The position numbers were made by a program, and so were the translations under genes. Source: Micromonospora carbonacea (GTDB lineage Bacteria; Actinomycetota; Actinomycetes; Mycobacteriales; Micromonosporaceae). Taken from it: DNA of 64,000 bases. Every line of letters starts with the position of its first letter. Positions within the stretch are counted from its first letter, which is position 1. The notes below the pieces were generated by a model, which was not told the DNA's origin, ran no database searches, and was given only the letters and a program-made list of their open reading frames with translations. Below are positions 1 through 64,000 of this stretch, in pieces. The DNA is taken from the NCBI RefSeq assembly GCF_014205165.1, contig NZ_JACHMZ010000001.1, forward strand, positions 3,392,501 through 3,456,500, given 5' to 3'.

Positions 1-92
1 CCGGGGCAGAACATTACCCTGTCCTCTCGCGCCCGCCACATCGGCCCCCCTCCCCCGCCGGGAAAGGCCTTCGACCTGCCCGAATGCCTACC

Positions 93-1073
93 TCAGACGT
101 TGTCGCGCCACCACGGCGTCTCGACGAAGCCCCGCCGGATGGTGAGCAGCACCATGCTGGCCGTCCAGCCCTGCACCCCGTCGAGGCGGCCGAGCGTCCG
201 GGTGGTGAACGCGTGCACGTCGTCGGTGGTGGGCAGGATGACCTCGCAGAACAGCGCGTTGCGGTTGAGGGTGGCCGCGACGTACCGGACGCCCCGGTGG
301 GTGCCCAGCTCGTGCGCGAGGGTGTCGAGGCGGGCCGGGTCGACGGTGATGTTGAAGATGATCTCGGACTCGAAGCCGAGCGCCGGCGCGGAGACCAGCG
401 TGACCACGCTGATGCAGCCCCGGCGCTGGAGCACCTCGAACCGGCGGCGCACGGTGCTCTCGTCGACGCCGAGGGCCTTGGCGACCGCGCGGAAGCTGGC
501 CCGGCCGTCCTCCTGCATGAAGTCGATGATCTTCTCGTCGGCGGCGTCGAAGTGCCCCGGCGCGCACTGGTGCACCTCGACCACGGTGTCGGGCGTGCCC
601 GGCACGACCAGTTGCTGGCCCCAGTCGTGGGAGACCTTGTAGACGTGCAGGGTCAGGTCGGTGTCGCAGCGCTGCACGCCCTCGATCGCCTGGATCTCCT
701 CGACGATCCGGGCGTGCAGCGAGTCGCCCCGCCGCAGGCTCAGCTCGGCGATGATGTCCGCCGGGCCGGTGACCAGGGCCAGGAAGCGCAGGTCGGCCCG
801 GTCGGCGAGCCGGGCCAGCACCCGCTTCTGGGTGCCCGGCTCGCAGGTGATGCGCAGCACGAACAGGTCCGCCGCGCCCGGGTACTCGACGTCGGGCATC
901 ACCGCGACCCGGACGATGCCGTCCCGGAGCAGCTGCTGGCCCCGGCGCGCCACGGTGGTCACCGACGTCTGGCACCGCTCGGCGATCTCGGTCCAGGTGG
1001 CCCGCCCGTCGGCCTGCAACGCCAGGATGATCCGCCGGTCCAGCTCGTCCAGGTGCTCAGGACCGCTGCTCAT
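93..1073 (-). CDS. Double-domain Lrp/AsnC-family transcriptional regulator
   Basis: The 326-residue protein is two Lrp/AsnC units in tandem. A first helix-turn-helix (about residues 8-55) is followed by an AsnC ligand/dimer domain (70-140), then a second helix-turn-helix (about 176-220, with the SxxAVAKALGVDESTVRRR pattern) and a second AsnC domain (232-310). Ordinary Lrp proteins are about 150 residues, so this is a fused duplication, a known actinobacterial variant. It is the last gene of the peptide operon and overlaps the preceding hydrolase gene by 17 bp, so it is translationally coupled to it. By family knowledge it should sense an amino acid or peptide and control this operon; the target is inferred from context only. 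Confidence 0.9.
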   Translation of the reverse strand: MSSGPEHLDELDRRIILALQADGRATWTEIAERCQTSVTTVARRGQQLLRDGIVRVAVMPDVEYPGAADLFVLRITCEPGTQKRVLARLADRADLRFLALVTGPADIIAELSLRRGDSLHARIVEEIQAIEGVQRCDTDLTLHVYKVSHDWGQQLVVPGTPDTVVEVHQCAPGHFDAADEKIIDFMQEDGRASFRAVAKALGVDESTVRRRFEVLQRRGCISVVTLVSAPALGFESEIIFNITVDPARLDTLAHELGTHRGVRYVAATLNRNALFCEVILPTTDDVHAFTTRTLGRLDGVQGWTASMVLLTIRRGFVETPWWRDNV

Positions 1074-1917
1074 CCGCCCCCACCTCGCGTAGGAAGGCGC
1101 GTACCGTCTCGCGCCACAGCTCGGCCTCCTCCACCTGCGGGGAGTGGCCCGACTTCTCGAACACCACCAGCCGTGCGTCGGGGATCAGGTCGACGATGGT
1201 CTGGCTGCTGGCCACCGGGGTGATCCAGTCGTCGCGGCCGACGGTCACCAGCGTCGGGCAGGTGATCCGGTGCAGGTCGGCCTTGATGTCGTACGCGGGC
1301 TGGTTCACCGCGAACGCGTGGTTGTGCGTCTCGTAGCGGTAGAACGTGGCCGCGACCTTGGCCTCGACGGCCGCCGGATCGTAGACGTGGTCGTAGAGCG
1401 GCAGGATCTCCCGCCAGCAGTCCCGCAGGTCGTCATCGTCGCGCACCCGTCCGGTGTTGATGCGGTCCAGCTTGTCGGGGTCGATCTTCACACGGGTGGA
1501 TGCCTCGGCGTTACGCCGGGCGGCCTTCTCGTTCTCGTGGTCGGCGGAGGTGTCGCGCAGCACGAGGGCGGTGAGCCGTTCCGGGTGGCGGATCGCGTAC
1601 TCCATGGCGATGAAGCCGCCGTAGGAGCCGCCGGCCAGGACGAACCGCTCCGCGCCGGCCCACCGCCGCAGCGCGTCGACGTCGGCGACCCACTGCTCGT
1701 GGCTGAACGGCGGCCGGCCCTCGCTGACGCCGCTGCCGCGGGCGTCGAAGACCAGGACGCGGAACGTGTCGGCGAACGGCCGGAACGTGGCGCGGGGCTC
1801 GGCGCGGGAGCCCAGGCCGGGCGCGCCGTGGTGGGCGATGAGCAGCGGAGCGTCCTCGGCGCCGAAGACCTCCACCTCCAGTTCGTTTCCGTTGATCGGC
1901 AGTCGCACGGTGGGCAC
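1057..1917 (-). CDS. Alpha/beta-hydrolase, proline iminopeptidase-like
   Basis: This 286-residue protein has an alpha/beta-hydrolase fold. The oxyanion loop reads HHGAPG near residue 30 (HGGPG in proline iminopeptidases), the nucleophile elbow is GGSYGG at 96-101 (Ser98), an acid lies in VGRDDWITP near 228 and the catalytic His in SGHSPQ near 258. Length and motifs fit family S33 aminopeptidases or related hydrolases. There is no signal peptide, so it acts in the cytoplasm. It sits 22 bp after the M24 protein and overlaps the regulator, in an operon with a dipeptide importer, which favours a peptide substrate. An esterase role cannot be excluded. Confidence 0.8.
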   Translation of the reverse strand: MPTVRLPINGNELEVEVFGAEDAPLLIAHHGAPGLGSRAEPRATFRPFADTFRVLVFDARGSGVSEGRPPFSHEQWVADVDALRRWAGAERFVLAGGSYGGFIAMEYAIRHPERLTALVLRDTSADHENEKAARRNAEASTRVKIDPDKLDRINTGRVRDDDDLRDCWREILPLYDHVYDPAAVEAKVAATFYRYETHNHAFAVNQPAYDIKADLHRITCPTLVTVGRDDWITPVASSQTIVDLIPDARLVVFEKSGHSPQVEEAELWRETVRAFLREVGADEQRS

Positions 1918-1939
1918 TCCTCGGGGACGGGACGACGGT

Positions 1940-3109
1940 TCAGGGGACGGGGATGACGACGTCGTCGAGGGAACGGGGGTAGCTGGTGAAGGGGCGGGCC
2001 CCGGATTCGGTGATCAGCATCGAGTCGGAGATGCGGTAGCCGGCGTGGCCGGGCACGTAGATGCCGGGCTCGTTGGAGACGACCATGCCCTCCTCCAGGA
2101 CGGTCGGGTCGCCGTCGGCCAGCCAGGGCGGCTCGTGCATGCCGAGGCCGATGCCGTGGCCCTGCCGGTGGCGCAGGAACCCGGCCAGGCCGGCGGCGCG
2201 GATCACGTCGAGGCAGTGCCGGTTGGCGTCGGCGCAGACCACTCCCGGGCCGAGGAACTCGGTGCCGGCCTGCTGCGCGGCGCGCACCGCCTCGTAGTAG
2301 CGGCGCTGCGCGGCGCTGGGCTCGCCGAGGAGGAACGTGCGCTCGCCCTCGACGTACCGGCCGCCGACGGCGCAGCCGAGAGAGAGCATGAACGTGTCGC
2401 CGGGGCGCAGCCGGTAGCCCGAGGGCAGGCCGTGCGGGTGGGCGCTGTTGGGGCCGGCGTAGACGAGGCCGCCGGCGAGCAGGGGCACCACCACGACGTC
2501 GGCGTGGTCGGCGTACATCGTGGTGGTGCCGACCCGGGTGACGTGCGCGGCCAGCTCGGCCTCGCTCGGCAGTTCGCCGCCGGCGGCGAGGGCCTGCTCG
2601 ACGAGCTCGCGGCCGGCGACCAGCATGAGGTCGGTGATCCGGGCGGCCTCGGCGTGCAGGGCGATCTCCTCGGGCCGCTTGCGCAGCCGGGCCGTGCCGA
2701 CCACGTCGGCGATCTCCAGCGCGGCGCGGGGCAGGTCCCGGGCGATCTCGGCGACGCGGGCGGCGGCGGTGCTGCCGGGGTGACCGACCCGGCCGGCGAC
2801 GTCGCGCAGGTGGGTGAACGGCGGGACGCGGCCGGGGAACTCCGGGTAGGACACCAGGTCGGCGGCGGCGTGCTGGGCCTGCGCGTGCTCGCGCTCCAGC
2901 TCGGGCAGCAGCAGCCGGGTGGGCCCGTCGACGGGCAGCAGCACGGCCACCGGTCGTTCGCAGGGGTGGTGGAAGAAGCCGGTGAGGTAGGCGACGTCGT
3001 CGGGGTGGTCGGTGAGGACGGCGGCCAGGCCGGCACGGTCGGCGGCGGCGCGCACGTCGTCCTGCACCGACCGGTAGAAGTCCACGGGGAGCCGTTGGGT
3101 CGACAGCAC
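1940..3109 (-). CDS. M24-fold (Xaa-Pro peptidase/creatinase) family protein with altered metal site
   Basis: The 389-residue protein has the creatinase-type N-terminal domain (1-140) and a C-terminal pita-bread domain with SAHPHG (222-227), GHGIGLGMHE (317-326) and NEPGIYVPG (346-354). In metallo-enzymes of the family five ligands (D, D, H, E, E) bind two metals. Here the first Asp is Ser243 (MLSLG), the second is Glu254 (VEGERT) and the last Glu is Ser361 (RISDSM), while His318 and Glu347 remain. It may therefore be a metal-independent, creatinase-like amidinohydrolase or a weak peptidase rather than a true Xaa-Pro dipeptidase. It lies one base after the DppC gene in the same operon. Confidence 0.8.
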   Translation of the reverse strand: MLSTQRLPVDFYRSVQDDVRAAADRAGLAAVLTDHPDDVAYLTGFFHHPCERPVAVLLPVDGPTRLLLPELEREHAQAQHAAADLVSYPEFPGRVPPFTHLRDVAGRVGHPGSTAAARVAEIARDLPRAALEIADVVGTARLRKRPEEIALHAEAARITDLMLVAGRELVEQALAAGGELPSEAELAAHVTRVGTTTMYADHADVVVVPLLAGGLVYAGPNSAHPHGLPSGYRLRPGDTFMLSLGCAVGGRYVEGERTFLLGEPSAAQRRYYEAVRAAQQAGTEFLGPGVVCADANRHCLDVIRAAGLAGFLRHRQGHGIGLGMHEPPWLADGDPTVLEEGMVVSNEPGIYVPGHAGYRISDSMLITESGARPFTSYPRSLDDVVIPVP

Positions 3110-3110
3110 G

Positions 3111-3992
3111 TCAGTTCTCCCGGGTGCGTGGGTTGCGGGCGTCGTTGTAGGCGATGGAGATGAGGGTGGCGGAGACGACGAGGGCGAGCATCGCCAGCGA
3201 GGGGAACAGGGTGGTCCACCAGGCGCTGGACATCGCGCCGGACTGCTGGGCCTCGTAGAGGATCCGGCCCCACGACCAGCTGTTGGGGTCGCCGAGGCCG
3301 AGGAAGGCCAGGCCGGCGGCCGACAGCACGGCCCGGGAGGCGGTGAGCACGACCGACACCACGATGACGGGGGCGACGGCGGGCACCAGGTGCCGGCGGA
3401 TGATCCACAGCCAGGAGCCGCCGGTGAGCCGGGCGGCGTCGACGTAGGGCAGCCGGACCACGGCCAGGGCCTGGGAGCGGACCACGCGGGCCACCTCCGG
3501 CCAGGAGAACAGGGCGATGACCACGACCACCGTGGCGAGGCTGGGCCCGGCCAGGGCGGCGACGAGGATCATCAGGGGCAGGACGGGCAGTGACAGGGCC
3601 AGGTCGACGACCGGGCCGACCACGGCGTCGACCCTCGGGAAGTACGCGCCGAGCACCGCGACGAGCACGCCGATGACGATGGCCAGGGCGGAGGAGAGCG
3701 CGGCGACGAGCATGCTGATCCGGGTGCCCCAGACGACCTCGGCGAAGATGTCGCGGCCGAGGTTGTCGGTGCCGAACCAGTGCTGCCCGGACGGTGGGGT
3801 GAGCACCGCCGGGCCGTAGCCGCCGGGGTAGTCGGCGATGAGCGGGGCGGCGACCGCGACGACGACGAGGGCGGCGAGCACGGCGAGGGAGGCCAGGCCC
3901 AGCGGGTTGCGGCGGAACGCGGTCCAGGTGGCGCTCGCGGCGGTCGGCTCGTCGGCGACGACCTGGTCGAGGGCGATGCCGGTGGCGGTCAC
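3111..3992 (-). CDS. dppC: Dipeptide ABC transporter permease, DppC type
   Basis: This 293-residue inner-membrane permease has a short cytoplasmic N-terminus, a first membrane helix near residues 30-52, and the family's periplasmic signature FGTDNLGRDIF. The later helices include the EAA-type loop (VDAARLTGGSWLWIIRRHL) that contacts the ATPase. The GTG start at 3992 overlaps the stop of the DppB gene in a GTGA arrangement, which fixes the start. It pairs with DppB to carry short peptides delivered by the lipoprotein encoded at 4959-6548, powered by the ATPases at 7958-9995. Confidence 0.92.
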   Translation of the reverse strand: MTATGIALDQVVADEPTAASATWTAFRRNPLGLASLAVLAALVVVAVAAPLIADYPGGYGPAVLTPPSGQHWFGTDNLGRDIFAEVVWGTRISMLVAALSSALAIVIGVLVAVLGAYFPRVDAVVGPVVDLALSLPVLPLMILVAALAGPSLATVVVVIALFSWPEVARVVRSQALAVVRLPYVDAARLTGGSWLWIIRRHLVPAVAPVIVVSVVLTASRAVLSAAGLAFLGLGDPNSWSWGRILYEAQQSGAMSSAWWTTLFPSLAMLALVVSATLISIAYNDARNPRTREN

Positions 3993-4954
3993 TGGGTCCT
4001 CACCCTCGGGTCGAGCAGGCCGTACGCCAGGTCGGTGAGCACGTTGGCGAGCACGACGGTCGCGGCGAGCAGGACGAACGCGCCCTGCAGGACGGGGTAG
4101 TCGAGCTGGGTGACCGCCTCGTAGATGCCCCGGCCGATGCCCGGGTAGGCGAAGACGGTCTCGGTGAGCACCGCGCCGCCCACGAGGAAGCCCAGTTGCA
4201 GGCCGACCAGGGTGGTGGTGGGCAGCAGCGCGTTGCGCAGGGCGTGCTTCCACACCACCTTGCGGTGGGGCAGGCCCTTGGCGGTGGCCAGGACGCAGTA
4301 GTCCTCGCCGAGGGAGTCGATGAGGGTGGCCCGCAGGGCCAGCACGTAGGAGCCGAGCTGCACCAGGACCAGGCTGGCGCAGGGCAGCACCAGGTGGGCG
4401 GCCACGTCGAGGTACCACCGCCCGCCGTAGACGCCGGGGCTGTACGCGCCGCCGATGGGCAGCCACCGCAGTTGGAGGCCGAACAGGAACAGCAGGGCGA
4501 TCGCGACGCTGGGCACGAAGACCGACTGGCCGACGACGCCGCCGACCTGGACGAGCCGGTCGAGCAGGCCGCTGGGGCGGGTCGCCGCCAGCACCCCGAG
4601 GGGGATGCCGACGGCGACCGTCACCAGCAGGGAGGACCCGGTGAGCAGCAGGGTCCACGGGAGGCGTTCCAGCAGCACGTCGGTCACCGGAACGGACTGG
4701 GTGATGGAGACCCCGAGGTTGCCCTGGACGAGCTGCCACAGGTACTTGCCGTACTGGACGAGCAGGGGCTCGTCGAGGCCGTACTGGCGCAGCAGGATCG
4801 CCTGGGTCTGCGGGGTCATGTTGGGGGTGGCGACGGCGAGCGCCGGGTTGCCGGGCAGCAGCCGCAGCAGCAGGAAGGTGATCGTGGTGGCGAACCAGAG
4901 CGTCAGGACCGCCCGTCCGAGCCGCCGCGCGACGAAGCCGACAACCGGTGGCAT
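3989..4954 (-). CDS. dppB: Dipeptide ABC transporter permease, DppB type
   Basis: The 321-residue permease begins with a membrane helix (about 8-30) and the family motif LLRLLPGNPA, followed by the long periplasmic loop typical of DppB/OppB (Q.QAILLRQYGLDEPL). The C-terminal half carries the EAA loop (DYCVLATAKGLPHRKVVWKHALRNALLP) that docks on the ATPases. It starts four bases after the binding-protein stop and its stop overlaps the DppC start. It forms the membrane channel with DppC. Confidence 0.93.
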   Translation of the reverse strand: MPPVVGFVARRLGRAVLTLWFATTITFLLLRLLPGNPALAVATPNMTPQTQAILLRQYGLDEPLLVQYGKYLWQLVQGNLGVSITQSVPVTDVLLERLPWTLLLTGSSLLVTVAVGIPLGVLAATRPSGLLDRLVQVGGVVGQSVFVPSVAIALLFLFGLQLRWLPIGGAYSPGVYGGRWYLDVAAHLVLPCASLVLVQLGSYVLALRATLIDSLGEDYCVLATAKGLPHRKVVWKHALRNALLPTTTLVGLQLGFLVGGAVLTETVFAYPGIGRGIYEAVTQLDYPVLQGAFVLLAATVVLANVLTDLAYGLLDPRVRTQ

Positions 4955-4958
4955 GTGC

Positions 4959-6548
4959 TCAGCCGACCTTCCGCGCGTTCGCCAGGGACTGCGGGTCGAC
5001 CACCGACAGCAGCTCGCTGGGCTTGACCACGAAGCCGTCCCACTTGTCGCTGTGCGCGACGTAGAGGTTCTGCATGTACATGACGTTGTCGTAGACGTTG
5101 TCGTGCACGAGGGTGGCGGCCTGCCAGATCAGGTCCTTCTGGGCGGCCTTGTCGGTGGTCGCGGTGGCCTTGGTGATCAGCGCGCTCAGCGCCGGGTCGT
5201 CGACCTTGGTGTAGTTGATGGCGCCGTCGGGCAGGAACGTCAGGGCCATGTTGGTGGCTGGGTCGTCCATGATGGCGAAGTTGCCGGCGTAGATGTCGTA
5301 CTCGCCGGCGGCGGTCTTGGCCAGGTAGGTGTTGCGGTCCATGCCCTGCAGCTCGATGGTGATGCCGGCCTGGGCGGCGTTGTCCTTGACCAGCTGCGCC
5401 CACTGCGAGGTGACGGCGTCCTGGAGCGAGTAGATCATCGTGAGCGGGCGCAGGGTGCCGACGCCGGACTCGGTGACCAGCTTGCGGGCCAGCGCCGGGT
5501 CGAAGGCGTACTCCTTGAGGTCGGGCTTGACGAAGTCCTTGAGCACCGGCGGGATGGGGCTGGAGCCGGTGGTGACCGCCTGGCCCTGGAGCACGACGGA
5601 GCGGATGGCCTCGTAGTCGACGGCGTGGGCGAGGGCCTGCCGCACCTTGAGGTTGTCCAGGGGCTTGCGGGTCATGTTGTACGTCATGTGGGCGTACCCG
5701 AGGCCCGGCACCTCCTGGACCTTGACGCCGGGGGTCGACTGGAGGGTCTTGACCTGGGCCGGGGGCAGGGCGTTGGCGATGAGGTCCACGTCGCCGTTGC
5801 GCAGGGCGAGGATCTCGGTGTTGACGTCGGGGTAGACCCGGTAGACGACCTTCGCCACGTTGGGGGTGCCGGCGGGGGCCATCGGGTACGGGGTGACCCG
5901 TTCCAGGGTGTAGCTCTGGCCCTTGGCGACGGTGGTGAGCTTGAACGGCCCGGCGCTGACCCAGTCGCTGTTGTTGGCGAAGGTGCCCGCGTCGGGGGCC
6001 TTCTCGAAGACGTGCTTGGGCACGACGTTCATCCAGAAGCCGACCTCGTCGACGACGGTGGCGTCGGGCCGCTTGAGCTTGAGCTCGACGCGGGTGGCCG
6101 TCGGGGCGGAGGCGGACTCGACGTTGGCGAGCTGGCCGTAGACGACGTTGCCGGCGGGCTTCTTCGTCATGATCGTGTTGATGGTGTACGCGACGTCGGC
6201 GGCGCTGACGGCGGTGCCGTCGCTCCACTTCATGTCGCCGCGCAGCTCGTAGAAGCCGGTGGTGGGGTCGCTGTAGCCGCGGTCGGCGGCCAGGTACGGC
6301 TGCTTGGCGCCGTTGGCGTCGATGGTGAGCAGCCGCGGGTACATCAGGTTGGTGATCCAGCCGTCGGTGCGGCTGTTGCCCAGCAGCGGGTTGAAGTTGA
6401 CCACGTCGGTGGTGGTGGCGACGGTGAGGGTGGCGTTCTTGTCGCCGCCCTGGCCGGCCGATTCGCTCGGCGCGCTGGGGCTGCAGGCTGCCGTCGCGGC
6501 CACCGCGGCGAGCGCGGTGGCGGCGACGAGGGGTAGGCGGAGACGCAT
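4959..6548 (-). CDS. dppA: Dipeptide ABC transporter substrate-binding lipoprotein
   Basis: The 529-residue protein has a lipoprotein signal peptide ending in the lipobox TAAC (Cys near residue 22) and a family 5 solute-binding fold. It shows the usual segments: D.V.FNPLLGN near 55, the KWSDGTAVSAADVAYT motif near 115, and repeated lobe-crossing strands. The ATG at 6548 overlaps the TGA of the upstream dipeptidase gene by one base, so translation is coupled; a longer in-frame extension upstream is out-of-frame reading of that gene. It should capture di- or oligopeptides outside the cell for DppBCDF. Confidence 0.93.
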   Translation of the reverse strand: MRLRLPLVAATALAAVAATAACSPSAPSESAGQGGDKNATLTVATTTDVVNFNPLLGNSRTDGWITNLMYPRLLTIDANGAKQPYLAADRGYSDPTTGFYELRGDMKWSDGTAVSAADVAYTINTIMTKKPAGNVVYGQLANVESASAPTATRVELKLKRPDATVVDEVGFWMNVVPKHVFEKAPDAGTFANNSDWVSAGPFKLTTVAKGQSYTLERVTPYPMAPAGTPNVAKVVYRVYPDVNTEILALRNGDVDLIANALPPAQVKTLQSTPGVKVQEVPGLGYAHMTYNMTRKPLDNLKVRQALAHAVDYEAIRSVVLQGQAVTTGSSPIPPVLKDFVKPDLKEYAFDPALARKLVTESGVGTLRPLTMIYSLQDAVTSQWAQLVKDNAAQAGITIELQGMDRNTYLAKTAAGEYDIYAGNFAIMDDPATNMALTFLPDGAINYTKVDDPALSALITKATATTDKAAQKDLIWQAATLVHDNVYDNVMYMQNLYVAHSDKWDGFVVKPSELLSVVDPQSLANARKVG

Positions 6549-7756
6549 CAGACCCAGACCTCCTCGAGGACGCGGATGGTGTTGCCACCGATGACCTTGC
6601 GGATCTCGTCGTCGGAGTAGTCGTGGGCCACGAGCCACCCGATGATGTTGTAGAAGCACTCGGCGGGGTTCTCCAGGCCGTCGACGTACTCGACCTTGGG
6701 GTACTCGACGCGGCCGTGGGCCTCCTTGGTGGACAGGTTCGCCGCGAAGGCGTCGTGCAGCCCGACGTGGTCGCCGAAGAGGGTGTCGGGGCCGAAGGCC
6801 ACGTGGTCGATGCCGATGAGGTCGACCGCGTGGACGAAGTGGTCCATGACCGATTCCAGGCTGTGCCGGGGGTGGGCCGGGGACAGGGTGGTGTGCGGGG
6901 CGGCCTCCAGGCCGAGCACCCCGCCGCGCTCGGCGCAGGCGGCGATGACCGCGTCGGGCTTCATCCGGTTGGTCGGCCACACCTCGCGGGAGCCGCAGTG
7001 GGTGATGAACACCGGCTTGGTGGACTTCTGGATCACGTCCATGGCGGTGCGGTCGCCGGAGTGGGAGATGTCGATGGCCAGGCCGAGCTTGTTCATGCGT
7101 TCGACGGCCCGCTCGCCGAAGTAGGTCAGGCCGCCGTCGCCGCGCTCCTTGAGGCCGCCGCCGAGCATGTTGGCCTCGGAGTAGGCGATGCCGATCTGCC
7201 GGACGCCGAAGCCGTAGAGCACGTCGAGGCGGTCGACCTCGTTCTCGATCATGGTGGCGGCTTCGAGGGCGAACACGTGCGCGAGCCGGCCGGTCTCGTG
7301 GGCGTGGTAGATGTCCTTGAGCGACTCGGCCTTGATCACGTAGTCCTGGTGGGCGATGTCGGCCATCCGCACGCCGAGGTCGAACAGCACGTCGGTGTAC
7401 TTCCAGCCGGCGTCGCTGGAGATGCAGCAGGTGCCGTCCATGCCGTTGTCGAACACGGCGGTCATGCCGGAGCGGGACAGGCCGAGGTAGCCGGTGGGTT
7501 CGCGGCCGGCCCGGATGTGCTCGCGGAGCTGGCCCATGTCCTCGGGGAAGACCTGGACGTGGTCGTGCAGCGAGATGACGATCTCGTCGCGCAGCAGCCG
7601 CTGCGTGCGTTCCCGCTGGCTGTCGGAGAGGTCGAGGCCGGCGTAGGCCGGCACCCGGCCGATCTGCTCGGCGTACCGGAACTTCTTGAAGTCCTTGCCG
7701 GCCTCCAGGTAGTCGTACGCCGTGTAGCCGGTGTAGCGCTTCGCCTGTTCAAGCAT
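6548..7756 (-). CDS. Membrane-dipeptidase (family M19) metallopeptidase
   Basis: The 402-residue protein carries M19 (renal dipeptidase) landmarks: the first metal-ligand region (ISLHDHV), a bridging-glutamate segment, the SEAN.LGGG loop, LAIDISHSGDRT, FITHCGSR and the C-terminal GIDHVAFGPD. It lacks a signal peptide and so probably cleaves dipeptides after import. It is the first gene of the seven-gene peptide operon. Its ATG at 7756 is preceded by an AAAGGG ribosome site. Some M19 members act on beta-lactams or D-amino-acid dipeptides, so the exact substrate is open. Confidence 0.9.
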   Translation of the reverse strand: MLEQAKRYTGYTAYDYLEAGKDFKKFRYAEQIGRVPAYAGLDLSDSQRERTQRLLRDEIVISLHDHVQVFPEDMGQLREHIRAGREPTGYLGLSRSGMTAVFDNGMDGTCCISSDAGWKYTDVLFDLGVRMADIAHQDYVIKAESLKDIYHAHETGRLAHVFALEAATMIENEVDRLDVLYGFGVRQIGIAYSEANMLGGGLKERGDGGLTYFGERAVERMNKLGLAIDISHSGDRTAMDVIQKSTKPVFITHCGSREVWPTNRMKPDAVIAACAERGGVLGLEAAPHTTLSPAHPRHSLESVMDHFVHAVDLIGIDHVAFGPDTLFGDHVGLHDAFAANLSTKEAHGRVEYPKVEYVDGLENPAECFYNIIGWLVAHDYSDDEIRKVIGGNTIRVLEEVWV

Positions 7757-7776
7757 CCGCGTGGGTCCCTTTCAGA

Positions 7777-7791
7777 TTCGCGGCCCGCGAA
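7777..7791. promoter_or_regulatory. Perfect 15-bp palindrome upstream of the peptide operon
   Basis: TTCGCGG-C-CCGCGAA is a perfect inverted repeat with a one-base centre, 20 bp upstream of the M19 start and inside the 201-bp divergent region between the two halves of the transporter locus. It could be an operator (for example of the Lrp-like protein encoded in the operon) or a leader hairpin. No clear -10/-35 pair could be assigned in this region. Confidence 0.4.
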
Positions 7792-7957
7792 GAAGGGGCG
7801 CGGCCGCCGGGGTCGGCGCCCAGAACCGGCGCGACCGATTAGAGGGTTGCAATGATTCGGCACGGAAGTCAAGATGCAGTTCAGGAACAGGCACGGATGA
7901 CCGTCACAGCGGGGATTACCGGCACGGGCGTCCGTTATGCGTAGCTGGAGGCCCGCG

Positions 7958-8983
7958 GTGAATCAGCCAGACGCCCCAACCACCGCCCCACCGGACGGAG
8001 GAGGACAGGCCCTGTCGGTACGCGGGCTGTCCGTGACCTTCGCCACCCGGCGCGGCGACGTGCCCGCCGCCGTGGACGTCGACCTCGACGTCGCCGCCGG
8101 CGAACTGGTCGCGCTGCTCGGCGAGTCGGGCTCCGGCAAGTCGGTCACCGCGAAGGCGATCATGGGGCTGCACCCGCCGACCGTGCGCGTCGAGGCCGAC
8201 CGGATCGCGCTCGGCGGCACCGACCTCACCACGCTCACCGAGGCTGGCCGCCGGGCCGTGCGCGGCAACCGGATGAGCATGGTCTTCCAGGACGCCCTGT
8301 CCGCCCTGAACCCGGTGCTCAGCATCGGTGACCAGCTCGGCGAGCTGTTCCGCACCCATCGCGGCGCCTCCCGCAAGCAGGCCCGCGCCGCCGCCGTCGA
8401 CCTGCTCGCCCAGGTCGGCATCCCCGCCCCGGCCCGCCGGGTCGACGAGTATCCGCACCAGTTCTCCGGCGGGATGCGCCAGCGCATCCTCATCGCGATG
8501 GCCATCGCCCTGCGCCCCGAGCTGATCATCGCCGACGAGCCGACCACCGCCCTCGACGTCACCGTCCAGGCGCAGATCCTGGAGCTGCTCAACGGGCTGC
8601 GCCGGGACCTCGGCGTCGGCATCCTGCTGATCACCCACGACCTCGGCGTCGTCTCCGAGGTCGCCGACCGGGTGGTGGTCATGTACGCCGGGCGGGTCGT
8701 GGAGACGGGCGCCACCGCCGAGGTCCTCGGCGCGCCCGCCCACCCGTACACCGACGCCCTGCTGCGCTCCGTGCCCCAGGCCCACCAGCGCGGCGACGAC
8801 CTGTACGCCATCCCCGGCACCCCGCCCAACCCGGCCCGCAAGCCGCCCGGCTGCGCGTTCCACCCCCGCTGCGACCGGGTCGTCGAGCGGTGCCGCACCG
8901 AACGCCCCGCGCTGAGGGTCACCGGCGGCCGCGCCGCCGCCTGCCACCGCACCGAGGAGTTGTCGCATGCCATCACCGGCTGA
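7958..8983 (+). CDS. dppD: Dipeptide ABC transporter ATP-binding protein, DppD type
   Basis: This 341-residue ATPase has Walker A GESGSGKS (55-62), the signature FSGGMRQR, Walker [13 protein letters not shown] and the H-loop LITHDLG. It also has the C-terminal oligopeptide-transporter extension with paired cysteines ([14 protein letters not shown]), which in this family can bind an iron-sulfur cluster. The GTG at 7958 is chosen because a GGAGG box (7947-7951) lies six bases upstream; an ATG at 7937 has no such site. It is divergent from the rest of the transporter operon and overlaps the next ATPase gene. Confidence 0.92.
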
Positions 8984-9995
8984 ACCCGTCCTGGTCGCCA
9001 CGGACCTGCGCAAGACGTTCACCACCGGCCGGGCCGGGCTCGGCCGCACCCGGGTCAGCGCCGTCGACGGGGTGAGCCTGCGGCTGCACGCCGGGGAGTC
9101 CCTCGGCATCGTCGGCGAGTCGGGCTGCGGCAAGTCCACCCTGGCCCGGCTGCTGGTCGGCCTCGAACGCCCCGACGCGGGCAGCATCGTGGTGCGGGGC
9201 CGCGACATCACCGGCGTGCGGGGGCGGGACCGGCGGCTGCTGCGCCGCCAGGTGCAGATGGTCTTCCAGGACCCGTACACCTCGCTGGACCCGCGCATGT
9301 GCGTGCGCGACCTGATCGCCGAGCCCCTCGTGGTGCACGGCCGCGGCGACCGCCGCGCCCGCGCCGACCGGGTCGCCGAGCTGCTCGGCCTCGTCGGGCT
9401 GGCGCCGGAGCTGATGCACCGCTATCCGCACCAGTTCTCCGGCGGGCAGCGCCAGCGCATCGGCATCGCCCGCGCCCTCGCCCTGGAGCCGGAGATCCTC
9501 GTCTGCGACGAGCCCGTCTCCGCCCTCGACGTCAGCGTCCAGGCGCAGGTGGTCAACCTGCTGCGGGACCTGCAACGCCGGATGGACATCGCCCTGGTGT
9601 TCATCGCCCACGACCTGTCCGTGGTGCGGCACGTCGCCGACCGCACGGCGGTCATGTACCTCGGGCGGCTCGCCGAGATCGGCGACACCGAGACCGTCTA
9701 CACCCGGCCGGCCCACCCGTACACCCAGGCGCTGTTGTCCGCCTCCCCCGTGGTCGACCCCACGGGCCGGCGCGGCGGCAGCCGGCGCATCGTGCTCGCC
9801 GGCGACCCGCCCAGCCCGTCCGACCCGCCGCCTGGCTGCCGGTTCCACACCCGCTGCCGGCTGGCCCGCGAGCAGTGCGGGCAGGTGCAGCCCGTGCTCG
9901 GCCCGACGCCGGGCGACGCCGACCGCGAGGTCGCCTGCCACCTCTCGGACCTGGCGCTGCGGGAGGGCGCGGGCGGCGTGCCGGTCCGGGCCTGA
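8967..9995 (+). CDS. dppF: Dipeptide ABC transporter ATP-binding protein, DppF type
   Basis: This 342-residue ATPase has Walker A GESGCGKST near residue 50, the signature FSGGQRQR, Walker B ILVCDEPVSALD, the H-loop FIAHDLS and the C-terminal cysteine pairs CRFHTRC and EQC. It overlaps the DppD gene by 17 bp with a GAGGAG ribosome site inside that gene. The pair makes the heterodimeric motor for the DppABC parts encoded on the other strand. Confidence 0.92.
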   Translation: MPSPAEPVLVATDLRKTFTTGRAGLGRTRVSAVDGVSLRLHAGESLGIVGESGCGKSTLARLLVGLERPDAGSIVVRGRDITGVRGRDRRLLRRQVQMVFQDPYTSLDPRMCVRDLIAEPLVVHGRGDRRARADRVAELLGLVGLAPELMHRYPHQFSGGQRQRIGIARALALEPEILVCDEPVSALDVSVQAQVVNLLRDLQRRMDIALVFIAHDLSVVRHVADRTAVMYLGRLAEIGDTETVYTRPAHPYTQALLSASPVVDPTGRRGGSRRIVLAGDPPSPSDPPPGCRFHTRCRLAREQCGQVQPVLGPTPGDADREVACHLSDLALREGAGGVPVRA

Positions 9996-10058
9996 CGCCC
10001 TCGCGCCATGCTGGGAGTCGGCGGGTGGATCGGGTCAGCGGTCGTCCGCGGCACGGGC

Positions 10059-10064
10059 TAGCGT
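10059..10064 (+). promoter_or_regulatory. Leaderless -10 box for the LanC-like gene
   Basis: TAGCGT matches the actinobacterial TANNNT -10 box and lies six bases before the GTG at 10071, which has no ribosome-binding site. This spacing is typical of leaderless transcripts whose first base is the start codon. Confidence 0.5.
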
Positions 10065-10070
10065 GACGCC

Positions 10071-11435
10071 GTGGCCGACACGGGGGTGTACCGGGAGTGG
10101 GGCGAGGCGGCCTGGACGTGGGTGCTCGGGCAGATCCGGGACGACGACGGGCCGTGGCTTCCCGTGTCGGTGCCTGATGACGGGTCGCCGGCCGGGCCCG
10201 CCGATGACCGGGACTCGCTGTACGCGGGGATCGCCGGACTCGCCCCGGTACTGGCGGAGATCGGGCAGCACCGCCCGCTGACGGACGTGGAGCGATCCCT
10301 CGCGGCCGGCGTCACGGACCGGCTGTCGACCATGGCGGCCGTCCGCGTCGAGCCGTCGTTCTGCGACGGACTGGCCGGGGACGTGGTGGCGCTGCGGCTG
10401 CTCGCCCCGGGACGGGAACGGATCGCGCTGGAGCGGCTCGCCGAACTGCGTACCCCAGCGGGGTGGGACACGACCCTGACGGTCGGGGCGGGACACGACG
10501 GTCCGCTCACCGACCTGATCATGGGCACGGCCGGGGTGGTGCTGGCTGCCGCCTGGGCGGGCGGCGACCTCGCCGACGGGATCATGTCCGCCGGCGGGGA
10601 GGCGCTGCTACGGGCAGCCGAACCGGCCGGCGGCGGACTGGCCTGGCGCATCCGCCCGGGCCACCCGTCGAGCACGCCGAACTACTCGCACGGCACGGCC
10701 GGTGTGGCCACGGCACTGGCGGTCGCCGGGCGGGCACTCGGCCGGGGCGACTTCCTCGACGCCGCCCGCCGAGGCGCCGGGCACCTGCTCGCCGTGGGCT
10801 CCCTCGACGATGACGGGTTCGTCGTGCCGCACACCCTGCCGTTCTCGCGACGGGACGTCGAACCGGTCACGTACGGCTGGTGCCATGGTCCGACCGGGAC
10901 CTCGTACCTGTTCGCCGCCCTGGCCCACACCGGGGTGGCGCAGGTCGGCGGCGTCGGGACGGGTGAGCTGCGACGGCGCTGCCTGCACGCCGTGCTCGCC
11001 GCCGGCGTTCCGCGCCGGCTGCGCCCCGGCTTCTGGGACAACGACGGCCGCTGCTGCGGCACCGCCGGGGTCGGCGACGCGCTGCTGGACGTCGCACAGG
11101 ACCAGCCGGCCGTGCGGGGGCCGTTGCGCGACGCCGCCTGCATGATGGGCGACGCGCTCGTCGAGCGGGCGATCCGCGACGACGACGGGGCCCGCTGGCG
11201 GTTCGTGGAGCACCGCCAGGACCCGCCGCTGCTGCCACCCGGGACGGGATGGATGCAGGGCGCCGCGGGCATCGCCGCCTTCCTGCTGCGGCTGGCCCGG
11301 GTGACCGGGGACGGGTTCGACGCTCCGGTCGTCGACCGGCCCGATCAGTGGTGGGCCGTTCCGGGTCGGCTGCGCGCCGCGCCCGGGCCGCTCGGCGTCG
11401 CCACGCCGGTCCGGACCGATCTGGACGGGGCCTGA
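10071..11435 (+). CDS. LanC-like (lanthionine cyclase superfamily) protein
   Basis: The 454-residue protein has the alpha-toroid repeats of LanC: SHGTAGVATAL near residue 205, YGWCHGPTG near 270 and GRCCGTAGVGDALLD near 325. In lanthipeptide cyclases zinc is held by Cys, Cys and His, the last two adjacent in a CHG motif. Here the pair is CCG, so His is replaced by Cys. No lanthipeptide precursor, dehydratase or protease gene lies nearby, so it is more likely an orphan LanC-like protein than part of a lanthipeptide pathway. It appears to be transcribed alone from a leaderless promoter. Confidence 0.8.
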   Translation: MADTGVYREWGEAAWTWVLGQIRDDDGPWLPVSVPDDGSPAGPADDRDSLYAGIAGLAPVLAEIGQHRPLTDVERSLAAGVTDRLSTMAAVRVEPSFCDGLAGDVVALRLLAPGRERIALERLAELRTPAGWDTTLTVGAGHDGPLTDLIMGTAGVVLAAAWAGGDLADGIMSAGGEALLRAAEPAGGGLAWRIRPGHPSSTPNYSHGTAGVATALAVAGRALGRGDFLDAARRGAGHLLAVGSLDDDGFVVPHTLPFSRRDVEPVTYGWCHGPTGTSYLFAALAHTGVAQVGGVGTGELRRRCLHAVLAAGVPRRLRPGFWDNDGRCCGTAGVGDALLDVAQDQPAVRGPLRDAACMMGDALVERAIRDDDGARWRFVEHRQDPPLLPPGTGWMQGAAGIAAFLLRLARVTGDGFDAPVVDRPDQWWAVPGRLRAAPGPLGVATPVRTDLDGA

Positions 11436-11460
11436 CGCCGCGTCCCGGCCCGGCCGGTGC

Positions 11461-13038
11461 TCACTCGGGCGTGGGCGGGCCCAGCAGGCGGATCTCCTCG
11501 ATGTCGAGCGCGGCCTGCAACTCGCGCAGCACCGTGTCGTCGATCTCGTTGGCGTTGCGCAGCCGGGTGACCTCGCGCCGCTTGCGGTCCAGGACCGCCA
11601 GCCGCAGCCGGCGCTCCAGGTCGCGGGCCGCCTCGGCGGCCTCGCCCTGCTCGGCGGCGCGGATGTCGTCGAGGTGGTCCTGGTAGTCGCTGCGGATCCG
11701 GTCGGCGACGTCCCGGTGCACGCCCAGCCGGTCGGCCGCCTCCGGCAGCGCCGCCAGCCCGGCCTCGGTGGCCCGCAGCCGGGCCATCCGCACCTCGTCG
11801 GCGCGCTGCTGGTCGCCGACGAGGCCCGCCCAGCGGACCACGAGCGGGAGGGTGGTGCCCTGCACCAGCATGATCATGACGATCACCAGCGCCGTGCAGA
11901 AGATGATCAGGTCCCGTTCGTGGACGGGCTCCCCCGCCGGCGTGGACAGCGGCACCGCGAGGGCCGCGGCCAGGGACACCGCGCCGCGGAAGCCGGCCCA
12001 CCCGGCGGCCGTGCGAATCCGCCAGCCGACCCGCAGGGCCCGCTGCGACTTGCGGCGGTCGACCAGCGGCAACAGGTACGCCGACAGGTGCAGCCAGGCC
12101 ATCCGGGTCGCCAGCACGGTGCCGGCGACCAGCACCGCGATGAGCAGCGCCTGCCTCGCCGACGTGCTGGTGACCCCGCGCACCGCACGGGGGATCTGCA
12201 TGCCGAGCAGGACGAACAGGCCCCCGTTGATCAGGAACGTGGTGAGGTCCCAGAAGGCGTAGGCCAGCACCCGGGAGGGCGCCCGGATCACCCGGGGACC
12301 GGCGAAGGAGAGCACCAGACCGGCGACCACCACCGCGAGCACCCCGCTGGAGTGCAGTTCCTCGGCGGCCAGGAACGCGACGAACGGCGTGAGCACGCTG
12401 AGCGCGCCCTCGCGCAGCGGGTCGTCGAGGCGGCGGCGGATCAGCACGACCACCACCCCGGTCACCAGCCCGGCCGCGACACCGCCGAGGAACGACCCGC
12501 CGACGCGTACGACGAGCGGCAGCGCCCCCGGCGGCGCGCTGCCGGTGATCAGGCCGAGCGCGACGGCGAAGAGGACGAGCGCGGTGCCGTCGTTGATCAG
12601 GCTCTCCGCGCGCAGGACGGTGAGGAAGCGACGGGGCATCCGCTTGGCCAGGCCGGCGACCGCGGCGGCGTCGGTCGGGGCCAGCACCGCACCGAGCACC
12701 CACGCCGCCGGCCCCTCGACGCCGGCCGCCTGGGCGACCAGCGCCACCGTCACCATCGTGACCGCGACCAGACCCACGGCGAGCAGGGCGATGACGGTCA
12801 GGTTGGCGCGGATCTCCCGCAGGCTGATGGTGAGGCTCTCCCGGTAGAGGATCGCGGGCAGGAACAGCAGCAGCACCACGTCCGGTTCGAGGACCACGTC
12901 CGACAGCGGCGGGGCGAGCGCCAGCAGCGCGCCCATCCCGATGAGCAGGACCGGCGGGGCGACCCGGTAGCGCCCGCCGATGGTGGTGCCGACGAGCACG
13001 GTGGCCGCCAGCACCACGATCAGGACGAGCCCCTCCAC
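11461..13038 (-). CDS. Na+/H+ antiporter, CPA1 family
   Basis: The 525-residue protein has about twelve hydrophobic helices, an ion-site segment [11 protein letters not shown] near residue 120 and the conserved helix [16 protein letters not shown] near 345, followed by a roughly 110-residue charged cytoplasmic tail of alpha helices. These are features of bacterial CPA1/NhaP-like exchangers, which export sodium for protons. The GTG at 13038 is chosen because a GGAGGGG box lies five bases upstream; further upstream the frame loses membrane character. It converges on the LanC-like gene and seems to be a single-gene unit. Confidence 0.88.
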
Positions 13039-13157
13039 GTCGACCCCTCCGCGTCGTACGTCCGGTGCGGCCGTACGGCGTCGGAGGCGCCTGCCCGCCC
13101 CCACATGGTTCTACGGCGGGCGCGGACAGGAGGGGAAAACGGACCTATCGGGCAGGG

Positions 13158-13763
13158 TCAGTCGCCGGCCGTGACGGAGCTGGCGGTCATGGCGTTGTCC
13201 GTGAGCGCGCCGCCCTGCACGGTGACGGTCTGGCCGCGCTTGATCGCGGTCAGCTTGCTGGCCCGGGTGGTCCGCACGGCCGTGCCGTCGGTGGTGCGGA
13301 CCGTGACCACGGTGCCGTCTGCGGTCTCGACGTAGAGGGTGTCCCCGTCGACGAGCGTCACCGTGCCGGTGGCGCTGCCCGCGGCCGCGCTCGCAGCGAC
13401 GCCCGGCTGCCCGCCCGGCCCGGTGCCGCCCTGGCCGCGCCCCGGCCCGGCCGCCCCGCCGGGCAGGCCCCCCGGGAACGCCCCGGCCCGCGCCGAGCCC
13501 CCCGCCGGCTCGCCCCACCGCTGCTGCACCTGCACCCCGCCGAGGAAGCCGGCGACGACGAGCACGAGCGCGCCGAGAACCAGCGTGCCCCGGTTCCACC
13601 ACCGGCGGGGAGCCGCCGCGGCCAGCGCGGCGGTGAGGTCGCCGTCGGGTCCCGCGGCGGCCGGCGACGCGGGGGCGCGGTCGTCGTCCGGCTCCGCCGG
13701 GCCGGTCGGGTCCGTGGCGGCGCCGCCGACCCGGGCGAAGACGACGGTGTCGCTGTTGTCCAT
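13158..13763 (-). CDS. Membrane-anchored DUF5666-like protein of the efflux operon
   Basis: The 201-residue protein has an acidic and proline-rich cytoplasmic N-terminus (1-60), one membrane helix (about 67-88), a Gly/Pro-rich spacer and a C-terminal beta-rich domain (about 135-201) with the [14 protein letters not shown] and VRTTDGTAV repeats seen in DUF5666 domains. The ATG at 13763 has an AAGGA site; a GTG 24 bases upstream is the alternative. It is the last gene of the MacAB-type operon, 30 bp after the permease, and may assist or sense the exporter; its molecular role is not known. Confidence 0.7.
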
Positions 13764-13793
13764 GTTCGATCCTTGCCTGTCGGGCACGCTGGC

Positions 13794-14987
13794 CTACTCG
13801 TAGCGCAGGGCGTCGATGGGGCGCAGCCGGGCCGCCCGCGCCGCCGGCAGGCCGCCGAAGAAGAGGCCGATCGCGATGGAGACGCCGAGGGCCAGCGCGA
13901 CGGAGCTGGGCACGATCACGGGTCGGACACCGACGATGGTGAACCGGGACCCGAGCAGCGCGGCGGCCACCCCGAGCGCCCCGCCGAGGAGGCTCAGCAA
14001 GGTCGCCTCGATCAGGAACTGGGTCAGCACCGTCCGGCGCCGGGCACCGAGCGCCTTGCGGATGCCGATCTCCCGCGTCCGTTCGGTGACGGTCACGAGC
14101 ATGATGTTGGTGATCCCGATGCCGCCGACCAGGAGGCTGATCGCGGCGACCGCGCCGAGCAGGGTGGTGAAGGTGTCGGCCGTCTCGGTCTGGGTCTGCA
14201 ACAGCTGCGCGGCGTTCTGGATCCGGTACGGCGCGCTGGCCGAACCGGTGGCGGGCAGCCGCTGGGCGAGCACCGTGGAGATCTGGGCCTGCACGGCGTC
14301 CACCTCGCCCGGGTCGGCCGCCTCGACGAGGATCGAGCTGATCGGCCCGTACCCGGTGAGCACCTCCCGCACGGCGCTCAGCGGCGCGACGGCGGTGTCG
14401 TTGGCGTCCTGGAAGCCGGTCGAGGACTTCGGCGCGAGCACCCCGACCACCGTGAACAGGGCCCCACCGGCGGTGACCTGCCGGCCGACCGGGTCGAGGC
14501 CGGCGAACAGCTCGTCGGCGACGGTCTGCCCGATGACGACCACCCGGCGGCCCTGCGCCTCGTCGTCGGCCGTGAACGCGGCCCCCGCGGCCACCGGCGA
14601 GTTGGACGCGGCGAACCAGCCCGGCCGGGTGCCCACGAACTGGGCGACCTCGTGGTCGGCGCCCTCGTAGGTCACCGTCGTGGAGGTGGTCGCCAGCGGG
14701 GACACCGAACGGACGCCGGGGGCGAGCACCGGGTCGGCGAGCGCGTCGGCGACCTCGACGGTCAGGCCGCCCGGTCCCGAGCCGCGGCTGGCGCCGGTCA
14801 CGGTGAGGGTGTTGGTGCCCAGCGCCTCGATCCGGCTGGTCACGGCCTGCGCCGACCCGTTGCCGACGGCCACCAGCAGGATCACCGCGGCGACGCCGAT
14901 GAGGATGCCCAGCATGGTCAGCGCCGAGCGCAGCTTGTTGGCGGCCACGCCGCGCAGGGCGAACCGGATCGTCTCGGTGACGGTCAT
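13794..14987 (-). CDS. MacB/FtsX-type ABC transporter permease
   Basis: The 397-residue permease has an N-terminal helix (about 20-45), a large extracytoplasmic domain (50-260) and three C-terminal helices with the FtsX-type motif [28 protein letters not shown]. This is the MacB topology without a fused ATPase. The start overlaps the ATPase gene stop by four bases. With the adaptor and ATPase it should form an efflux or envelope-sensing mechanotransmission complex. Substrates of such systems in actinomycetes are mostly peptides or unknown. Confidence 0.9.
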
Positions 14988-15724
14988 CGGCCGGCCACCG
15001 CCGCGTGCCGGCCCGTGCGGTCCTGGCGCTCGTCGGAGCGGACCCGGCCGTCGAGAAGCCGGATCAGCCGCCGGGCGCGGTCGCCGACCTCCGGCTCGTG
15101 GGTGATCAGCACGATCGTCCTGCCGGCGGCGTTGAGCTGGTCGAACACGGCCAGGATGTCCTCGGTGGAGCGGCTGTCCAGGTTGCCGGTGGGCTCGTCG
15201 GCGAGCACCAGCGCGGGCTCGGTGACCAGCGCGCGGGCCACCGCGACGCGTTGCTGCTGCCCGCCGGAGAGCTGATTGGGGTGGTGGTCGGCGCGGTCGG
15301 CCAGCCCCACCGCGTCCAGCGCGGCGAGCGCCCGTCGCCGCCGCTGCCCCGCCCGCACGCCCGCGTACGCCAGCGGCAGCTCGACGTTGGCCACCGCGCT
15401 GGTGCGGGGAATGAGGTTGAACGCCTGGAAGACGAACCCGATGAGCCGGTTGCGCACGAGGGCGAGCTGGCGGTCCGCCAGGCGACCGACGTCGACGCCG
15501 TCGAGCAGGTAACTGCCGCCGGAGGGCGCGTCGAGGCAGCCGATGATGTTCATCAGGGTGGACTTGCCGGACCCGGAGGAGCCCATGATCGCCACGTAGT
15601 CGCCGGCGTCCACCGTCAGCGACACCCCGCGCAACGCGTGGACGGCGGCGGGGCCCTCGCCGTACACCTTGGTCAGCGCGCGGACGTCCAGGACCGGACG
15701 GCGCGGCGTGGTCCGGGGCTCCAT
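14984..15724 (-). CDS. MacB/LolD-type ABC transporter ATP-binding protein
   Basis: The 246-residue ATPase has Walker [10 protein letters not shown] near residue 48, the Q-loop [14 protein letters not shown], the signature [15 protein letters not shown], Walker [13 protein letters not shown] and the H-loop LITHEPEV. The NLIPRTSA and PTGNLDS elements are typical of the LolD/MacB branch. Its ATG overlaps the adaptor stop by one base (TGATG), and its stop overlaps the permease start, so adaptor, ATPase and permease are made together. Confidence 0.92.
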
Positions 15725-16947
15725 CAGCGGGTCCCGGTGCCGGCCCGGGGGCCGCCCTGTCCCCCGGCGGGGAAACCGCCGCCGGGGAAGCCTCCGCCGC
15801 CGGGGAAGCGGCCCCCGCCGCCGGTCAGGCCGCCGCTGGTGCCGGAGGTGCTGGTCTCGGGCAGCACGACCCGCTCCCCCTCGGTGAGCCCGGAGGTGAT
15901 CTCGTAGGCCCGGTCGCCGGCCAGGCCGACCTGCACCCGCCGGGTCTCCTGGCCGGTGTCGGTGAGGACGGTGACGATCCGCCGGTCGCCGCTGCCGCTC
16001 ACCGCGGCCGAGTTGACCTGCAGCACGTTCTCGGCCGTGCCGGTCACGACGGCCACCCGCACGGTCTGCCCCGGCCTGGCCCCGGTGGGCAGGTCGGCGA
16101 CGCCGAGGGTGACCCCGTAGGTGACCACGCCGTTGGCGGTGGTGGCCTGCGGGTCGATCGCCCGCACCGCACCGGTGGCGGTGGCCCCGTCCAGGGCGTT
16201 CCAGGTGACGGTGGCCGGCTGGCCGGCCTTGAGCCGGGTGGCGTCGGCCTCGGCGACCGCGGCGGTGACCTGGAGCTTCGACAGGTCGGCGAGGTCGACG
16301 AAGCCGGACGAGGCGCCGGACGACCCGCCGGAGGCGGCCCCGGACGAGCCGGAGCCCGGTGACCCGGAACCCGAGGAGCCGGAACCCGACGAGCCGCCGG
16401 ACGGGCCGCCGACGGTGCCGTTGACGGCGACGACGGTGCCGGCCATCGGCGCGGTGAGCCGGGTGCCCTCCACCGCGGCCTCGGCCTCGTCGACGGCCAA
16501 CTCGGCCTGGGTCACCTCGTTCTCCGCCGTGGCGGTGTCGGAGCCGGCGTCCCGCGCCCGGTCCAGCGCGTCCTCCGCCGCGTCCAGGTTCGCCTGCGCC
16601 ATCTTCAGGTCGCGCCGGGCGTCGGCCGGGTCGACCTCGGCGAGCAGCTGCCCCTTGCGTACCTTCTGGCCGACGGTCACCGCGACCGAGGTGACCGTCC
16701 CGGCCGTGGCGAAGGTGGCGGTGGCGGTGGCGGCGCTCTCCAGCGAACCGTCCGCCGTGACCGTCGCGGTCACCGTGCCCCGGGAGACCTGGACCGTCCG
16801 GGTGCCGCCGGTCGTCCCGGCCCGCGCCGACGCGTCGCCGCGCACGGACAGCCAGGCCCAGGTGCCGCCGCCGACCAGCAACAGGGTCAGGACGGCGTTG
16901 ACCGCCACGGTGGGCCGGCGCAGGGCCGCCGGCAGGCGTGCACGCAT
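15724..16947 (-). CDS. HlyD/MacA-type efflux adaptor
   Basis: The 407-residue membrane-fusion-type protein has one N-terminal helix (about 12-34), a lipoyl half-domain (GTVTSVAVTVGQKVRKGQLLAEVD), an alpha-helical hairpin (about 125-175), the second lipoyl half (RLTAPMAGTVVAVNG) and beta-barrel domains. Two low-complexity insertions stand out: a Ser/Gly/Pro-rich loop after the second lipoyl motif and a Gly/Phe/Pro-rich C-terminus. The ATG at 16947 follows the kinase stop by 46 bp; the longer upstream frame is kinase coding sequence read out of frame. It links the ABC permease to the envelope. Confidence 0.88.
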   Translation of the reverse strand: MRARLPAALRRPTVAVNAVLTLLLVGGGTWAWLSVRGDASARAGTTGGTRTVQVSRGTVTATVTADGSLESAATATATFATAGTVTSVAVTVGQKVRKGQLLAEVDPADARRDLKMAQANLDAAEDALDRARDAGSDTATAENEVTQAELAVDEAEAAVEGTRLTAPMAGTVVAVNGTVGGPSGGSSGSGSSGSGSPGSGSSGAASGGSSGASSGFVDLADLSKLQVTAAVAEADATRLKAGQPATVTWNALDGATATGAVRAIDPQATTANGVVTYGVTLGVADLPTGARPGQTVRVAVVTGTAENVLQVNSAAVSGSGDRRIVTVLTDTGQETRRVQVGLAGDRAYEITSGLTEGERVVLPETSTSGTSGGLTGGGGRFPGGGGFPGGGFPAGGQGGPRAGTGTR

Positions 16948-16970
16948 GGAGGGGATCCTGGCGGCCCCGC

Positions 16971-17010
16971 CTCGGAGGATCTTCGACGTCACCTCATAGC
17001 TGGCTCGGAG
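16971..17010 (-). promoter_or_regulatory. Possible response-regulator heptamer array before the adaptor gene
   Basis: On the coding strand, CTCCGAG, CTATGAG, CGTCGAA and CTCCGAG follow each other with an exact 11-bp period, 24 bp upstream of the adaptor start and partly inside the kinase 3' end. The first and last copies equal the heptamers found at 20850-20867. This suggests a third site for the regulator encoded at 18610-19392, but the two middle copies are weak. Confidence 0.4.
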
Positions 17011-18613
17011 TCGGCGGCGGCGCGTCGCGGACCGGCCGCGCCGGCCGGTCGCCCTCCGCCGGGGAACCGGCGACGGGCAGCAGCACGCGGAAGGCTGTGC
17101 CCGCCCCGGGGCCGCTGTGCAGCTCGATCCAGCCGCCGTGGGCGTGCACGATCGACGCCGCGATGGACAGGCCGAGCCCGGAGCCGCCGCCGTCGCCCCG
17201 GCCCCGGCTCGCATCGGCGCGGTAGAGCCGCTCGAAGACCCGGGTGGCGTGCTCGGCGGGGATGCCCGGGCCGTCGTCGTGCACCTCCAGCACGGCCAGC
17301 CCGCCGGCGGGCGGTGCGGGCGTCGGCCCGGACCGGACCACCACGCCGCCCCGGGCCGGCGCGGGCGGCGGGCCGGCCACGGCGGCGGGCAGCCGGCCGA
17401 TGCGGACGGTCACCCGCGCCCCCGGCCCGGTGTGCTGCATGGCGTTGCCGACCAGGTTCGCCGCGACCTGGCGCAGCCGGTGCTCGTCGCCGAGCACGGT
17501 CGGCGGCTCGAACGTCTCGTCGTCCTCGGTGAGCGTGGTCAGCCGGACCCGCCGCCCCGGGGCGCGGGCGTGCGCGTCGCGGATGGTGTCGGCGGCGACC
17601 TCCAACACGTCGACCGGGCGCAGCACCGGGGCGCGGTGGCGGTCCAGCCGGGCGAGCAGCAGCAGATCCTCGACGAGCACCCCCATCCGGGCGGCCTCGG
17701 CCTCGATCCGGCCCATCGCCTCGTCCAGGGCCGGTCCGGGCGGGGCGCCGCCGCGGCGGTACAGCTCGGCGAAGCCCCGGATCGAGGTCAGCGGGGTGCG
17801 CAGCTCGTGCGAGGCGTCGGCGACGAACTGGCGCAGCCGGCGGTCGGCCGCGGCGCGGGCGGTCATCTCCGTGCCGATCCGGTCCAGCATGAGGTTCACC
17901 GCCGCGCCGAGGCGGCCGGGCTCGGTGTGCGGGTCGGTGTCGTGCAGCCGGCGGGCCAGGTCGCCGCCGGTGATGCCCGCGACGACGCGTTCCATCCTGG
18001 TCAGGGGGCTCAGCCCGAGGCGGACCACGAAGGCGGCGAGCAGGCCCAGCACGATCAGGACGCTGCCGGTCACCGCGGCGTCGATCACCACGAGCCGGTC
18101 GACGGTCCGCTCCGCCTCGGCCAGGGACGCGCCGAGCACCACGACCTCCCCGCCGTCGCCGACCGGGACCGCCAGCAGCCGCCACGCGTCCCCGTCGCCG
18201 GCGACGGTGTACGGGCGGCCGGCCCGGGCCCGCGCCGCCACCTCGGCCAGCGGGCCGGGATCGGGCGCGGCGGCCGACGGCGTGCTGCTGCGCTCGGGGT
18301 CCCGGGCGCCGTCGGCCCGGTAGTGGACGACCAGTTGGTCCGGCCCGAGGCGCGCGAACCGGCCGGGGTTGCGCGGCCCGCCGGTGGTCGCGCCCCCGGC
18401 CGGGAACCCGGAGGTGGCGCGCGGGGCGTCGGTGAAGGGGCGGGCCAGCCCGGTGAGCTGCTGGTCGACCCGCTGCACCAGGTAGCCGCGCAGCAGCACC
18501 AGCCCGGCGGCGTTCGCCCCCAGCAGGGCCAGGGTGGCGAGGATTCCGACGAGGAGCACCAGCCGGGACCGCAGCGTCCAGTGCGCCCAGGGGCGGATCG
18601 GCCGCCGGCTCAC
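16994..18613 (-). CDS. Two-component sensor histidine kinase
   Basis: The 539-residue kinase has a first membrane helix (about 17-40), a Pro/Gly-rich sensor domain outside the membrane, a second helix near 165-187, a HAMP segment, and the dimer/phosphoacceptor box FVADASHELRTPLTSIRG. These are followed by a HATPase domain with NLVGNAMQHT, DDGPGI and GGGSGLGLSIA. The GTG at 18613 overlaps the regulator stop (GTGA). It is the cognate kinase of the OmpR-type protein encoded just before it and probably senses an envelope or drug signal for the MacAB-type exporter. Confidence 0.93.
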   Translation of the reverse strand: MSRRPIRPWAHWTLRSRLVLLVGILATLALLGANAAGLVLLRGYLVQRVDQQLTGLARPFTDAPRATSGFPAGGATTGGPRNPGRFARLGPDQLVVHYRADGARDPERSSTPSAAAPDPGPLAEVAARARAGRPYTVAGDGDAWRLLAVPVGDGGEVVVLGASLAEAERTVDRLVVIDAAVTGSVLIVLGLLAAFVVRLGLSPLTRMERVVAGITGGDLARRLHDTDPHTEPGRLGAAVNLMLDRIGTEMTARAAADRRLRQFVADASHELRTPLTSIRGFAELYRRGGAPPGPALDEAMGRIEAEAARMGVLVEDLLLLARLDRHRAPVLRPVDVLEVAADTIRDAHARAPGRRVRLTTLTEDDETFEPPTVLGDEHRLRQVAANLVGNAMQHTGPGARVTVRIGRLPAAVAGPPPAPARGGVVVRSGPTPAPPAGGLAVLEVHDDGPGIPAEHATRVFERLYRADASRGRGDGGGSGLGLSIAASIVHAHGGWIELHSGPGAGTAFRVLLPVAGSPAEGDRPARPVRDAPPPTPSQL

Positions 18614-19392
18614 TCGTCGCCGCGCGGCAGCCGCAGCGTGTACCCCACGCCGCGCACGGTGTGGATCAGCGGCGGCCCGAGCTTGTCGATCTTGCGACGC
18701 AGGTAGTAGACGTAGGACTCGACGATGCGCCCGTCCCCGCCGAAGTCGTAGTTCCAGACCCGGTCGAGGATCTGCGCCTTGCTGACCACCCGCCCGGCGT
18801 TGGTGAGCAGGTAGCGCAGCAGCCGGAACTCCGTCGGCGACAGGTCGACCGGACGACCGGCCCGGCGCACCTCGTGCGCGTCGTCGTCGAGTTCCAGGTC
18901 GGCGTAGCGCAGGACGGCCGGCGGCGGGGGTGCGGGCGGCGCGGCCGCCGGCTGCTCCGGGTGGCTGCGCCGCAGGATGGCCCGGATGCGCAGCACCACC
19001 TCCTCGAGGCTGAACGGCTTGGCCACGTAGTCGTCCCCGCCGACGACCAGCCCGGTCACCCGGTCCTCCACGGTGTCCCGCGCGGTGAGGAAGAGCACCG
19101 GCACCGGCCGGCCGGCCGCGCGCAGCCGGCGGGCGACCTCGAAACCGTCCACGTCGGGCAGCATCACGTCGAGGACCACCAGGTGCGGGTCGAACTCCTC
19201 CACCAGGGCCAGCGCCGCCCGGCCGCTGGCGGCCACCCGGGTCTCGTACGAGACGAGCCCCAGGGTGACCGCGAGCAGCGTGGAGATGTTCGGTTCGTCG
19301 TCGACCACGAGGACCCGCGCGGCGCAGGCGCCGTCGACGGCCGTGGCGGTCCGTCCGGTAGGTGGCCGGAGAATGTCGGTTCGCACCACCAC
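18610..19392 (-). CDS. OmpR/PhoB-family response regulator
   Basis: The 260-residue protein has a receiver domain (about 25-140) with the acidic pocket VVDDEP, the phosphoacceptor Asp in LVVLDVMLPDVDG, the Thr in LFLTARD and the Lys in YVAKPF. A Pro/Ala linker leads to a winged-helix DNA-binding domain (160-258) with LSPTEFRLLRYLLTNAGRVVSKAQILDRVW. Three GTG codons in a row form the start region, so the exact start may differ by two codons. Such regulators bind head-to-tail heptamers with 11-bp spacing, which fits the arrays at 20767-20795, 20850-20878 and perhaps 16971-17010. Confidence 0.93.
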   Translation of the reverse strand: MVVRTDILRPPTGRTATAVDGACAARVLVVDDEPNISTLLAVTLGLVSYETRVAASGRAALALVEEFDPHLVVLDVMLPDVDGFEVARRLRAAGRPVPVLFLTARDTVEDRVTGLVVGGDDYVAKPFSLEEVVLRIRAILRRSHPEQPAAAPPAPPPPAVLRYADLELDDDAHEVRRAGRPVDLSPTEFRLLRYLLTNAGRVVSKAQILDRVWNYDFGGDGRIVESYVYYLRRKIDKLGPPLIHTVRGVGYTLRLPRGDE

Positions 19393-19444
19393 TGCCTACC
19401 GGAGGCTGCTCCACGCGCCCTGTGCGGAAGCTGTGTCCCCGCTG

Positions 19445-20731
19445 TCACCAGGAGCGGAGCACCAGCTCACCGACGGTGAGACCGGAGGTCACCTCGGTGA
19501 ACCGGCCGCCCCGCAGCCCGACGGTGACGGTGCGCGGCGTGCCCTCGACGCCGACGCGGACGGTGCCGGTCCGGTCGGCGACGTCGTGGACGGCCGTGGA
19601 CGGCACCCGCACCGCGTCCGCCACGGCCGCGGTCTCGACGGTCACCGCGGCGCTCTGCCCGACGAGCAGGTCCTGCGGCGCCTCGGTGAAGGAGAGCACG
19701 ACGCCGTAGCGGACCAGGCTGCCGTCGCTGACGCCGACCGGGTCGACCTGGACGACGGTCGCCGCGAAGGTGCGGTCGGGCCGGTCGGGGAGGGTGAGCG
19801 TCGCCTGCTGCCCGACCGCCAGGGCCACGGCGTCGGCCTCGGGGAACCTGGCCTCGACCTGCATCGCGAACGTGTCGGCGAGGGTGATGAAGGTGCTGCC
19901 CCGGCCGACCTCGCTGCCCACCTTCCCGGCGACGGACAGGACCGTGCCGGCGATCGGCGCGGTGATCGTGGTGCCGGCCAGCGTCTCCCGCGCCTCGGCG
20001 AGGCTCGCCTCGGCCTGGTTGACCCGGCGCTGGGCCTGCAGGATCGGGTCGGCGGCGCCGGCCGCGCCGCCGCCGGCGCAGGTGCCGCCCGGCGCGGGCG
20101 CGGTCGGGCCGGACGCGGACGGGCCGGACGCGGACGGGCGGGCCGACCGGCCGCCGGTGGCCGTCGGTGCGGGCGTCGACCTGGTGGCCGTCGGCGTCGG
20201 GGAGGCGGTCGCGGAGCTGGCGGAGGCACCGGGAGTCGGCGCGGTCGCGGTGGCGGTGGCGGTGGCCGAGCGCAGGGCGACCGGTCGTACGCCGGCACCG
20301 GTCGGGCAGCCGGTCGCCCCGTCGGCCGTGTCCTCGCGGGCCCGGTCGAGCGCGTCCCGCGCCTCGGTCAGGTCGTCCTCGGCCTCGTCCACCGCCTCGG
20401 CGGCCACGGCGGCGTCGTCGTCGGCGACGGCGGCCAACGGCTGTCCCGCCCGCACCACGTCGCCGGGCCGCACCGAGATGGTCTGCACCGTGCCGACGAC
20501 GGAGAAGCCCAGGGCGCGGGTGGTCGCCGGCGCCACGGTGCCCGAGGTGGCCACCTCGACGGCGACGGGGCCCCGGTCGACGGCCACGGTCGACGGGCGG
20601 GCGGGCGTCGGATCGGCGTTCGTGGCCAGCAGCCACACGCCGCCGGCCACGATCAGGAGCAGGGCGACGCCGCCCGCCACGACCCGACGCGCACGCCGGG
20701 TGCGCCACCGTCGGTTCAGGCCGTCTCCCAT
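19445..20731 (-). CDS. Second HlyD-type efflux adaptor
   Basis: The 428-residue protein has an N-terminal basic stretch, one membrane helix (about 17-37) and a lipoyl half-domain ([23 protein letters not shown]). The helical hairpin is interrupted by a long Ala/Pro/Thr-rich insertion (about 145-215), and is followed by the second lipoyl half ([16 protein letters not shown]) and beta domains. It heads the minus-strand group 20731-13158 and starts next to the heptamer arrays. Two adaptors for one permease is unusual; this one may serve another exporter or act as a sensor part. Confidence 0.85.
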
Positions 20732-20766
20732 GGGCGGCCAGTCTGCCCACCACGGCTCGGCACCGG

Positions 20767-20795
20767 CTCGGCCTCAGCTCGGAGTTGCCTGGGAA
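20767..20795 (-). promoter_or_regulatory. Heptamer array I (OmpR-type operator) before the adaptor operon
   Basis: Three heptamers, CTCGGCC, CTCGGAG and CTGGGAA, sit at an exact 11-bp period (20767, 20778, 20789). The arrangement matches the tandem half-sites bound by OmpR/PhoB dimers. It lies 36 bp upstream of the adaptor start at 20731 and mirrors array II on the other side of the divergent region. Confidence 0.6.
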
Positions 20796-20849
20796 CGCCC
20801 CCCCGGCGGGTTGCCGCGCCGACGGGCCGTCGCCGTGGTGCGGCGCGGA

Positions 20850-20878
20850 CTCCGAGGCAACTCCGAGCCGGGACCGAG
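20850..20878 (+). promoter_or_regulatory. Heptamer array II (OmpR-type operator) before the repeat lipoprotein
   Basis: CTCCGAG, CTCCGAG and GACCGAG follow each other with an 11-bp period (20850, 20861, 20872). They are the inverse of the heptamers of array I, and a 14-bp stretch (GCTCGGAGTTGCCT) is shared in inverted orientation (20777-20790 and 20855-20868). The two arrays face outward and would let one phosphorylated regulator control both divergent genes. Confidence 0.6.
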
Positions 20879-20938
20879 CGGCCGGTGAGGTGGGCCCGGT
20901 TACCTGGACGGGCCCCGGAGAAGGTTGAGGAGTTTCGC

Positions 20939-21523
20939 ATGTCGTTGTCTGGAAGAGGCCGCCTGCTCGCGGCCGCGCTGACCGTCGCCGCGTTGGCGCT
21001 GTCGACCGCCTGCGCCGGCACCGACGACGCGGCGGATCCGGCCGGCGACAACGGGCAGGGCGGCCAGAACGCCTTCGCCGCCTACCGGGACTGCCTCCAG
21101 GACAACGGCGTCACCCTGCCCTCGGGCGGCGCGCGGCCGTCCGGCTTCCCGACGGCGCGACCGTCCGGCTTCCCGACGGCCCGGCCGTCCGGCCTGCGCA
21201 GCGCGCGTCCCTCGGCCCGGCCGGACGCCTCGGCGGGCGCGGGACGCGGCGGACCGGGCCTGGGACGCCCCGACGGCGTCGACGAGGCCACGTGGGAGAA
21301 GGCGCAGCAGGCGTGCGCCTCGGTGCGGCCCAGTGGCGGCCCGGGCGCCCGGCCGGGTGGCTCCGGCGCGCCGGGGGGCGGGCAGGACGACGGTCGCCGC
21401 GCCGCCTACCGCACCTGCCTGAGCAACCGGGGCGTCGACCCCGCCGACATCGACTCCGGCGACCCGAAGACGACCGAGGCGCTGGCCGCGTGCGCGGCGG
21501 TCAGCCCGTCGCCGGCGTCCTGA
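20939..21523 (+). CDS. Secreted repeat lipoprotein of the efflux locus
   Basis: The 194-residue protein has a lipoprotein signal peptide with lipobox STAC (Cys near residue 23). The mature part holds two copies of one unit: YRDCLQDNGVTLP with a later QQACASV, and YRTCLSNRGVDPAD with a later LAACAAV. Each copy thus has two cysteines that could pair. The copies are joined by a Pro/Arg/Ser-rich linker built from 24-bp tandem repeats. The ATG at 20939 has a GAGGAG site seven bases upstream. It is divergent from the adaptor-kinase operon and shares its regulator arrays, so it is probably co-induced. Its function is unknown. Confidence 0.75.
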   Translation: MSLSGRGRLLAAALTVAALALSTACAGTDDAADPAGDNGQGGQNAFAAYRDCLQDNGVTLPSGGARPSGFPTARPSGFPTARPSGLRSARPSARPDASAGAGRGGPGLGRPDGVDEATWEKAQQACASVRPSGGPGARPGGSGAPGGGQDDGRRAAYRTCLSNRGVDPADIDSGDPKTTEALAACAAVSPSPAS

Positions 21524-21541
21524 GCCGCCGCCGCCCGCCCT

Positions 21542-21577
21542 CCTGGCCGCCCGGCGCGCACCCGCCGGGCGGTCAGG
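21542..21577. terminator. Bidirectional hairpin terminator
   Basis: A 15-bp stem with one mismatch (CCTGGCCGCCCGGCG pairing with CGCCGGGCGGTCAGG) and a 6-base loop lies between two convergent genes. It overlaps the stop codon of the minus-strand gene. No T-run follows, as is common in GC-rich actinomycetes. Confidence 0.75.
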
Positions 21578-22391
21578 AGAAGCGTTCGACGGTGACGGGC
21601 AGCAGTCCTCGCATCCGCAGCGTCGTGGTCAGCTCCCGCAGCATCGGCCGGATCGTGTCGTCCCGACCGCCGGCCAGGTCGACGGTCAGGTCCAGGCACC
21701 ACGGCCCGCCCGCGCCGATGCGGCGCAGGTGCCAGGTGAACGCGTCGTCACCGACCCGCCGCCGGGCGACGCCGAGCACCCGGGCCCCGGGGTCGCCCGC
21801 GTCGCCCGCGACGGTCATCCGCCACGTGGCGCGCAGGTGCGCCAGGCCGTCCGGCCCCAGGGCGTCGGCGAACAGCACCCGGTAGACCCGGGTCTCGCCC
21901 GGCCCGGCCGCAGGGTGTCCGGGCGTCAGCCGCAGCGGTGCCGTGGCCAGCGGCGCGGCGTCGTGGAAGTGGCCGCGCAGCGTCCCCTCGTCGGGCAGGT
22001 CGCCGCCGCCGAGCTCGTGGTAGGCGGCTGCGGCGTCCGGCCGGGCGACGGCCACCACCCGGCGGCGCAGGGCGGCGTCGAGGCGCATGGTCCGGCTGAA
22101 GTCCGCCGAGCTCCACCAGCCGCCGTCCTGCGGGGTCCACGCGGCGCTGTGCAGACACGCCGCCGAGTGGTCCGCCGCATACTCGAACTCCTCGACGACC
22201 AGACCCTCCGCCCGCCCGCGCGGCTCACCGCCGGCCGGGCCCGGATGGACCAGGTAGTAGTCCAGGGTGGCCGGCGCGGTGATCGCATCGCGAGCCGGGG
22301 CGGCCGGCACATTCCACCCGGCCGCCCCGCCACCGGGCCAACGGCCGGTCGCCCCGCCCTCCCCCACGCTCATCGCGCCATTGTGGACCAC
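21573..22391 (-). CDS. Hypothetical protein
   Basis: I do not recognise this 272-residue protein. It has no signal peptide or membrane helix, is rich in Ala, Gly and Asp, and alternates beta-like stretches such as TRVYRVLFADAL and PWCLDLTVDLAGG. Its composition matches neighbouring genes. The GTG at 22391 gives the longest form; an ATG at 22373 is the alternative, and neither has a clear ribosome site. It converges with the lipoprotein gene across a hairpin terminator and lies downstream of the secreted esterase-like gene on the same strand. Confidence 0.6.
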   Translation of the reverse strand: MVHNGAMSVGEGGATGRWPGGGAAGWNVPAAPARDAITAPATLDYYLVHPGPAGGEPRGRAEGLVVEEFEYAADHSAACLHSAAWTPQDGGWWSSADFSRTMRLDAALRRRVVAVARPDAAAAYHELGGGDLPDEGTLRGHFHDAAPLATAPLRLTPGHPAAGPGETRVYRVLFADALGPDGLAHLRATWRMTVAGDAGDPGARVLGVARRRVGDDAFTWHLRRIGAGGPWCLDLTVDLAGGRDDTIRPMLRELTTTLRMRGLLPVTVERFS

Positions 22392-22475
22392 ACGGCCGCC
22401 CCGTCCGGGCCGACCCGCCGCCCGGCACCCGACGGGATCGGGCGCGGGCCGACGGATCGGGCCGGACGGCGTCCG

Positions 22476-23792
22476 CTACCTGCGCTGGGCGAGCAGCCAG
22501 CGCAGGATGCCCTGGTCGGCGTAGGTCGGCCCGAAGGCGGCGTGGTAGTCCGGCTGGGTGAAGGCGTCGTTGCCGTACTCGGTGTAGCGCAGCAGGGCGT
22601 CGATCTGCTGGGGGGTCTTGCCGTCGGCCGCGTAGGCCGCCTGGAGGGCGGCGCGGGAGTTGCGGGCGAGGGAGACGTTGAGCAGGTGGTCGTTGACGCC
22701 GTGGGTGATCCAGACCGGGATCTCGGCGGCGGCGATGGCCGCCGCCTGGTCGGCGCCGACCTGGAAGCCGCCGGTGATCAGGCCGGCGGCGAAGAGGTCC
22801 GGGCGCTTGGCGAACGCCTGCCAGGCCAGTTGCGAGCCGTAGGAGACGGTGGTCGCGTAGACGCGGTCGGCGTTGACGGGGTGGTCGGCGACGAACCGCT
22901 CGACCAGCTTGACGAGCAGGTCGGCCTCGGCGGCGGCCCCCACGCGCTGGTGCTGGGGGGCCAGCACGATGACGTCCTCGTCGGTGCCGGTCCATTCGCG
23001 TTGCAGCCACGCCGTCGCCGGGATGTCCGCGGCGAGTTGCACGCCGGTGTTGTCGCCGTCCCAGCCCATGCCGTGACCGGGCAGCACCACCATCAGCGGG
23101 TACCTGCGGCCCGGCTGGTAGTTCTTCGGCAGGTGGTAGTGGTAGGGCAGGACCATCCCGCCGCTGAGGTACGAGCCGTAGGTGAAGTCGTCGACCAGGA
23201 GGTCGACGGGCTCCTCGGTCATCGGGTGCGACCGGTGCGGCGCCCCCTTGGCCAGCACCGGTCCCTTGCCCCGGCCGCGACCCGGCACGCCGCGCACGTC
23301 TTCACGCTGCACCACCCGCGTGGGCAGGTCCGGGTTCACCTTGACGGTGCACAGGAACGTGGGGCACTTCGAGACGATCACCGTCGAGCCCTTGCCGTCG
23401 GCCGGGTCGAGTTCGACGATCACGTAGCGGCCGGTGACGGCCCGGTGGTCGCCCCGGGTGGCGGGGCGGCTGTTGGTGTAGACGTGGGTGATGCTCCGGT
23501 CCGCCAGTTTGGGCAGGTCCTCGATGGGGTTGAAGCGGAAGTTGTAGACGGTGTCGGCGACGGAGAACGTGCCCGGGTCGAGGGTCCGGGGATCGACGGT
23601 CGCGCCGTACTCGACGGCGACGGCCGAGACCTGCTGGCCGTACGGGTGGACCTGGGTGATGGGGGTGATGCTCCGGATGCCCGTGGCGGTGTCGCCGCCG
23701 TGGCCGGTGCGGTCCGCGCCGTACGCCGCGCCGGCCGATGTCGACAGGATGGCGGCGGTCAGCAGCGCGACGGTCCTCAGGCGAGGGGTCAT
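22476..23792 (-). CDS. Secreted alpha/beta-hydrolase (esterase/depolymerase-like)
   Basis: The 438-residue protein begins with a Sec signal peptide (about 1-26, cleavage after AYGA). It has an Ig-like N-terminal domain (30-190) and a hydrolase domain with the oxyanion-loop motif LPGHGMGWDGD, a nucleophile segment TVSYGSQLAW and VWITHGVNDHLL near the acid. The layout resembles secreted esterases with an N-terminal beta domain. An operator identical to the one of the sugar transporter lies in its promoter, so it is likely part of the same LacI regulon and may release acyl groups from a polysaccharide or glycoside. The substrate is unknown. Confidence 0.75.
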   Translation of the reverse strand: MTPRLRTVALLTAAILSTSAGAAYGADRTGHGGDTATGIRSITPITQVHPYGQQVSAVAVEYGATVDPRTLDPGTFSVADTVYNFRFNPIEDLPKLADRSITHVYTNSRPATRGDHRAVTGRYVIVELDPADGKGSTVIVSKCPTFLCTVKVNPDLPTRVVQREDVRGVPGRGRGKGPVLAKGAPHRSHPMTEEPVDLLVDDFTYGSYLSGGMVLPYHYHLPKNYQPGRRYPLMVVLPGHGMGWDGDNTGVQLAADIPATAWLQREWTGTDEDVIVLAPQHQRVGAAAEADLLVKLVERFVADHPVNADRVYATTVSYGSQLAWQAFAKRPDLFAAGLITGGFQVGADQAAAIAAAEIPVWITHGVNDHLLNVSLARNSRAALQAAYAADGKTPQQIDALLRYTEYGNDAFTQPDYHAAFGPTYADQGILRWLLAQRR

Positions 23793-23858
23793 GCGGTTTC
23801 GTCCCTCCCGCGGTCTCCGGTGGCGGCGGGCGTGGCCCGCCCGCCGCCATCCATCGAC

Positions 23859-23907
23859 GCTAAAATGATTTAGCTGGAGCTAACGCGCCCCGCCGCACCC
23901 CTGTCAA
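23859..23907 (-). promoter_or_regulatory. Promoter and LacI-type operator of the esterase-like gene
   Basis: On the minus strand a consensus -35 TTGACA (23902-23907) is followed after 18 bp by TTAGCT (23878-23883) as -10. The near-palindrome GCTAAATCATTTTAGC (23859-23874) starts three bases later and would cover the transcription start. The same 16-mer occurs at 28423-28438 in the same position relative to its promoter. Confidence 0.7.
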
Positions 23908-23951
23908 GACACAATGGAAATCCGGTGGAAACAATCGCGGCCGCCGGCGGG

Positions 23952-25109
23952 TCAGCTCTCCAGGCACCGACGCACGGCGGCGACCAGCCGGTCGCCCCGC
24001 TCGTCGCCCACCCCGCCCATCTGGTTGACCACGTACGCGAAGCCGACCTGGTGGGCGTCGTCGCCGAAGGCCACGTGACCGCCCGCGCCGTCGTGGCCGA
24101 AGCTGCGCGCCCCCAGCAGCGGCCGGGCCGGCGGGGAGTCCAGCAGGAAGCCGGTCCCCCAACGCTGCCCCTCGTCCGGCGGCCCGTAGCGCTGCCGGCC
24201 CCAGACCCGGGGCGTGGTCGCGTCGTCGACCGACGCCACGGTGAGCAGCCGCCCGGCGCCGTCGACGGCGGAGACGGCGGCGGCGTAGAGCCGGGCGAGG
24301 CCCTCGGCGGTGCTGACCGCGCCGGCGCCGGGGATCCCGGCGGCCTGGATGACCGGGTCGTTGAAGCTGACCAGGCCGTCGTCGTCGGCCGGGAAGGCGT
24401 AGGCCCCGTTCATGGTCAGTCCCCGCTCGGCGACCGGATCCAGGGCGGGCAGCGCGCCGGCCGGCGGCGCCAGCATCCAGGCCACCGCCGGGCGCTCGGC
24501 CTCGGGAAGGCCGATCCAGGTACGCAGGCCGAGCGGCTCGGCGAGCGCCGCGCGGAAGAACGCGCCGGGCAGTTGCCCGGTGACCCGGCGGATCACCTCG
24601 CCGACCAGCCAGCCGTAGGTCATCGCGTGGTAGCTGTGCGCGGTGCCCGGGGGCCAGAGCGGCGGCTGCGCCTCGATCGCCTCGACCACCGGCGTCCAGG
24701 CGACCACGTCCGCGCGGGTCAGCGGCCGGTCCAGGGCCGGCAGGCCGGCCTGGTGGGTGAGCAGCCAGCGCACCGGGATCCCGTCCTTGCCGTGCTGGCC
24801 GAACTCGGGCCAGTACCGGGTGACGGGGGCGTCCAGGTCGAGGCGGCCCTGCTGGACCAACAGGTACGCGCAGACCGCCAGGATCCCTTTGGTGCAGGAG
24901 AAGACGACCGCCGGGGTGTCGGCGACCCACCGGCGGCCGGAACGCGGGTCGGCGAGCCCGCCGTGCAGGTCGACGACCTTGCGGCCCCGCACGTAGAGGG
25001 CGACCGCGGCGCCCACGTCGCCGCGCGCGGTGAAGTTGTCCCGGAAGACGTCGACGACCGGGCCGAAGCCCTCGTCGGCGTCGCCGTGGACCGGTGCAGG
25101 CGTCGTCAC
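23952..25109 (-). CDS. Serine hydrolase, beta-lactamase/EstB family
   Basis: The 385-residue protein has the class C beta-lactamase-like fold with SxxK as SCTK near residue 80 and a Tyr motif in HSYHAMTYGWLVGEV near 155. A C-terminal FGHDGAGGH replaces the KTG triad, as in esterases of family VIII. It lacks a signal peptide, so cytoplasmic ester or amide cleavage is more likely than drug resistance. It lies three bases after the sugar permease gene and is probably the last gene of the sugar operon; its start at 25109 overlaps nothing. Confidence 0.85.
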   Translation of the reverse strand: MTTPAPVHGDADEGFGPVVDVFRDNFTARGDVGAAVALYVRGRKVVDLHGGLADPRSGRRWVADTPAVVFSCTKGILAVCAYLLVQQGRLDLDAPVTRYWPEFGQHGKDGIPVRWLLTHQAGLPALDRPLTRADVVAWTPVVEAIEAQPPLWPPGTAHSYHAMTYGWLVGEVIRRVTGQLPGAFFRAALAEPLGLRTWIGLPEAERPAVAWMLAPPAGALPALDPVAERGLTMNGAYAFPADDDGLVSFNDPVIQAAGIPGAGAVSTAEGLARLYAAAVSAVDGAGRLLTVASVDDATTPRVWGRQRYGPPDEGQRWGTGFLLDSPPARPLLGARSFGHDGAGGHVAFGDDAHQVGFAYVVNQMGGVGDERGDRLVAAVRRCLES

Positions 25110-25112
25110 GCG

Positions 25113-25940
25113 CTATCCCTTCAGCGATCCCTGGATGAGGGCCTTGATGAACTGGCGTTGGAAGATCAGGAACACGATGAGGGTGGGGGTGAGGATGAGC
25201 AGGGAGCCGGCGCACAGCAGCACCAGGTCCGTCCCCCACTGCCCCTGGAACGCCCCGAGCGCGCCGGCCATGGTGCGTTTCGTGGCGTCGTCGACGAGCA
25301 CGATGGCGAGCAGGAACTGGTTCCAGGTCCACAGGAACAGCAGGATGGTCAGCGACGCGATGGCCGGTCGGGCCAGCGGCACCTGGACGCGCCAGAACAG
25401 CTGCCAGGTGTTGCTGCCGTCGACCCGCGCCGCCTCGGAGAGCTCCTTGGGCACGGTGGCGAAGTGCGCCCGCATCCAGAACACCGAGAACGGCATGTAC
25501 AGGCCGATCAGCGGCAGGATGATCGCCCACCGGGTGTTGAGCAGGCCGAGGTCGCGCATCTGGTAGTACAGCGGGGTGACCACGGCCTCGAACGGCAGGG
25601 TCAGGCCGAGCAGGAGCAGGCCGAAGGCGATCCGGCCGCCGGGCACCCGCAGGTGGCCCAGCCCGAAGCCGGCCATCGTGGCGATGACCACGCCGATCGG
25701 CACGACCCCGACCACGATCAGCAGGCTGGAGCGCAGCAGCGCCCCCATGTTGGCGGCGGTGAACGCGTCGGCGAAGTTGCCCCACTGCGGGTCCGTCGGC
25801 CAGGCCAGCCCGGTGGGGACGGTGCCGCGCGGCTGCAACGCCGCCGACAGCATGCTCAGGAACGGCAGCAGGGTGACGACGACCAGCGCGATCAGGAAGA
25901 TCCGGCCGGTCAGTCGCTCGCTGCGGCTGGTGAGGTTCAT
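25113..25940 (-). CDS. Sugar ABC transporter permease, MalG type
   Basis: The 275-residue permease has six helices, beginning near residue 12, and the EAA loop ELSEAARVDGSNTWQLFWRVQVPLARP characteristic of CUT1 sugar importers. The ATG at 25940 overlaps the stop of the partner permease by four bases, which sets the start; the longer frame upstream is out-of-frame reading of the partner. No ATPase gene is present locally, as is usual for actinobacterial CUT1 systems that share MsiK. Confidence 0.92.
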   Translation of the reverse strand: MNLTSRSERLTGRIFLIALVVVTLLPFLSMLSAALQPRGTVPTGLAWPTDPQWGNFADAFTAANMGALLRSSLLIVVGVVPIGVVIATMAGFGLGHLRVPGGRIAFGLLLLGLTLPFEAVVTPLYYQMRDLGLLNTRWAIILPLIGLYMPFSVFWMRAHFATVPKELSEAARVDGSNTWQLFWRVQVPLARPAIASLTILLFLWTWNQFLLAIVLVDDATKRTMAGALGAFQGQWGTDLVLLCAGSLLILTPTLIVFLIFQRQFIKALIQGSLKG

Positions 25941-26893
25941 GCCTTGTCCTCCCGGGTCAGCCGCTGGATCGGCAGCACGCAGGCCAGCACCAGCACCATG
26001 AGCACCACCGCCAGCGCCGAGGCCAGCCCGACCTGCCGCTGGGAGAAGGCGAGCCGGTAGATCTCCAGCCCGGGCACGGTGGTCTGGATGCCGGGGCCGC
26101 CGCTGGTGGAGATGTAGACGATGTCGAAGCTGGCGAGGGCGGCGATGATGGTCACGGTCAGGCAGACGCCGACCTCCTGGCGCAGGCTCGGCAGGGTGAC
26201 GGCGAAGAACTCCCGTACCGGCCCGGCGCCGTCGATGCGGGCCGCCTCGTAGAGCGCCGGGTCGATCTTGCTCATGCCGGTGACGAGCAGGATCGTGCAC
26301 AGGCCGAGCATGACCCAGGTGCCGATCACGCCCACCGACGGCAGCGCGGTGTCGAACTCGCCGAGCCAGGCCCGGGTGACCCCGCCCAGGCCGACCGCCC
26401 GCAGCACCTGGTTGACCAGGCCGTCGGTGGACAGCAGCCAGCTCCACGCGATGCCGGCCGCGACCAGGGGGATCACCTGCGGCAGGAACAGCACGGTACG
26501 CACGACGGTGCCGAACGCGCCGCCGCTCATCCGACGCACGAGGCTGGCGACCAGCAGACCGAGGGCGACCGGGACGAAGCTGAAGAAGATGATCAGGACG
26601 AACGCGTTTCCGATGATCTTCAGCAGGTCGCTGTCGGTGAACACGGTCAGGTAGTTGGTCAGCCCGACCCACTCGGCCTGGCCGATGCCGTTCCAGCGGT
26701 ACAGCGAGTACTGCATCGTGAGCAGCAGCGGGCGCAGCACGAAGATCGCGTACATGAGCAGGGCCGGCAGGACCCACAGCCAGCCGAGCCACCCGGCCGT
26801 GCGGCCCCACCGCCTCCGGTGGGGCCGCACGGGTGACTGCTGGTGTGCGCCGCCGGCCGGGGCACCGGCGGTGCCGCCGACGGCAGCGGTCAT
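25937..26893 (-). CDS. Sugar ABC transporter permease, MalF type
   Basis: The 318-residue permease has a cytoplasmic N-terminus of about 35 residues, then six helices starting with WLWVLPALLMYAIFVLRPLL, and the EAA loop PALYEAARIDGAGPVREFFAVTLPSL. ATGA overlaps join it to the binding-protein gene upstream and to the MalG-type gene downstream. It forms the channel of a CUT1 sugar importer. Confidence 0.92.
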   Translation of the reverse strand: MTAAVGGTAGAPAGGAHQQSPVRPHRRRWGRTAGWLGWLWVLPALLMYAIFVLRPLLLTMQYSLYRWNGIGQAEWVGLTNYLTVFTDSDLLKIIGNAFVLIIFFSFVPVALGLLVASLVRRMSGGAFGTVVRTVLFLPQVIPLVAAGIAWSWLLSTDGLVNQVLRAVGLGGVTRAWLGEFDTALPSVGVIGTWVMLGLCTILLVTGMSKIDPALYEAARIDGAGPVREFFAVTLPSLRQEVGVCLTVTIIAALASFDIVYISTSGGPGIQTTVPGLEIYRLAFSQRQVGLASALAVVLMVLVLACVLPIQRLTREDKA

Positions 26894-28260
26894 CGGGACA
26901 GTTCCTTCTCGTACTCGGCCTGGACCGCCTTCACGTACCCCTCGGGGGTCTGCTGCCCGGCGATCAGCTTCTGCAACTCCGGGGTGATCGCCGCGGCGAA
27001 GATGCCGCCGGTGGCGTTCGCGGTGAAGTCGACCGCGCCGTTCTCCGCGCCGAGCTGCTGCGACGCCTTGAGCGTCTCGGCCAGCACAGTGCCCTCGGCG
27101 ACGGGCGGCAGGGGCAGCTCGGCGGGGCCGCCGGGGCTGGAGCCGCCGACCTTCACGGAGATCTCCCGGGCCTTGGCGTCGGTGTGCGCCCAGTTCAGGA
27201 AGTACGCGGCGGCGTCCGGGTTCTTGGCCCGGGCGCCGACGCCGAAGGTGTTCGGCGCGGACATCGCCACGTGCTTGCCGCCGGCGGCCTCGGTCGGGAA
27301 CAGGAAGAAGCCGGCGTTGCCGGCCATGTTCTTGTCCAGGTTGCCCGACTCCCAGTCGCCGTTGAACATGAACAGGCCGCCGCCCTTGGCGAAGTCGCCG
27401 ACCATGGTGGCGTAGTCCAGGGCGTTGGCGTCCTTGGTGAAGTAGCCCGCCTTGGCCCACCGCTGGATGGTCTCGGTGGCCTTCAGCGCGGCGGGGGTGT
27501 CGAAGGTGGCGCCGGGCTTCTGGAAGATCCAGTCCGCGATCTGGGCGGGGTCGCCGAACTGGTTCTGCAACGCCTGGTGCGGGAAGTTGATGCCCGCGGT
27601 GTTCTTGTTGAACTGCACGATCGGCTGCACGCCGGCGGCCTTGGCCTTGGCCAGCAGTTCCTCGAACTCGGCGACGGTGGCCGGGGGCTCGGTCATGCCG
27701 ACCTGCTGGGCCAGCTTCTTGTTGTAGAACACCCCGGTCACGCTGTAGCCGAGGCCCAGCCCGTACAGCGAGCCCGAGCCGCGCACCTTGCCCCCGTCGG
27801 CCAGCCGGAGCTGGACGAGCTGCGAGGCGGGGAACTTGTCCCAGCCGTAGGCCGCGACGTAGGGGTCGAGGTTCTTCAGCAGGTCGTCCTTGACCAGGTC
27901 GACCATGGTGGGCAGGCGGATGATGTCGGGCGCGTTGTCCGAGGCGAGCACCCGGGGCGCGTTCTCCGTGATCACCGTGAACTGGTCCTCACGGATGTTG
28001 AACTTCACGTTCGGGTGCTGCTTGGTGAACTCGTCGGCCAGCGCCTTGACCAGCGGGAAGCCGGTCTCCGCGTACAGCTCCAGGGTGATCGGCCCGGTGC
28101 CGAGCTCGGTGCTGACGGGTGCGTCGGACCCGGTCGACGACGGCTGGTCCGATCCTGGCGCGCTACACGCGCTCATCACCAGGCCCGCGGCCAGGGCCGG
28201 CACCAGTAGTGCCAGGCCGCGCCGCGAGAACCTGGTCGAGAAATCCGGCACGTCAACCAC
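26890..28260 (-). CDS. Sugar ABC transporter substrate-binding lipoprotein
   Basis: The 456-residue protein has a basic N-terminus, a hydrophobic signal segment and the lipobox LVMSAC (Cys near residue 32). It has a family 1 extracellular binding fold with segments such as FTKQHPNVKFNIRE, ANDIIRLP-like binding strands and MFNGDWESG. It is the first gene of the transporter operon and follows a promoter whose start region is covered by the LacI-type operator. The sugar is unknown; the co-regulated glycosidase at 29736 hints at a fructoside or arabinoside. Confidence 0.9.
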   Translation of the reverse strand: MVDVPDFSTRFSRRGLALLVPALAAGLVMSACSAPGSDQPSSTGSDAPVSTELGTGPITLELYAETGFPLVKALADEFTKQHPNVKFNIREDQFTVITENAPRVLASDNAPDIIRLPTMVDLVKDDLLKNLDPYVAAYGWDKFPASQLVQLRLADGGKVRGSGSLYGLGLGYSVTGVFYNKKLAQQVGMTEPPATVAEFEELLAKAKAAGVQPIVQFNKNTAGINFPHQALQNQFGDPAQIADWIFQKPGATFDTPAALKATETIQRWAKAGYFTKDANALDYATMVGDFAKGGGLFMFNGDWESGNLDKNMAGNAGFFLFPTEAAGGKHVAMSAPNTFGVGARAKNPDAAAYFLNWAHTDAKAREISVKVGGSSPGGPAELPLPPVAEGTVLAETLKASQQLGAENGAVDFTANATGGIFAAAITPELQKLIAGQQTPEGYVKAVQAEYEKELSR

Positions 28261-28611
28261 TCCTTGATTTCACGCCGCGTCACGCCGCCCGGCGGGCCGG
28301 CGCGCACCGGCCCGACCGTGTCGTGTCCGGCCCGCGCGGCCCGACTCTGCGGGTCGCGACCGAGCCGGTCGACATGATCACGGGGAGGGTCGAGGTGCCC
28401 TTCCGCACGGCCAAACGGCGTAGCTAAAATGATTTAGCAGAGCATGCGCGCGGCGCTCCGGACCTGTCAAGGACGAGTTCGCAACGACTCGGAAACGACC
28501 GGTTCACACGTCCCGCGGCCCGTCACCCACCCGCCGGGGGTGGCCCTCGTGACTCGCGCATGATGATGTGACGGGGCGACGCGGGACGCGTCACGGTGAT
28601 TCGGAGGAGTC
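28261..28611. other. 351-bp divergent intergenic region, sugar operon / LacI gene
   Basis: The region holds the sugar-operon promoter and operator (28423-28470). Between the operator and the binding-protein start lies a leader of about 160 bp in which I see no open frame with coding character and no clear riboswitch-like structure. On the other side the LacI gene is preceded by a GGAGGAG ribosome site close to its ATG. Confidence 0.7.
28423..28470 (-). promoter_or_regulatory. Promoter and LacI-type operator of the sugar operon
   Basis: On the minus strand a consensus -35 TTGACA (28465-28470) and an 18-bp spacer lead to CATGCT (28441-28446) as -10. The 16-mer GCTAAATCATTTTAGC (28423-28438) follows two bases later, over the start point. 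It is identical to the operator at 23859-23874. Confidence 0.7.
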
Positions 28612-29667
28612 ATGGGCCGCAACAGAGCAACCCTGGCCGATGTCGCGCGGCTGGCCGGACTGTCGAAGACTGCCGCCTCGATGGTGCTCAACGGGCGGGA
28701 GGGGACCCGGCTGTCCGCGGAGGCCCACCAACGCGTCTTCGCCGCCGCCGAGGAGCTCGGCTACCGGCCCAACATGGCCGCGCGCAGCCTGCGCACCCGC
28801 AAGACCGCCACCATCGCGTTCGTCTCCGACATCGTCGCCACCACGCGGTTCGCGGGCGACCTGATCCGGGGCGCGCTGGACGCCGCCCGGGAACGGGACC
28901 ACGTGCTGCTGATCACCGAGACCCAGGGCGACGCCGCGTTCGAGCGGTACGCCATCGAGGCGATGCTCGACCGCCAGGTCGACGGCGTCGTCTACGCGGC
29001 GATGGCCACCCGCCGGCTCACGGTGCCCCCCGCCATCCTCGGCGGCCCGGTGGTGCTGCTCAACGCCGTCAGCCCGGAGGAGCTGCCCTGCGTGCTGCCC
29101 GACGACGAGCAGGCGGCCGTCGCCCTCGTCGAGGCCCTGCTCGCGCACGGCCACCGCGACCGCATCGCGCTGATCGGCCGCAACCGCCTCAAGGAGGGCG
29201 ACCCGGAGGTCTCCATCGCCGCGCCGGCCCGCCTGCGCGGGGTCCGCGCCGCCCTCGCCGCGGCCGACGTCGGCCTGCTCGCCGAGTGCTTCTGCACGGA
29301 GTGGCTGCCGGAGCACGGGTACGCCGCCATGCGCGCCCTGCTGTCCCGGTCGCCCCGGCCGACGGCCGTCGTCTGCATGAACGACCGGCTGGCGTTCGGG
29401 GCGTACCAGGCGCTCGGCGAGGCCGGCCTGGCCATCCCCGACGACATCTCCGTCGTCTCGTTCGACGACGATCCCATCGCCGCCTGGCTGCGCCCCGGCC
29501 TGACCACCGCCGCCCTGCCGCACGAGCGGATGGGCCGCCGCGCCGTGGAGCTCGTGCTCGACGGGGGCGACGCCGGGCCGTCGTACGTCCCCATGCCGCT
29601 GCGTCGCCGCCGGTCCGTCGCCGCGCCGACAACCGGCGTCCCGGCGCCCCGGCGAGCCCCGGCGTAG
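28612..29667 (+). CDS. LacI-family transcriptional regulator
   Basis: The 351-residue repressor has the LacI helix-turn-helix and hinge (TLADVARLAGLSKTAASMVLNG, residues 7-28; LGYRPNMAARSLR, 50-62) and a periplasmic-binding-like effector domain (65-340). The ATG follows GGAGGAG. It lies between a sugar ABC operon and a glycosidase gene. Similar 16-bp operators near the promoters of these units and of the secreted esterase-like gene indicate that it represses them until the sugar is present. Confidence 0.93.
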   Translation: MGRNRATLADVARLAGLSKTAASMVLNGREGTRLSAEAHQRVFAAAEELGYRPNMAARSLRTRKTATIAFVSDIVATTRFAGDLIRGALDAARERDHVLLITETQGDAAFERYAIEAMLDRQVDGVVYAAMATRRLTVPPAILGGPVVLLNAVSPEELPCVLPDDEQAAVALVEALLAHGHRDRIALIGRNRLKEGDPEVSIAAPARLRGVRAALAAADVGLLAECFCTEWLPEHGYAAMRALLSRSPRPTAVVCMNDRLAFGAYQALGEAGLAIPDDISVVSFDDDPIAAWLRPGLTTAALPHERMGRRAVELVLDGGDAGPSYVPMPLRRRRSVAAPTTGVPAPRRAPA

Positions 29668-29704
29668 GCCGATGAGCGCCGCCACACCGCCGGCCGAGGT
29701 GGTT

Positions 29705-29728
29705 GCTAAACCGATTCACTGGTAGGTT
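29705..29728 (+). promoter_or_regulatory. Operator and leaderless promoter of the glycosidase gene
   Basis: GCTAAACCGATTCACT (29705-29720) matches the two other operators at 11 of 16 positions and has the central CG typical of LacI sites. TAGGTT (29723-29728) is a TANNNT -10 box seven bases before the ATG at 29736, which has no ribosome site, so the message is probably leaderless and the operator sits just upstream of -10. Confidence 0.6.
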
Positions 29729-29735
29729 GCCGGCC

Positions 29736-30683
29736 ATGCTGCGATTGCCGGACCACTGGGTGTGGGACAGCTGGTACGTCCAGGACGACGACGGCCGGTG
29801 GCACGTGTTCTTCCTGCGCGCCTCCCGGGCCCTGCACGACCCCGACCGTCGCCACCACCGGGCGTCGATCGGCCACGCCGTCTCCACCGACCTGCGCTCC
29901 TGGACCCTGCTCCCCGACGCGCTCGTGCCCGCCGACGGGCCCGCCTGGGACGACCTGGCCACCTGGACCGGCTGCACCGTCCGCGGACCCGACGGGCGGT
30001 GGCGCCTGTTCTACACCGGGGTCGGTCGCGCCGAGGACGGCCTCGTCCAGCGCATCGGCCTGGCCGTCTCCGACGACCTGACCACATGGCACCGGCACGG
30101 CGACGGCCCCCTCGTCGAGGCCGACCCGACGTGGTACGAGCTGCTCGACCGGGACGCGTGGTACGAGCAGGCCTGGCGTGACCCCTGGGTCTTCGCCGAC
30201 CCCGACGGCGACGGCTGGCACATGCTCGTCACCGCCCGCGCCAACCGGGGCCCGGCGGGCGGGCGGGGCGTCGTCGGGCACGCCACCTCGCCCGACCTGG
30301 TCACCTGGACCGTCCGGCCGCCGCTGTCCACGCCCGCCGGGTTCGGCCACCTCGAGGTGCCGCAGGTGGCCGTCGTCGACGGCCGGCCCCTCCTGCTGTT
30401 CTGCACCAACGCCGTCGCGGACCCGCGCCTGCCCGACCACCGGATCTGGGTGGCGGACGCGCCGGGCGTGCGCGGCCCCTGGGACGTCGCCGCCGCGCGG
30501 CCGGTCCCGCACCCCCACCTGTACGCGCCCCGCCTGGTGCCCGACGGCGACCGGGGATGGGCGCTCATCGGTTTCCTGGACCGGGTCGACGGCGTGTTCG
30601 TCGGCGAGCTCACCGACCCCGTGCCGTTCCACCTCCCGGAGGCCGGCCCGTCGCCCGCCGGGACGGCTGCCGGCGGGCGGTAG
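29736..30683 (+). CDS. Five-blade beta-propeller glycoside hydrolase (GH32/GH43/GH68-like)
   Basis: The 315-residue protein shows propeller-type acidic positions: an N-terminal Asp in VWDSWY (Asp11, nucleophile position), RDP at 148-150 (transition-state stabiliser) and Glu207 in HLEVPQ (acid/base position). These follow the order of clan GH-J fructosidases, though the canonical WMNDPNG block is replaced by WVWDSW. No signal peptide is seen, so it would act on an imported oligosaccharide or phosphorylated sugar. It is controlled by the adjacent LacI regulator. Family assignment beyond the propeller fold is uncertain. Confidence 0.75.
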   Translation: MLRLPDHWVWDSWYVQDDDGRWHVFFLRASRALHDPDRRHHRASIGHAVSTDLRSWTLLPDALVPADGPAWDDLATWTGCTVRGPDGRWRLFYTGVGRAEDGLVQRIGLAVSDDLTTWHRHGDGPLVEADPTWYELLDRDAWYEQAWRDPWVFADPDGDGWHMLVTARANRGPAGGRGVVGHATSPDLVTWTVRPPLSTPAGFGHLEVPQVAVVDGRPLLLFCTNAVADPRLPDHRIWVADAPGVRGPWDVAAARPVPHPHLYAPRLVPDGDRGWALIGFLDRVDGVFVGELTDPVPFHLPEAGPSPAGTAAGGR

Positions 30684-30715
30684 CCGTCCCGGCGGGCGGT
30701 GACCCGCCGGGACGG
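30684..30715. terminator. Perfect bidirectional hairpin terminator
   Basis: A perfect 13-bp stem (CCGTCCCGGCGGG with CCCGCCGGGACGG) and a 6-base loop lie directly after the glycosidase stop and 8 bases before the exporter stop. It separates the sugar region from the 3' end of the biosynthetic operon. Confidence 0.85.
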
Positions 30716-30722
30716 CCGGGCC

Positions 30723-32270
30723 TCAGGAGGCCGTCCGCGCCGGCACGGCGTCGTCCGCGTCGGCCTCGACGTCGCCGGCCGGGCGGTCGCGGACCATGGC
30801 CAGGACCGCCACCGCGAGCAGGACGGTGATCACGGTGCTGATCGCCCCGACGAGGTTGAGCCCGCCGGTGAAGGCGTCCCGGGCGCCGGCCAGCAGCGCC
30901 GCGCCCGCGTCGCCGGGCAGCTCCTGCGCCGCGGCGACGGCCGCGGCGAGGGTGTCGCCCGCGGCCGAGCCTTCGGGCGCGGTGAACTGGCTGCGGTAGA
31001 CGATCGCGCCGACGCTGCCCAGGATGGCGACGCCGAGCGCCATGCCCAGCTCGGTGCTGGTCTCCGACACGGCGGAGGCGGAGCCCGCCTGCTCGGGGGG
31101 CGCCGACCCGACGACGATGTCGGTGCCCAGCGCGATGAGCGGGCCGCCACCGGCGTAGACGAGCAGGAAGCCGACGACCAGCTGGGTGAGGCCGCCCTGG
31201 CTGTCGAGCAGGGCGAGCATCAGGTGCCCGACCGCCGAGACCGCCAGGCCGGCCGCCACCACCCGGGCCGGCGCGATCTTCGCCGCCAGCACCGGCGACA
31301 GCATGGACGTGACGATCAACGCGAGCGCCGCCGGCAGCAGCCAGAGCCCGGCCCGCAGCGGGGAGAGCCCGACGACGAGTTGCAGGTACTGCGTCACGAA
31401 CAGGTAGGTGCCGCCAGCGATGAGCATGCTGAACAGCATCGCCACCAGCGCCGTGGCCAGCGGACGGTTGCGGAACAGCCGCAGGTCGATCAGCGGGCTG
31501 GCCAGGGCGCGCTGCCGGCGGACGAAGAACACGCCGACGACCAGGCCGACGACGACGGCGAGCAGCGGCAGCGGGCCCGCGTCGTCCTTGGCCAACTCCT
31601 TCAGCCCGAAGATGATCGGCAGGATCGCGGCCAGGGACAGCGCCACGCTGGCCAGGTCGAGCCGGCCGGCGTCGGCGTGCCGGTATTCCGGCAGCAGCCG
31701 CGGCCCCGCCACCAGCAGCACGGCCATGATCGGCACGTTGAGCAGGAACACCGAGCCCCACCAGAAGAACTCCAGCAGCGCGCCGCCGACGACGGGGCCG
31801 AGCGCGACGCCGACCGAGAACATGGTGACCCAGACCGCGATGGCGACGCCCCGCTGCCGCGCGTCCTGGAACATGTTGCTGATCAGCGCGAGGGTGGAGG
31901 GCATCAGGGTGGCCCCGGCGACGCCCAGCGCGGCCCGCGAGGCGATCAGCATGGCCGGCGTGTCGGCGTACGCGGCGACCACGGAGGCGACGCCGAACGC
32001 GGCGGCGCCGATCAGCAGCAGCCGCCGCCGGCCGATCCGGTCACCGAGGGTTCCCATGGTGACCAGGAACCCGGCGATCATGAAGCCGTAGATGTCGATG
32101 ATCCACAGCATCTGCGGGGCGCTGGGCAGCAGGCTCTCGCTGATGTGCGGCACCGCGAGGTGCAGGACGCTCATGTCGATGGAGAGCAGGAGCGTCGGCA
32201 GCGCCAGCACTGCCAGGCCGAGCCATTCCCGGGGGCCCGCCCGGTGCTGCGGTTCGATCGTGGTGGGCAA
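30723..32270 (-). CDS. MFS drug exporter, DHA2 (14-TM) family
   Basis: The 515-residue protein has about fourteen membrane helices, the DHA2 motif around LSIDMSVLHLAVPHI, the loop 2-3 motif GTLGDRIGRRRLLLIG and the antiporter-like helix RAALGVAGATLMPSTLALI. It is the last gene of the biosynthetic operon and probably exports the product and confers self-resistance. The start is a TTG at 32270 with an AAAGGA ribosome site six bases upstream; the next Met is inside helix 1. The start lies about 230 bp within the open frame of the thioesterase gene. Confidence 0.88.
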   Translation of the reverse strand: MPTTIEPQHRAGPREWLGLAVLALPTLLLSIDMSVLHLAVPHISESLLPSAPQMLWIIDIYGFMIAGFLVTMGTLGDRIGRRRLLLIGAAAFGVASVVAAYADTPAMLIASRAALGVAGATLMPSTLALISNMFQDARQRGVAIAVWVTMFSVGVALGPVVGGALLEFFWWGSVFLLNVPIMAVLLVAGPRLLPEYRHADAGRLDLASVALSLAAILPIIFGLKELAKDDAGPLPLLAVVVGLVVGVFFVRRQRALASPLIDLRLFRNRPLATALVAMLFSMLIAGGTYLFVTQYLQLVVGLSPLRAGLWLLPAALALIVTSMLSPVLAAKIAPARVVAAGLAVSAVGHLMLALLDSQGGLTQLVVGFLLVYAGGGPLIALGTDIVVGSAPPEQAGSASAVSETSTELGMALGVAILGSVGAIVYRSQFTAPEGSAAGDTLAAAVAAAQELPGDAGAALLAGARDAFTGGLNLVGAISTVITVLLAVAVLAMVRDRPAGDVEADADDAVPARTAS

Positions 32271-33063
32271 TGTGGATCCTTTCTGGATGTGCCGCCGGGC
32301 GGGGGAGGCAGTGGGTCGTCAGCTGCGTGACCACCGCCTCGGCGACGTGCGACTCGTACAGGTAGAAGTGGCCGCCGGTGAACATCCGGCGGGCGAACGG
32401 CCCCGTCGTCTCCAGCGACCACAGGTGCAGCCGGTCGGCGACGACGATCGGGTCGTCCGCCGCGCCCAACGACAGGATCGGCACGCCGGTGCCGGTGGCC
32501 GGCCGCTCGTAGGTCTCCATGGCCTCCAGGTCGGCGCGGATCGCGGCCAGCGCCGGTCGCACCAGGTCCGCCCGGTGCAGCAGGTCGGGGGCGATGCCGC
32601 CGATGTCCACCAGGTGTTCCAGCAGCTCGGCGTCGGTGCGCCGGTGCCCGTACGGCGGCTCGCTGGGGAAGCAGGGCGGCTGCCGGGCCGACACGACGAG
32701 GTGCCGCGGCGGCAGTCCCGCCCGCTCCATCGCCCGGGTCAGCTCGTAGCCGAGCACGCTGCCGAAGCTGTGCCCGACGATCACGTACGGCAGGGGCGCC
32801 CGCTCGGCGAGGGCACCGGCGAGGCCGTCGACGAGCGCCCCAACCCGCCGCAGCGGCGGCTCGGCGGCGCGCAGGCCTCGGCCGGGCAACTGGGCGACCA
32901 GGAACTCGACCCCGGCGGGGACGACCCGCGTCCAGGACCGGAACGCCGAGGGCCAGCCGCCGGCGTGCGGCAGCGCCACCAGCCGCGCCCACGGGGCGTC
33001 CGGCCCGGCTGCGGCGCCGGCCGGTCGTGCGCCGCCGCCCACCTTCAGCAACCAGGGGTTCAT
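32041..33063 (-). CDS. Type II thioesterase (with read-through tail)
   Basis: The thioesterase fold occupies residues 1 to about 255, with the nucleophile elbow GHSFG (97-101, Ser99), Asp203 in GAADDP and His232 in TGGHFYLYE. Type II enzymes hydrolyse wrong or stalled acyl groups from carrier proteins. Family members end near residue 250, but here no stop occurs until 32041, so about 85 residues of low-confidence tail overlap the exporter gene in another frame. Either the overlap is real or an indel removed the natural stop. The ATG at 33063 follows the deacetylase stop by eight bases, with GAGGAC as ribosome site. Confidence 0.85.
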   Translation of the reverse strand: MNPWLLKVGGGARPAGAAAGPDAPWARLVALPHAGGWPSAFRSWTRVVPAGVEFLVAQLPGRGLRAAEPPLRRVGALVDGLAGALAERAPLPYVIVGHSFGSVLGYELTRAMERAGLPPRHLVVSARQPPCFPSEPPYGHRRTDAELLEHLVDIGGIAPDLLHRADLVRPALAAIRADLEAMETYERPATGTGVPILSLGAADDPIVVADRLHLWSLETTGPFARRMFTGGHFYLYESHVAEAVVTQLTTHCLPRPAAHPERIHIAHHDRTAAPGGPPGMARPGSAGAADAPALHRHERPAPRGAAHQREPAAQRPADAVDHRHLRLHDRRVPGHHGNPR

Positions 33064-33071
33064 CGTCGTCC

Positions 33072-34169
33072 TCACGCCAGCAACGGATGGTGGGCTTCGA
33101 GGTGGGCCAGCACGCGGTTCTGGTGCGGTCGCAGGCGCTGCCCCGGCAGGTGCTCCAGCGAGTGCAGGAAGGGATCCGGCGGCTCGGGCAGGCCCGCGAG
33201 CGCGGACGCGACGGCCAGCACCAGCGTCGGCTGGTACCACGCCGAGTAGCCGCCCTCGTGGGCCAGGACGATCCGCCCGCCGGTCAGCTCGTCGGCGAGG
33301 GCGCACATCCGGGCCGTCATGGCGTGGAACGTCCGGCTGGTGCACATCATCCGGCCCATCGGGTCGTGGCCACCCGCGTCGAGGCCCGCCGCGACGAGGA
33401 TCAGCTCCGGGCCGAAGGCGCGGGCCGCCGGCTCGACCAGCCGGGTCAGCGCCGCCAGGTACGCCTCGTGCCCCGAGCCCGCCGGCAGCGGCACGTTGAG
33501 GGTGCGGCCCGCCCCGGCGCCCTCCCCCGTCTCGGTGACCAGGCCCGAGGCGGGCGGGAAGAGCCCCTCCTGGTGGATCGAGACGTAGAGGACGTCCGGG
33601 TCGGTGTAGAAGGCGCGCTGGATGCCGTTGCCGTGGTGCACGTCCCAGTCGAGCACCAGCACCCGGCGTGCGCCGTGGCGCTGGGCCGCCCGCGCGGCGA
33701 TCGCCACGTTGTTGTAGAGGCAGAGGGCCATCGCCCGGTCGGGCTCGGCGTGGTGCCCGGGCGGCCGGACGAGGCAGTACGCCCGGTCGTGCCGCCCGTC
33801 GAGCACGGCGGTGGTGGCCTGCACGCAGGCGCCCACGGCCACCCGGGCGGCGTGGGCGCTGTGGTGGTTGACGTGCGCGTACACCCCGGCGTCGCCCGCG
33901 CCGAGCGCGGAGGCCGCCTCGACGCGGTCGACGTGCTCCCGGGTGTGCACGAGCAGCAGGTCGTCGTCGCCGGCCGGGTCGGGGGTGACCTGGGTGAAGT
34001 GGTCCAGCACCCCGGCCATCCGCACCAGCCCCTCGGCGCGGCGCAGGTCGGGGTCGACGGCGAACTGGCGCAGGGGTTCGATGCCCGGGCCGACCGGCAG
34101 GTAGCCCGACCCCTGGCCGGGGTCGTGCCAGAAGCAGACCTCGTGGCTGTACCAGGCGAGATTCGACAT
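33072..34169 (-). CDS. Histone-deacetylase-like zinc amidohydrolase
   Basis: The 365-residue protein has the full arginase/HDAC-fold active site: RPPGHHA with the His pair 139-140, DWDVHHGNG with zinc ligands Asp176 and His178, GHDPMG with the third zinc ligand Asp269, and the catalytic Tyr308 in EGGYS. It resembles bacterial class II deacetylases that act on acetylpolyamines or other N-acyl amines. Placed between PKS genes, a thioesterase and an exporter, it probably removes an N-acyl group from the pathway product or an intermediate, for example the amine from the glycine unit or the released amino ketone. The ATG follows AAGGACG. Confidence 0.88.
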   Translation of the reverse strand: MSNLAWYSHEVCFWHDPGQGSGYLPVGPGIEPLRQFAVDPDLRRAEGLVRMAGVLDHFTQVTPDPAGDDDLLLVHTREHVDRVEAASALGAGDAGVYAHVNHHSAHAARVAVGACVQATTAVLDGRHDRAYCLVRPPGHHAEPDRAMALCLYNNVAIAARAAQRHGARRVLVLDWDVHHGNGIQRAFYTDPDVLYVSIHQEGLFPPASGLVTETGEGAGAGRTLNVPLPAGSGHEAYLAALTRLVEPAARAFGPELILVAAGLDAGGHDPMGRMMCTSRTFHAMTARMCALADELTGGRIVLAHEGGYSAWYQPTLVLAVASALAGLPEPPDPFLHSLEHLPGQRLRPHQNRVLAHLEAHHPLLA

Positions 34170-34270
34170 GTGCGACGTCCTTGGCGCTCGGGTCGGAGGG
34201 GGCGGGTGGTCGCCGGCCGCGACGCCGACGGGGGGGTGTCGACGCCGCGGCCCGCTCGGGGGGCGACCGG

Positions 34271-34576
34271 TTACGCGGCGACGGCCGCCCGGGCCCGGGC
34301 CTGCCCGGTCACCTCGGCGACGCGACGCAGGTAGTGCTCCCGCTCCTCGGCCGGGGTGTGCTTGGTCCGGAACGTGGAGTCGAGCCAGGCGAGGACCTGG
34401 TCCACCTCGGCGGGGCCGAGCGGCCGGTCGCCCAGCTCCTTCTCGAACTCGCGGATGCGGGCCGTGGGCGCGAGCACGCCCTCGGCGTAGCCGGACTCGT
34501 CCGGGTTGTGGTTGCGGGTGCAGGCGATGGCCTTCAGGACGGCACCGAAGAAGGCCCTGCTGTCGATGTCGCTCAC
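34271..34576 (-). CDS. Small protein of unknown function in the biosynthetic operon
   Basis: I do not recognise this 101-residue protein. It is soluble and helical, with an N-terminal FFGAVLKAIACTRNHNPDESGYAEGVL segment, a single Cys near residue 19 and a charged C-terminal helix. It lacks the DSL motif of a carrier protein. The GTG at 34576 has a GAGGAG site six bases upstream, so it is clearly translated. It sits between the AOS-containing PKS and the deacetylase, with gaps of about 100 bp on both sides that hold nothing I can recognise. Confidence 0.75.
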   Translation of the reverse strand: MSDIDSRAFFGAVLKAIACTRNHNPDESGYAEGVLAPTARIREFEKELGDRPLGPAEVDQVLAWLDSTFRTKHTPAEEREHYLRRVAEVTGQARARAAVAA

Positions 34577-34673
34577 TGTGGTCTCCTCTCGACGGGGTTT
34601 CTTCCGCCGGCGCGCCCGCTGCGGGCGGCCGGCTACACGGGTGGTGTCGCGACCGGAACGCTCCCGGCTGCTC

Positions 34674-37600
34674 TCAGGCGATGAGCCCGACCCGCCGGCC
34701 GGCGTCGGCGAAGACGGTGACGGCGTGGTCGAGGTCGTCGACGGAGTGGCTGAGGTTGACGATGGTCCGCAGGCGCGGCAGCGCCTTGGGCACGGTGGGA
34801 TAGACGATGGGCTGGACGAAGATGCCCTCGCGCTGGCAGAGCCGGGCCATCTCCTGGGCCTGGCCGGCGCTGGCGCAGATGATCGGCACCACCGGCGTCA
34901 CGCTGCCGAGGGTGTCGAAGCCGAGGCCGCGCAGCTGCGCGCGGTACCGGTCGGTGCGCTCCCGCAGCTCGCCGGTGAGGTGCGGGGCCGCCTCCATGAC
35001 CTCGACGGCCGCCCGCGCGGCGGCCACCTGCATCGGGGTGCCGGCGGCGGAGAACATCCAGCCCCGGGCGTTGTTCTTCAGGGCGAAGATCAGGTCGCTG
35101 GAGCCCGCCACGTAGCCGCCGGTGCTCGGCACCGTCTTGGACAGCGTGCCCATCTTCACCGCGATCCGGGCCGGGTCGATGCCGAAGTGCTCGGTGATGC
35201 CCCGGCCGGTGGCGCCCAGGACGCCGAGGCTGTGCGCCTCGTCGACCATCAGCGGCGCGTCGTGGCGCTCGCAGAGCTCCAGGATGCCGGGCAGGTCGGC
35301 GACGTCGCCGTCCATGCTGAACACCGCGTCGGTGACGACCAGCTTGCCGGCGTCGCCCGCCCGGCGCAGGGCGCGTTCCAGGTCGGCCAGGTCGTTGTGG
35401 GCGTAGGTGATGACCGTCGCGCCGGACAGCCGGTAGCCGTCGAGGATGCTCGCGTGGTTGTAGACGTCGCCGATGACCACGTCGCCCGGGCCGACCAGGG
35501 CGCCGACCGTCGCCACGTTGGCCATGTAGCCGCTGGTGTAGACGATGGCGTCCTCGGCGCCGACGAACCGCGCGATCGCCAGCTCCAGCTCGCGGTGCAG
35601 GTGCAGGGTGCCGGCGAGCAGCCGGACGCCGTGCGCGCCGGTGCCGTGCCGCTCCAGGGCACGCTGCGCCTGGTGGTTGATGTAGTCGTGGCCGATGAGC
35701 CCCAGGTAGCTGTAGGAGGCGAAGTTGAGGAACCAGCGGCCGTCGAACTTGATCCAGGCGCCCTTGGACTCCTCGATGACCGGCTCGTAGAAGTAGTCGT
35801 CCCGCGCGATGACGAGCCGGTCGTCCACCGACAGCGCGTCGATGCGCCGGTCGAGGAACGTGCCGTCGGGGCGGTCGGCGAGCCGGCCGGGCAGGGTGCG
35901 GCGGGGAACCGACCCGCCGGGGGTTGCGGCGACACCGGGCGGCCCGGCGGGCCGGGGCGCGGCCGGCGGCGGCCCGGCCGGCGCCGGGCGGTGGCCGGCG
36001 GCGGGGGCGGGCGCGGGCCGCCCGTTCGCCGCCGCCGGGGGCTGCGCGGCGGCGGGCCGCCCGTTCGCCGCCGGGGGCCGTCCGTCGAGCGCCGCCGGCT
36101 CGGCGGCGCGCCCGGCCGGGCGGCGCACGACGGCGTCGGCGTCGCGGAACCGGTCCCAGTCCGGGACGAACGGGCGGCCCGCCGGCCCGCCCGACCCGAC
36201 GGCCGGGTGCGACGCGGCCGCCACCGGGGGTACGGCGACGGGCGCGGGCGGCCCGGCGGGCCCGGTCGCCGGAGGCGCGGTGGGCGGGGCGGGCGCGGCC
36301 GGGGTGGCGGGGCGCGGGAGCCCCTCCAGATGCCGCAGCAGCGCGCCGACGCCGGGGTGGTCGAAGAAGGTGGCCGGGTCGATCTCGACGCCCGCGCCGG
36401 CCAGCGCGGCGGAGACCTCGACCGCCATCATCGAGTCCAGCCCCAGGTCCAGCAGGTTGTCCTCCGGCGACACCTGGGCGACGTGCAGGGTCCGCTTCAG
36501 GATCGCCGACAGCTCCGGCCACAGCCGGCTGTCGGGAGAGGTCACAGGGGTCGTCATCTCGTCGTCCTTCGGGGTGTCGACTGCGGACAGGACGTAGTTG
36601 CCGGGCGGCAGCCCGAGGGTGTGCCGCAGGAGCGCGACGCCGTCGTCGGCGGCGAGCGCCGGGATGCCGCGCGCCGCCGCCGCGTCGGCGACCCGCTCCC
36701 CCATGCCGACGGCCCACAGGCCCCAGCCGAGGCTGTACCAGGCCTCCCCCTCGGCCCGGCGGCGCGCGGCGTAGCCGTCGAGGTAGGCGTTGGCGCAGGC
36801 GTAGGAGCTCTGGCCGAGGTTGCCGTGCGTGGCCGAGATCGAGGAGAACAGCACCACGTACCCGGGGCGCGCCCGCGCGCCGAACGCCGCGTCGAGCGCG
36901 TGCACGCCGCCGATCTTCGGGGCGAACACCTCGTCGACGCGTTCGGGCGACAGGCTGCGCGCCAGCCCGTCGCGCAGGACGCCGGCGGCGTGGAAGACCC
37001 CGTCGAAGGGCTCCGCGTCGGCCAGCGCCTCGGGCAGGTCGCGCACGTCGGCGGCGAGGAGCCGCAGGTCGCAGGCGGCGGCGAGCTTGTCCAGCCGGTC
37101 CCGCGCCGGCCCCTGCGTCGGCACCGTCCGGCCCACCAGCGTGAGGTGGGCGCAGCCCGCGCCGGCCAGGGACTCCGCCACGTGCAGGCCGATGCCGCCC
37201 AGGCCGCCGGTGATCAGGAACCGGCCGCCGACCGCCCGGCCCGCCGGCTCGCCGGGGGCGGCGTCGACCGCCGGGTGCGCCGGGGCGTACCAGGTGCCGT
37301 CGCGCCAGGCCAGCTCCGCCTCGCCGTGGCGCACCTCGTCGAGCGTCGGCGGGGGCGTGGCACCGCCGAGGCCGAGGTCGACCAGGCGTACGCGGACCTG
37401 CGGGTGCTCGATGCGCAGGGTGCGCGCCAGCCCCCACAGCGCGGTCTGCACGGGCTCGACCGGCTCGCCGCCGGTGACCTGGTGGGCGGCGTTGGTGACG
37501 ATCGTGAGCGCCGGCATCGGCGGCTGCGCGGCGAGCCGCCGGACGAGGGTGAACACGCCTTGGAGGACGGCGGCGGCCTCGTCGGCGTCGCGCACCCCGC

Positions 37601-38639
37601 GCGGCGCGACGTAGACCACCTCGGCCGGCGGGGTCTGCGCGCGCGCCCGGTCGACGCGCTCGTCGTGCAGGTCCGTCGGGTCGAGCAGCACGGGCCCATC
37701 GTCGGGCGATCCGGCGGACAGCTCCCGGGACACCAGCCAGGTGTGGCCGCCCGTCGGCTCCGGCTCTGGCGTCGGGGCGACGGGCTGCCAGGTCACGGCG
37801 GTGACCGACCCGGCGGGGACCGGCCGGTGCCGGGCCGGCGCCCCCGCCGGGTGGTCGGATCCGCCGGCCCGCCCCGGGGCCTTCAGGACGATCCGGTCGA
37901 GTTCGAGCAGCACCTCGCCCTGCTGGTTGCAGACGGTGGCCCGCCCGCGCACCGAGCCGCCGGACCCGCCCGGCGGGTCGGTGCGCTCGACCAGCGCCAG
38001 GACCGTGCCGGTGACCCGCCGCCGCACGGTGACCCGCCCCACGTACCAGGGCAGGCAGGGGCCGGCGGTGCCGTCGTCGAGCATCCCGAGGCACTGGAAG
38101 ACGCTGTCCAGCAGCGCCGGCGGGACGAGGTGCGGGTCGGTCAGCCCGCCGGACGCGCGGAGCAGCGCCAGCATCCGGCCCGGCCCCCGGTGGGCGGCGC
38201 GAATGGCGTGGAAGGTCGGGCCGTACTCGATGCCGCTGCCCCGCCGCCAGTCGGCGACGGCGGCCAGCGGCACCTCGTCGACGCAGCCGGCGCGCAGTTC
38301 GGCCACGTCCAGGTAGTGCGGGGGCGGCAGCGCGCTGCGGGTGGCCCGGGCCCGGCTGTGCGGCGTCGGGGTGGACGCGCCCGGCGCCCAGGAGACGAGC
38401 AGGCACTCCCCGTCGTCGGTCAGGGTGGTCTCGACCTCGACGGTCGTGCCGGGCGGCACCCGCAGCGGCGCGAGGAACGCGACCTGGTCCAGGGACCAAC
38501 TCCCGCCGGGCCGCGCCGCGTCGCACGCGGTGAGCACGGCGTCGACCTGCGCGGCCCCGGCCAGCACGGGCGTCCCGCCGATCCGGTGGTCGCGCAGCAC
38601 CGGGTCGTCGGCGGCCAGCGGGATGCGGTGGCCGCTCAC
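34674..38639 (-). CDS. PKS half-module DH-KR-ACP fused to alpha-oxoamine synthase
   Basis: The 1321-residue protein starts inside a dehydratase (about 1-255; catalytic His in LRDHRIGG, Asp in LLDSVFQ). This is followed by a ketoreductase (270-680; ITGGLGGIG, and Tyr/Asn in SSYACANAYLDGY) and an ACP (about 705-775; LGLDSMM with Ser near 735). A Pro/Ala-rich linker of about 140 residues leads to a complete PLP alpha-oxoamine synthase (about 915-1310; HGTGAHGVRLLAGT, VDEAHSLGVLG, and the Schiff-base Lys1168 in TLSKTV). Family members condense an acyl thioester with Gly, Ala or Ser with loss of CO2. It should receive the chain from KS6-AT of the upstream protein and release an alpha-amino ketone. 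The GTG at 38639 overlaps the glycosylase stop. Confidence 0.93.
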   Translation of the reverse strand: MSGHRIPLAADDPVLRDHRIGGTPVLAGAAQVDAVLTACDAARPGGSWSLDQVAFLAPLRVPPGTTVEVETTLTDDGECLLVSWAPGASTPTPHSRARATRSALPPPHYLDVAELRAGCVDEVPLAAVADWRRGSGIEYGPTFHAIRAAHRGPGRMLALLRASGGLTDPHLVPPALLDSVFQCLGMLDDGTAGPCLPWYVGRVTVRRRVTGTVLALVERTDPPGGSGGSVRGRATVCNQQGEVLLELDRIVLKAPGRAGGSDHPAGAPARHRPVPAGSVTAVTWQPVAPTPEPEPTGGHTWLVSRELSAGSPDDGPVLLDPTDLHDERVDRARAQTPPAEVVYVAPRGVRDADEAAAVLQGVFTLVRRLAAQPPMPALTIVTNAAHQVTGGEPVEPVQTALWGLARTLRIEHPQVRVRLVDLGLGGATPPPTLDEVRHGEAELAWRDGTWYAPAHPAVDAAPGEPAGRAVGGRFLITGGLGGIGLHVAESLAGAGCAHLTLVGRTVPTQGPARDRLDKLAAACDLRLLAADVRDLPEALADAEPFDGVFHAAGVLRDGLARSLSPERVDEVFAPKIGGVHALDAAFGARARPGYVVLFSSISATHGNLGQSSYACANAYLDGYAARRRAEGEAWYSLGWGLWAVGMGERVADAAAARGIPALAADDGVALLRHTLGLPPGNYVLSAVDTPKDDEMTTPVTSPDSRLWPELSAILKRTLHVAQVSPEDNLLDLGLDSMMAVEVSAALAGAGVEIDPATFFDHPGVGALLRHLEGLPRPATPAAPAPPTAPPATGPAGPPAPVAVPPVAAASHPAVGSGGPAGRPFVPDWDRFRDADAVVRRPAGRAAEPAALDGRPPAANGRPAAAQPPAAANGRPAPAPAAGHRPAPAGPPPAAPRPAGPPGVAATPGGSVPRRTLPGRLADRPDGTFLDRRIDALSVDDRLVIARDDYFYEPVIEESKGAWIKFDGRWFLNFASYSYLGLIGHDYINHQAQRALERHGTGAHGVRLLAGTLHLHRELELAIARFVGAEDAIVYTSGYMANVATVGALVGPGDVVIGDVYNHASILDGYRLSGATVITYAHNDLADLERALRRAGDAGKLVVTDAVFSMDGDVADLPGILELCERHDAPLMVDEAHSLGVLGATGRGITEHFGIDPARIAVKMGTLSKTVPSTGGYVAGSSDLIFALKNNARGWMFSAAGTPMQVAAARAAVEVMEAAPHLTGELRERTDRYRAQLRGLGFDTLGSVTPVVPIICASAGQAQEMARLCQREGIFVQPIVYPTVPKALPRLRTIVNLSHSVDDLDHAVTVFADAGRRVGLIA

Positions 38640-39757
38640 AGCCGCAGGTCGAATCTGTCGGTGGCCAGGACCTGGCCGTTGACCTGGATGTCGACGAGGT
38701 GCTCGCCGGGGTAGTAGCGCCGGGTGGAGACCTCCCGCACCGGGTGGGACTTCTCCACCGTCCGGCGCTCGCCGGGGGCCAGTTCGAGGGTGGTGAGCTT
38801 GAAGACCTTCGGGATGCTCTGGCCGTTCTTGCGCACGTGGTGCACGACGTAGTCGACGGCGACGGTGTGCCGACGGCTGTCGGTGTTCTCGACGTCGAGG
38901 CGGATGAGGGTCGACTCGCCGAGGGTCAGCGACCGGGGCGACAGCCGCATCGACGGCACCCGGATGTGCTCGCCGCCGGTGACGCCGACGATCGCGAGGG
39001 CCTCCTGGTTGCCCTTCTTGACCAGGGTGCGCAGCGCGTGCCGGACGATCCAGGCGGTCTCCGGCGTCGGGCTCTCCTGCCGCCAGCGCAGCGCCGTGGT
39101 CAACGCGACGTCGGGGGCGTCCTTGGAGATGTCGTTGAGGTTGTTCGCCACGGACTTGCGGACGTACTCCGAGGGGTCGCTGCGCAGCGGTTCGAGGATC
39201 TCCAGGACGGGCTGCGGGTCCCTGACGAACATGGTGAGCGTGCGCGCCCAGGGCAGCCGGGGGCGGGTGCCCTCGCTGGCCATCCGGCGCACGTTGTGGC
39301 TGGGGTCGCGCGCCCAGTCGGCCATCCGCTTCATCGTCAGGTCGTAGTGCTGCTCGATGTACGGGCGGATGGCGTACTCGGCGGTGTGCCGCTTGGTGAT
39401 CTCGACGAGGGCGTCGAGGGACACCTCCGGGTGGTCCAGGCCGTACTCCTCGACGAACCGGGCCACCGGCATGAGGTACCAGCTGACGTTGAACATCCCC
39501 TCCCCCTCGGCGAGCTCGTCGCCGAGGATCGACACGAGGATGCGCACGCTCTCGGGGTAGTCCTGCGGGAGCCGGCTGCGCAGCCCCTCCGCCAGGACGA
39601 GGACGCGGTCCTTCAGCTCCTTTCCGGGGATCCGCCGTTCGACCTCGACGGCGTAGTCCTCGACATCGAACTCCGGGTGGACCTCGCGGATCTTCCCACC
39701 GATGAGGCGGGCGGCGTCACCGTTGAAGTGGCGCTTGAGTCCGTATTCGCCAGTCAT
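38636..39757 (-). CDS. AlkC-type HEAT-repeat DNA glycosylase with Ig-like C-terminus
   Basis: The 373-residue protein has alpha-helical HEAT-like repeats (about 1-245) with AlkC landmarks: EYAIRPYIEQ, HNVRRMASEGTRPRLPWA, DPSEYVRKSVANNLNDISKD and the repeated DP..VR pattern. A beta-rich Ig-like domain (about 255-373) follows, as in one AlkC subgroup. AlkC/AlkD enzymes excise alkylated bases such as 3-methyladenine without base flipping, and relatives protect producers of DNA-alkylating natural products (azinomycin and yatakemycin clusters, for example). Its start overlaps the PKS stop upstream (ATGA) and its stop overlaps the next PKS start, so it is produced in step with the assembly line. 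Self-resistance is the likely role. Confidence 0.88.
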   Translation of the reverse strand: MTGEYGLKRHFNGDAARLIGGKIREVHPEFDVEDYAVEVERRIPGKELKDRVLVLAEGLRSRLPQDYPESVRILVSILGDELAEGEGMFNVSWYLMPVARFVEEYGLDHPEVSLDALVEITKRHTAEYAIRPYIEQHYDLTMKRMADWARDPSHNVRRMASEGTRPRLPWARTLTMFVRDPQPVLEILEPLRSDPSEYVRKSVANNLNDISKDAPDVALTTALRWRQESPTPETAWIVRHALRTLVKKGNQEALAIVGVTGGEHIRVPSMRLSPRSLTLGESTLIRLDVENTDSRRHTVAVDYVVHHVRKNGQSIPKVFKLTTLELAPGERRTVEKSHPVREVSTRRYYPGEHLVDIQVNGQVLATDRFDLRL

Positions 39758-42700
39758 TGCATCCGGTCCTTCACGACAGAGATTCCCTCAGCGGGCGGGT
39801 AGAGGTGGATCTTAGGTTTGCGTGTTTCCTCCCTCAAGGAAGCGGGACGGCTCGTCGCGGCGATCATCGACTCGCCTCGTCCACTGGGGACCCAGTACGT
39901 CCGGCGTTCGAATGGGTAGGTGGGAATGGTGGTCGTGCGGTGTCCCTTGCCGGTGTGCACCCCCGCCCAGTCCACCTCACCCAGGCCCCGGCTGTAGAAC
40001 TCCGCCACCGCCGCATGCAACTGCGCCTGATCCGAACGGTCGCGCCGCAACGTCGACAACCACACCAACCCCGGATCCGGCAACACCTGCTTCCCCAGAC
40101 CCGCCAACACCGGATGAGCACCGATATCCCAGAACACCCCACCACCAGCCGCACCCACCAACCCCAACGCCTCACCGAACAACACCGGCCGGCGAATCCC
40201 CACACCCCACAACCCGGCATCGGCCACCGATTCCGCGTCATGCCACCCGCCAGTGATCGACGACGCGAAACCAACCCGCGGCGCCGACACCACCACCCGC
40301 GACACCGCCTCCGCAAACGGCTCGACCGCACCCGCCATCGCCACCGAATGAAACGCATGACTCACCACCAGCCGCTGACACCGCAAACCAGAGTTCACGC
40401 AGAACGCCTCCACCACCTCGGCCGGACCCGACACCGTCACACTCCGCGGCCCATTGGACGCCGCCACCTCCAACCCCGGATAAGACCCCACCACCGACCC
40501 CACCACCTCGGCATCAGCGAACACCGCCGCCATCGCCCCACCCGACCGCTGCCCCTGCATCAACGAGCCCCGCACCACCGCCAAACCCAACACATCCCCC
40601 AACCCGAACACCCCCGCCGCCCACGCCGCCGACAACTCACCCACCGAATGACCCACCACCAACCCCGGCCGAACCCCCCACGACTCCAACAACCGCACCA
40701 ACCCCACCTGCACCGCCACAATCCCCACCTGCGCAAACCGCGTCTCCACCAACTCCTCACCCCGACCACCGAACAACAAATCCAACAACGGCACACCCAA
40801 CGACGACACCAACCCCGCACACTCATCCAACGCCGACCGGAACACCGGCTCCACCCCATACAAACCCCGAGCCATCCCCGCATACTGCGAACCCTGACCC
40901 GAAAACATGAACACCGACACCGGCGCCGCATTCACCAACCGACCCACCGACCGAGACCCATCCGCCACCGCCGACAACCCCTCCACCACACCCACACCAT
41001 CCACACCCGACACCGCCACCCGGAACCGATGCGACGCCCGACCCACATTCGCCGTAAACCCGAAATCCCCCAACCCACCCACATCCGACACCGACGACAA
41101 CGCCCGCGCATAATCAGCCGCCAACCGCCGCACACCCTCCTCACCCGACGCCGACACCCGCACCACAAACGACTCCTGAGCAATCGCCTCCCGCCGAGCG
41201 ACAACCGGCGGCTCCTCCAGGATCACGTGAGCATTCACCCCACCCATCCCGAACGCCGACACCGCACCCCGCCGCGGCACACCCACCACCCGAGGCCACG
41301 GCACGACCTGATCGGCCACAAAGAACGGCGACTCCTCGAACCGGATATGATCATTCGGCCGGTTGACGTGCAACGTCGGCGGAATCAGCTCCCGCTCAAA
41401 CGCCAACAACACCTTCACCACACCAGCCAAACCCGCAGCCGGCTCCAAATGACCAATGTTCGACTTCACCGAACCAATCGCACAGAACTGCGTCCGCGAC
41501 GTGAACTCCCGCCACGCCCGCGTCAAACCCTCCACCTCGATCGGATCACCCAAAGACGTACCCGTCCCATGCGCCTCCACCAGACCGATCCCTTCCGGAC
41601 CCACCCCCGCATCCCGCAACGCCGCCAGAATCACGTCCCGCTGTCCGGCGGGGCTCGGGGCGGAGTAGCGGGTGGTCCGGCCGCCGTGGTTGACCGCCGC
41701 GCCCTTGATCAGGCCCCGGATCCGGTCGGCGTCCCGCTCGGCGTCGGCACGGCGGCGCAGCACGACCGCGACCGCGCCCTCCCCGGGCACGAAGCCGTCG
41801 GCGTCGACGTCGAACGCGCGGCACCGGAAGGTGGGCGACAGGGCCCGGAGGTCCTGCATGGACCGGAAGTACTCGGGACTGATCGCGGCGTGCACGCCAC
41901 CGATGACCGCCGTGTCGATGTCGCCGGCGCGCAGGTGCTGGAGGGCCGTGTGCAGGGCCACCAGCGACGACGAGCACAGCGTGTTGACCACGACGCTCGG
42001 TCCGTGCCAGTCCATCAGGTACGACAGCCGGTTCGGGATCATCGCCTCTAGGCCGAGGCCACGCCCGTCGGGCACCCCGTGCCGGGACCGCTCCTCGTGG
42101 TAGTGGTCGTGGCTGTAGGCGATCCACAGGCCGATCCGGTTCTCCCGGTCGCCCCGCCCCATCCGGCCGGCGTCCTCCAGGGCCGCCCAGATGGTCTCGT
42201 ACACGATGCGGGCCTGCGGGTCGATCAGCGGCGCCTCCCGGGCGGAGATCCGGAACGGCACGGGGTCGAACTCGTCGACCCGGTCCAGGAAGGACGCCTG
42301 CGGGACCGGGCCCTCCTCGGCGCGCTGCCAGCGGCCCTCGGGCAGGGCGCGGACGGTGTCGCGCCCCTCGGCCAGCAGGGACCAGTACCCGTCGAGGTCG
42401 TCGGCGGTGGGCACCCGGATCGCGGCGCCGACGACGGCGATGTCGCGCCCGGTGTCCGTACGCCCGGCGGCTGGCGCGTCGTCGACGGTCGGGGGCGCGG
42501 TGACCACCGGCGGCGGCCCGGCGGTCGCGGCCGACGGCACCACCTCGACCGGTTCGGGAGCCACGGCGTGCCCGGACGCGGTCGGCCCGGCAGGGGCAGC
42601 CGGCACGGCGGGCCCGGCGGCCGGGGTCGGGTCGGCGGGCCGGTCCCGGGTCGGGTCGGCGGTGGCCGGGCCCGCCGGCTCGGCCGGCGGTGCCGCCAGC

Positions 42701-45700
42701 GAGGCGACGAAGTCGGGGGCCTCGTCGACGAGGTGCTGGGCGAAGCTGCGGGGCGTCGGATACTCGAAGAAGACGGTCGGGTAGAGCGCCAGGCCGTGTT
42801 CCCGGGACAGCCGGTCGCTCAGCCCGACCAGGCCGACGGAGTCGAAGCCGGCCGAGAGAAACTCGGTGTCGGCGTGCTCGGCGTCCGTGCCGGACAGGGC
42901 CAGGAACCAGGCGAGCGCCCGCGCGACGGGCGACGCCGACGCGACACCGCCGGCACGCGCCGCCGGGGGCGGTGCAGGCGTGGCGGCCGGAGCGGGCGGG
43001 GCCGCGGTGGGGGTGGGCTGCGCGGCCCCGGCCGGAGTGGGCTGCCCGGCCGGGACGGCCGGGGCCGGGGGCGCCGGAGGCCGGGCCGCCGCGACCGGGG
43101 CCGGGGCGGACGCGACGGCCGCCGGGGCCGGGCGGGGCGCGGCGGGGGCCGGCGGCTGGTCGCTGAAGGCGAGCAGGGGCACCCGCTTCGACGAGATGTC
43201 GCCGAAGGTCAGCAGGGGTACGCCCCGCGCGTCGAGGACGACCTGGGTGACCCGGCACGCCTCCTCGTTCCAGAAGGAGACCTCGGTGCGGACGTAGGCG
43301 GCGTCGTCGAGCGGGCCGTGCACGCTCACCCGGTCCGCCGACAGCGGGATGAACGCGGACGCGTGCTCGGTGCCGAAGACGGGGTTGTCCGGGTCGATGG
43401 CGGCGATGGTGACGCTGTCCAGCAGGCCCGGGAAGAGCTGGACGTCCGCCGGGTTCAGCCCGCGCTGCCGGCCGCCCTCGATGCGGGCGAGCGTGCCCCC
43501 GCCCGCGAGGCCGGCCACCCAGGAGATGTTGCGGTAGTACCGGCCGTGGTGGTAGCCGATGCGGCGCAGCCACCGGTAGACCGTGGAGCCGGCGTGCAGC
43601 CGCGAGCAGGCGGCGAGCAGCTCCGGCAGCGGCTCGGTGGTCGGGGCCGGGTCGGGCTGCGGGGCGTACCGGCCGGTGACGAAGGGGGTGCCGTCGGCGT
43701 CGGCGACCGTGAACCGGCCCTGCCCGTCGACCCGGCACAGCACGCGGTGCGCGCCGGTGGGGATCAGCGGCCGGTGGAACAGCACGTCCCGCACCCCGTG
43801 GAACGCGTCGCCGCGCAGCAGCGCGCCCTGGCGCAGGAAGTCGAACCAGGCGACGCCGGGGAGCATGATCCGGCGGTACACGGAGTGCTGGGCGATGGGC
43901 GTCTCGCCCGCCCCGAACACCCGGGAGAAGGCGTACCCGGCCGGGCCCTCGTCGGCGTCCAGGGTGGTCGGGCCGCCGGGCTCGGCGGAACGCAGGGGTT
44001 CCCGCAGGTCCAGCGCGGGCCCGCGGGCCTGGGCGGCGGGCAGCAGCCGCTTGCGCCACCCGCCCGGCCCCTGGAAGGCGGCCCAGTCGACGTCCGCGCC
44101 GGCCTCGTGCAACTCCGCCGCGACGGCGGCGAGCAGCGCGGCGACGTCGCGTTCGTCCGTGGCGTCGGCCAGCCGGGCGCACAGCTCCGGGCCGGCGTCG
44201 GCGTCGGGGCCGGCGGCCGGCTCGACGTCGGTCGCCGCCGGGCCGGTCAGGACCGCGCTCAGCGCCTGCTCCAGCGTGGTACGCCCGTGCGCGAAGTCGG
44301 CGATCGGCGCCCAGCCGGCCGGCAGGTCCACCGCCTGCTCGGGCACGCCGGTGTCGCGCAGCGCCACGGTCAGCACGACCCCGGCGCAGATCCGCAGCAG
44401 CGGCCCGGAGAACGTCGTCACGGGGCTGCCGACGGCGGCCTCGAACCGGGCGACGATCTCCCGCACCGCCGGCACGGCCCCGGTGAGCGCGAGCAGCCAG
44501 GCCGGCGGGGCCGGCGCGGCGGCCGGGCGCACGGTGACGGCGGGCCGCCGCCGGGGGGTCTCGCCGAGCGGGGCGTCGGCGGCGAGCAGGCGGGCCCGCA
44601 GGGCGGCGGCGAGGCCGGCGGCGTCGGTGCCGGTGACGGCGCACCGCACGGCGCGGTGGGGCCGCCCGAGCCGGGCGGTGGCCAGCACGTCGGGCAGGTC
44701 GTCGGCGACCGTCGGGAGGAACTCCAGCCACTGCGCGGCCAGCTCGCGCAGGCCGTCCGGGCTGTCGGCGGACAGGAGCAGCACCTCGGCGGCGCGCCCG
44801 ACGCCGGCCGGTACGGCGGGCGGGCCGGCCGCCTCGGCGACGACGTGCGCGTTGGTGCCGCCGAAGCCGAAGCCGCTCACCGCGGCCCGCCGGGTCGACG
44901 CCGCCGGCCAGGGCGCGGCGCGCGGCGGCAGGTGGAACGGGCTGGCGTCCAGCCGCAGGCGCGGGTTGACGGCGGGCACCGGCGCCCCCGGCACCGTCCC
45001 GTCCCGCAGGCAGAGGACGATCTTGGCGAGCCCGGCCAGGCCGGACGCCGAGTGCAGGTGCCCGATGCGCCGCTTCAGGGAGCCCAGCGCGACGCTGCCC
45101 CGGGCGACGCCGTGCCGACCGAAGACCTCGGTGAGCGCCCGCACCTCGATCGGGTCGCCGATGGCGGTGCCGGTGCCGTGGGTCTCGACGTACTGGACGG
45201 TCGCGGGGTCGACCCGGTCGTAGACGCGGGTGAGGAGCTCGACCTGGGCCTCCAGGTTGGGGGTGGTCACCCCCATGGTGCGGCCGTCGTTGTTGACGCC
45301 GGTGCCGGTGATCGCCCCGAGGATCACGTCGCCGTCGGCGACGGCCGCCGCCATCGGCTTGAGCACCAGGGCGACCGCGCCCTCCCCGGGGACGTACCCG
45401 TTGGCCTTCTCGTCGAAGGTCTGGCACAGCCCGTCCGGGGAGAGCGCGCCGGTGCGGGACAGCAGCACGAAGGTCAGCGGGTCGACCAGCAGGTCCACCG
45501 CGCCGACCACGGCGATCTCGCAGCTGCCGGCGGCGAGGCTCTGGCAGGCCAGCCAGACCGCCGTCAGCGACGACGAGCAGGCGGTGTCGACGACCAGGCT
45601 GGGGCCGGCGAGGTCGAGCCGGTCGGACAGCCAGGCCGCGACGAAGTTCTGCGAGCGCCCCCAGAGGGCCGCCGGGACCGGCGGGCCGGCGGCCGGGGCA

Positions 45701-46119
45701 CCGGCCCGGCCGGCGGGGGCGACGCCGCGGCCGTGGTCGAAGCCGTAGGAGTTCATCCGCGCGCCGACGAAGACGCCCGCGTCGAGCCGCCGCCGGGCGG
45801 CCAGGTATCCGGCGTCCTCCAGGGCGCGGGCCCCGACCTCCAGCATGACCCGCTGCTGCGGGTCGAGCAGGACGGCGTCGGCCGCGGTGAGCCCGAACGC
45901 CTCGTGGTCGAAGGAGAACGGGTCCTGGAGGAAGGCCCCCCGGTGGTGGGTGCCCTGGTGGTCGCCGTCGCCGAGGTAGAGGTCGCGGGCCCAGCGGCTG
46001 GGCGGGACCTCGTCGACCTCGACCGAGTCGTGGGTCAGCATCCACCGCAGGTCGGTCACGTCCTCGGCGCCGGGAAGCCGTACGGCCATGCCGATCACCG
46101 CGATCCGATCGTCCGTCAT
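39754..46119 (-). CDS. PKS: KS5-(AT relic)-DH-ACP-KS6-AT
   Basis: The roughly 2121-residue protein holds KS5 (46100-44830; DTACSSS, ETHGTGT, RRIGHLHSA) and a degenerate AT-like stretch (about 44530-44240) lacking GHSxG. DH (43960-43170; His in IAQHSVYRRIMLPG, Asp in LLDSVT) and ACP (42910-42720; GFDSVGL) follow, then KS6 (42440-41210; NTLCSSS, EAHGTGT) and a cis-AT (40910-39910; GHSVGE and HAFHS, predicting malonyl-CoA). It ends after the AT without DH or ACP, so its last module is completed by the protein encoded at 34674-38639. The ATG at 46119 has AAGGAG ten bases upstream; an ATG at 46155, one base after the previous stop, is the alternative. The KS6-AT part is nearly identical to KS2-AT. 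Confidence 0.9.
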   Translation of the reverse strand: MTDDRIAVIGMAVRLPGAEDVTDLRWMLTHDSVEVDEVPPSRWARDLYLGDGDHQGTHHRGAFLQDPFSFDHEAFGLTAADAVLLDPQQRVMLEVGARALEDAGYLAARRRLDAGVFVGARMNSYGFDHGRGVAPAGRAGAPAAGPPVPAALWGRSQNFVAAWLSDRLDLAGPSLVVDTACSSSLTAVWLACQSLAAGSCEIAVVGAVDLLVDPLTFVLLSRTGALSPDGLCQTFDEKANGYVPGEGAVALVLKPMAAAVADGDVILGAITGTGVNNDGRTMGVTTPNLEAQVELLTRVYDRVDPATVQYVETHGTGTAIGDPIEVRALTEVFGRHGVARGSVALGSLKRRIGHLHSASGLAGLAKIVLCLRDGTVPGAPVPAVNPRLRLDASPFHLPPRAAPWPAASTRRAAVSGFGFGGTNAHVVAEAAGPPAVPAGVGRAAEVLLLSADSPDGLRELAAQWLEFLPTVADDLPDVLATARLGRPHRAVRCAVTGTDAAGLAAALRARLLAADAPLGETPRRRPAVTVRPAAAPAPPAWLLALTGAVPAVREIVARFEAAVGSPVTTFSGPLLRICAGVVLTVALRDTGVPEQAVDLPAGWAPIADFAHGRTTLEQALSAVLTGPAATDVEPAAGPDADAGPELCARLADATDERDVAALLAAVAAELHEAGADVDWAAFQGPGGWRKRLLPAAQARGPALDLREPLRSAEPGGPTTLDADEGPAGYAFSRVFGAGETPIAQHSVYRRIMLPGVAWFDFLRQGALLRGDAFHGVRDVLFHRPLIPTGAHRVLCRVDGQGRFTVADADGTPFVTGRYAPQPDPAPTTEPLPELLAACSRLHAGSTVYRWLRRIGYHHGRYYRNISWVAGLAGGGTLARIEGGRQRGLNPADVQLFPGLLDSVTIAAIDPDNPVFGTEHASAFIPLSADRVSVHGPLDDAAYVRTEVSFWNEEACRVTQVVLDARGVPLLTFGDISSKRVPLLAFSDQPPAPAAPRPAPAAVASAPAPVAAARPPAPPAPAVPAGQPTPAGAAQPTPTAAPPAPAATPAPPPAARAGGVASASPVARALAWFLALSGTDAEHADTEFLSAGFDSVGLVGLSDRLSREHGLALYPTVFFEYPTPRSFAQHLVDEAPDFVASLAAPPAEPAGPATADPTRDRPADPTPAAGPAVPAAPAGPTASGHAVAPEPVEVVPSAATAGPPPVVTAPPTVDDAPAAGRTDTGRDIAVVGAAIRVPTADDLDGYWSLLAEGRDTVRALPEGRWQRAEEGPVPQASFLDRVDEFDPVPFRISAREAPLIDPQARIVYETIWAALEDAGRMGRGDRENRIGLWIAYSHDHYHEERSRHGVPDGRGLGLEAMIPNRLSYLMDWHGPSVVVNTLCSSSLVALHTALQHLRAGDIDTAVIGGVHAAISPEYFRSMQDLRALSPTFRCRAFDVDADGFVPGEGAVAVVLRRRADAERDADRIRGLIKGAAVNHGGRTTRYSAPSPAGQRDVILAALRDAGVGPEGIGLVEAHGTGTSLGDPIEVEGLTRAWREFTSRTQFCAIGSVKSNIGHLEPAAGLAGVVKVLLAFERELIPPTLHVNRPNDHIRFEESPFFVADQVVPWPRVVGVPRRGAVSAFGMGGVNAHVILEEPPVVARREAIAQESFVVRVSASGEEGVRRLAADYARALSSVSDVGGLGDFGFTANVGRASHRFRVAVSGVDGVGVVEGLSAVADGSRSVGRLVNAAPVSVFMFSGQGSQYAGMARGLYGVEPVFRSALDECAGLVSSLGVPLLDLLFGGRGEELVETRFAQVGIVAVQVGLVRLLESWGVRPGLVVGHSVGELSAAWAAGVFGLGDVLGLAVVRGSLMQGQRSGGAMAAVFADAEVVGSVVGSYPGLEVAASNGPRSVTVSGPAEVVEAFCVNSGLRCQRLVVSHAFHSVAMAGAVEPFAEAVSRVVVSAPRVGFASSITGGWHDAESVADAGLWGVGIRRPVLFGEALGLVGAAGGGVFWDIGAHPVLAGLGKQVLPDPGLVWLSTLRRDRSDQAQLHAAVAEFYSRGLGEVDWAGVHTGKGHRTTTIPTYPFERRTYWVPSGRGESMIAATSRPASLREETRKPKIHLYPPAEGISVVKDRMQ
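39903..41643 (-). repeat. Near-identical KS-AT block, copy 1
   Basis: About 1.74 kb coding for the second half of KS6 plus the AT matches 55601-57344 almost base for base, with scattered substitutions and a 3-base insertion in the other copy. The coding strand here uses TTG, GGT, GGG and GTG codons and even TTT, TAT and GAT, unlike the CTC/GGC/GTC-rich surroundings. One line (40741-40800) counts 34/60 G+C against 53/60 for 44521-44580. Confidence 0.95.
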
Positions 46120-46156
46120 GGTCGCGTCGCTCCTTCCGTCCCGCTCGGTGGGCATG

Positions 46157-49100
46157 TCAGTGGCCCTGCTGCTGGCCGTGGACGAGCAGGGGCCGCAGCA
46201 GCGCGCCGAGGTCCGGGGCCGGCGCGGGGGCCGGTCCGTCCGCGTCGGGCGTCGGCGTGCCGGACCCGGCCGCCTCCTGCGGGGCGGCGGGCTGCGCGCC
46301 GGCGACGCCGGGCAGCCGGGCCGCGAGGTCGGCCATGGTGCGGGCCCGCATCACCAGGGACGGGTCGACGGTGATCCCGCCGAGCCGTTCGATGGCGTTG
46401 GTGAGGTCGACGATGACCAGCGAGTCCAGGCCGAGGTCCGGCAGGGGGCAGTCGCCGGGGTCCTCGCCGAGCACGTCGACGAAAGCGTCGCGCACCAGCG
46501 TGTACGTGGGGCCGGGCGCGGCGGCCGTCGCCGGCGCGGGCTCGGCGGCGGGTCGCGCGGCCGACGCCGGTCGCGGTGCCGCCGGGCCCGGTGCTGTCGG
46601 GGCCGGGGCCGCCATGGCCGGTGCTGTCGGGGCCGGCTGGGCGGATGCCGTCGGGGGCGCGGTCGGCGGCGCGCTGTCCGGCGCGGCGGCGCCAGGGAAC
46701 ACGACGCCCCCGCCCGTGCGCAGGTGCGTGGTGAATCCGGTCAGCGCCTGGTCGAGGGTGATCGAGTGCCCGGCGGCCACGGACTCGTCGGCCTCCATGC
46801 CGATGCCGACCCAGTTCGGCCAGGCGTGCGCGGTCACCGTCGTGCCGTCGTCGCCGGCGGCCTCGGCCAGCGCCAGCTGGTAGGCGTTGGCCAGGGCGTA
46901 GTCCACCAGTCCCCGGCCGGCGGGCGGCAGCGCGCCGGCGATCGAGGAGACCAGGGCGACGTAGCCCGCGCCCTGGGCGCGGGCGAGCCGCGTCACGTTG
47001 CGGGAGCCGGCGACCTTCGGCGCGGCCACCCGGGCCGCCTCCGACCAGGGCCGGCGACGCAGCGACCCGAACGGGTTGACCCCGCCGGAGCAGTGCACCA
47101 CGCCGAGCAGCCGGCCCCACCGGCTACCGAAGGACGCGGCGGCGTCGGCGAGCGCGGCGGCGTCGGCGACGTCGCACCGGAGGTAGTCGACCTCGGCGTG
47201 CGGCCGCAGCTGCGCCAGGAACGCCTCGGCGCCGGGGTCGACCGGGGACCGGCCGACGATGCCGACGCGTCGCGCGCCGCCGCGCACCAGGTGCGCGACG
47301 AGCCGCCGGCCGATCGCGCCGAGACCGCCGGTGACGAGGTGGTACCCGTCGCCGTCCAGCGGGGTCGCCGGGCCGGGCCGGGCCGCGACCTGCTCCGGGG
47401 CGTACCGGATGCCCCGCCGGTAGGCGACGGCGGTGTTGACGCCGGGGCGCAGCGCGGCGAACTCGGCGGCGATCTGCCGGGCGCGGGTCTCGGCCGGGTC
47501 GCCGGCGTCGAGGTCGAGGGCCGCGACGGCGAACCGGTGCTCGGCGGCGGCGGCGCGGACGGTGAACGCCCGCGCGGCGGCCGCCGGGTCGAGCAGGGCC
47601 CGGTCGGCCTCGTCGACCGGGGCCGACCGGTGCTCGACCCAGACCACCCTCGCCTGCGCCGGGAGGGTCGCCGTGACCTCGCGGAGCTGCTCCCAGAAGC
47701 CGCTCAGGTCCGGTTCGGCGTCGGTGGGCGCGGCCGGGTCGGCGACCACGACGAGGGCGCGGGCGGGCGCGCCCGGGGCGGCGATGTCGGCGCCCTGGGC
47801 GGACAGCGCGGCGGAGACGACGCCCTCGGTGGCCCGGTCGGCGGCGACCACCCGGACGGTGACGCCGTAGGCCGATCCACCGGTGCGGGGCGCGGTGGCC
47901 CGCCACCGCGTGCACAGCGCCTCGGGCGCGGCGGCGGTGGCTGTAGGAGCGCCGGCCGACGCGGCGGGCTGCGGCGCGGTGGACGACGGTGCGGCCGCCG
48001 CCGTCGTCGCCACGGTCGCCGGGGCGCTGCGGGTGTGCCAGTAGTGGCCCCGGGCGAACGGGTAGGTGGGCAGCGCGACGATCCGGGAGCCCGGCGCGGA
48101 CAGCGCCGCCCAGTCGATGCCGGGGTGGCCGCGCCGGGCCAGGTCGGCCAGCGCCTCGTGCCAGACGTCCGGCGGCCCGTCGGGAGTGGCCGGCGGCGCG
48201 GCGGCGGCCAGGGCGGCGTCGACGCGGGCCACCGGGAGGTGGCCGTCGGCGACGGCCCGGAGCTGCTCGGCGAGGGCCGGGCCGGTGGGGCCGGTGACCG
48301 CGCTCTGGTAGCCGAGGGGGGAGCGGCCGACGTTCGCAGTGTGGCAGAGGTCGGCGGTCCGCCGGTCGTCGTCGGAGGCGGCGAACACCTCGGCGTACGC
48401 GGCGGCGAGCCGGCGGACCGCCTCCTCGCTGGCGGCGGAGACCCGGACCAGGTGCGATCGCGGCGGCACCGGCTGGCGCGGGGCGGCGACGGGCGGCTCC
48501 TCCAGGATCACGTGGGCGTTCACCCCACCCATCCCGAACGCCGACACCGCACCCCGCCGCGGCACACCCACCACCCGAGGCCACGGCACGACCTGATCGG
48601 CCACAAAGAACGGCGACTCCTCGAACCGGATATGATCATTCGGCCGGTTGACGTGCAACGTCGGCGGAATCAGCTCCCGCTCAAACGCCAACAACACCTT
48701 CACCACACCAGCCAAACCCGCAGCCGGCTCCAAATGACCAATGTTCGACTTCACCGAACCAATCGCACAGAACTGCGTCCGCGACGTGAACTCCCGCCAC
48801 GCCCGCGTCAAACCCTCCACCTCGATCGGATCACCCAAAGACGTACCCGTCCCATGCGCCTCCACCAGACCGATCCCTTCCGGACCCACCCCCGCATCCC
48901 GCAACGCCGCCAGAATCACGTCCCGCTGCGCCGAACTGCTCGGCACCGTCAACCCGCTCGTCCGGCCACCGTGGTTCACCGCCGTTCCCCGGATCACCCC
49001 ACGGATCCGGTCCCCGTCACGCACCGCGTCGGCCAAGGGCTTGACCACCACCGTGACCACACCCTCCCCCGGCACGAACCCGTCCGCCGCCGCGTCGAAC

Positions 49101-52100
49101 GCCCGCGACGCACCCGTCGGGGACAGCGCGCGCAGGTTCCGCATCGCGGTGTAGTGCAGGGGCGACATGGCGAGGCGTACGCCGGCGACGATGGCCTGGT
49201 CGCACTCGCCGCTGCGGATGCTGCGCACCGCCGTGTGCAACGCCACCAACGACGACGAACACAACGTGTCGATCGTCATGCTCGGACCCGACAGATCCAG
49301 GAAGTAACTCACCCGGTTCGCCAGGAAGGCGTTGTGGTTGCCGAGGCCGGCGGCGGCGTCCAGCTCCGGCGGGATGTTGTAGTCCTTGTAGTGCTGGTAG
49401 CTGGCGCCGACGAAGACGCCGGTCGAGGCGGGCGTGGACAGCGGCGCGGTCCCGGCGGACTCCAGCGCCTCCCACGCGGTGCGCAGCAGCCAGCGGACCT
49501 GCGGGTCGAGCACCTCCGCCTGCTTGGCGAAGAAGTCGAAGAACCGGGCGTCGAACTCGTCGACCTGCGCGAGGAAGCCGCCCACCGGCGTGCCGTCGGG
49601 GTCGCCGTCGGCGGGCCAGCGGAACGCGGGCGCCGGGCCGACGCCGCTGCCCCCGCCCGCGAGGAGGGACCAGAACCCCTCGGGGTCCGTCGCGCCGGGC
49701 AGCGCGCAGGCGATGCCGACGATCGCCATGTCGCGGGCGTCCCCGCCGGTCGCCGCGTCCGACCCGGTGGGGGCGGCGTCGGGGGTGGGCGGCGCGTCGG
49801 GGGCGGCCGGCGCAGCGGGCTCGTCGGGCACGAGGGACGCCACCACGGCGGTGAGGGCCCGGCAGTCGCGCGCCTGGAGCACGTCGACCGGGCTCAGCGT
49901 CGCCCCGAGCCGGTCCTGCACCTCGGCGGCGACCATGGTGGCCAGCATGGAGTCGATGCCGGCGGCGGCGAGCGGGCTCGTCGCGCTGACCTGCGGGTCC
50001 CGCAGCACCGCGCGGACCAGGTCGACCACCGTCTCCTCCGTCACCCGGGGGCGGGACGGGGCCGGAACGGCACCGGCCGGCGGCTGGCCGGCGGCGGGGC
50101 CGCTGGCCGGCGGGACCCGGTCGGGCATGGGGGCGGCGGCCGGCGGGGTGACCCGGCCCGGATCGGGCGCGCCCGCCGCGACGGGCCGGTACACGACGTC
50201 GTCGAGGAGGACCAGGGCCCGGCCGGCGGCGTCCAGGAGGGTGGCGGCGGCCCGCCGGCTGCCGTCGGCGTCCTGCCCGGCGAGGCGCAGGTGGACGTGG
50301 CGGGTGCCGGCCGGGTCGCCCCAACGCACCGCCCGGCCGATCGAGACCGGCAGGTAGGTCAGCGTGGACGCGGCCGGGTCGGCCAGGGTCAGCACCGCCA
50401 TGGTCTGCAACGCCGCGTCGAGGGCGGCCACCGCCCGCACGCCCGGGTCCGCGTCGGCGAGGTCGACCTGGGTGAGTACGCCGGTGGCGCCGTACGCGAC
50501 GTGCCCGATGACGCGCAGCGGGGCCCCGAAGTCGACGTGCTTGGCGGCGAACCACGCGTACAGGCCGGCGGGGTCGAGCGTGCGGGGGTAGCCGGCGCGC
50601 AGCGCGTCCAGCGCCACCGGCTCGGGGGCGGGGTCGGCGGGTTCGGCCGGGCCGACGGTGAGGTGGCCGACGGGCCGCCCGCCGTAGGAGAAGATCGTCG
50701 TGTCGCCGGAGGCGTCGCCGGTGAGCCGGTGCCGGCCGGTGCCCCGCGCGGTGAACGCGAGCCGGCGCAGGACAGCGGCGCGGGCGAAGCCGCTGGCGAC
50801 GAGGAACGCGGCCGGCAGCGTCTCCTCGCCGAAGACCCGGTGCGCGCCCAGCAGCCGGTCCAGGACGCGGTCGTCGGGCGCGGCGGGGCTGGCCGGGCGG
50901 GACGGGCCGGCGGGGCCCGGCCGGGCGGGGCCGGCGAGGTCGCGGAAGGGGTAGGACGGCAGCGGCACCCGGCGCTGCCCGCCGCCCGCGTGGAACCGCC
51001 GCCAGTCGACGTCGCGCCCGGCGACGTACAGGTGGGCCAGGGCGGCGGTCGGCGAGCCGTCGGGGGTGCGCAGCCCGGCGGCGATCCGCTCGGCGGTCAG
51101 CGGCACGTACGCGGCGAGCCGGCCGGCGAGGTCGGGGCCGCAGGGGACCGGGTCGCCCGCCAGGACGGTCGCGCCGCGCAGCACCGTCGCCGACGGGTCC
51201 GGCCCGAGACGCAGGGCCTGGCGCAGGCCCGCGCCCAGCTCGTCGGCGGTCGCGCCGAGCACGGCGATCCGGTACGGCAGGTGGGCGCGCCCGACCGACG
51301 CGGAGAAGCACAGCGCCCCGGCGTCGACCGACCGGTCCCGCCCGATCAGCCGCTCCACGTCGGCGATCCGCCGGACGAGCAGCTGCGGGGTGTGCGCCGA
51401 GAGGACGAGCAGGTGTTCGCGGACGGGCTCGTCGGGGCGGGCGGCGACGCCGGTGGGGTCCGGGACGTACTCCTCGACGACGACGTGGGCGTTGGTGCCG
51501 CCCATGCCGAAGGCGCTGATGCCGGCCCGGCGGGGGCCGACGGAGCGCCACGGCCGGGGCTCGGTGGGGATGGCCAGCCGGCCGGCGGGCAGCGCGATGT
51601 GCGCGCCGAGCGTCTCGAACCCGGCCAGCGGCGGGATCTCGCCGTGCCGCAGGCAGAGCAGGACCTTCACCAGGCCGGCCAGGCCGCTGGCGGGCTCCAA
51701 GTGGCCGATGTTCGCCTTGACCGAGCCGACGTGCACCGGCTCGGTCCGGTCGCCGGCGAAGACCTCGGCCAGGGCGGCGATCTCGATCGGGTCGCCCAGC
51801 CGGGTCGCGGTGCCGTGGGTCTCGACCAGGGAGATGTCGGCCGGGGCGAGGCCGGCGTCGGCCAGCGCGGCCCGGATCACCGCCACCTGCGCCTCGCTGC
51901 GCGGCACCGGCAGGGCGCTGCCCCGGCCGCCGTGGTTGACCGCCGCGCCCCGGATCACCGCGTGGATCCGGTCGCCGTCGCGTTCGGCGTCGTCGAGCCG
52001 CTTGAGCATGACCGCGACCGCGCCCTCGCCGGGCACGAACCCGTCGGCCCGGTCGTCGAACGGCCGGGGGCGGGTGGGCGACAGCGCGCCGAGCTGGCTG

Positions 52101-55100
52101 AGGCTGCGGTAGTACCAGGGGGTCAGTCCGACGTGGCAGGCGGCGACGATGGCCGCCCCGCACTGCCCGGTGCGCAGGCTCACCACCGCCTGGTGCAGGG
52201 CGACCAGGGACGACGAGCAGAGGGTGTCGACGGTCTGCGAGGGGCCGGTCAGGTCCAGCGCGTAGGAGATGCGGTTGGCCAGGACGGCGTTCATCGAGCC
52301 GAGGGCGGTGTGCGGCCCGACGGCGTCGAGGCCGGTGGCGTCGCGGTGGTGGGTGTAGGTGGCGCCGACGAAGACGCCGACGTCCCGCCGCCCGGCGCAG
52401 CCGCTGTCGTCGACGACGGACCAGGCGTGCTCCAGCAGCAGCTTCTGCTGCGGGTCCATCTCCTGTGCCTCGCGCACGGCGATGCCGAAGAACCTCGGGT
52501 CGAGGCGGTCGATCGCGGTCACGAACGCGCCGGTGCGGCAGTAGGTGCCGGTCATCTCGGGGCCGCGCCGCTGGAAGTGCTCGTCGATGTTCCACCGGTG
52601 GGCCGGGATCTCGGTGAAGGCGTCCGCGCCGGAGCGGAGCATCGGCCACAGGTCGGTCAGGTCGCGGGCGCCCGGCAGGTCGCCGGACACGGCCACCACC
52701 GCGATGTCGCCGCCGCGCGCAGCGGGCCGGGCGGCCGGCTCGGGGGCGGGTGTGGACACCGACGCGGGCATGGACACCGACGCGGGTGTGGACACCGACG
52801 CGGGCATGGACACCGGCGCGGGTGTGGACACCGACGCGGGCTCCGGCTCGGGAGTGGTCGGCGTGGAGGCGGCCGGCGCGGGCGTGGGGGTGGCCGGGGC
52901 GGCGACCGGCGGCTCGGGGGCGGCGGGAGCTGACTCGGGGGCGGCGGGGGGTCCGGCCGCGTAGCGGGTGGCGAGGGCGGCGGCGAGCTCGGCGAAGTCG
53001 CCGTACTCGAGGAAGAGGGTCGCCGGGAGGGTGACCCGCCAGCGGCGGGACAGCTCCTCGGCCAGCTCGACGCTCATGATCGAGTTGATGCCGTAGTCGG
53101 TGAGCGGCGCGGTCCGGTCGAAGCCGTCGACGCCGAGCCGCTCGGCGAGGAACTCGGCGAGCCCGTCCTCGGTGCGCCCGGCGTCGACGTCACCGGCCGG
53201 GGCCGGGCCGGTCGCCGTGGCGGGCGCGGGGACCGGGGCCGCCGGCACCACCGGTGTCGGCGGCGTGGCCGACGCCGTGCCGGTCGCCGCCTCGGCCCGG
53301 GTGCCGGCCGGGGCGTCGGGGTGGGCGATGACGACCTGCCGGACGTCGTCGCGCAGCACGGTCATCAGGGCGTCGAGCGCCTCGACGGTGCCCAGCGGCC
53401 GGACGCCGCGACGGCGAAGCTGCTCGGCGACGCCGGTGCCCATGCCCACCTCGCCCCACAGTCCCCAGTCGACGCTGGTCCAGGGGGCGCCCCGCGCGTG
53501 CGCGTACGCGTCGAGGTAGGCGTTGGCGGCGGCGTACCCGCCCTGGCCGAGGTTGCCGAACGTCCCGGAGACCGAGGCGAACAGCACCGCGAAGTCCAGG
53601 TCGGTGCCGGCGACGGCGGCGGTCAGCTCGTGCAGCCCGTCGACCTTGGGGCGCAGCACCTGCGCCACGTCCTCGGCGGTGGTGCCGCGCAGCAGGCCGT
53701 CGCGGAGGGCGCCGGCGGCGTGCACCACGCCGTGCAGGTCGCCGAAGCGCTGCCGGATCTCCGCCACCACCGCCGTCAGCGCGCCGGGCGCGGCGACGTC
53801 GGCGGCGAACGAGGCGGTGCGGCAGCCGTACGACTCGATCCCGGCCAGGGCGTCGGCGTCGGCTCCGGTCCCGCCGGAGCGGCTGACCAGGGCGACGAGG
53901 CCGGCCCCGTCGCCGGCGAGGCGGCGGGCGACGGCGAGGCCCAGCCCGCCGTGCCCACCGAGGATCAGGTACCGGCCGTCGCGCCGCACGGGCGGCCGAC
54001 CGCCGTCGGACGCGCGCAGCGGGGCGCGGACCGGCACGTGCCGCCGGCCGGCGCGGTAGCCGACCTCGACCGGCCCGTCGCCGCCCAGCTCGGCCGCGAG
54101 CGCGTCGGCGGAGGCGGGGTCCAGGTCGAGGTCGACCAGGCGGGGCCGCAGCCCCGGGTACTCGATGGCGGCGGTGCGGACCAGGCCCCACAGGGCGGCG
54201 CGCGCCGGCTCGGGGGCGTCCCCGGCGGCGACCGGCTGGGCCCGTTCGGTGACGACGAGGAAGCGGCCCGTGCGCTGCCGCTGACCGAGGGTCTTCAGGG
54301 CGGCGAGGCAGGCGTAGAGGCCGCCGCCCAGCTCGGCCTGCTCCGGTCGGGCCGGGCCGGTGTTCCACAGGTGCACGACGCCCTCGACGGGCGTGGCGAG
54401 TTCCTCCCAGAGCTGCCGGAACGCGGCCTCGTCGGGCTGGGGCACGACCCGCAGGTCGGCCCCGGCCGCCGGGGTGGGCCCCTCGGGCAGCACCTCGACG
54501 ACCCGGGCGCCGTCGGCGCGCAGCGCGCGCACCGTGGCCGCGCCCGCGGCGTCGGCGCCGCCGTGGCGCAGGACGACCCAGGTGCCGGTCGCCGGGCGGC
54601 GGGGCGCGGGGGCGTCGGCGGCGGTCCATTCGATGCGGGTGAGCAGCCCGGGAGCCGTGGCGGACCGGTGCGCCGGCAGCCGGCGCATGCGTACCCCGGT
54701 CAGCTCGGCGACGACCTGGCCGGCGGGGTCCAGCAGCACGGCGTCCGCGACGGACCAGGCGTCCTGCACGGCGGTGCGGCGCACCCGGACGGTCACCCCG
54801 GTGGTGAGCGCGGACAGGTTCGCGTACAGGGTGAACCGCGCGACGCCGATGGGCAGCATCGGGCCGGGCGCGTCGCCGTCGGCGAGATCCTGAAGGGCGC
54901 AGCTGACCACCTGGAAGACGCCGTCGACGAGCAGGGGGTGGGAGTACCAGGGCACCGGCTGGGCCACCGTGGCGAGGCTCGCCTCGGCGGCGCCGGCGCC
55001 GACGGAGAGCCGGCGCACGGTGTGGAAGTCCGGCCCGTAGGTCAGGCCGGCCTCGGCCCAGCCGCGGTAGATCCGCTCGGGCGGGACCGGCACCGGGCAG

Positions 55101-55456
55101 GTCACCTCCCACGCGGCCGGCGGCCGGGCGTCGGCCGGCAGCGGCCCGCCGGTACCGGTCGAGACGGCCTTGCGGCCGTCGGGGGTGACCGCGCTCAGCT
55201 CGAAGCGGGTCCGCTCGGCGAAGGTCACGTCGAGTCGGCCGGTGACCCGCTCGCCGTCGGCGACGGTGAACGGCCGGACGAAGGCGACGTCGACGAGTTC
55301 GAGCGGGGCGAAGGCCCGGCGCTGGGCGACCCCGAGCAGGGCCATCTCCAGTTGTACGGACGCGGGCAGGATGCCGAAGCCGGAGGAACGGTGCTGGGCG
55401 ATGAACGGCTCGTGCCCCGCGAAGGTCTTCTCGTAGGTCTCAACCCGGTACGTCAC
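46157..55456 (-). CDS. PKS: DH-KR-ACP-KS3-DH-ACP-KS4-KR-ACP
   Basis: The roughly 3099-residue protein starts inside a DH (55456-54650; His in IAQHRSSGFGILPAS, Asp in LVDGVF). The order is then KR (54650-53330; GGHGGLG, Tyr in GGYAAANAYLDAY), ACP (53160-52960; YGINSIM), KS3 (52715-51470; DTLCSSS, ETHGTAT), DH (50870-50180; AHRVFGEETLPA, LDAALQ) and ACP (50010-49830; GIDSMLA). KS4 (49735-48490; DTLCSSS), a KR with pseudo-KR half (47900-46700; TGGLGAIG, DYALANAY) and ACP (46520-46300; GLDSLVI) finish the protein. No AT is present, so extender units must come in trans. The GTG at 55456 follows the upstream stop by ten bases; GAGGGA is close by. Its first domains complete the KS2-AT module of the preceding protein. 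Confidence 0.9.
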   Translation of the reverse strand: MTYRVETYEKTFAGHEPFIAQHRSSGFGILPASVQLEMALLGVAQRRAFAPLELVDVAFVRPFTVADGERVTGRLDVTFAERTRFELSAVTPDGRKAVSTGTGGPLPADARPPAAWEVTCPVPVPPERIYRGWAEAGLTYGPDFHTVRRLSVGAGAAEASLATVAQPVPWYSHPLLVDGVFQVVSCALQDLADGDAPGPMLPIGVARFTLYANLSALTTGVTVRVRRTAVQDAWSVADAVLLDPAGQVVAELTGVRMRRLPAHRSATAPGLLTRIEWTAADAPAPRRPATGTWVVLRHGGADAAGAATVRALRADGARVVEVLPEGPTPAAGADLRVVPQPDEAAFRQLWEELATPVEGVVHLWNTGPARPEQAELGGGLYACLAALKTLGQRQRTGRFLVVTERAQPVAAGDAPEPARAALWGLVRTAAIEYPGLRPRLVDLDLDPASADALAAELGGDGPVEVGYRAGRRHVPVRAPLRASDGGRPPVRRDGRYLILGGHGGLGLAVARRLAGDGAGLVALVSRSGGTGADADALAGIESYGCRTASFAADVAAPGALTAVVAEIRQRFGDLHGVVHAAGALRDGLLRGTTAEDVAQVLRPKVDGLHELTAAVAGTDLDFAVLFASVSGTFGNLGQGGYAAANAYLDAYAHARGAPWTSVDWGLWGEVGMGTGVAEQLRRRGVRPLGTVEALDALMTVLRDDVRQVVIAHPDAPAGTRAEAATGTASATPPTPVVPAAPVPAPATATGPAPAGDVDAGRTEDGLAEFLAERLGVDGFDRTAPLTDYGINSIMSVELAEELSRRWRVTLPATLFLEYGDFAELAAALATRYAAGPPAAPESAPAAPEPPVAAPATPTPAPAASTPTTPEPEPASVSTPAPVSMPASVSTPASVSMPASVSTPAPEPAARPAARGGDIAVVAVSGDLPGARDLTDLWPMLRSGADAFTEIPAHRWNIDEHFQRRGPEMTGTYCRTGAFVTAIDRLDPRFFGIAVREAQEMDPQQKLLLEHAWSVVDDSGCAGRRDVGVFVGATYTHHRDATGLDAVGPHTALGSMNAVLANRISYALDLTGPSQTVDTLCSSSLVALHQAVVSLRTGQCGAAIVAACHVGLTPWYYRSLSQLGALSPTRPRPFDDRADGFVPGEGAVAVMLKRLDDAERDGDRIHAVIRGAAVNHGGRGSALPVPRSEAQVAVIRAALADAGLAPADISLVETHGTATRLGDPIEIAALAEVFAGDRTEPVHVGSVKANIGHLEPASGLAGLVKVLLCLRHGEIPPLAGFETLGAHIALPAGRLAIPTEPRPWRSVGPRRAGISAFGMGGTNAHVVVEEYVPDPTGVAARPDEPVREHLLVLSAHTPQLLVRRIADVERLIGRDRSVDAGALCFSASVGRAHLPYRIAVLGATADELGAGLRQALRLGPDPSATVLRGATVLAGDPVPCGPDLAGRLAAYVPLTAERIAAGLRTPDGSPTAALAHLYVAGRDVDWRRFHAGGGQRRVPLPSYPFRDLAGPARPGPAGPSRPASPAAPDDRVLDRLLGAHRVFGEETLPAAFLVASGFARAAVLRRLAFTARGTGRHRLTGDASGDTTIFSYGGRPVGHLTVGPAEPADPAPEPVALDALRAGYPRTLDPAGLYAWFAAKHVDFGAPLRVIGHVAYGATGVLTQVDLADADPGVRAVAALDAALQTMAVLTLADPAASTLTYLPVSIGRAVRWGDPAGTRHVHLRLAGQDADGSRRAAATLLDAAGRALVLLDDVVYRPVAAGAPDPGRVTPPAAAPMPDRVPPASGPAAGQPPAGAVPAPSRPRVTEETVVDLVRAVLRDPQVSATSPLAAAGIDSMLATMVAAEVQDRLGATLSPVDVLQARDCRALTAVVASLVPDEPAAPAAPDAPPTPDAAPTGSDAATGGDARDMAIVGIACALPGATDPEGFWSLLAGGGSGVGPAPAFRWPADGDPDGTPVGGFLAQVDEFDARFFDFFAKQAEVLDPQVRWLLRTAWEALESAGTAPLSTPASTGVFVGASYQHYKDYNIPPELDAAAGLGNHNAFLANRVSYFLDLSGPSMTIDTLCSSSLVALHTAVRSIRSGECDQAIVAGVRLAMSPLHYTAMRNLRALSPTGASRAFDAAADGFVPGEGVVTVVVKPLADAVRDGDRIRGVIRGTAVNHGGRTSGLTVPSSSAQRDVILAALRDAGVGPEGIGLVEAHGTGTSLGDPIEVEGLTRAWREFTSRTQFCAIGSVKSNIGHLEPAAGLAGVVKVLLAFERELIPPTLHVNRPNDHIRFEESPFFVADQVVPWPRVVGVPRRGAVSAFGMGGVNAHVILEEPPVAAPRQPVPPRSHLVRVSAASEEAVRRLAAAYAEVFAASDDDRRTADLCHTANVGRSPLGYQSAVTGPTGPALAEQLRAVADGHLPVARVDAALAAAAPPATPDGPPDVWHEALADLARRGHPGIDWAALSAPGSRIVALPTYPFARGHYWHTRSAPATVATTAAAAPSSTAPQPAASAGAPTATAAAPEALCTRWRATAPRTGGSAYGVTVRVVAADRATEGVVSAALSAQGADIAAPGAPARALVVVADPAAPTDAEPDLSGFWEQLREVTATLPAQARVVWVEHRSAPVDEADRALLDPAAAARAFTVRAAAAEHRFAVAALDLDAGDPAETRARQIAAEFAALRPGVNTAVAYRRGIRYAPEQVAARPGPATPLDGDGYHLVTGGLGAIGRRLVAHLVRGGARRVGIVGRSPVDPGAEAFLAQLRPHAEVDYLRCDVADAAALADAAASFGSRWGRLLGVVHCSGGVNPFGSLRRRPWSEAARVAAPKVAGSRNVTRLARAQGAGYVALVSSIAGALPPAGRGLVDYALANAYQLALAEAAGDDGTTVTAHAWPNWVGIGMEADESVAAGHSITLDQALTGFTTHLRTGGGVVFPGAAAPDSAPPTAPPTASAQPAPTAPAMAAPAPTAPGPAAPRPASAARPAAEPAPATAAAPGPTYTLVRDAFVDVLGEDPGDCPLPDLGLDSLVIVDLTNAIERLGGITVDPSLVMRARTMADLAARLPGVAGAQPAAPQEAAGSGTPTPDADGPAPAPAPDLGALLRPLLVHGQQQGH
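48493..49356 (-). repeat. KS block shared with the KS2 gene region
   Basis: About 0.86 kb of KS4 matches KS2 (56905-57773) nearly base for base, except for a variable patch around 49120-49190 after the FSPTGAS-type motif. Its first 430 bases also match KS6 (about 41215-41643). Confidence 0.85.
52747..52836 (-). repeat. Five 18-bp tandem repeats in an inter-domain linker
   Basis: Five copies of an 18-bp unit (cgggTGTGGACACCGACG with C/A variation) encode alternating ASVSTP and ASVSMP hexapeptides in the linker between the first ACP and KS3. The linker is flexible and repeat expansion here keeps the frame. Confidence 0.85.
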
Positions 55457-55466
55457 GTTCCCTCGC

Positions 55467-58400
55467 TCAGTGCTCGTAGTGACGGTCGAACAGCGGATGG
55501 CCGCCGGCCTCGTCACCTGCGGTGGGTACGGAAACCTGTGCTTCGGGGCGACGGCGGTGCGCGGCGGCGGTCTCGTGGACGCGGGGCGCGCTCAGCTCGC
55601 GGCGTTCGAACGGGTAGGTGGGAATGGTGGTCGTGCGGTGTCCCTTGCCGGTGTGCACCCCCGCCCAGTCCACCTCACCCAGGCCCCGGCTGTAGAACTC
55701 CGCCACCGCCGCATGCAACTGCGCCTGATCCGAACGGTCGCGCCGCAACGTCGACAACCACACCAACCCCGGATCCGGCAACACCTGCTTCCCCAGACCC
55801 GCCAACACCGGATGAGCACCGATATCCCAGAACACCCCACCACCAGCCGCACCCACCAACCCCAACGCCTCACCGAACAACACCGGCCGACGAATCCCCA
55901 CACCCCACAACCCGGCATCGGCCACCGATTCCGCGTCATGCCACCCGCCAGTGATCGACGACGCGAAACCAACCCGCGGCGCCGACACCGCCACCCGCGA
56001 CACCGCCTCCGCAAACGGCTCGACCGCACCCGCCATCGCCTCCGAATGAAACGCATGACTCACCACCAGCCGCTGACACCGCAAACCAGAGTTCACGCAG
56101 AACGCGTCCACCACCTCGGCCGGACCCGACACCGTCACACTCCGCGGCCCATTGGACGCCGCCACCTCCAACCCCGGATAAGAACCCACCACCGACCCCA
56201 CCACCTCGGCCGCCTCGGCGAACACCGCCGCCATCGCCCCACCCGACCGCTGCCCCTGCATCAACGAGCCCCGCACCACCGCCAAACCCAACACATCCCC
56301 CAACCCGAACACCCCCGCCGCCCACGCCGCCGACAACTCACCCACCGAATGACCCACCACCAACCCCGGCCGGATCCCCCACGACTCCAACAACCGCACC
56401 AACCCCACCTGCACCGCCACAATCCCCACCTGCGCAAACCGCGTCTCCACCAACTCCTCACCCCGACCACCGAACAACAAATCCAACAACGGCACACCCA
56501 ACGACGACACCAACTCCGCACACTCATCCAACGCCGACCGGAACACCGGCTCCACCCCATACAAACCCCGAGCCATCCCCGCATACTGCGAACCCTGACC
56601 CGAAAACATGAACACCGACACCGGCGCCGCATTCACCAACCGACCCACCGGCCGACCACCCGCCGCCACCGCCGACAACCCCTCCACCACACCCACACCA
56701 TCCACACCCGACACCGCCACCCGGAACCGATGCGACGCCCGACCCACATTCGCCGTAAACCCGAAATCCCCCAACCCACCCACATCCGACACCGACGACA
56801 ACGCCCGCGCATAATCACCCGCCAACCGCCGCACACCCTCCTCACCCGACGCCGACACCCGCACCACAAACGACTCCTGAGCAATCGCCTCCCGCAGAGC
56901 GACAACCGGCGGCTCCTCCAGAATCACGTGAGCGTTCACCCCACCCATCCCGAACGCCGACACCGCACCCCGCCGCGGCGAACCCGCCACCCAAGGCCAC
57001 GGGAGAGCCTGATCGGCCACAAAGAACGGCGACTCCTCGAACCGGATATGATCATTCGGCCGGTTGACGTGCAACGTCGGCGGAATCAGCTCCCGCTCAA
57101 ACGCCAACAACACCTTCACCACACCAGCCAAACCCGCAGCCGGCTCCAAATGACCAATGTTCGACTTCACCGAACCAATCGCACAGAACTGCGTCCGCGA
57201 CGTGAACTCCCGCCACGCCCGCGTCAAACCCTCCACCTCGATCGGATCACCCAAAGACGTACCCGTGCCGTGGGCCTCCACCAGACCGATCCCGTCCGGA
57301 CCCACCCCCGCATCCCGCAACGCCGCCAGGATCACGTCCCGCTGCGCCGAGCTGCTCGGCACCGTCAACCCGCTCGTCCGGCCACCGTGGTTCACCGCCG
57401 TTCCCCGGATCACCCCACGGATCCGGTCCCCGTCACGCACCGCGTCGGCCAGAGGCTTGATCACCACCGTGACCACACCCTCCCCCGGCACGAACCCGTC
57501 CGCCGCCGCGTCGAACGCCCGCGACGCACCCGTCGGGGAGAACGACCGCAGCCGGGAGCCGAGCTGGAAGTACTGCGGGGACATCGCGAGGTGCACGCCG
57601 GCGACGATGGCCTGGTCGCACTCGCCGCTGCGGATGCTGCGCACCGCCGTGTGCAACGCCACCAACGACGACGAACACAACGTGTCGATCGTCATGCTCG
57701 GACCCGACAGATCCAGGAAATAACTCACCCGGTTCGCCAGGATCGCGTTGTGGTTGCCGAGGCCGGCGGCGGTCTGCACGACGTCGCCGACGACCATGTC
57801 GCGGTAGTGCTGGTAGCTGGCGCCGACGAACACGCCCGTCGACCGGTCGGCGGCGCGGCCGGAGAGCCCGGCGTCCTCCAGGGCCCGCCAGGCGGACTGG
57901 ATGAGGTGGCGCTGCTGGGGGTCGATCCACTGTGCCTCGGCGGGCGAGATCCGGAAGAACGCCGCGTCGAAGCCGGTCAGCTCGTCGACGAAGCCCGCGC
58001 GGCGCAGGTAGACGGTGCCGGGCTCGGCGTCCTCGGAGTAGTAGTCGTCGATGTCCCAGCGGGACTTGGGCACCTCGCGCAGGCAGTCCTCGCCCCTGGT
58101 GACGACCTCCCACAGCTCGTCCGGGCTGCCGGCGTTCGGGAAGACCCCGTCGAAGCCGACGATCGCCATGTCGTGCCGGTCGGTCGCCTGCCGCGCCGCC
58201 GGGGCCACCGCCGCCGGGGCCACGGGGGCGGCGGGGGCGGCCGCGACGGCAGGCGGCGGCGCGGCCGCCGGGGTGGGCGCGGGCGTCGGTGACCCGCCGG
58301 CCGGCGCTTCGGCCGGGGGCGCGACGGTCGGCGGCGCGGCCGGGGCGGCCTCGGCCCCGGGCACGGCGGTGACCCCGTACGTGTCGCGCAGCTCGGTGAC

Positions 58401-61400
58401 GAGGTTCTCCACGGTCCCCACTTCGAGCAGCAGCGTCACCGGGATGTCGACGCCGAGCCGGGCGCGGATGTCCTGGGCCAGGGACACGGCGAGCATCGAG
58501 TCGAGGCCCTGGGCCTCCAGCGGGCGGTCCAGTTCGAGGGACTCGACGTCGGTCTCCAGCCCTTCGGCGATCCACCGGGCCAGCGCCGGCCCGAGGGAGG
58601 CGGAGGCGGCGGAGCCGTTGGCGCGGTGGTGGCCGCTCGGCACGGCGGGGTGCGCGGGCGCGGCCGGGGCGCGGCCGTTGCCGGCGGCGGTCGTCGCGGT
58701 GGCCGCGCCGTCGTGCCGGGCCCGGTCCTGCGCGCCGGCGGAGCCGGGCTGGCCGGGCGGCGGGGCCGGGGAGATCCGCCGCCAGGTGATGCCCTCGGCC
58801 GTGAGCACGGGCCGGTCGCCGTCGAGGACGACGAGGCTGGCGGTGAGCAGGCCCGCGTCGGGCGCGCTGCCGCGGTCGCGGCGGGCGTAGACGCGCACGG
58901 CGGCGGGGAGCGGGGCGTGCACGGTCAGCCGCGCGATGGTGAAGGGCACGTACAGGCCCTGGGCCCCGCAGGCGGCGAGGGCCACCTGGAAGGCGCCGTC
59001 GAGCAGCCGGGCGTCGACCGCGCCGGTGGGGTCGCCGTCGGCGCGCAGGGCGCCGAGCGCCTGCCCGTACGCCGTGGACAGCGACCGCACGCAGCGGAAG
59101 CCGGGGCCGTAGCGCAGGCCGTTGCGGTCGAAGTCGCGGTACATCTCGTCGAGGCCGACCGGGGTGAAGCCGACCGCGCTCGCCGGGGGCGTGAGCGCCG
59201 GGTCGGCGGGCGTCGGCTCGGTCAGCTCCAGGTCGGCCACGACGCCGGAGGTGCCGTCCCGGAAGGTGATCCGGTCGCCGGTGCGCTCGGCGGTGAGCGT
59301 GGCCGGGGGCTGCACGGTCGCCCGGAAGGTGAGGTCCCGCAGGGCGTACGCGGCGCGGCCGACGACCTCGGCGACCTTGCCGGGGTAGCCGGAGCCGGGC
59401 AGCGTGGGGTTGCCCAGGACGACGTGCTCGCCGGCCTCGGGGTGCTCGCTCCACGTCCAGCCACGCGGGCGCGGCGGAGCCGCCGTGAGCTGCGCGGGGA
59501 CGGGTTCGAGCCAGAGGTGCTTCTCCTCGTGGGGCGCGGTGGGGAAGCGCACGGGGGCGCGTTCGGTGGCCGGGAGGGTGTCGCCGGCGACGAAGCGGCG
59601 GGCCGCCGCGTCGAGGGCGTCGCGGTCGACGCCCGGCGGCGCGATGGTGCCGCCGGTCGCCGCCGGGTCGACGACGCCGACGTGCAGGTTGCGGGTGCCC
59701 TCGGCGCGGGCGAGGAACAGCATGAGCTTGTCGTCGAGCTGCTCGACGGTGTCGACGACGCAGGCGAGCCGGTGGGTCGCCGCGGGGCGCTGGCGGCTGG
59801 CCACGCAGAGCCAGGCCAGCGGCGGGCAGTACGGCGAGCGCAGCAGCAGGACCAGTCGGCCGGCGAGGGTCCGCAGCCCTTCGGCGGAGTCCGCCGACAG
59901 GGTGAGCAGGCCGGGGCCGGCGTCGACGGGGGCCGGGGCGGGTCGCGGCGCGGCCGCGAGCACGGCGTGGGCGTTGACGCCGCCGAAGCCGAAGCTGCTG
60001 ACCCCGGCGACCCGGGGCCCCGTCCAGGGCACGAGCCGGTCGGGGACGAACAGCGGCGAGTCCTCGAAGCGGAAGCCGCGGTTGGGGAAGGTGAGGTTGG
60101 CCGAGGGCGGGATGCGCTCGGCCTGCAACGCCAGGATCGTCTTGATCAGCCCGGCGATGCCGGCCGCCGGTTCGAGGTGGCCGATGTTCGTCTTCACCGA
60201 CCCGACGGCCACGGTGGCGCGGCCGGACCCGCCGAGGGCGGCGCGCAGCGCCTCCAGCTCGATGAGGTCGCCGAGCTGGGTGCCGGTGCCGTGCGCCTCG
60301 ACGTAGCCGACGCCGTCGGCGTCGACGCCGGCCCGCCGCATCGCGGTGCGGATGACCGCCTCCTGGGCGGTGCTGCTGGGCGCGGTGAGGAACCCGGCGG
60401 CGCCGGTGTGGTTGACCGCGGCGCCCCGCACGAGGGCGAGGACCGGGTCGCCGTCGCGCTGGGCGTCGGCGAGCCGCTTGAGGACGAGCACCCCGGCGCC
60501 CTCGCCGCGGACGTAGCCGTCGGCGTCGTCGTCGAAGGTGCGGCAGACCCCGTTGGGCGAGAGCATGCCGTTGCGCAGGAAGGACCGGGTCTTGGTCGGG
60601 GTGAGGACCAGGTTGGCCGCGCCGACGACGGCGGCGTCGATCTCGCCGGTACGCAGGTACATGGCCGCCTGGTGCAGGGCGACCAGCGACGACGAGCAGG
60701 CCGTGTCGACGGCGAAGCTCGGCCCGGTCCAGTTGAACGCGTGCGACAGCCGGTTGGCGACCATGGACACGGCGGTGCCGGTGGCCACGTGCGGGTCGCC
60801 GGGGCCGATGCTGCCGGCCACCAGCTCGGGGAAGTCGCTGGCGATGGTGCCGACGAAGACGCCGGTGGCGGTGCCGAGGGAGGCGGCGTCGTGACCGCAG
60901 CTCTCCAGCGCCTCGTCGGTGACGCTGAGCAGGATGCGCTGCAACGGGTCCAGCCGCCGGGCTTCCCGGTCGGTGAGGTGGAAGCGGGCCGCGTCGAAGT
61001 ACTCGACGCGGTCGACCCAGCCGGTCGGCACCTCGTCGGCGTCGGTCCACAGGTGCGCCCAGCCCCGGTGGCCGGCCGGCGCGTCGCCGACGCTGGTGAC
61101 GCCGCCGGCGAGGTTGACCCAGAACTCGTCGGGGGTGGCCGCGCCGGGGAAGCGGCAGGCCATGCCGATGACGGCGAGGGCGTCGCCGTGGTCGGCGGGG
61201 GCGTCGGCGGGAACGTCGCCGTGGCCGGCGCGGGCCGTGTCGTGGCCGGCGCGGGCCCGGCCCTGGTCGGCGCGGGTGTCGCCCGCGGCCGGGGCGGCCG
61301 GGGGCGCGGCCGGCGGCCGGGGGCGGGCCGGTTCCGGCCGGTCGGCGGCCGGGGCGCCGGTCGCGGGCTGTTCCGCCGGGTCGGTCGCGGCCCCCGCCTC

Positions 61401-64000
61401 GGCGGCGACGACCGCCTCCGCGGCGGCGACGACGGCCTGCTCGGGGGTCTTGCCGGCGCCGCTGCGCACCGTGCCGGTCCCGGTGCGGGGCCGGTCGGCC
61501 GGGGCCGCGCCGGGCTGGAGCAGTTCGGCGAGCCGCTGCGGGGTGCCGGTGGCGAAGACGGCCGGCGGGGTCACCTCGACGCCGAACTCCTCGGTGAGGG
61601 CCGCCGCCGCGATCGTGACGTTGGCCGAGTCGCCGCCGAGGTCGAAGAAGTTGTCCGTGGCCAGGAAGACGTCGTGGCCGAGGACGGTGGCGAAGATCCG
61701 GGCGATGCGCTGCGCCGGCGGCTCGGTCGACTCGGCCGTCGGCTGCTCGACGGCGGCGACGGAGGGCACGCCGGTGCGGATGATCGTGTCCCGGGACGGC
61801 TGGGGCAGCCGCGACCGGGCGATCTTGCCGTTGTCGGTCAGCGGCATGGCGTCGAGGCGCACGTAGGCGTCGGGCACCATGTACTCCGGCAGGCGCTGCC
61901 CGACGAACTCGTCGAGGTCGGCCTTGACGAGGGTGCGGTCGGCGACCAGGTACGCGGTGAGCCGCGGCTCGCCGCGGCCCTCGAACGGGACGGCGATCAC
62001 GGCGGCGGCGGTGACGCCGTCGTAGCCGCCGAGGACGCGTTCGATCTCGGCCGGCTCGATCCGGTTGCCCCGGACCTTGACCTGCGAGTCGGCGCGGCCC
62101 AGCCACTCGATCGTGCCGTCGGTGTGCAGCCGCACCGTGTCGCCGGTGCGGTAGAGGCGCAGGCCGGTGGCCGGGTGGGTGAGGAAGACCTCGGCGGTGC
62201 GGTCGGGGCGGTTGGCGTAGCCACGGGCCAGGCCGACGCCGGAGAGGTGGAGTTCGCCGGCGCCGCCGGGGGCGACCGGGTTCAGCTCGGCGTCGAGGAC
62301 GTGCAGGTCCAGGTTGGGCAGCGGCTCGCCGAGCGGCAGGTACGACCCGACGGCGTCGACCCGGTGGGCGGACGCCCAGATCGTCGCCTCGGTGGGGCCG
62401 TACAGGTTCCACAGGGCGCGGGAGGTGGCGTGCAGCCGCTCGGCGACGGCCGGCGCGAGGGCCTCGCCGCCGGAGAGGACGGTGAGCCCCGGGCCGGGCG
62501 TCCAGCCGGTCTCCAGCAGCAGCCGCCACATGCTGGGGGTCGCCTGGGCGACGGTGACCTCGCCGATGAGGTCGGCCAGGCGGTGCGGGTCGCGGGCCAC
62601 GGCCCGGGACGCGAGCGCGACCGTGCCGCCGACGGTCAGCGGCAGCAGCAGCTCCAGCAGGGAGATGTCGAAGGCGACGGTGGTGTGCGCGAGCATCACG
62701 TCGGCGGCGGAGGAGCCGAGTCGCCCGCCGATGCCGGTGAGGAAGTTCGCCAGCGCGGCGTGCCCGATCTCCACGCCCTTCGGCTCGCCGGTGGAGCCGC
62801 TGGTGAACAGCACGTAGGCGAGGTCCGCGCCGGTGACGGTGGGCGGCACGGCCAGCGCGGAGGCGTCCGGGCCGGGGATGGGCAGGACGGTCCCGACGGT
62901 CTCGCCGAAGGCGCGGCTGGGCGCGTCGGCCAGGATCAGGTCGCACTGGGCGACCTCCACGTAGCGGCGCAGCCGCTCCACCGGGTAGTTGGGGTCCAGC
63001 GGCAGGAACGCGGCCCCGGCGCGCAGGATGCCCAGCATCGCGGGGACGAGGTCGGGGCCGCGCTCGGTGAGCAGGCCGACGACGCTGCCGGCCTCGATGC
63101 CCTGGTCGTACAGGTGGGCGGCGACGGCGTCGGCCCAGGCGTCCAGGGTGGCGTAGTCGATGCTGCGGTCGCCGGCGCGCACGGCGACGGCGTGCGGCCG
63201 GGCGGCCACGGTGGCCGCGACCAGGTCGAGCACGGTGGGGCCGGTCGACGTCGGCTCCGCCCCGGCGGCGTCGGACGCCACGTTGTCGACCGCGGCGCTG
63301 CCGGACGCCGCGGCCGGCGCGGGGGCGGCCGGCGCGGGGGTCGCTCCGGCGGCCGGTTCGGGGGCCGGCGACACCGGCGCGGCGGCGCGCGGCGCGGCCG
63401 GACCGGCCGCGCCGGGGAGCATCGCGCCGAGGGCGATGTCCTCGACCCGCTCGGCGAAGTCGAGGGCGTCGTCGGCGGCCATCGCGGTCTCGCGGACGAA
63501 CACGATCGGCGGCCCGTCGTGCAGGCAGAGCAGGGCGATCTCGGTGTCCGGGTCGGTGGCGGCCTCCTCGTCGGGGTCGCGCTCCAGCACCATGACGCGG
63601 GTGAAGGTCGGCCCGTCGGAGCCGGGCGGGCGGTACGCCAGCCCGAGGCGGACCTCCAGGTCGGTGGCGTACCCGTGGCGGGCGGCGGCCTCGTCGAGCC
63701 GGTCGGCGAGGGCCTCGGCGTCGGCGGCGTCGAACCGGACCGGCACGCGCGCGGCGGCGAGCCCGCAGGTCGCCTCGGCCAGCGCGCGGGCCGACGGCGG
63801 CGACCAGGCGAAGTCGAAGGTGGGGGCCTCCATGCGCTCGGCGAGCACGGCGAGGAACGCGCGGACGACGCTGACGGTCTCGGCCCGGGTCCGGGGCAGG
63901 TAGGCCAGCTCGTAGCGGCCGTAGTGCGCGGCGGCGGCGGAGAAGTCGGCGGCGGGCAGCGGCGCGGGACGCAGGTCGGCCAGGCGCGCCTTCCACCAGG
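55467..64000 (-). CDS. NRPS-PKS hybrid: ...-A(Gly?)-PCP-KS1-DH-ACP-KS2-AT (5' end beyond window)
   Basis: About 2843 residues are visible and the frame stays open to the right edge. An N-terminal region (64000-63400) resembles a shortened condensation-like domain but cannot be assigned. An adenylation domain (63240-61810) has LFTSGSTGEPKG, AFDISLL and NLYGPTEATIW; hand extraction of its specificity residues gives DILQLGLIWK, a glycine code. Next are PCP (61720-61520; LGGDSAN), KS1 (61180-59950; DTACSSS), DH (59460-58770; EHVVLGNPTLPG, LLDGAFQ), ACP (58620-58400; GLDSMLA), KS2 (58170-56910; DTLCSSS) and AT (56610-55610; GHSVGE, HAFHS, malonyl type). The C-terminus HPLFDRHYEH looks like the first strand of the DH whose remainder starts the next protein. 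Confidence 0.88.
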   Translation of the reverse strand, partial: WWKARLADLRPAPLPAADFSAAAAHYGRYELAYLPRTRAETVSVVRAFLAVLAERMEAPTFDFAWSPPSARALAEATCGLAAARVPVRFDAADAEALADRLDEAAARHGYATDLEVRLGLAYRPPGSDGPTFTRVMVLERDPDEEAATDPDTEIALLCLHDGPPIVFVRETAMAADDALDFAERVEDIALGAMLPGAAGPAAPRAAAPVSPAPEPAAGATPAPAAPAPAAASGSAAVDNVASDAAGAEPTSTGPTVLDLVAATVAARPHAVAVRAGDRSIDYATLDAWADAVAAHLYDQGIEAGSVVGLLTERGPDLVPAMLGILRAGAAFLPLDPNYPVERLRRYVEVAQCDLILADAPSRAFGETVGTVLPIPGPDASALAVPPTVTGADLAYVLFTSGSTGEPKGVEIGHAALANFLTGIGGRLGSSAADVMLAHTTVAFDISLLELLLPLTVGGTVALASRAVARDPHRLADLIGEVTVAQATPSMWRLLLETGWTPGPGLTVLSGGEALAPAVAERLHATSRALWNLYGPTEATIWASAHRVDAVGSYLPLGEPLPNLDLHVLDAELNPVAPGGAGELHLSGVGLARGYANRPDRTAEVFLTHPATGLRLYRTGDTVRLHTDGTIEWLGRADSQVKVRGNRIEPAEIERVLGGYDGVTAAAVIAVPFEGRGEPRLTAYLVADRTLVKADLDEFVGQRLPEYMVPDAYVRLDAMPLTDNGKIARSRLPQPSRDTIIRTGVPSVAAVEQPTAESTEPPAQRIARIFATVLGHDVFLATDNFFDLGGDSANVTIAAAALTEEFGVEVTPPAVFATGTPQRLAELLQPGAAPADRPRTGTGTVRSGAGKTPEQAVVAAAEAVVAAEAGAATDPAEQPATGAPAADRPEPARPRPPAAPPAAPAAGDTRADQGRARAGHDTARAGHGDVPADAPADHGDALAVIGMACRFPGAATPDEFWVNLAGGVTSVGDAPAGHRGWAHLWTDADEVPTGWVDRVEYFDAARFHLTDREARRLDPLQRILLSVTDEALESCGHDAASLGTATGVFVGTIASDFPELVAGSIGPGDPHVATGTAVSMVANRLSHAFNWTGPSFAVDTACSSSLVALHQAAMYLRTGEIDAAVVGAANLVLTPTKTRSFLRNGMLSPNGVCRTFDDDADGYVRGEGAGVLVLKRLADAQRDGDPVLALVRGAAVNHTGAAGFLTAPSSTAQEAVIRTAMRRAGVDADGVGYVEAHGTGTQLGDLIELEALRAALGGSGRATVAVGSVKTNIGHLEPAAGIAGLIKTILALQAERIPPSANLTFPNRGFRFEDSPLFVPDRLVPWTGPRVAGVSSFGFGGVNAHAVLAAAPRPAPAPVDAGPGLLTLSADSAEGLRTLAGRLVLLLRSPYCPPLAWLCVASRQRPAATHRLACVVDTVEQLDDKLMLFLARAEGTRNLHVGVVDPAATGGTIAPPGVDRDALDAAARRFVAGDTLPATERAPVRFPTAPHEEKHLWLEPVPAQLTAAPPRPRGWTWSEHPEAGEHVVLGNPTLPGSGYPGKVAEVVGRAAYALRDLTFRATVQPPATLTAERTGDRITFRDGTSGVVADLELTEPTPADPALTPPASAVGFTPVGLDEMYRDFDRNGLRYGPGFRCVRSLSTAYGQALGALRADGDPTGAVDARLLDGAFQVALAACGAQGLYVPFTIARLTVHAPLPAAVRVYARRDRGSAPDAGLLTASLVVLDGDRPVLTAEGITWRRISPAPPPGQPGSAGAQDRARHDGAATATTAAGNGRAPAAPAHPAVPSGHHRANGSAASASLGPALARWIAEGLETDVESLELDRPLEAQGLDSMLAVSLAQDIRARLGVDIPVTLLLEVGTVENLVTELRDTYGVTAVPGAEAAPAAPPTVAPPAEAPAGGSPTPAPTPAAAPPPAVAAAPAAPVAPAAVAPAARQATDRHDMAIVGFDGVFPNAGSPDELWEVVTRGEDCLREVPKSRWDIDDYYSEDAEPGTVYLRRAGFVDELTGFDAAFFRISPAEAQWIDPQQRHLIQSAWRALEDAGLSGRAADRSTGVFVGASYQHYRDMVVGDVVQTAAGLGNHNAILANRVSYFLDLSGPSMTIDTLCSSSLVALHTAVRSIRSGECDQAIVAGVHLAMSPQYFQLGSRLRSFSPTGASRAFDAAADGFVPGEGVVTVVIKPLADAVRDGDRIRGVIRGTAVNHGGRTSGLTVPSSSAQRDVILAALRDAGVGPDGIGLVEAHGTGTSLGDPIEVEGLTRAWREFTSRTQFCAIGSVKSNIGHLEPAAGLAGVVKVLLAFERELIPPTLHVNRPNDHIRFEESPFFVADQALPWPWVAGSPRRGAVSAFGMGGVNAHVILEEPPVVALREAIAQESFVVRVSASGEEGVRRLAGDYARALSSVSDVGGLGDFGFTANVGRASHRFRVAVSGVDGVGVVEGLSAVAAGGRPVGRLVNAAPVSVFMFSGQGSQYAGMARGLYGVEPVFRSALDECAELVSSLGVPLLDLLFGGRGEELVETRFAQVGIVAVQVGLVRLLESWGIRPGLVVGHSVGELSAAWAAGVFGLGDVLGLAVVRGSLMQGQRSGGAMAAVFAEAAEVVGSVVGSYPGLEVAASNGPRSVTVSGPAEVVDAFCVNSGLRCQRLVVSHAFHSEAMAGAVEPFAEAVSRVAVSAPRVGFASSITGGWHDAESVADAGLWGVGIRRPVLFGEALGLVGAAGGGVFWDIGAHPVLAGLGKQVLPDPGLVWLSTLRRDRSDQAQLHAAVAEFYSRGLGEVDWAGVHTGKGHRTTTIPTYPFERRELSAPRVHETAAAHRRRPEAQVSVPTAGDEAGGHPLFDRHYEH
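55601..57344 (-). repeat. Near-identical KS-AT block, copy 2
   Basis: This copy covers the second half of KS2 and its AT and matches 39903-41643. It differs by scattered bases and one extra codon (Ala) in the AT, in VFAEAAEVV against VFADAEVV. The same atypical codon use is seen. Identity stops abruptly upstream of the EAHGTGT region relative to the KS6 copy, but continues into the block shared with KS4. Confidence 0.95.

Follow-up and report, generated by a model that had tools for sequence, protein, structure and literature searches.

An AlkC-type DNA glycosylase encoded within a putatively formyl-glycine-primed polyketide cluster of Micromonospora carbonacea: predicted self-resistance by base excision

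Why should a gene resembling those for DNA repair glycosylases lie within the reading frames of a polyketide assembly line? The question is raised by alkC of Micromonospora carbonacea, which we studied in a window of 64,000 nucleotides (the whole stretch of DNA analysed, numbered from its first letter). A preliminary description had placed an AlkC-type glycosylase gene at 38636..39757 and stated that it overlaps the polyketide synthase (PKS) genes on both sides. The coordinates proved exact and both overlaps are real, each of 4 nt; the gene lies on the minus strand, begins with ATG and encodes 373 amino acids by ORF translation, and the plus strand of the same interval encodes no AlkC. According to our domain reading, the upstream PKS ends in KS-AT and the downstream protein begins with DH-KR-ACP, so that a single PKS module is divided over two genes, with alkC in between. 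The GTGA-type overlap of 4 nt between alkC and the downstream gene, which ends in an α-oxoamine synthase (AOS) domain, was retained in 37 of 38 cluster loci, the exception being a Chloroflexota locus; five of these loci repeat the sequence of another, and the count without repeats is 32 of 33. Such retention indicates that the overlap is not a product of chance.

Two kinds of cluster-encoded self-resistance glycosylase have been described, AlkD/YtkR2 and AlkZ/YcaQ (PMC9040887, PMC8934636, PMC8626424, PMC9570651, PMC9854587); in the passages of these papers that concern it, AlkC figures as a comparison enzyme or as an entry in the reference list (reference list: PMC8626424). The preliminary description had cited both yatakemycin and azinomycin as precedents for HEAT-repeat glycosylases in such clusters. 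The yatakemycin precedent stands, while that of azinomycin does not, since protection there relies on AlkZ, a member of the HTH_42 superfamily (PMC9040887) that is evolutionarily unrelated to AlkD/YtkR2 (PMC9854587). In the open-access literature, which leaves most subscription papers outside and is no proof of absence, we recognised no report of AlkC in cluster self-resistance; the "AlkC" of PMC11201982 is a nucleoside, as that paper uses the term.

The M. carbonacea protein matched the Pfam family DNA_alkylation (PF08713) with 28.6 bits (cut-off 21), and it is the sole PF08713 protein of the genome; no NCBIfam family was matched in the NCBIfam search. Compared with chains of known structure, it aligned over its full length to Pseudomonas fluorescens AlkC (5vi0/5vhv) with 235 bits and to AlkD2-type chains with 38 bits. 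The structural model consists of a helical solenoid, in keeping with the HEAT-repeat architecture proposed earlier, followed by a C-terminal beta domain; the proposed Ig-like tail was also borne out, as beta strands 265-372 align with 5vhv through residue 373. In a hand-picked alignment of 89 rows (31+7+42+8+1), E162 and D209 were invariant in all 89, as were R131, R157, R158, R165 and R243, a conservation of Arg/Lys residues that would suit the positively charged groove expected in the preliminary description. We take E162 and D209 to be the counterparts of E156 and D203, presumably the catalytic acids of Pseudomonas AlkC. A search of the same alignment for clade-specific residues found six positions that set the cluster AlkC clade apart, to which we assign no role. 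By sequence and predicted fold, the protein is a bona fide AlkC in which the presumed active site is conserved. Membership of the YtkR2/AlkD group does not fit, given the far higher score of the AlkC structures, and identity with AlkZ was set aside on the basis of the family assignment. Likeness to the P. fluorescens enzyme thus extends to the fold of the whole chain, the Ig-like tail and the presumed catalytic residues, at 34% identity; the difference is that the M. carbonacea gene lies inside a biosynthetic cluster, whereas the Pseudomonas enzyme was compared as a protein only.

The cluster reads, in order, FAD enzyme, Rieske oxygenase, formyltransferase-Gly NRPS-PKS, two PKSs, AlkC, AOS protein, a 101-aa protein, HDAC-like hydrolase, thioesterase and MFS pump (Table 1). 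The NRPS-PKS gene starts outside the window, at a window-equivalent position of about 64979. The line had been described as glycine-primed, and its adenylation domain is indeed of the glycine type: the code, read by hand, is DILQLGLIWK, which we take to specify Gly. A formyltransferase domain ahead of it had been overlooked; with formyltransferase, Gly-type adenylation domain and PCP all at the start of the line, the predicted primer is N-formyl-glycine. The cluster contains six KS and two AT domains as a whole, which makes trans-loading of the remaining modules probable. A second split occurs in the same line, where the NRPS-PKS (55467-64000) ends in KS-AT and the next PKS (46157-55516) begins with DH-KR-ACP, with no protein between them. 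The KS-linker/AT stretches at 39886-41256 and 55584-56957 (minus strand), located in different PKS genes, share 97% protein identity, which points to a recent duplication, or to gene conversion from one module to another. The 101-aa protein is 55% identical over 91 aa to its counterpart in the same place in Streptomyces NBC_00158. The HDAC-like amidohydrolase is close to HDAC6, to bacterial HDAH and to small-molecule amidases such as propanil hydrolase; it may act on the cluster product as a deformylase or deacylase. Elsewhere in the window, a LanC-like protein (10071-11435, plus strand; PF05147, 59 bits) is encoded directly after two genes that by eye resemble oligopeptide ABC-transporter ATPases (7937-9995).

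Table 1. Positions of the alkC gene, its overlaps and the surrounding cluster genes.
Feature	Position	Strand	Basis
Rieske oxygenase and FAD (flavin) oxidoreductase, cluster head	window-equivalent 64976-67470 (off window; L062 6477-8971)		genome read past window
NRPS-PKS: formyltransferase (off window)-A(Gly)-PCP-KS-DH-ACP-KS-AT	55467..64000	minus	domain matches
PKS: DH-KR-ACP at start, two KS, second KR, more DH and ACPs, no AT, 3119 aa	46157..55516	minus	domain matches
PKS: KS-DH-ACP-KS-AT, 2133 aa	39754..46155	minus	domain matches
ATGA overlap (4 nt), upstream PKS gene end / alkC start	39754..39757	minus	sequence
AlkC-type DNA glycosylase, 373 aa	38636..39757	minus	sequence, Pfam, structure matches, model
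GTGA overlap (4 nt), alkC end / DH-KR-ACP-AOS gene start	38636..38639	minus	sequence
DH-KR-ACP-AOS protein, PLP-dependent α-oxoamine synthase end, 1321 aa	34674..38639	minus	domain matches
Small conserved protein, 101 aa, no Pfam match	34271..34576	minus	sequence
HDAC-like (class II type) amidohydrolase, 365 aa	33072..34169	minus	sequence
Thioesterase, matched part only, gene ends approximate	32317..32985	minus	domain match
MFS efflux transporter, DHA2 type	30723..32270	minus	domain match

We then asked how closely this AlkC follows the cluster. In a named-genome set of 54 loci obtained from a search with the AlkC alignment, 27 carried PKS/AOS genes on their visible flanks, one carried a remnant and 26 none; loci that end near alkC have one side out of sight (upstream in L008, L014, L023 and L032; the AOS side in L010, L013, L015, L018 and L022). 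It had been proposed that homologues occurring as often away from biosynthetic clusters would speak against a protective role. For the close AlkC clade the comparison came out in favour of that role, most of its members lying in the same cluster: among the 36 loci of at least 58% identity, 26 had the cluster, one had the remnant and nine were without it. Among 343 Streptomyces genomes, AlkC matches at E ≤1e-20 occurred in 42, at 45 loci, of which 11 showed 73-78% identity, one 69% and 33 at most 44%. AOS matches of 80-85% identity were present in 11 of the 343, the same 11 that have AlkC at 73% or above, and the other 16 AOS matches among those listed had at most 49% identity. In ten of these 11 genomes a single contig carries both genes, at a distance of 2.6-3.2 kb; in the other (G578) they are on separate contigs. 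One Streptomyces genome (G324, contig C3) holds two close AlkC copies, at 150824 and 707189, one of 78% identity in the cluster and one of 69%, about 555 kb apart.

At the level of the class, four of 394 genomes had an AOS match at E ≤1e-100; three matches were of at least 76% identity, all three adjacent to AlkC, and the fourth was of 48%. Within the genus Micromonospora, AlkC occurred in four of 37 genomes, inside the cluster in M. carbonacea, G007 and G036 and outside it in G030 (74%). The Rieske gene was present in all 18 of 18 cluster genomes, which had been chosen for holding the cluster; where both genes shared a contig number (n=9), eight of the gaps between Rieske gene and AlkC measured 24-26 kb and the ninth (G698) about 10 kb. 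A matching gene order is annotated on a linear plasmid of Streptomyces sp. NBC_00158, the one record with the cluster in plasmid searches, and a related cluster is also found in a Chloroflexota MAG. These counts share common descent and hence do not represent independent events. The dedication of this AlkC to the cluster is well supported.

The nine close AlkCs outside the cluster were considered further, since their genomes bear on what the protein does. None of the nine (L028, L029, L030, L034, L036, L037, L039, L040 and L043) had an AOS above 40% identity or a Rieske homologue at E ≤1e-60, in a search of 12 hand-picked genomes that also included one remnant and two positive controls, both of which were positive. 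In the remnant genome, a Pseudonocardia MAG (L038), this search recovered an AOS fragment only; at 8179-9876 it carries an intact AlkC and, after it, a truncated DH...AOS frame. We built a tree of 56 different AlkC sequences after dropping seven duplicates; it left out the short or frame-broken L043, L046, L057, L059 and L060, the Bacillota forms and many distant copies. Orphan AlkCs with no PKS nearby, from S. termitum (L028), S. hydrogenans (L029) and Nocardiopsis (L034, L036, L037, L039), and also P0062, fell within cluster clades, mostly on longer branches, and the Chloroflexota AlkC (L041) sat on a long branch of unsure placement. The cluster label changed nine times on this tree against a mean of 17.9 upon shuffling, and none of 500 shuffles gave a value as low.

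In a comparison of hand-picked pairs of flanks, some orphans bore traces of a lost line. Upstream of one Nocardiopsis alkC (L034), about 245 nt resemble the end of a lost PKS gene (score 154.5, against a best of 12.5 in 100 shuffles), and downstream of it 26 nt resemble the start of the AOS gene (21.0 vs 17.5). The upstream trace in S. termitum was weaker (23-32 vs 13.5), with no AOS-gene trace downstream, and the remnant L038 retains the AOS-gene start (57.0 vs 17.5) together with an AOS piece. No cluster scar was found beside alkC in L029, L030, L036 and L039, in a comparison made without L037 and L040, and some of these scarless orphans may be old, independent AlkCs. Omega was 0.14-0.36 in six orphan-to-cluster pairs, 0.07-0.28 in six cluster-to-cluster pairs and 0.44 for the remnant; the pairs were hand-picked, and part of each path predates loss of the cluster. 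Continued constraint on orphan alkC genes is thus only a hint. A gene needed for synthesis only should decay once the line is lost, whereas a protector can stay useful. Broken AlkC frames also exist, at 10001-11115 of L057 (Streptomyces WAC08241), where the cluster is present and the MFS gene is broken as well, and at 10001-11118 of L043 (S. verrucosisporus), which has no cluster; these may reflect either decay or assembly error.

Four explanations other than self-resistance have to be weighed against these data. The AlkC fold might have been recruited for biosynthesis, binding the growing chain or holding the split KS-AT / DH-KR-ACP-AOS module together. Its constant position between the two halves and the conserved overlap with the AOS gene are what such a role would predict, but the similar split elsewhere in the line works without an intervening protein, the presumed catalytic residues are invariant, and close AlkCs persist in nine genomes that lack the cluster AOS or Rieske gene, with the low orphan-to-cluster omega values given above; we give this explanation little credence. 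The enzyme could instead mend general or by-product damage arising from production, and not adducts that the product itself forms; reactive species, or formaldehyde given off by the Rieske oxygenase or upon formyl loss, are examples of possible causes. In favour are the known action of AlkC on small, positively charged lesions, the formyltransferase domain at the start of the line and the presence of the Rieske oxygenase in every cluster genome chosen; against this, to our knowledge, many oxygenase-bearing clusters have no AlkC. We regard this as unlikely.

That alkC is an ordinary housekeeping gene which happens to sit in the cluster would agree with its being the genome's only gene of its family, with its functional appearance as judged by sequence, and with the many genomes in which other AlkCs stand alone. 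A passenger of this kind is, however, disfavoured by the 11-to-11 co-occurrence of AlkC and AOS in Streptomyces, apart from other AlkCs, by the rarity of AlkC in the genus, where three of its four occurrences are in the cluster, and by the retained alkC/AOS junction; we give it very little credence. The gene could also shield its host from DNA-damaging toxins of other organisms and travel with the cluster as one member of a mobile gene set. One cluster copy on a linear Streptomyces plasmid and the existence of orphan alkC genes are compatible with this, but alkC is locked within the assembly-line operon and not placed at its edge, and we find this explanation the least credible.

The reading that we prefer, with a probability of roughly three in four, is that AlkC is a working glycosylase dedicated to self-resistance by base excision; AlkC would then join AlkD/YtkR2 and AlkZ as a third family of glycosylases serving this end. 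This reading draws on the AlkC fold, the conserved presumed active site, the overlaps on both sides, the co-occurrence with the cluster and the relatives that persist without an assembly line, all established by sequence comparison. In the mechanism we propose, the formyl-glycine-primed polyketide would be released as an α-aminoketone, and either the polyketide or a form derived from it would alkylate DNA bases; we infer in this way that the cluster product is genotoxic. AlkC would free the adducted base by hydrolysing its N-glycosidic bond, with no base flipping, and ordinary base-excision repair would complete the process. The overlapping frames would ensure that the protector is made whenever the assembly line is made, and the MFS pump is a likely second protective layer. 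Some observations weigh against self-resistance. AlkC is described as specific for positively charged alkylpurines (PMC4433238) and the Bacillus cereus enzyme did not release the bulky hedamycin or trioxacarcin adducts (PMC9040887, PMC8934636); AlkC may thus fail to accept adducts of large size. In L057 the cluster is kept yet the AlkC frame is in pieces, and some of the four orphans without a scar may be old, independent AlkCs.

A more specific version, which we consider rather unlikely, is that the product is a masked genotoxin of the colibactin kind. During assembly the glycine amine would be capped by its N-formyl group and the AOS would install an α-aminoketone at the other end; the HDAC-like hydrolase would then strip the formyl group, and the freed amine would close onto a ketone, forming a reactive cyclic imine able to alkylate bases, with AlkC removing the resulting positively charged adducts. 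If this were true, the same type of genotoxin would be made in Micromonospora, Streptomyces, Nocardiopsis, Nonomuraea, Actinokineospora and a Chloroflexota lineage. Orphan alkC genes would then point to strains that once produced it or to neighbours that were exposed to it.

Self-resistance of the preferred kind has analogues. YtkR2/AlkD of the yatakemycin cluster is likewise a cluster-encoded HEAT-like glycosylase and, according to the papers cited above, serves self-protection. AlkZ and its relatives from the azinomycin, hedamycin and trioxacarcin clusters are reported there to perform cluster-encoded base excision for the same end; they are alike by analogy and differ in superfamily. The formyltransferase-A(Gly)-PCP start resembles that of conglobatin, whose line begins on a formyltransferase-glycine module like that of oxazolomycin (PMC4504003); as far as described there, these lines have other endings (a thioesterase domain in conglobatin), whereas that of M. 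carbonacea ends in an AOS and has AlkC. A 2013 survey lists the AOS protein D6B3S9 of S. albus J1074 within a predicted Gly-Mal-Mal cluster (PMC3870968). By its description as a KR-CP-AOS protein of a type I PKS cluster it resembles ours, with the difference that the relevant passages of the survey mention no glycosylase; that the two belong to the same cluster family is a guess. We recognised no report of the product of the M. carbonacea cluster in the open-access literature, a result that again does not prove absence.

In known cases, glycosylases encoded in clusters have been the sign of genuine DNA-damaging antibiotics. As a third family in a widespread cluster, AlkC would allow the activity of the metabolite to be predicted from its protector, and an AlkC locked into a cluster would provide resistance-guided mining with a new point of entry. 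It would also offer a test of whether AlkC copes with a natural-product adduct. Finally, the orphan alkC genes, one of them with a clear assembly-line scar, represent a natural experiment on protection that outlives production.
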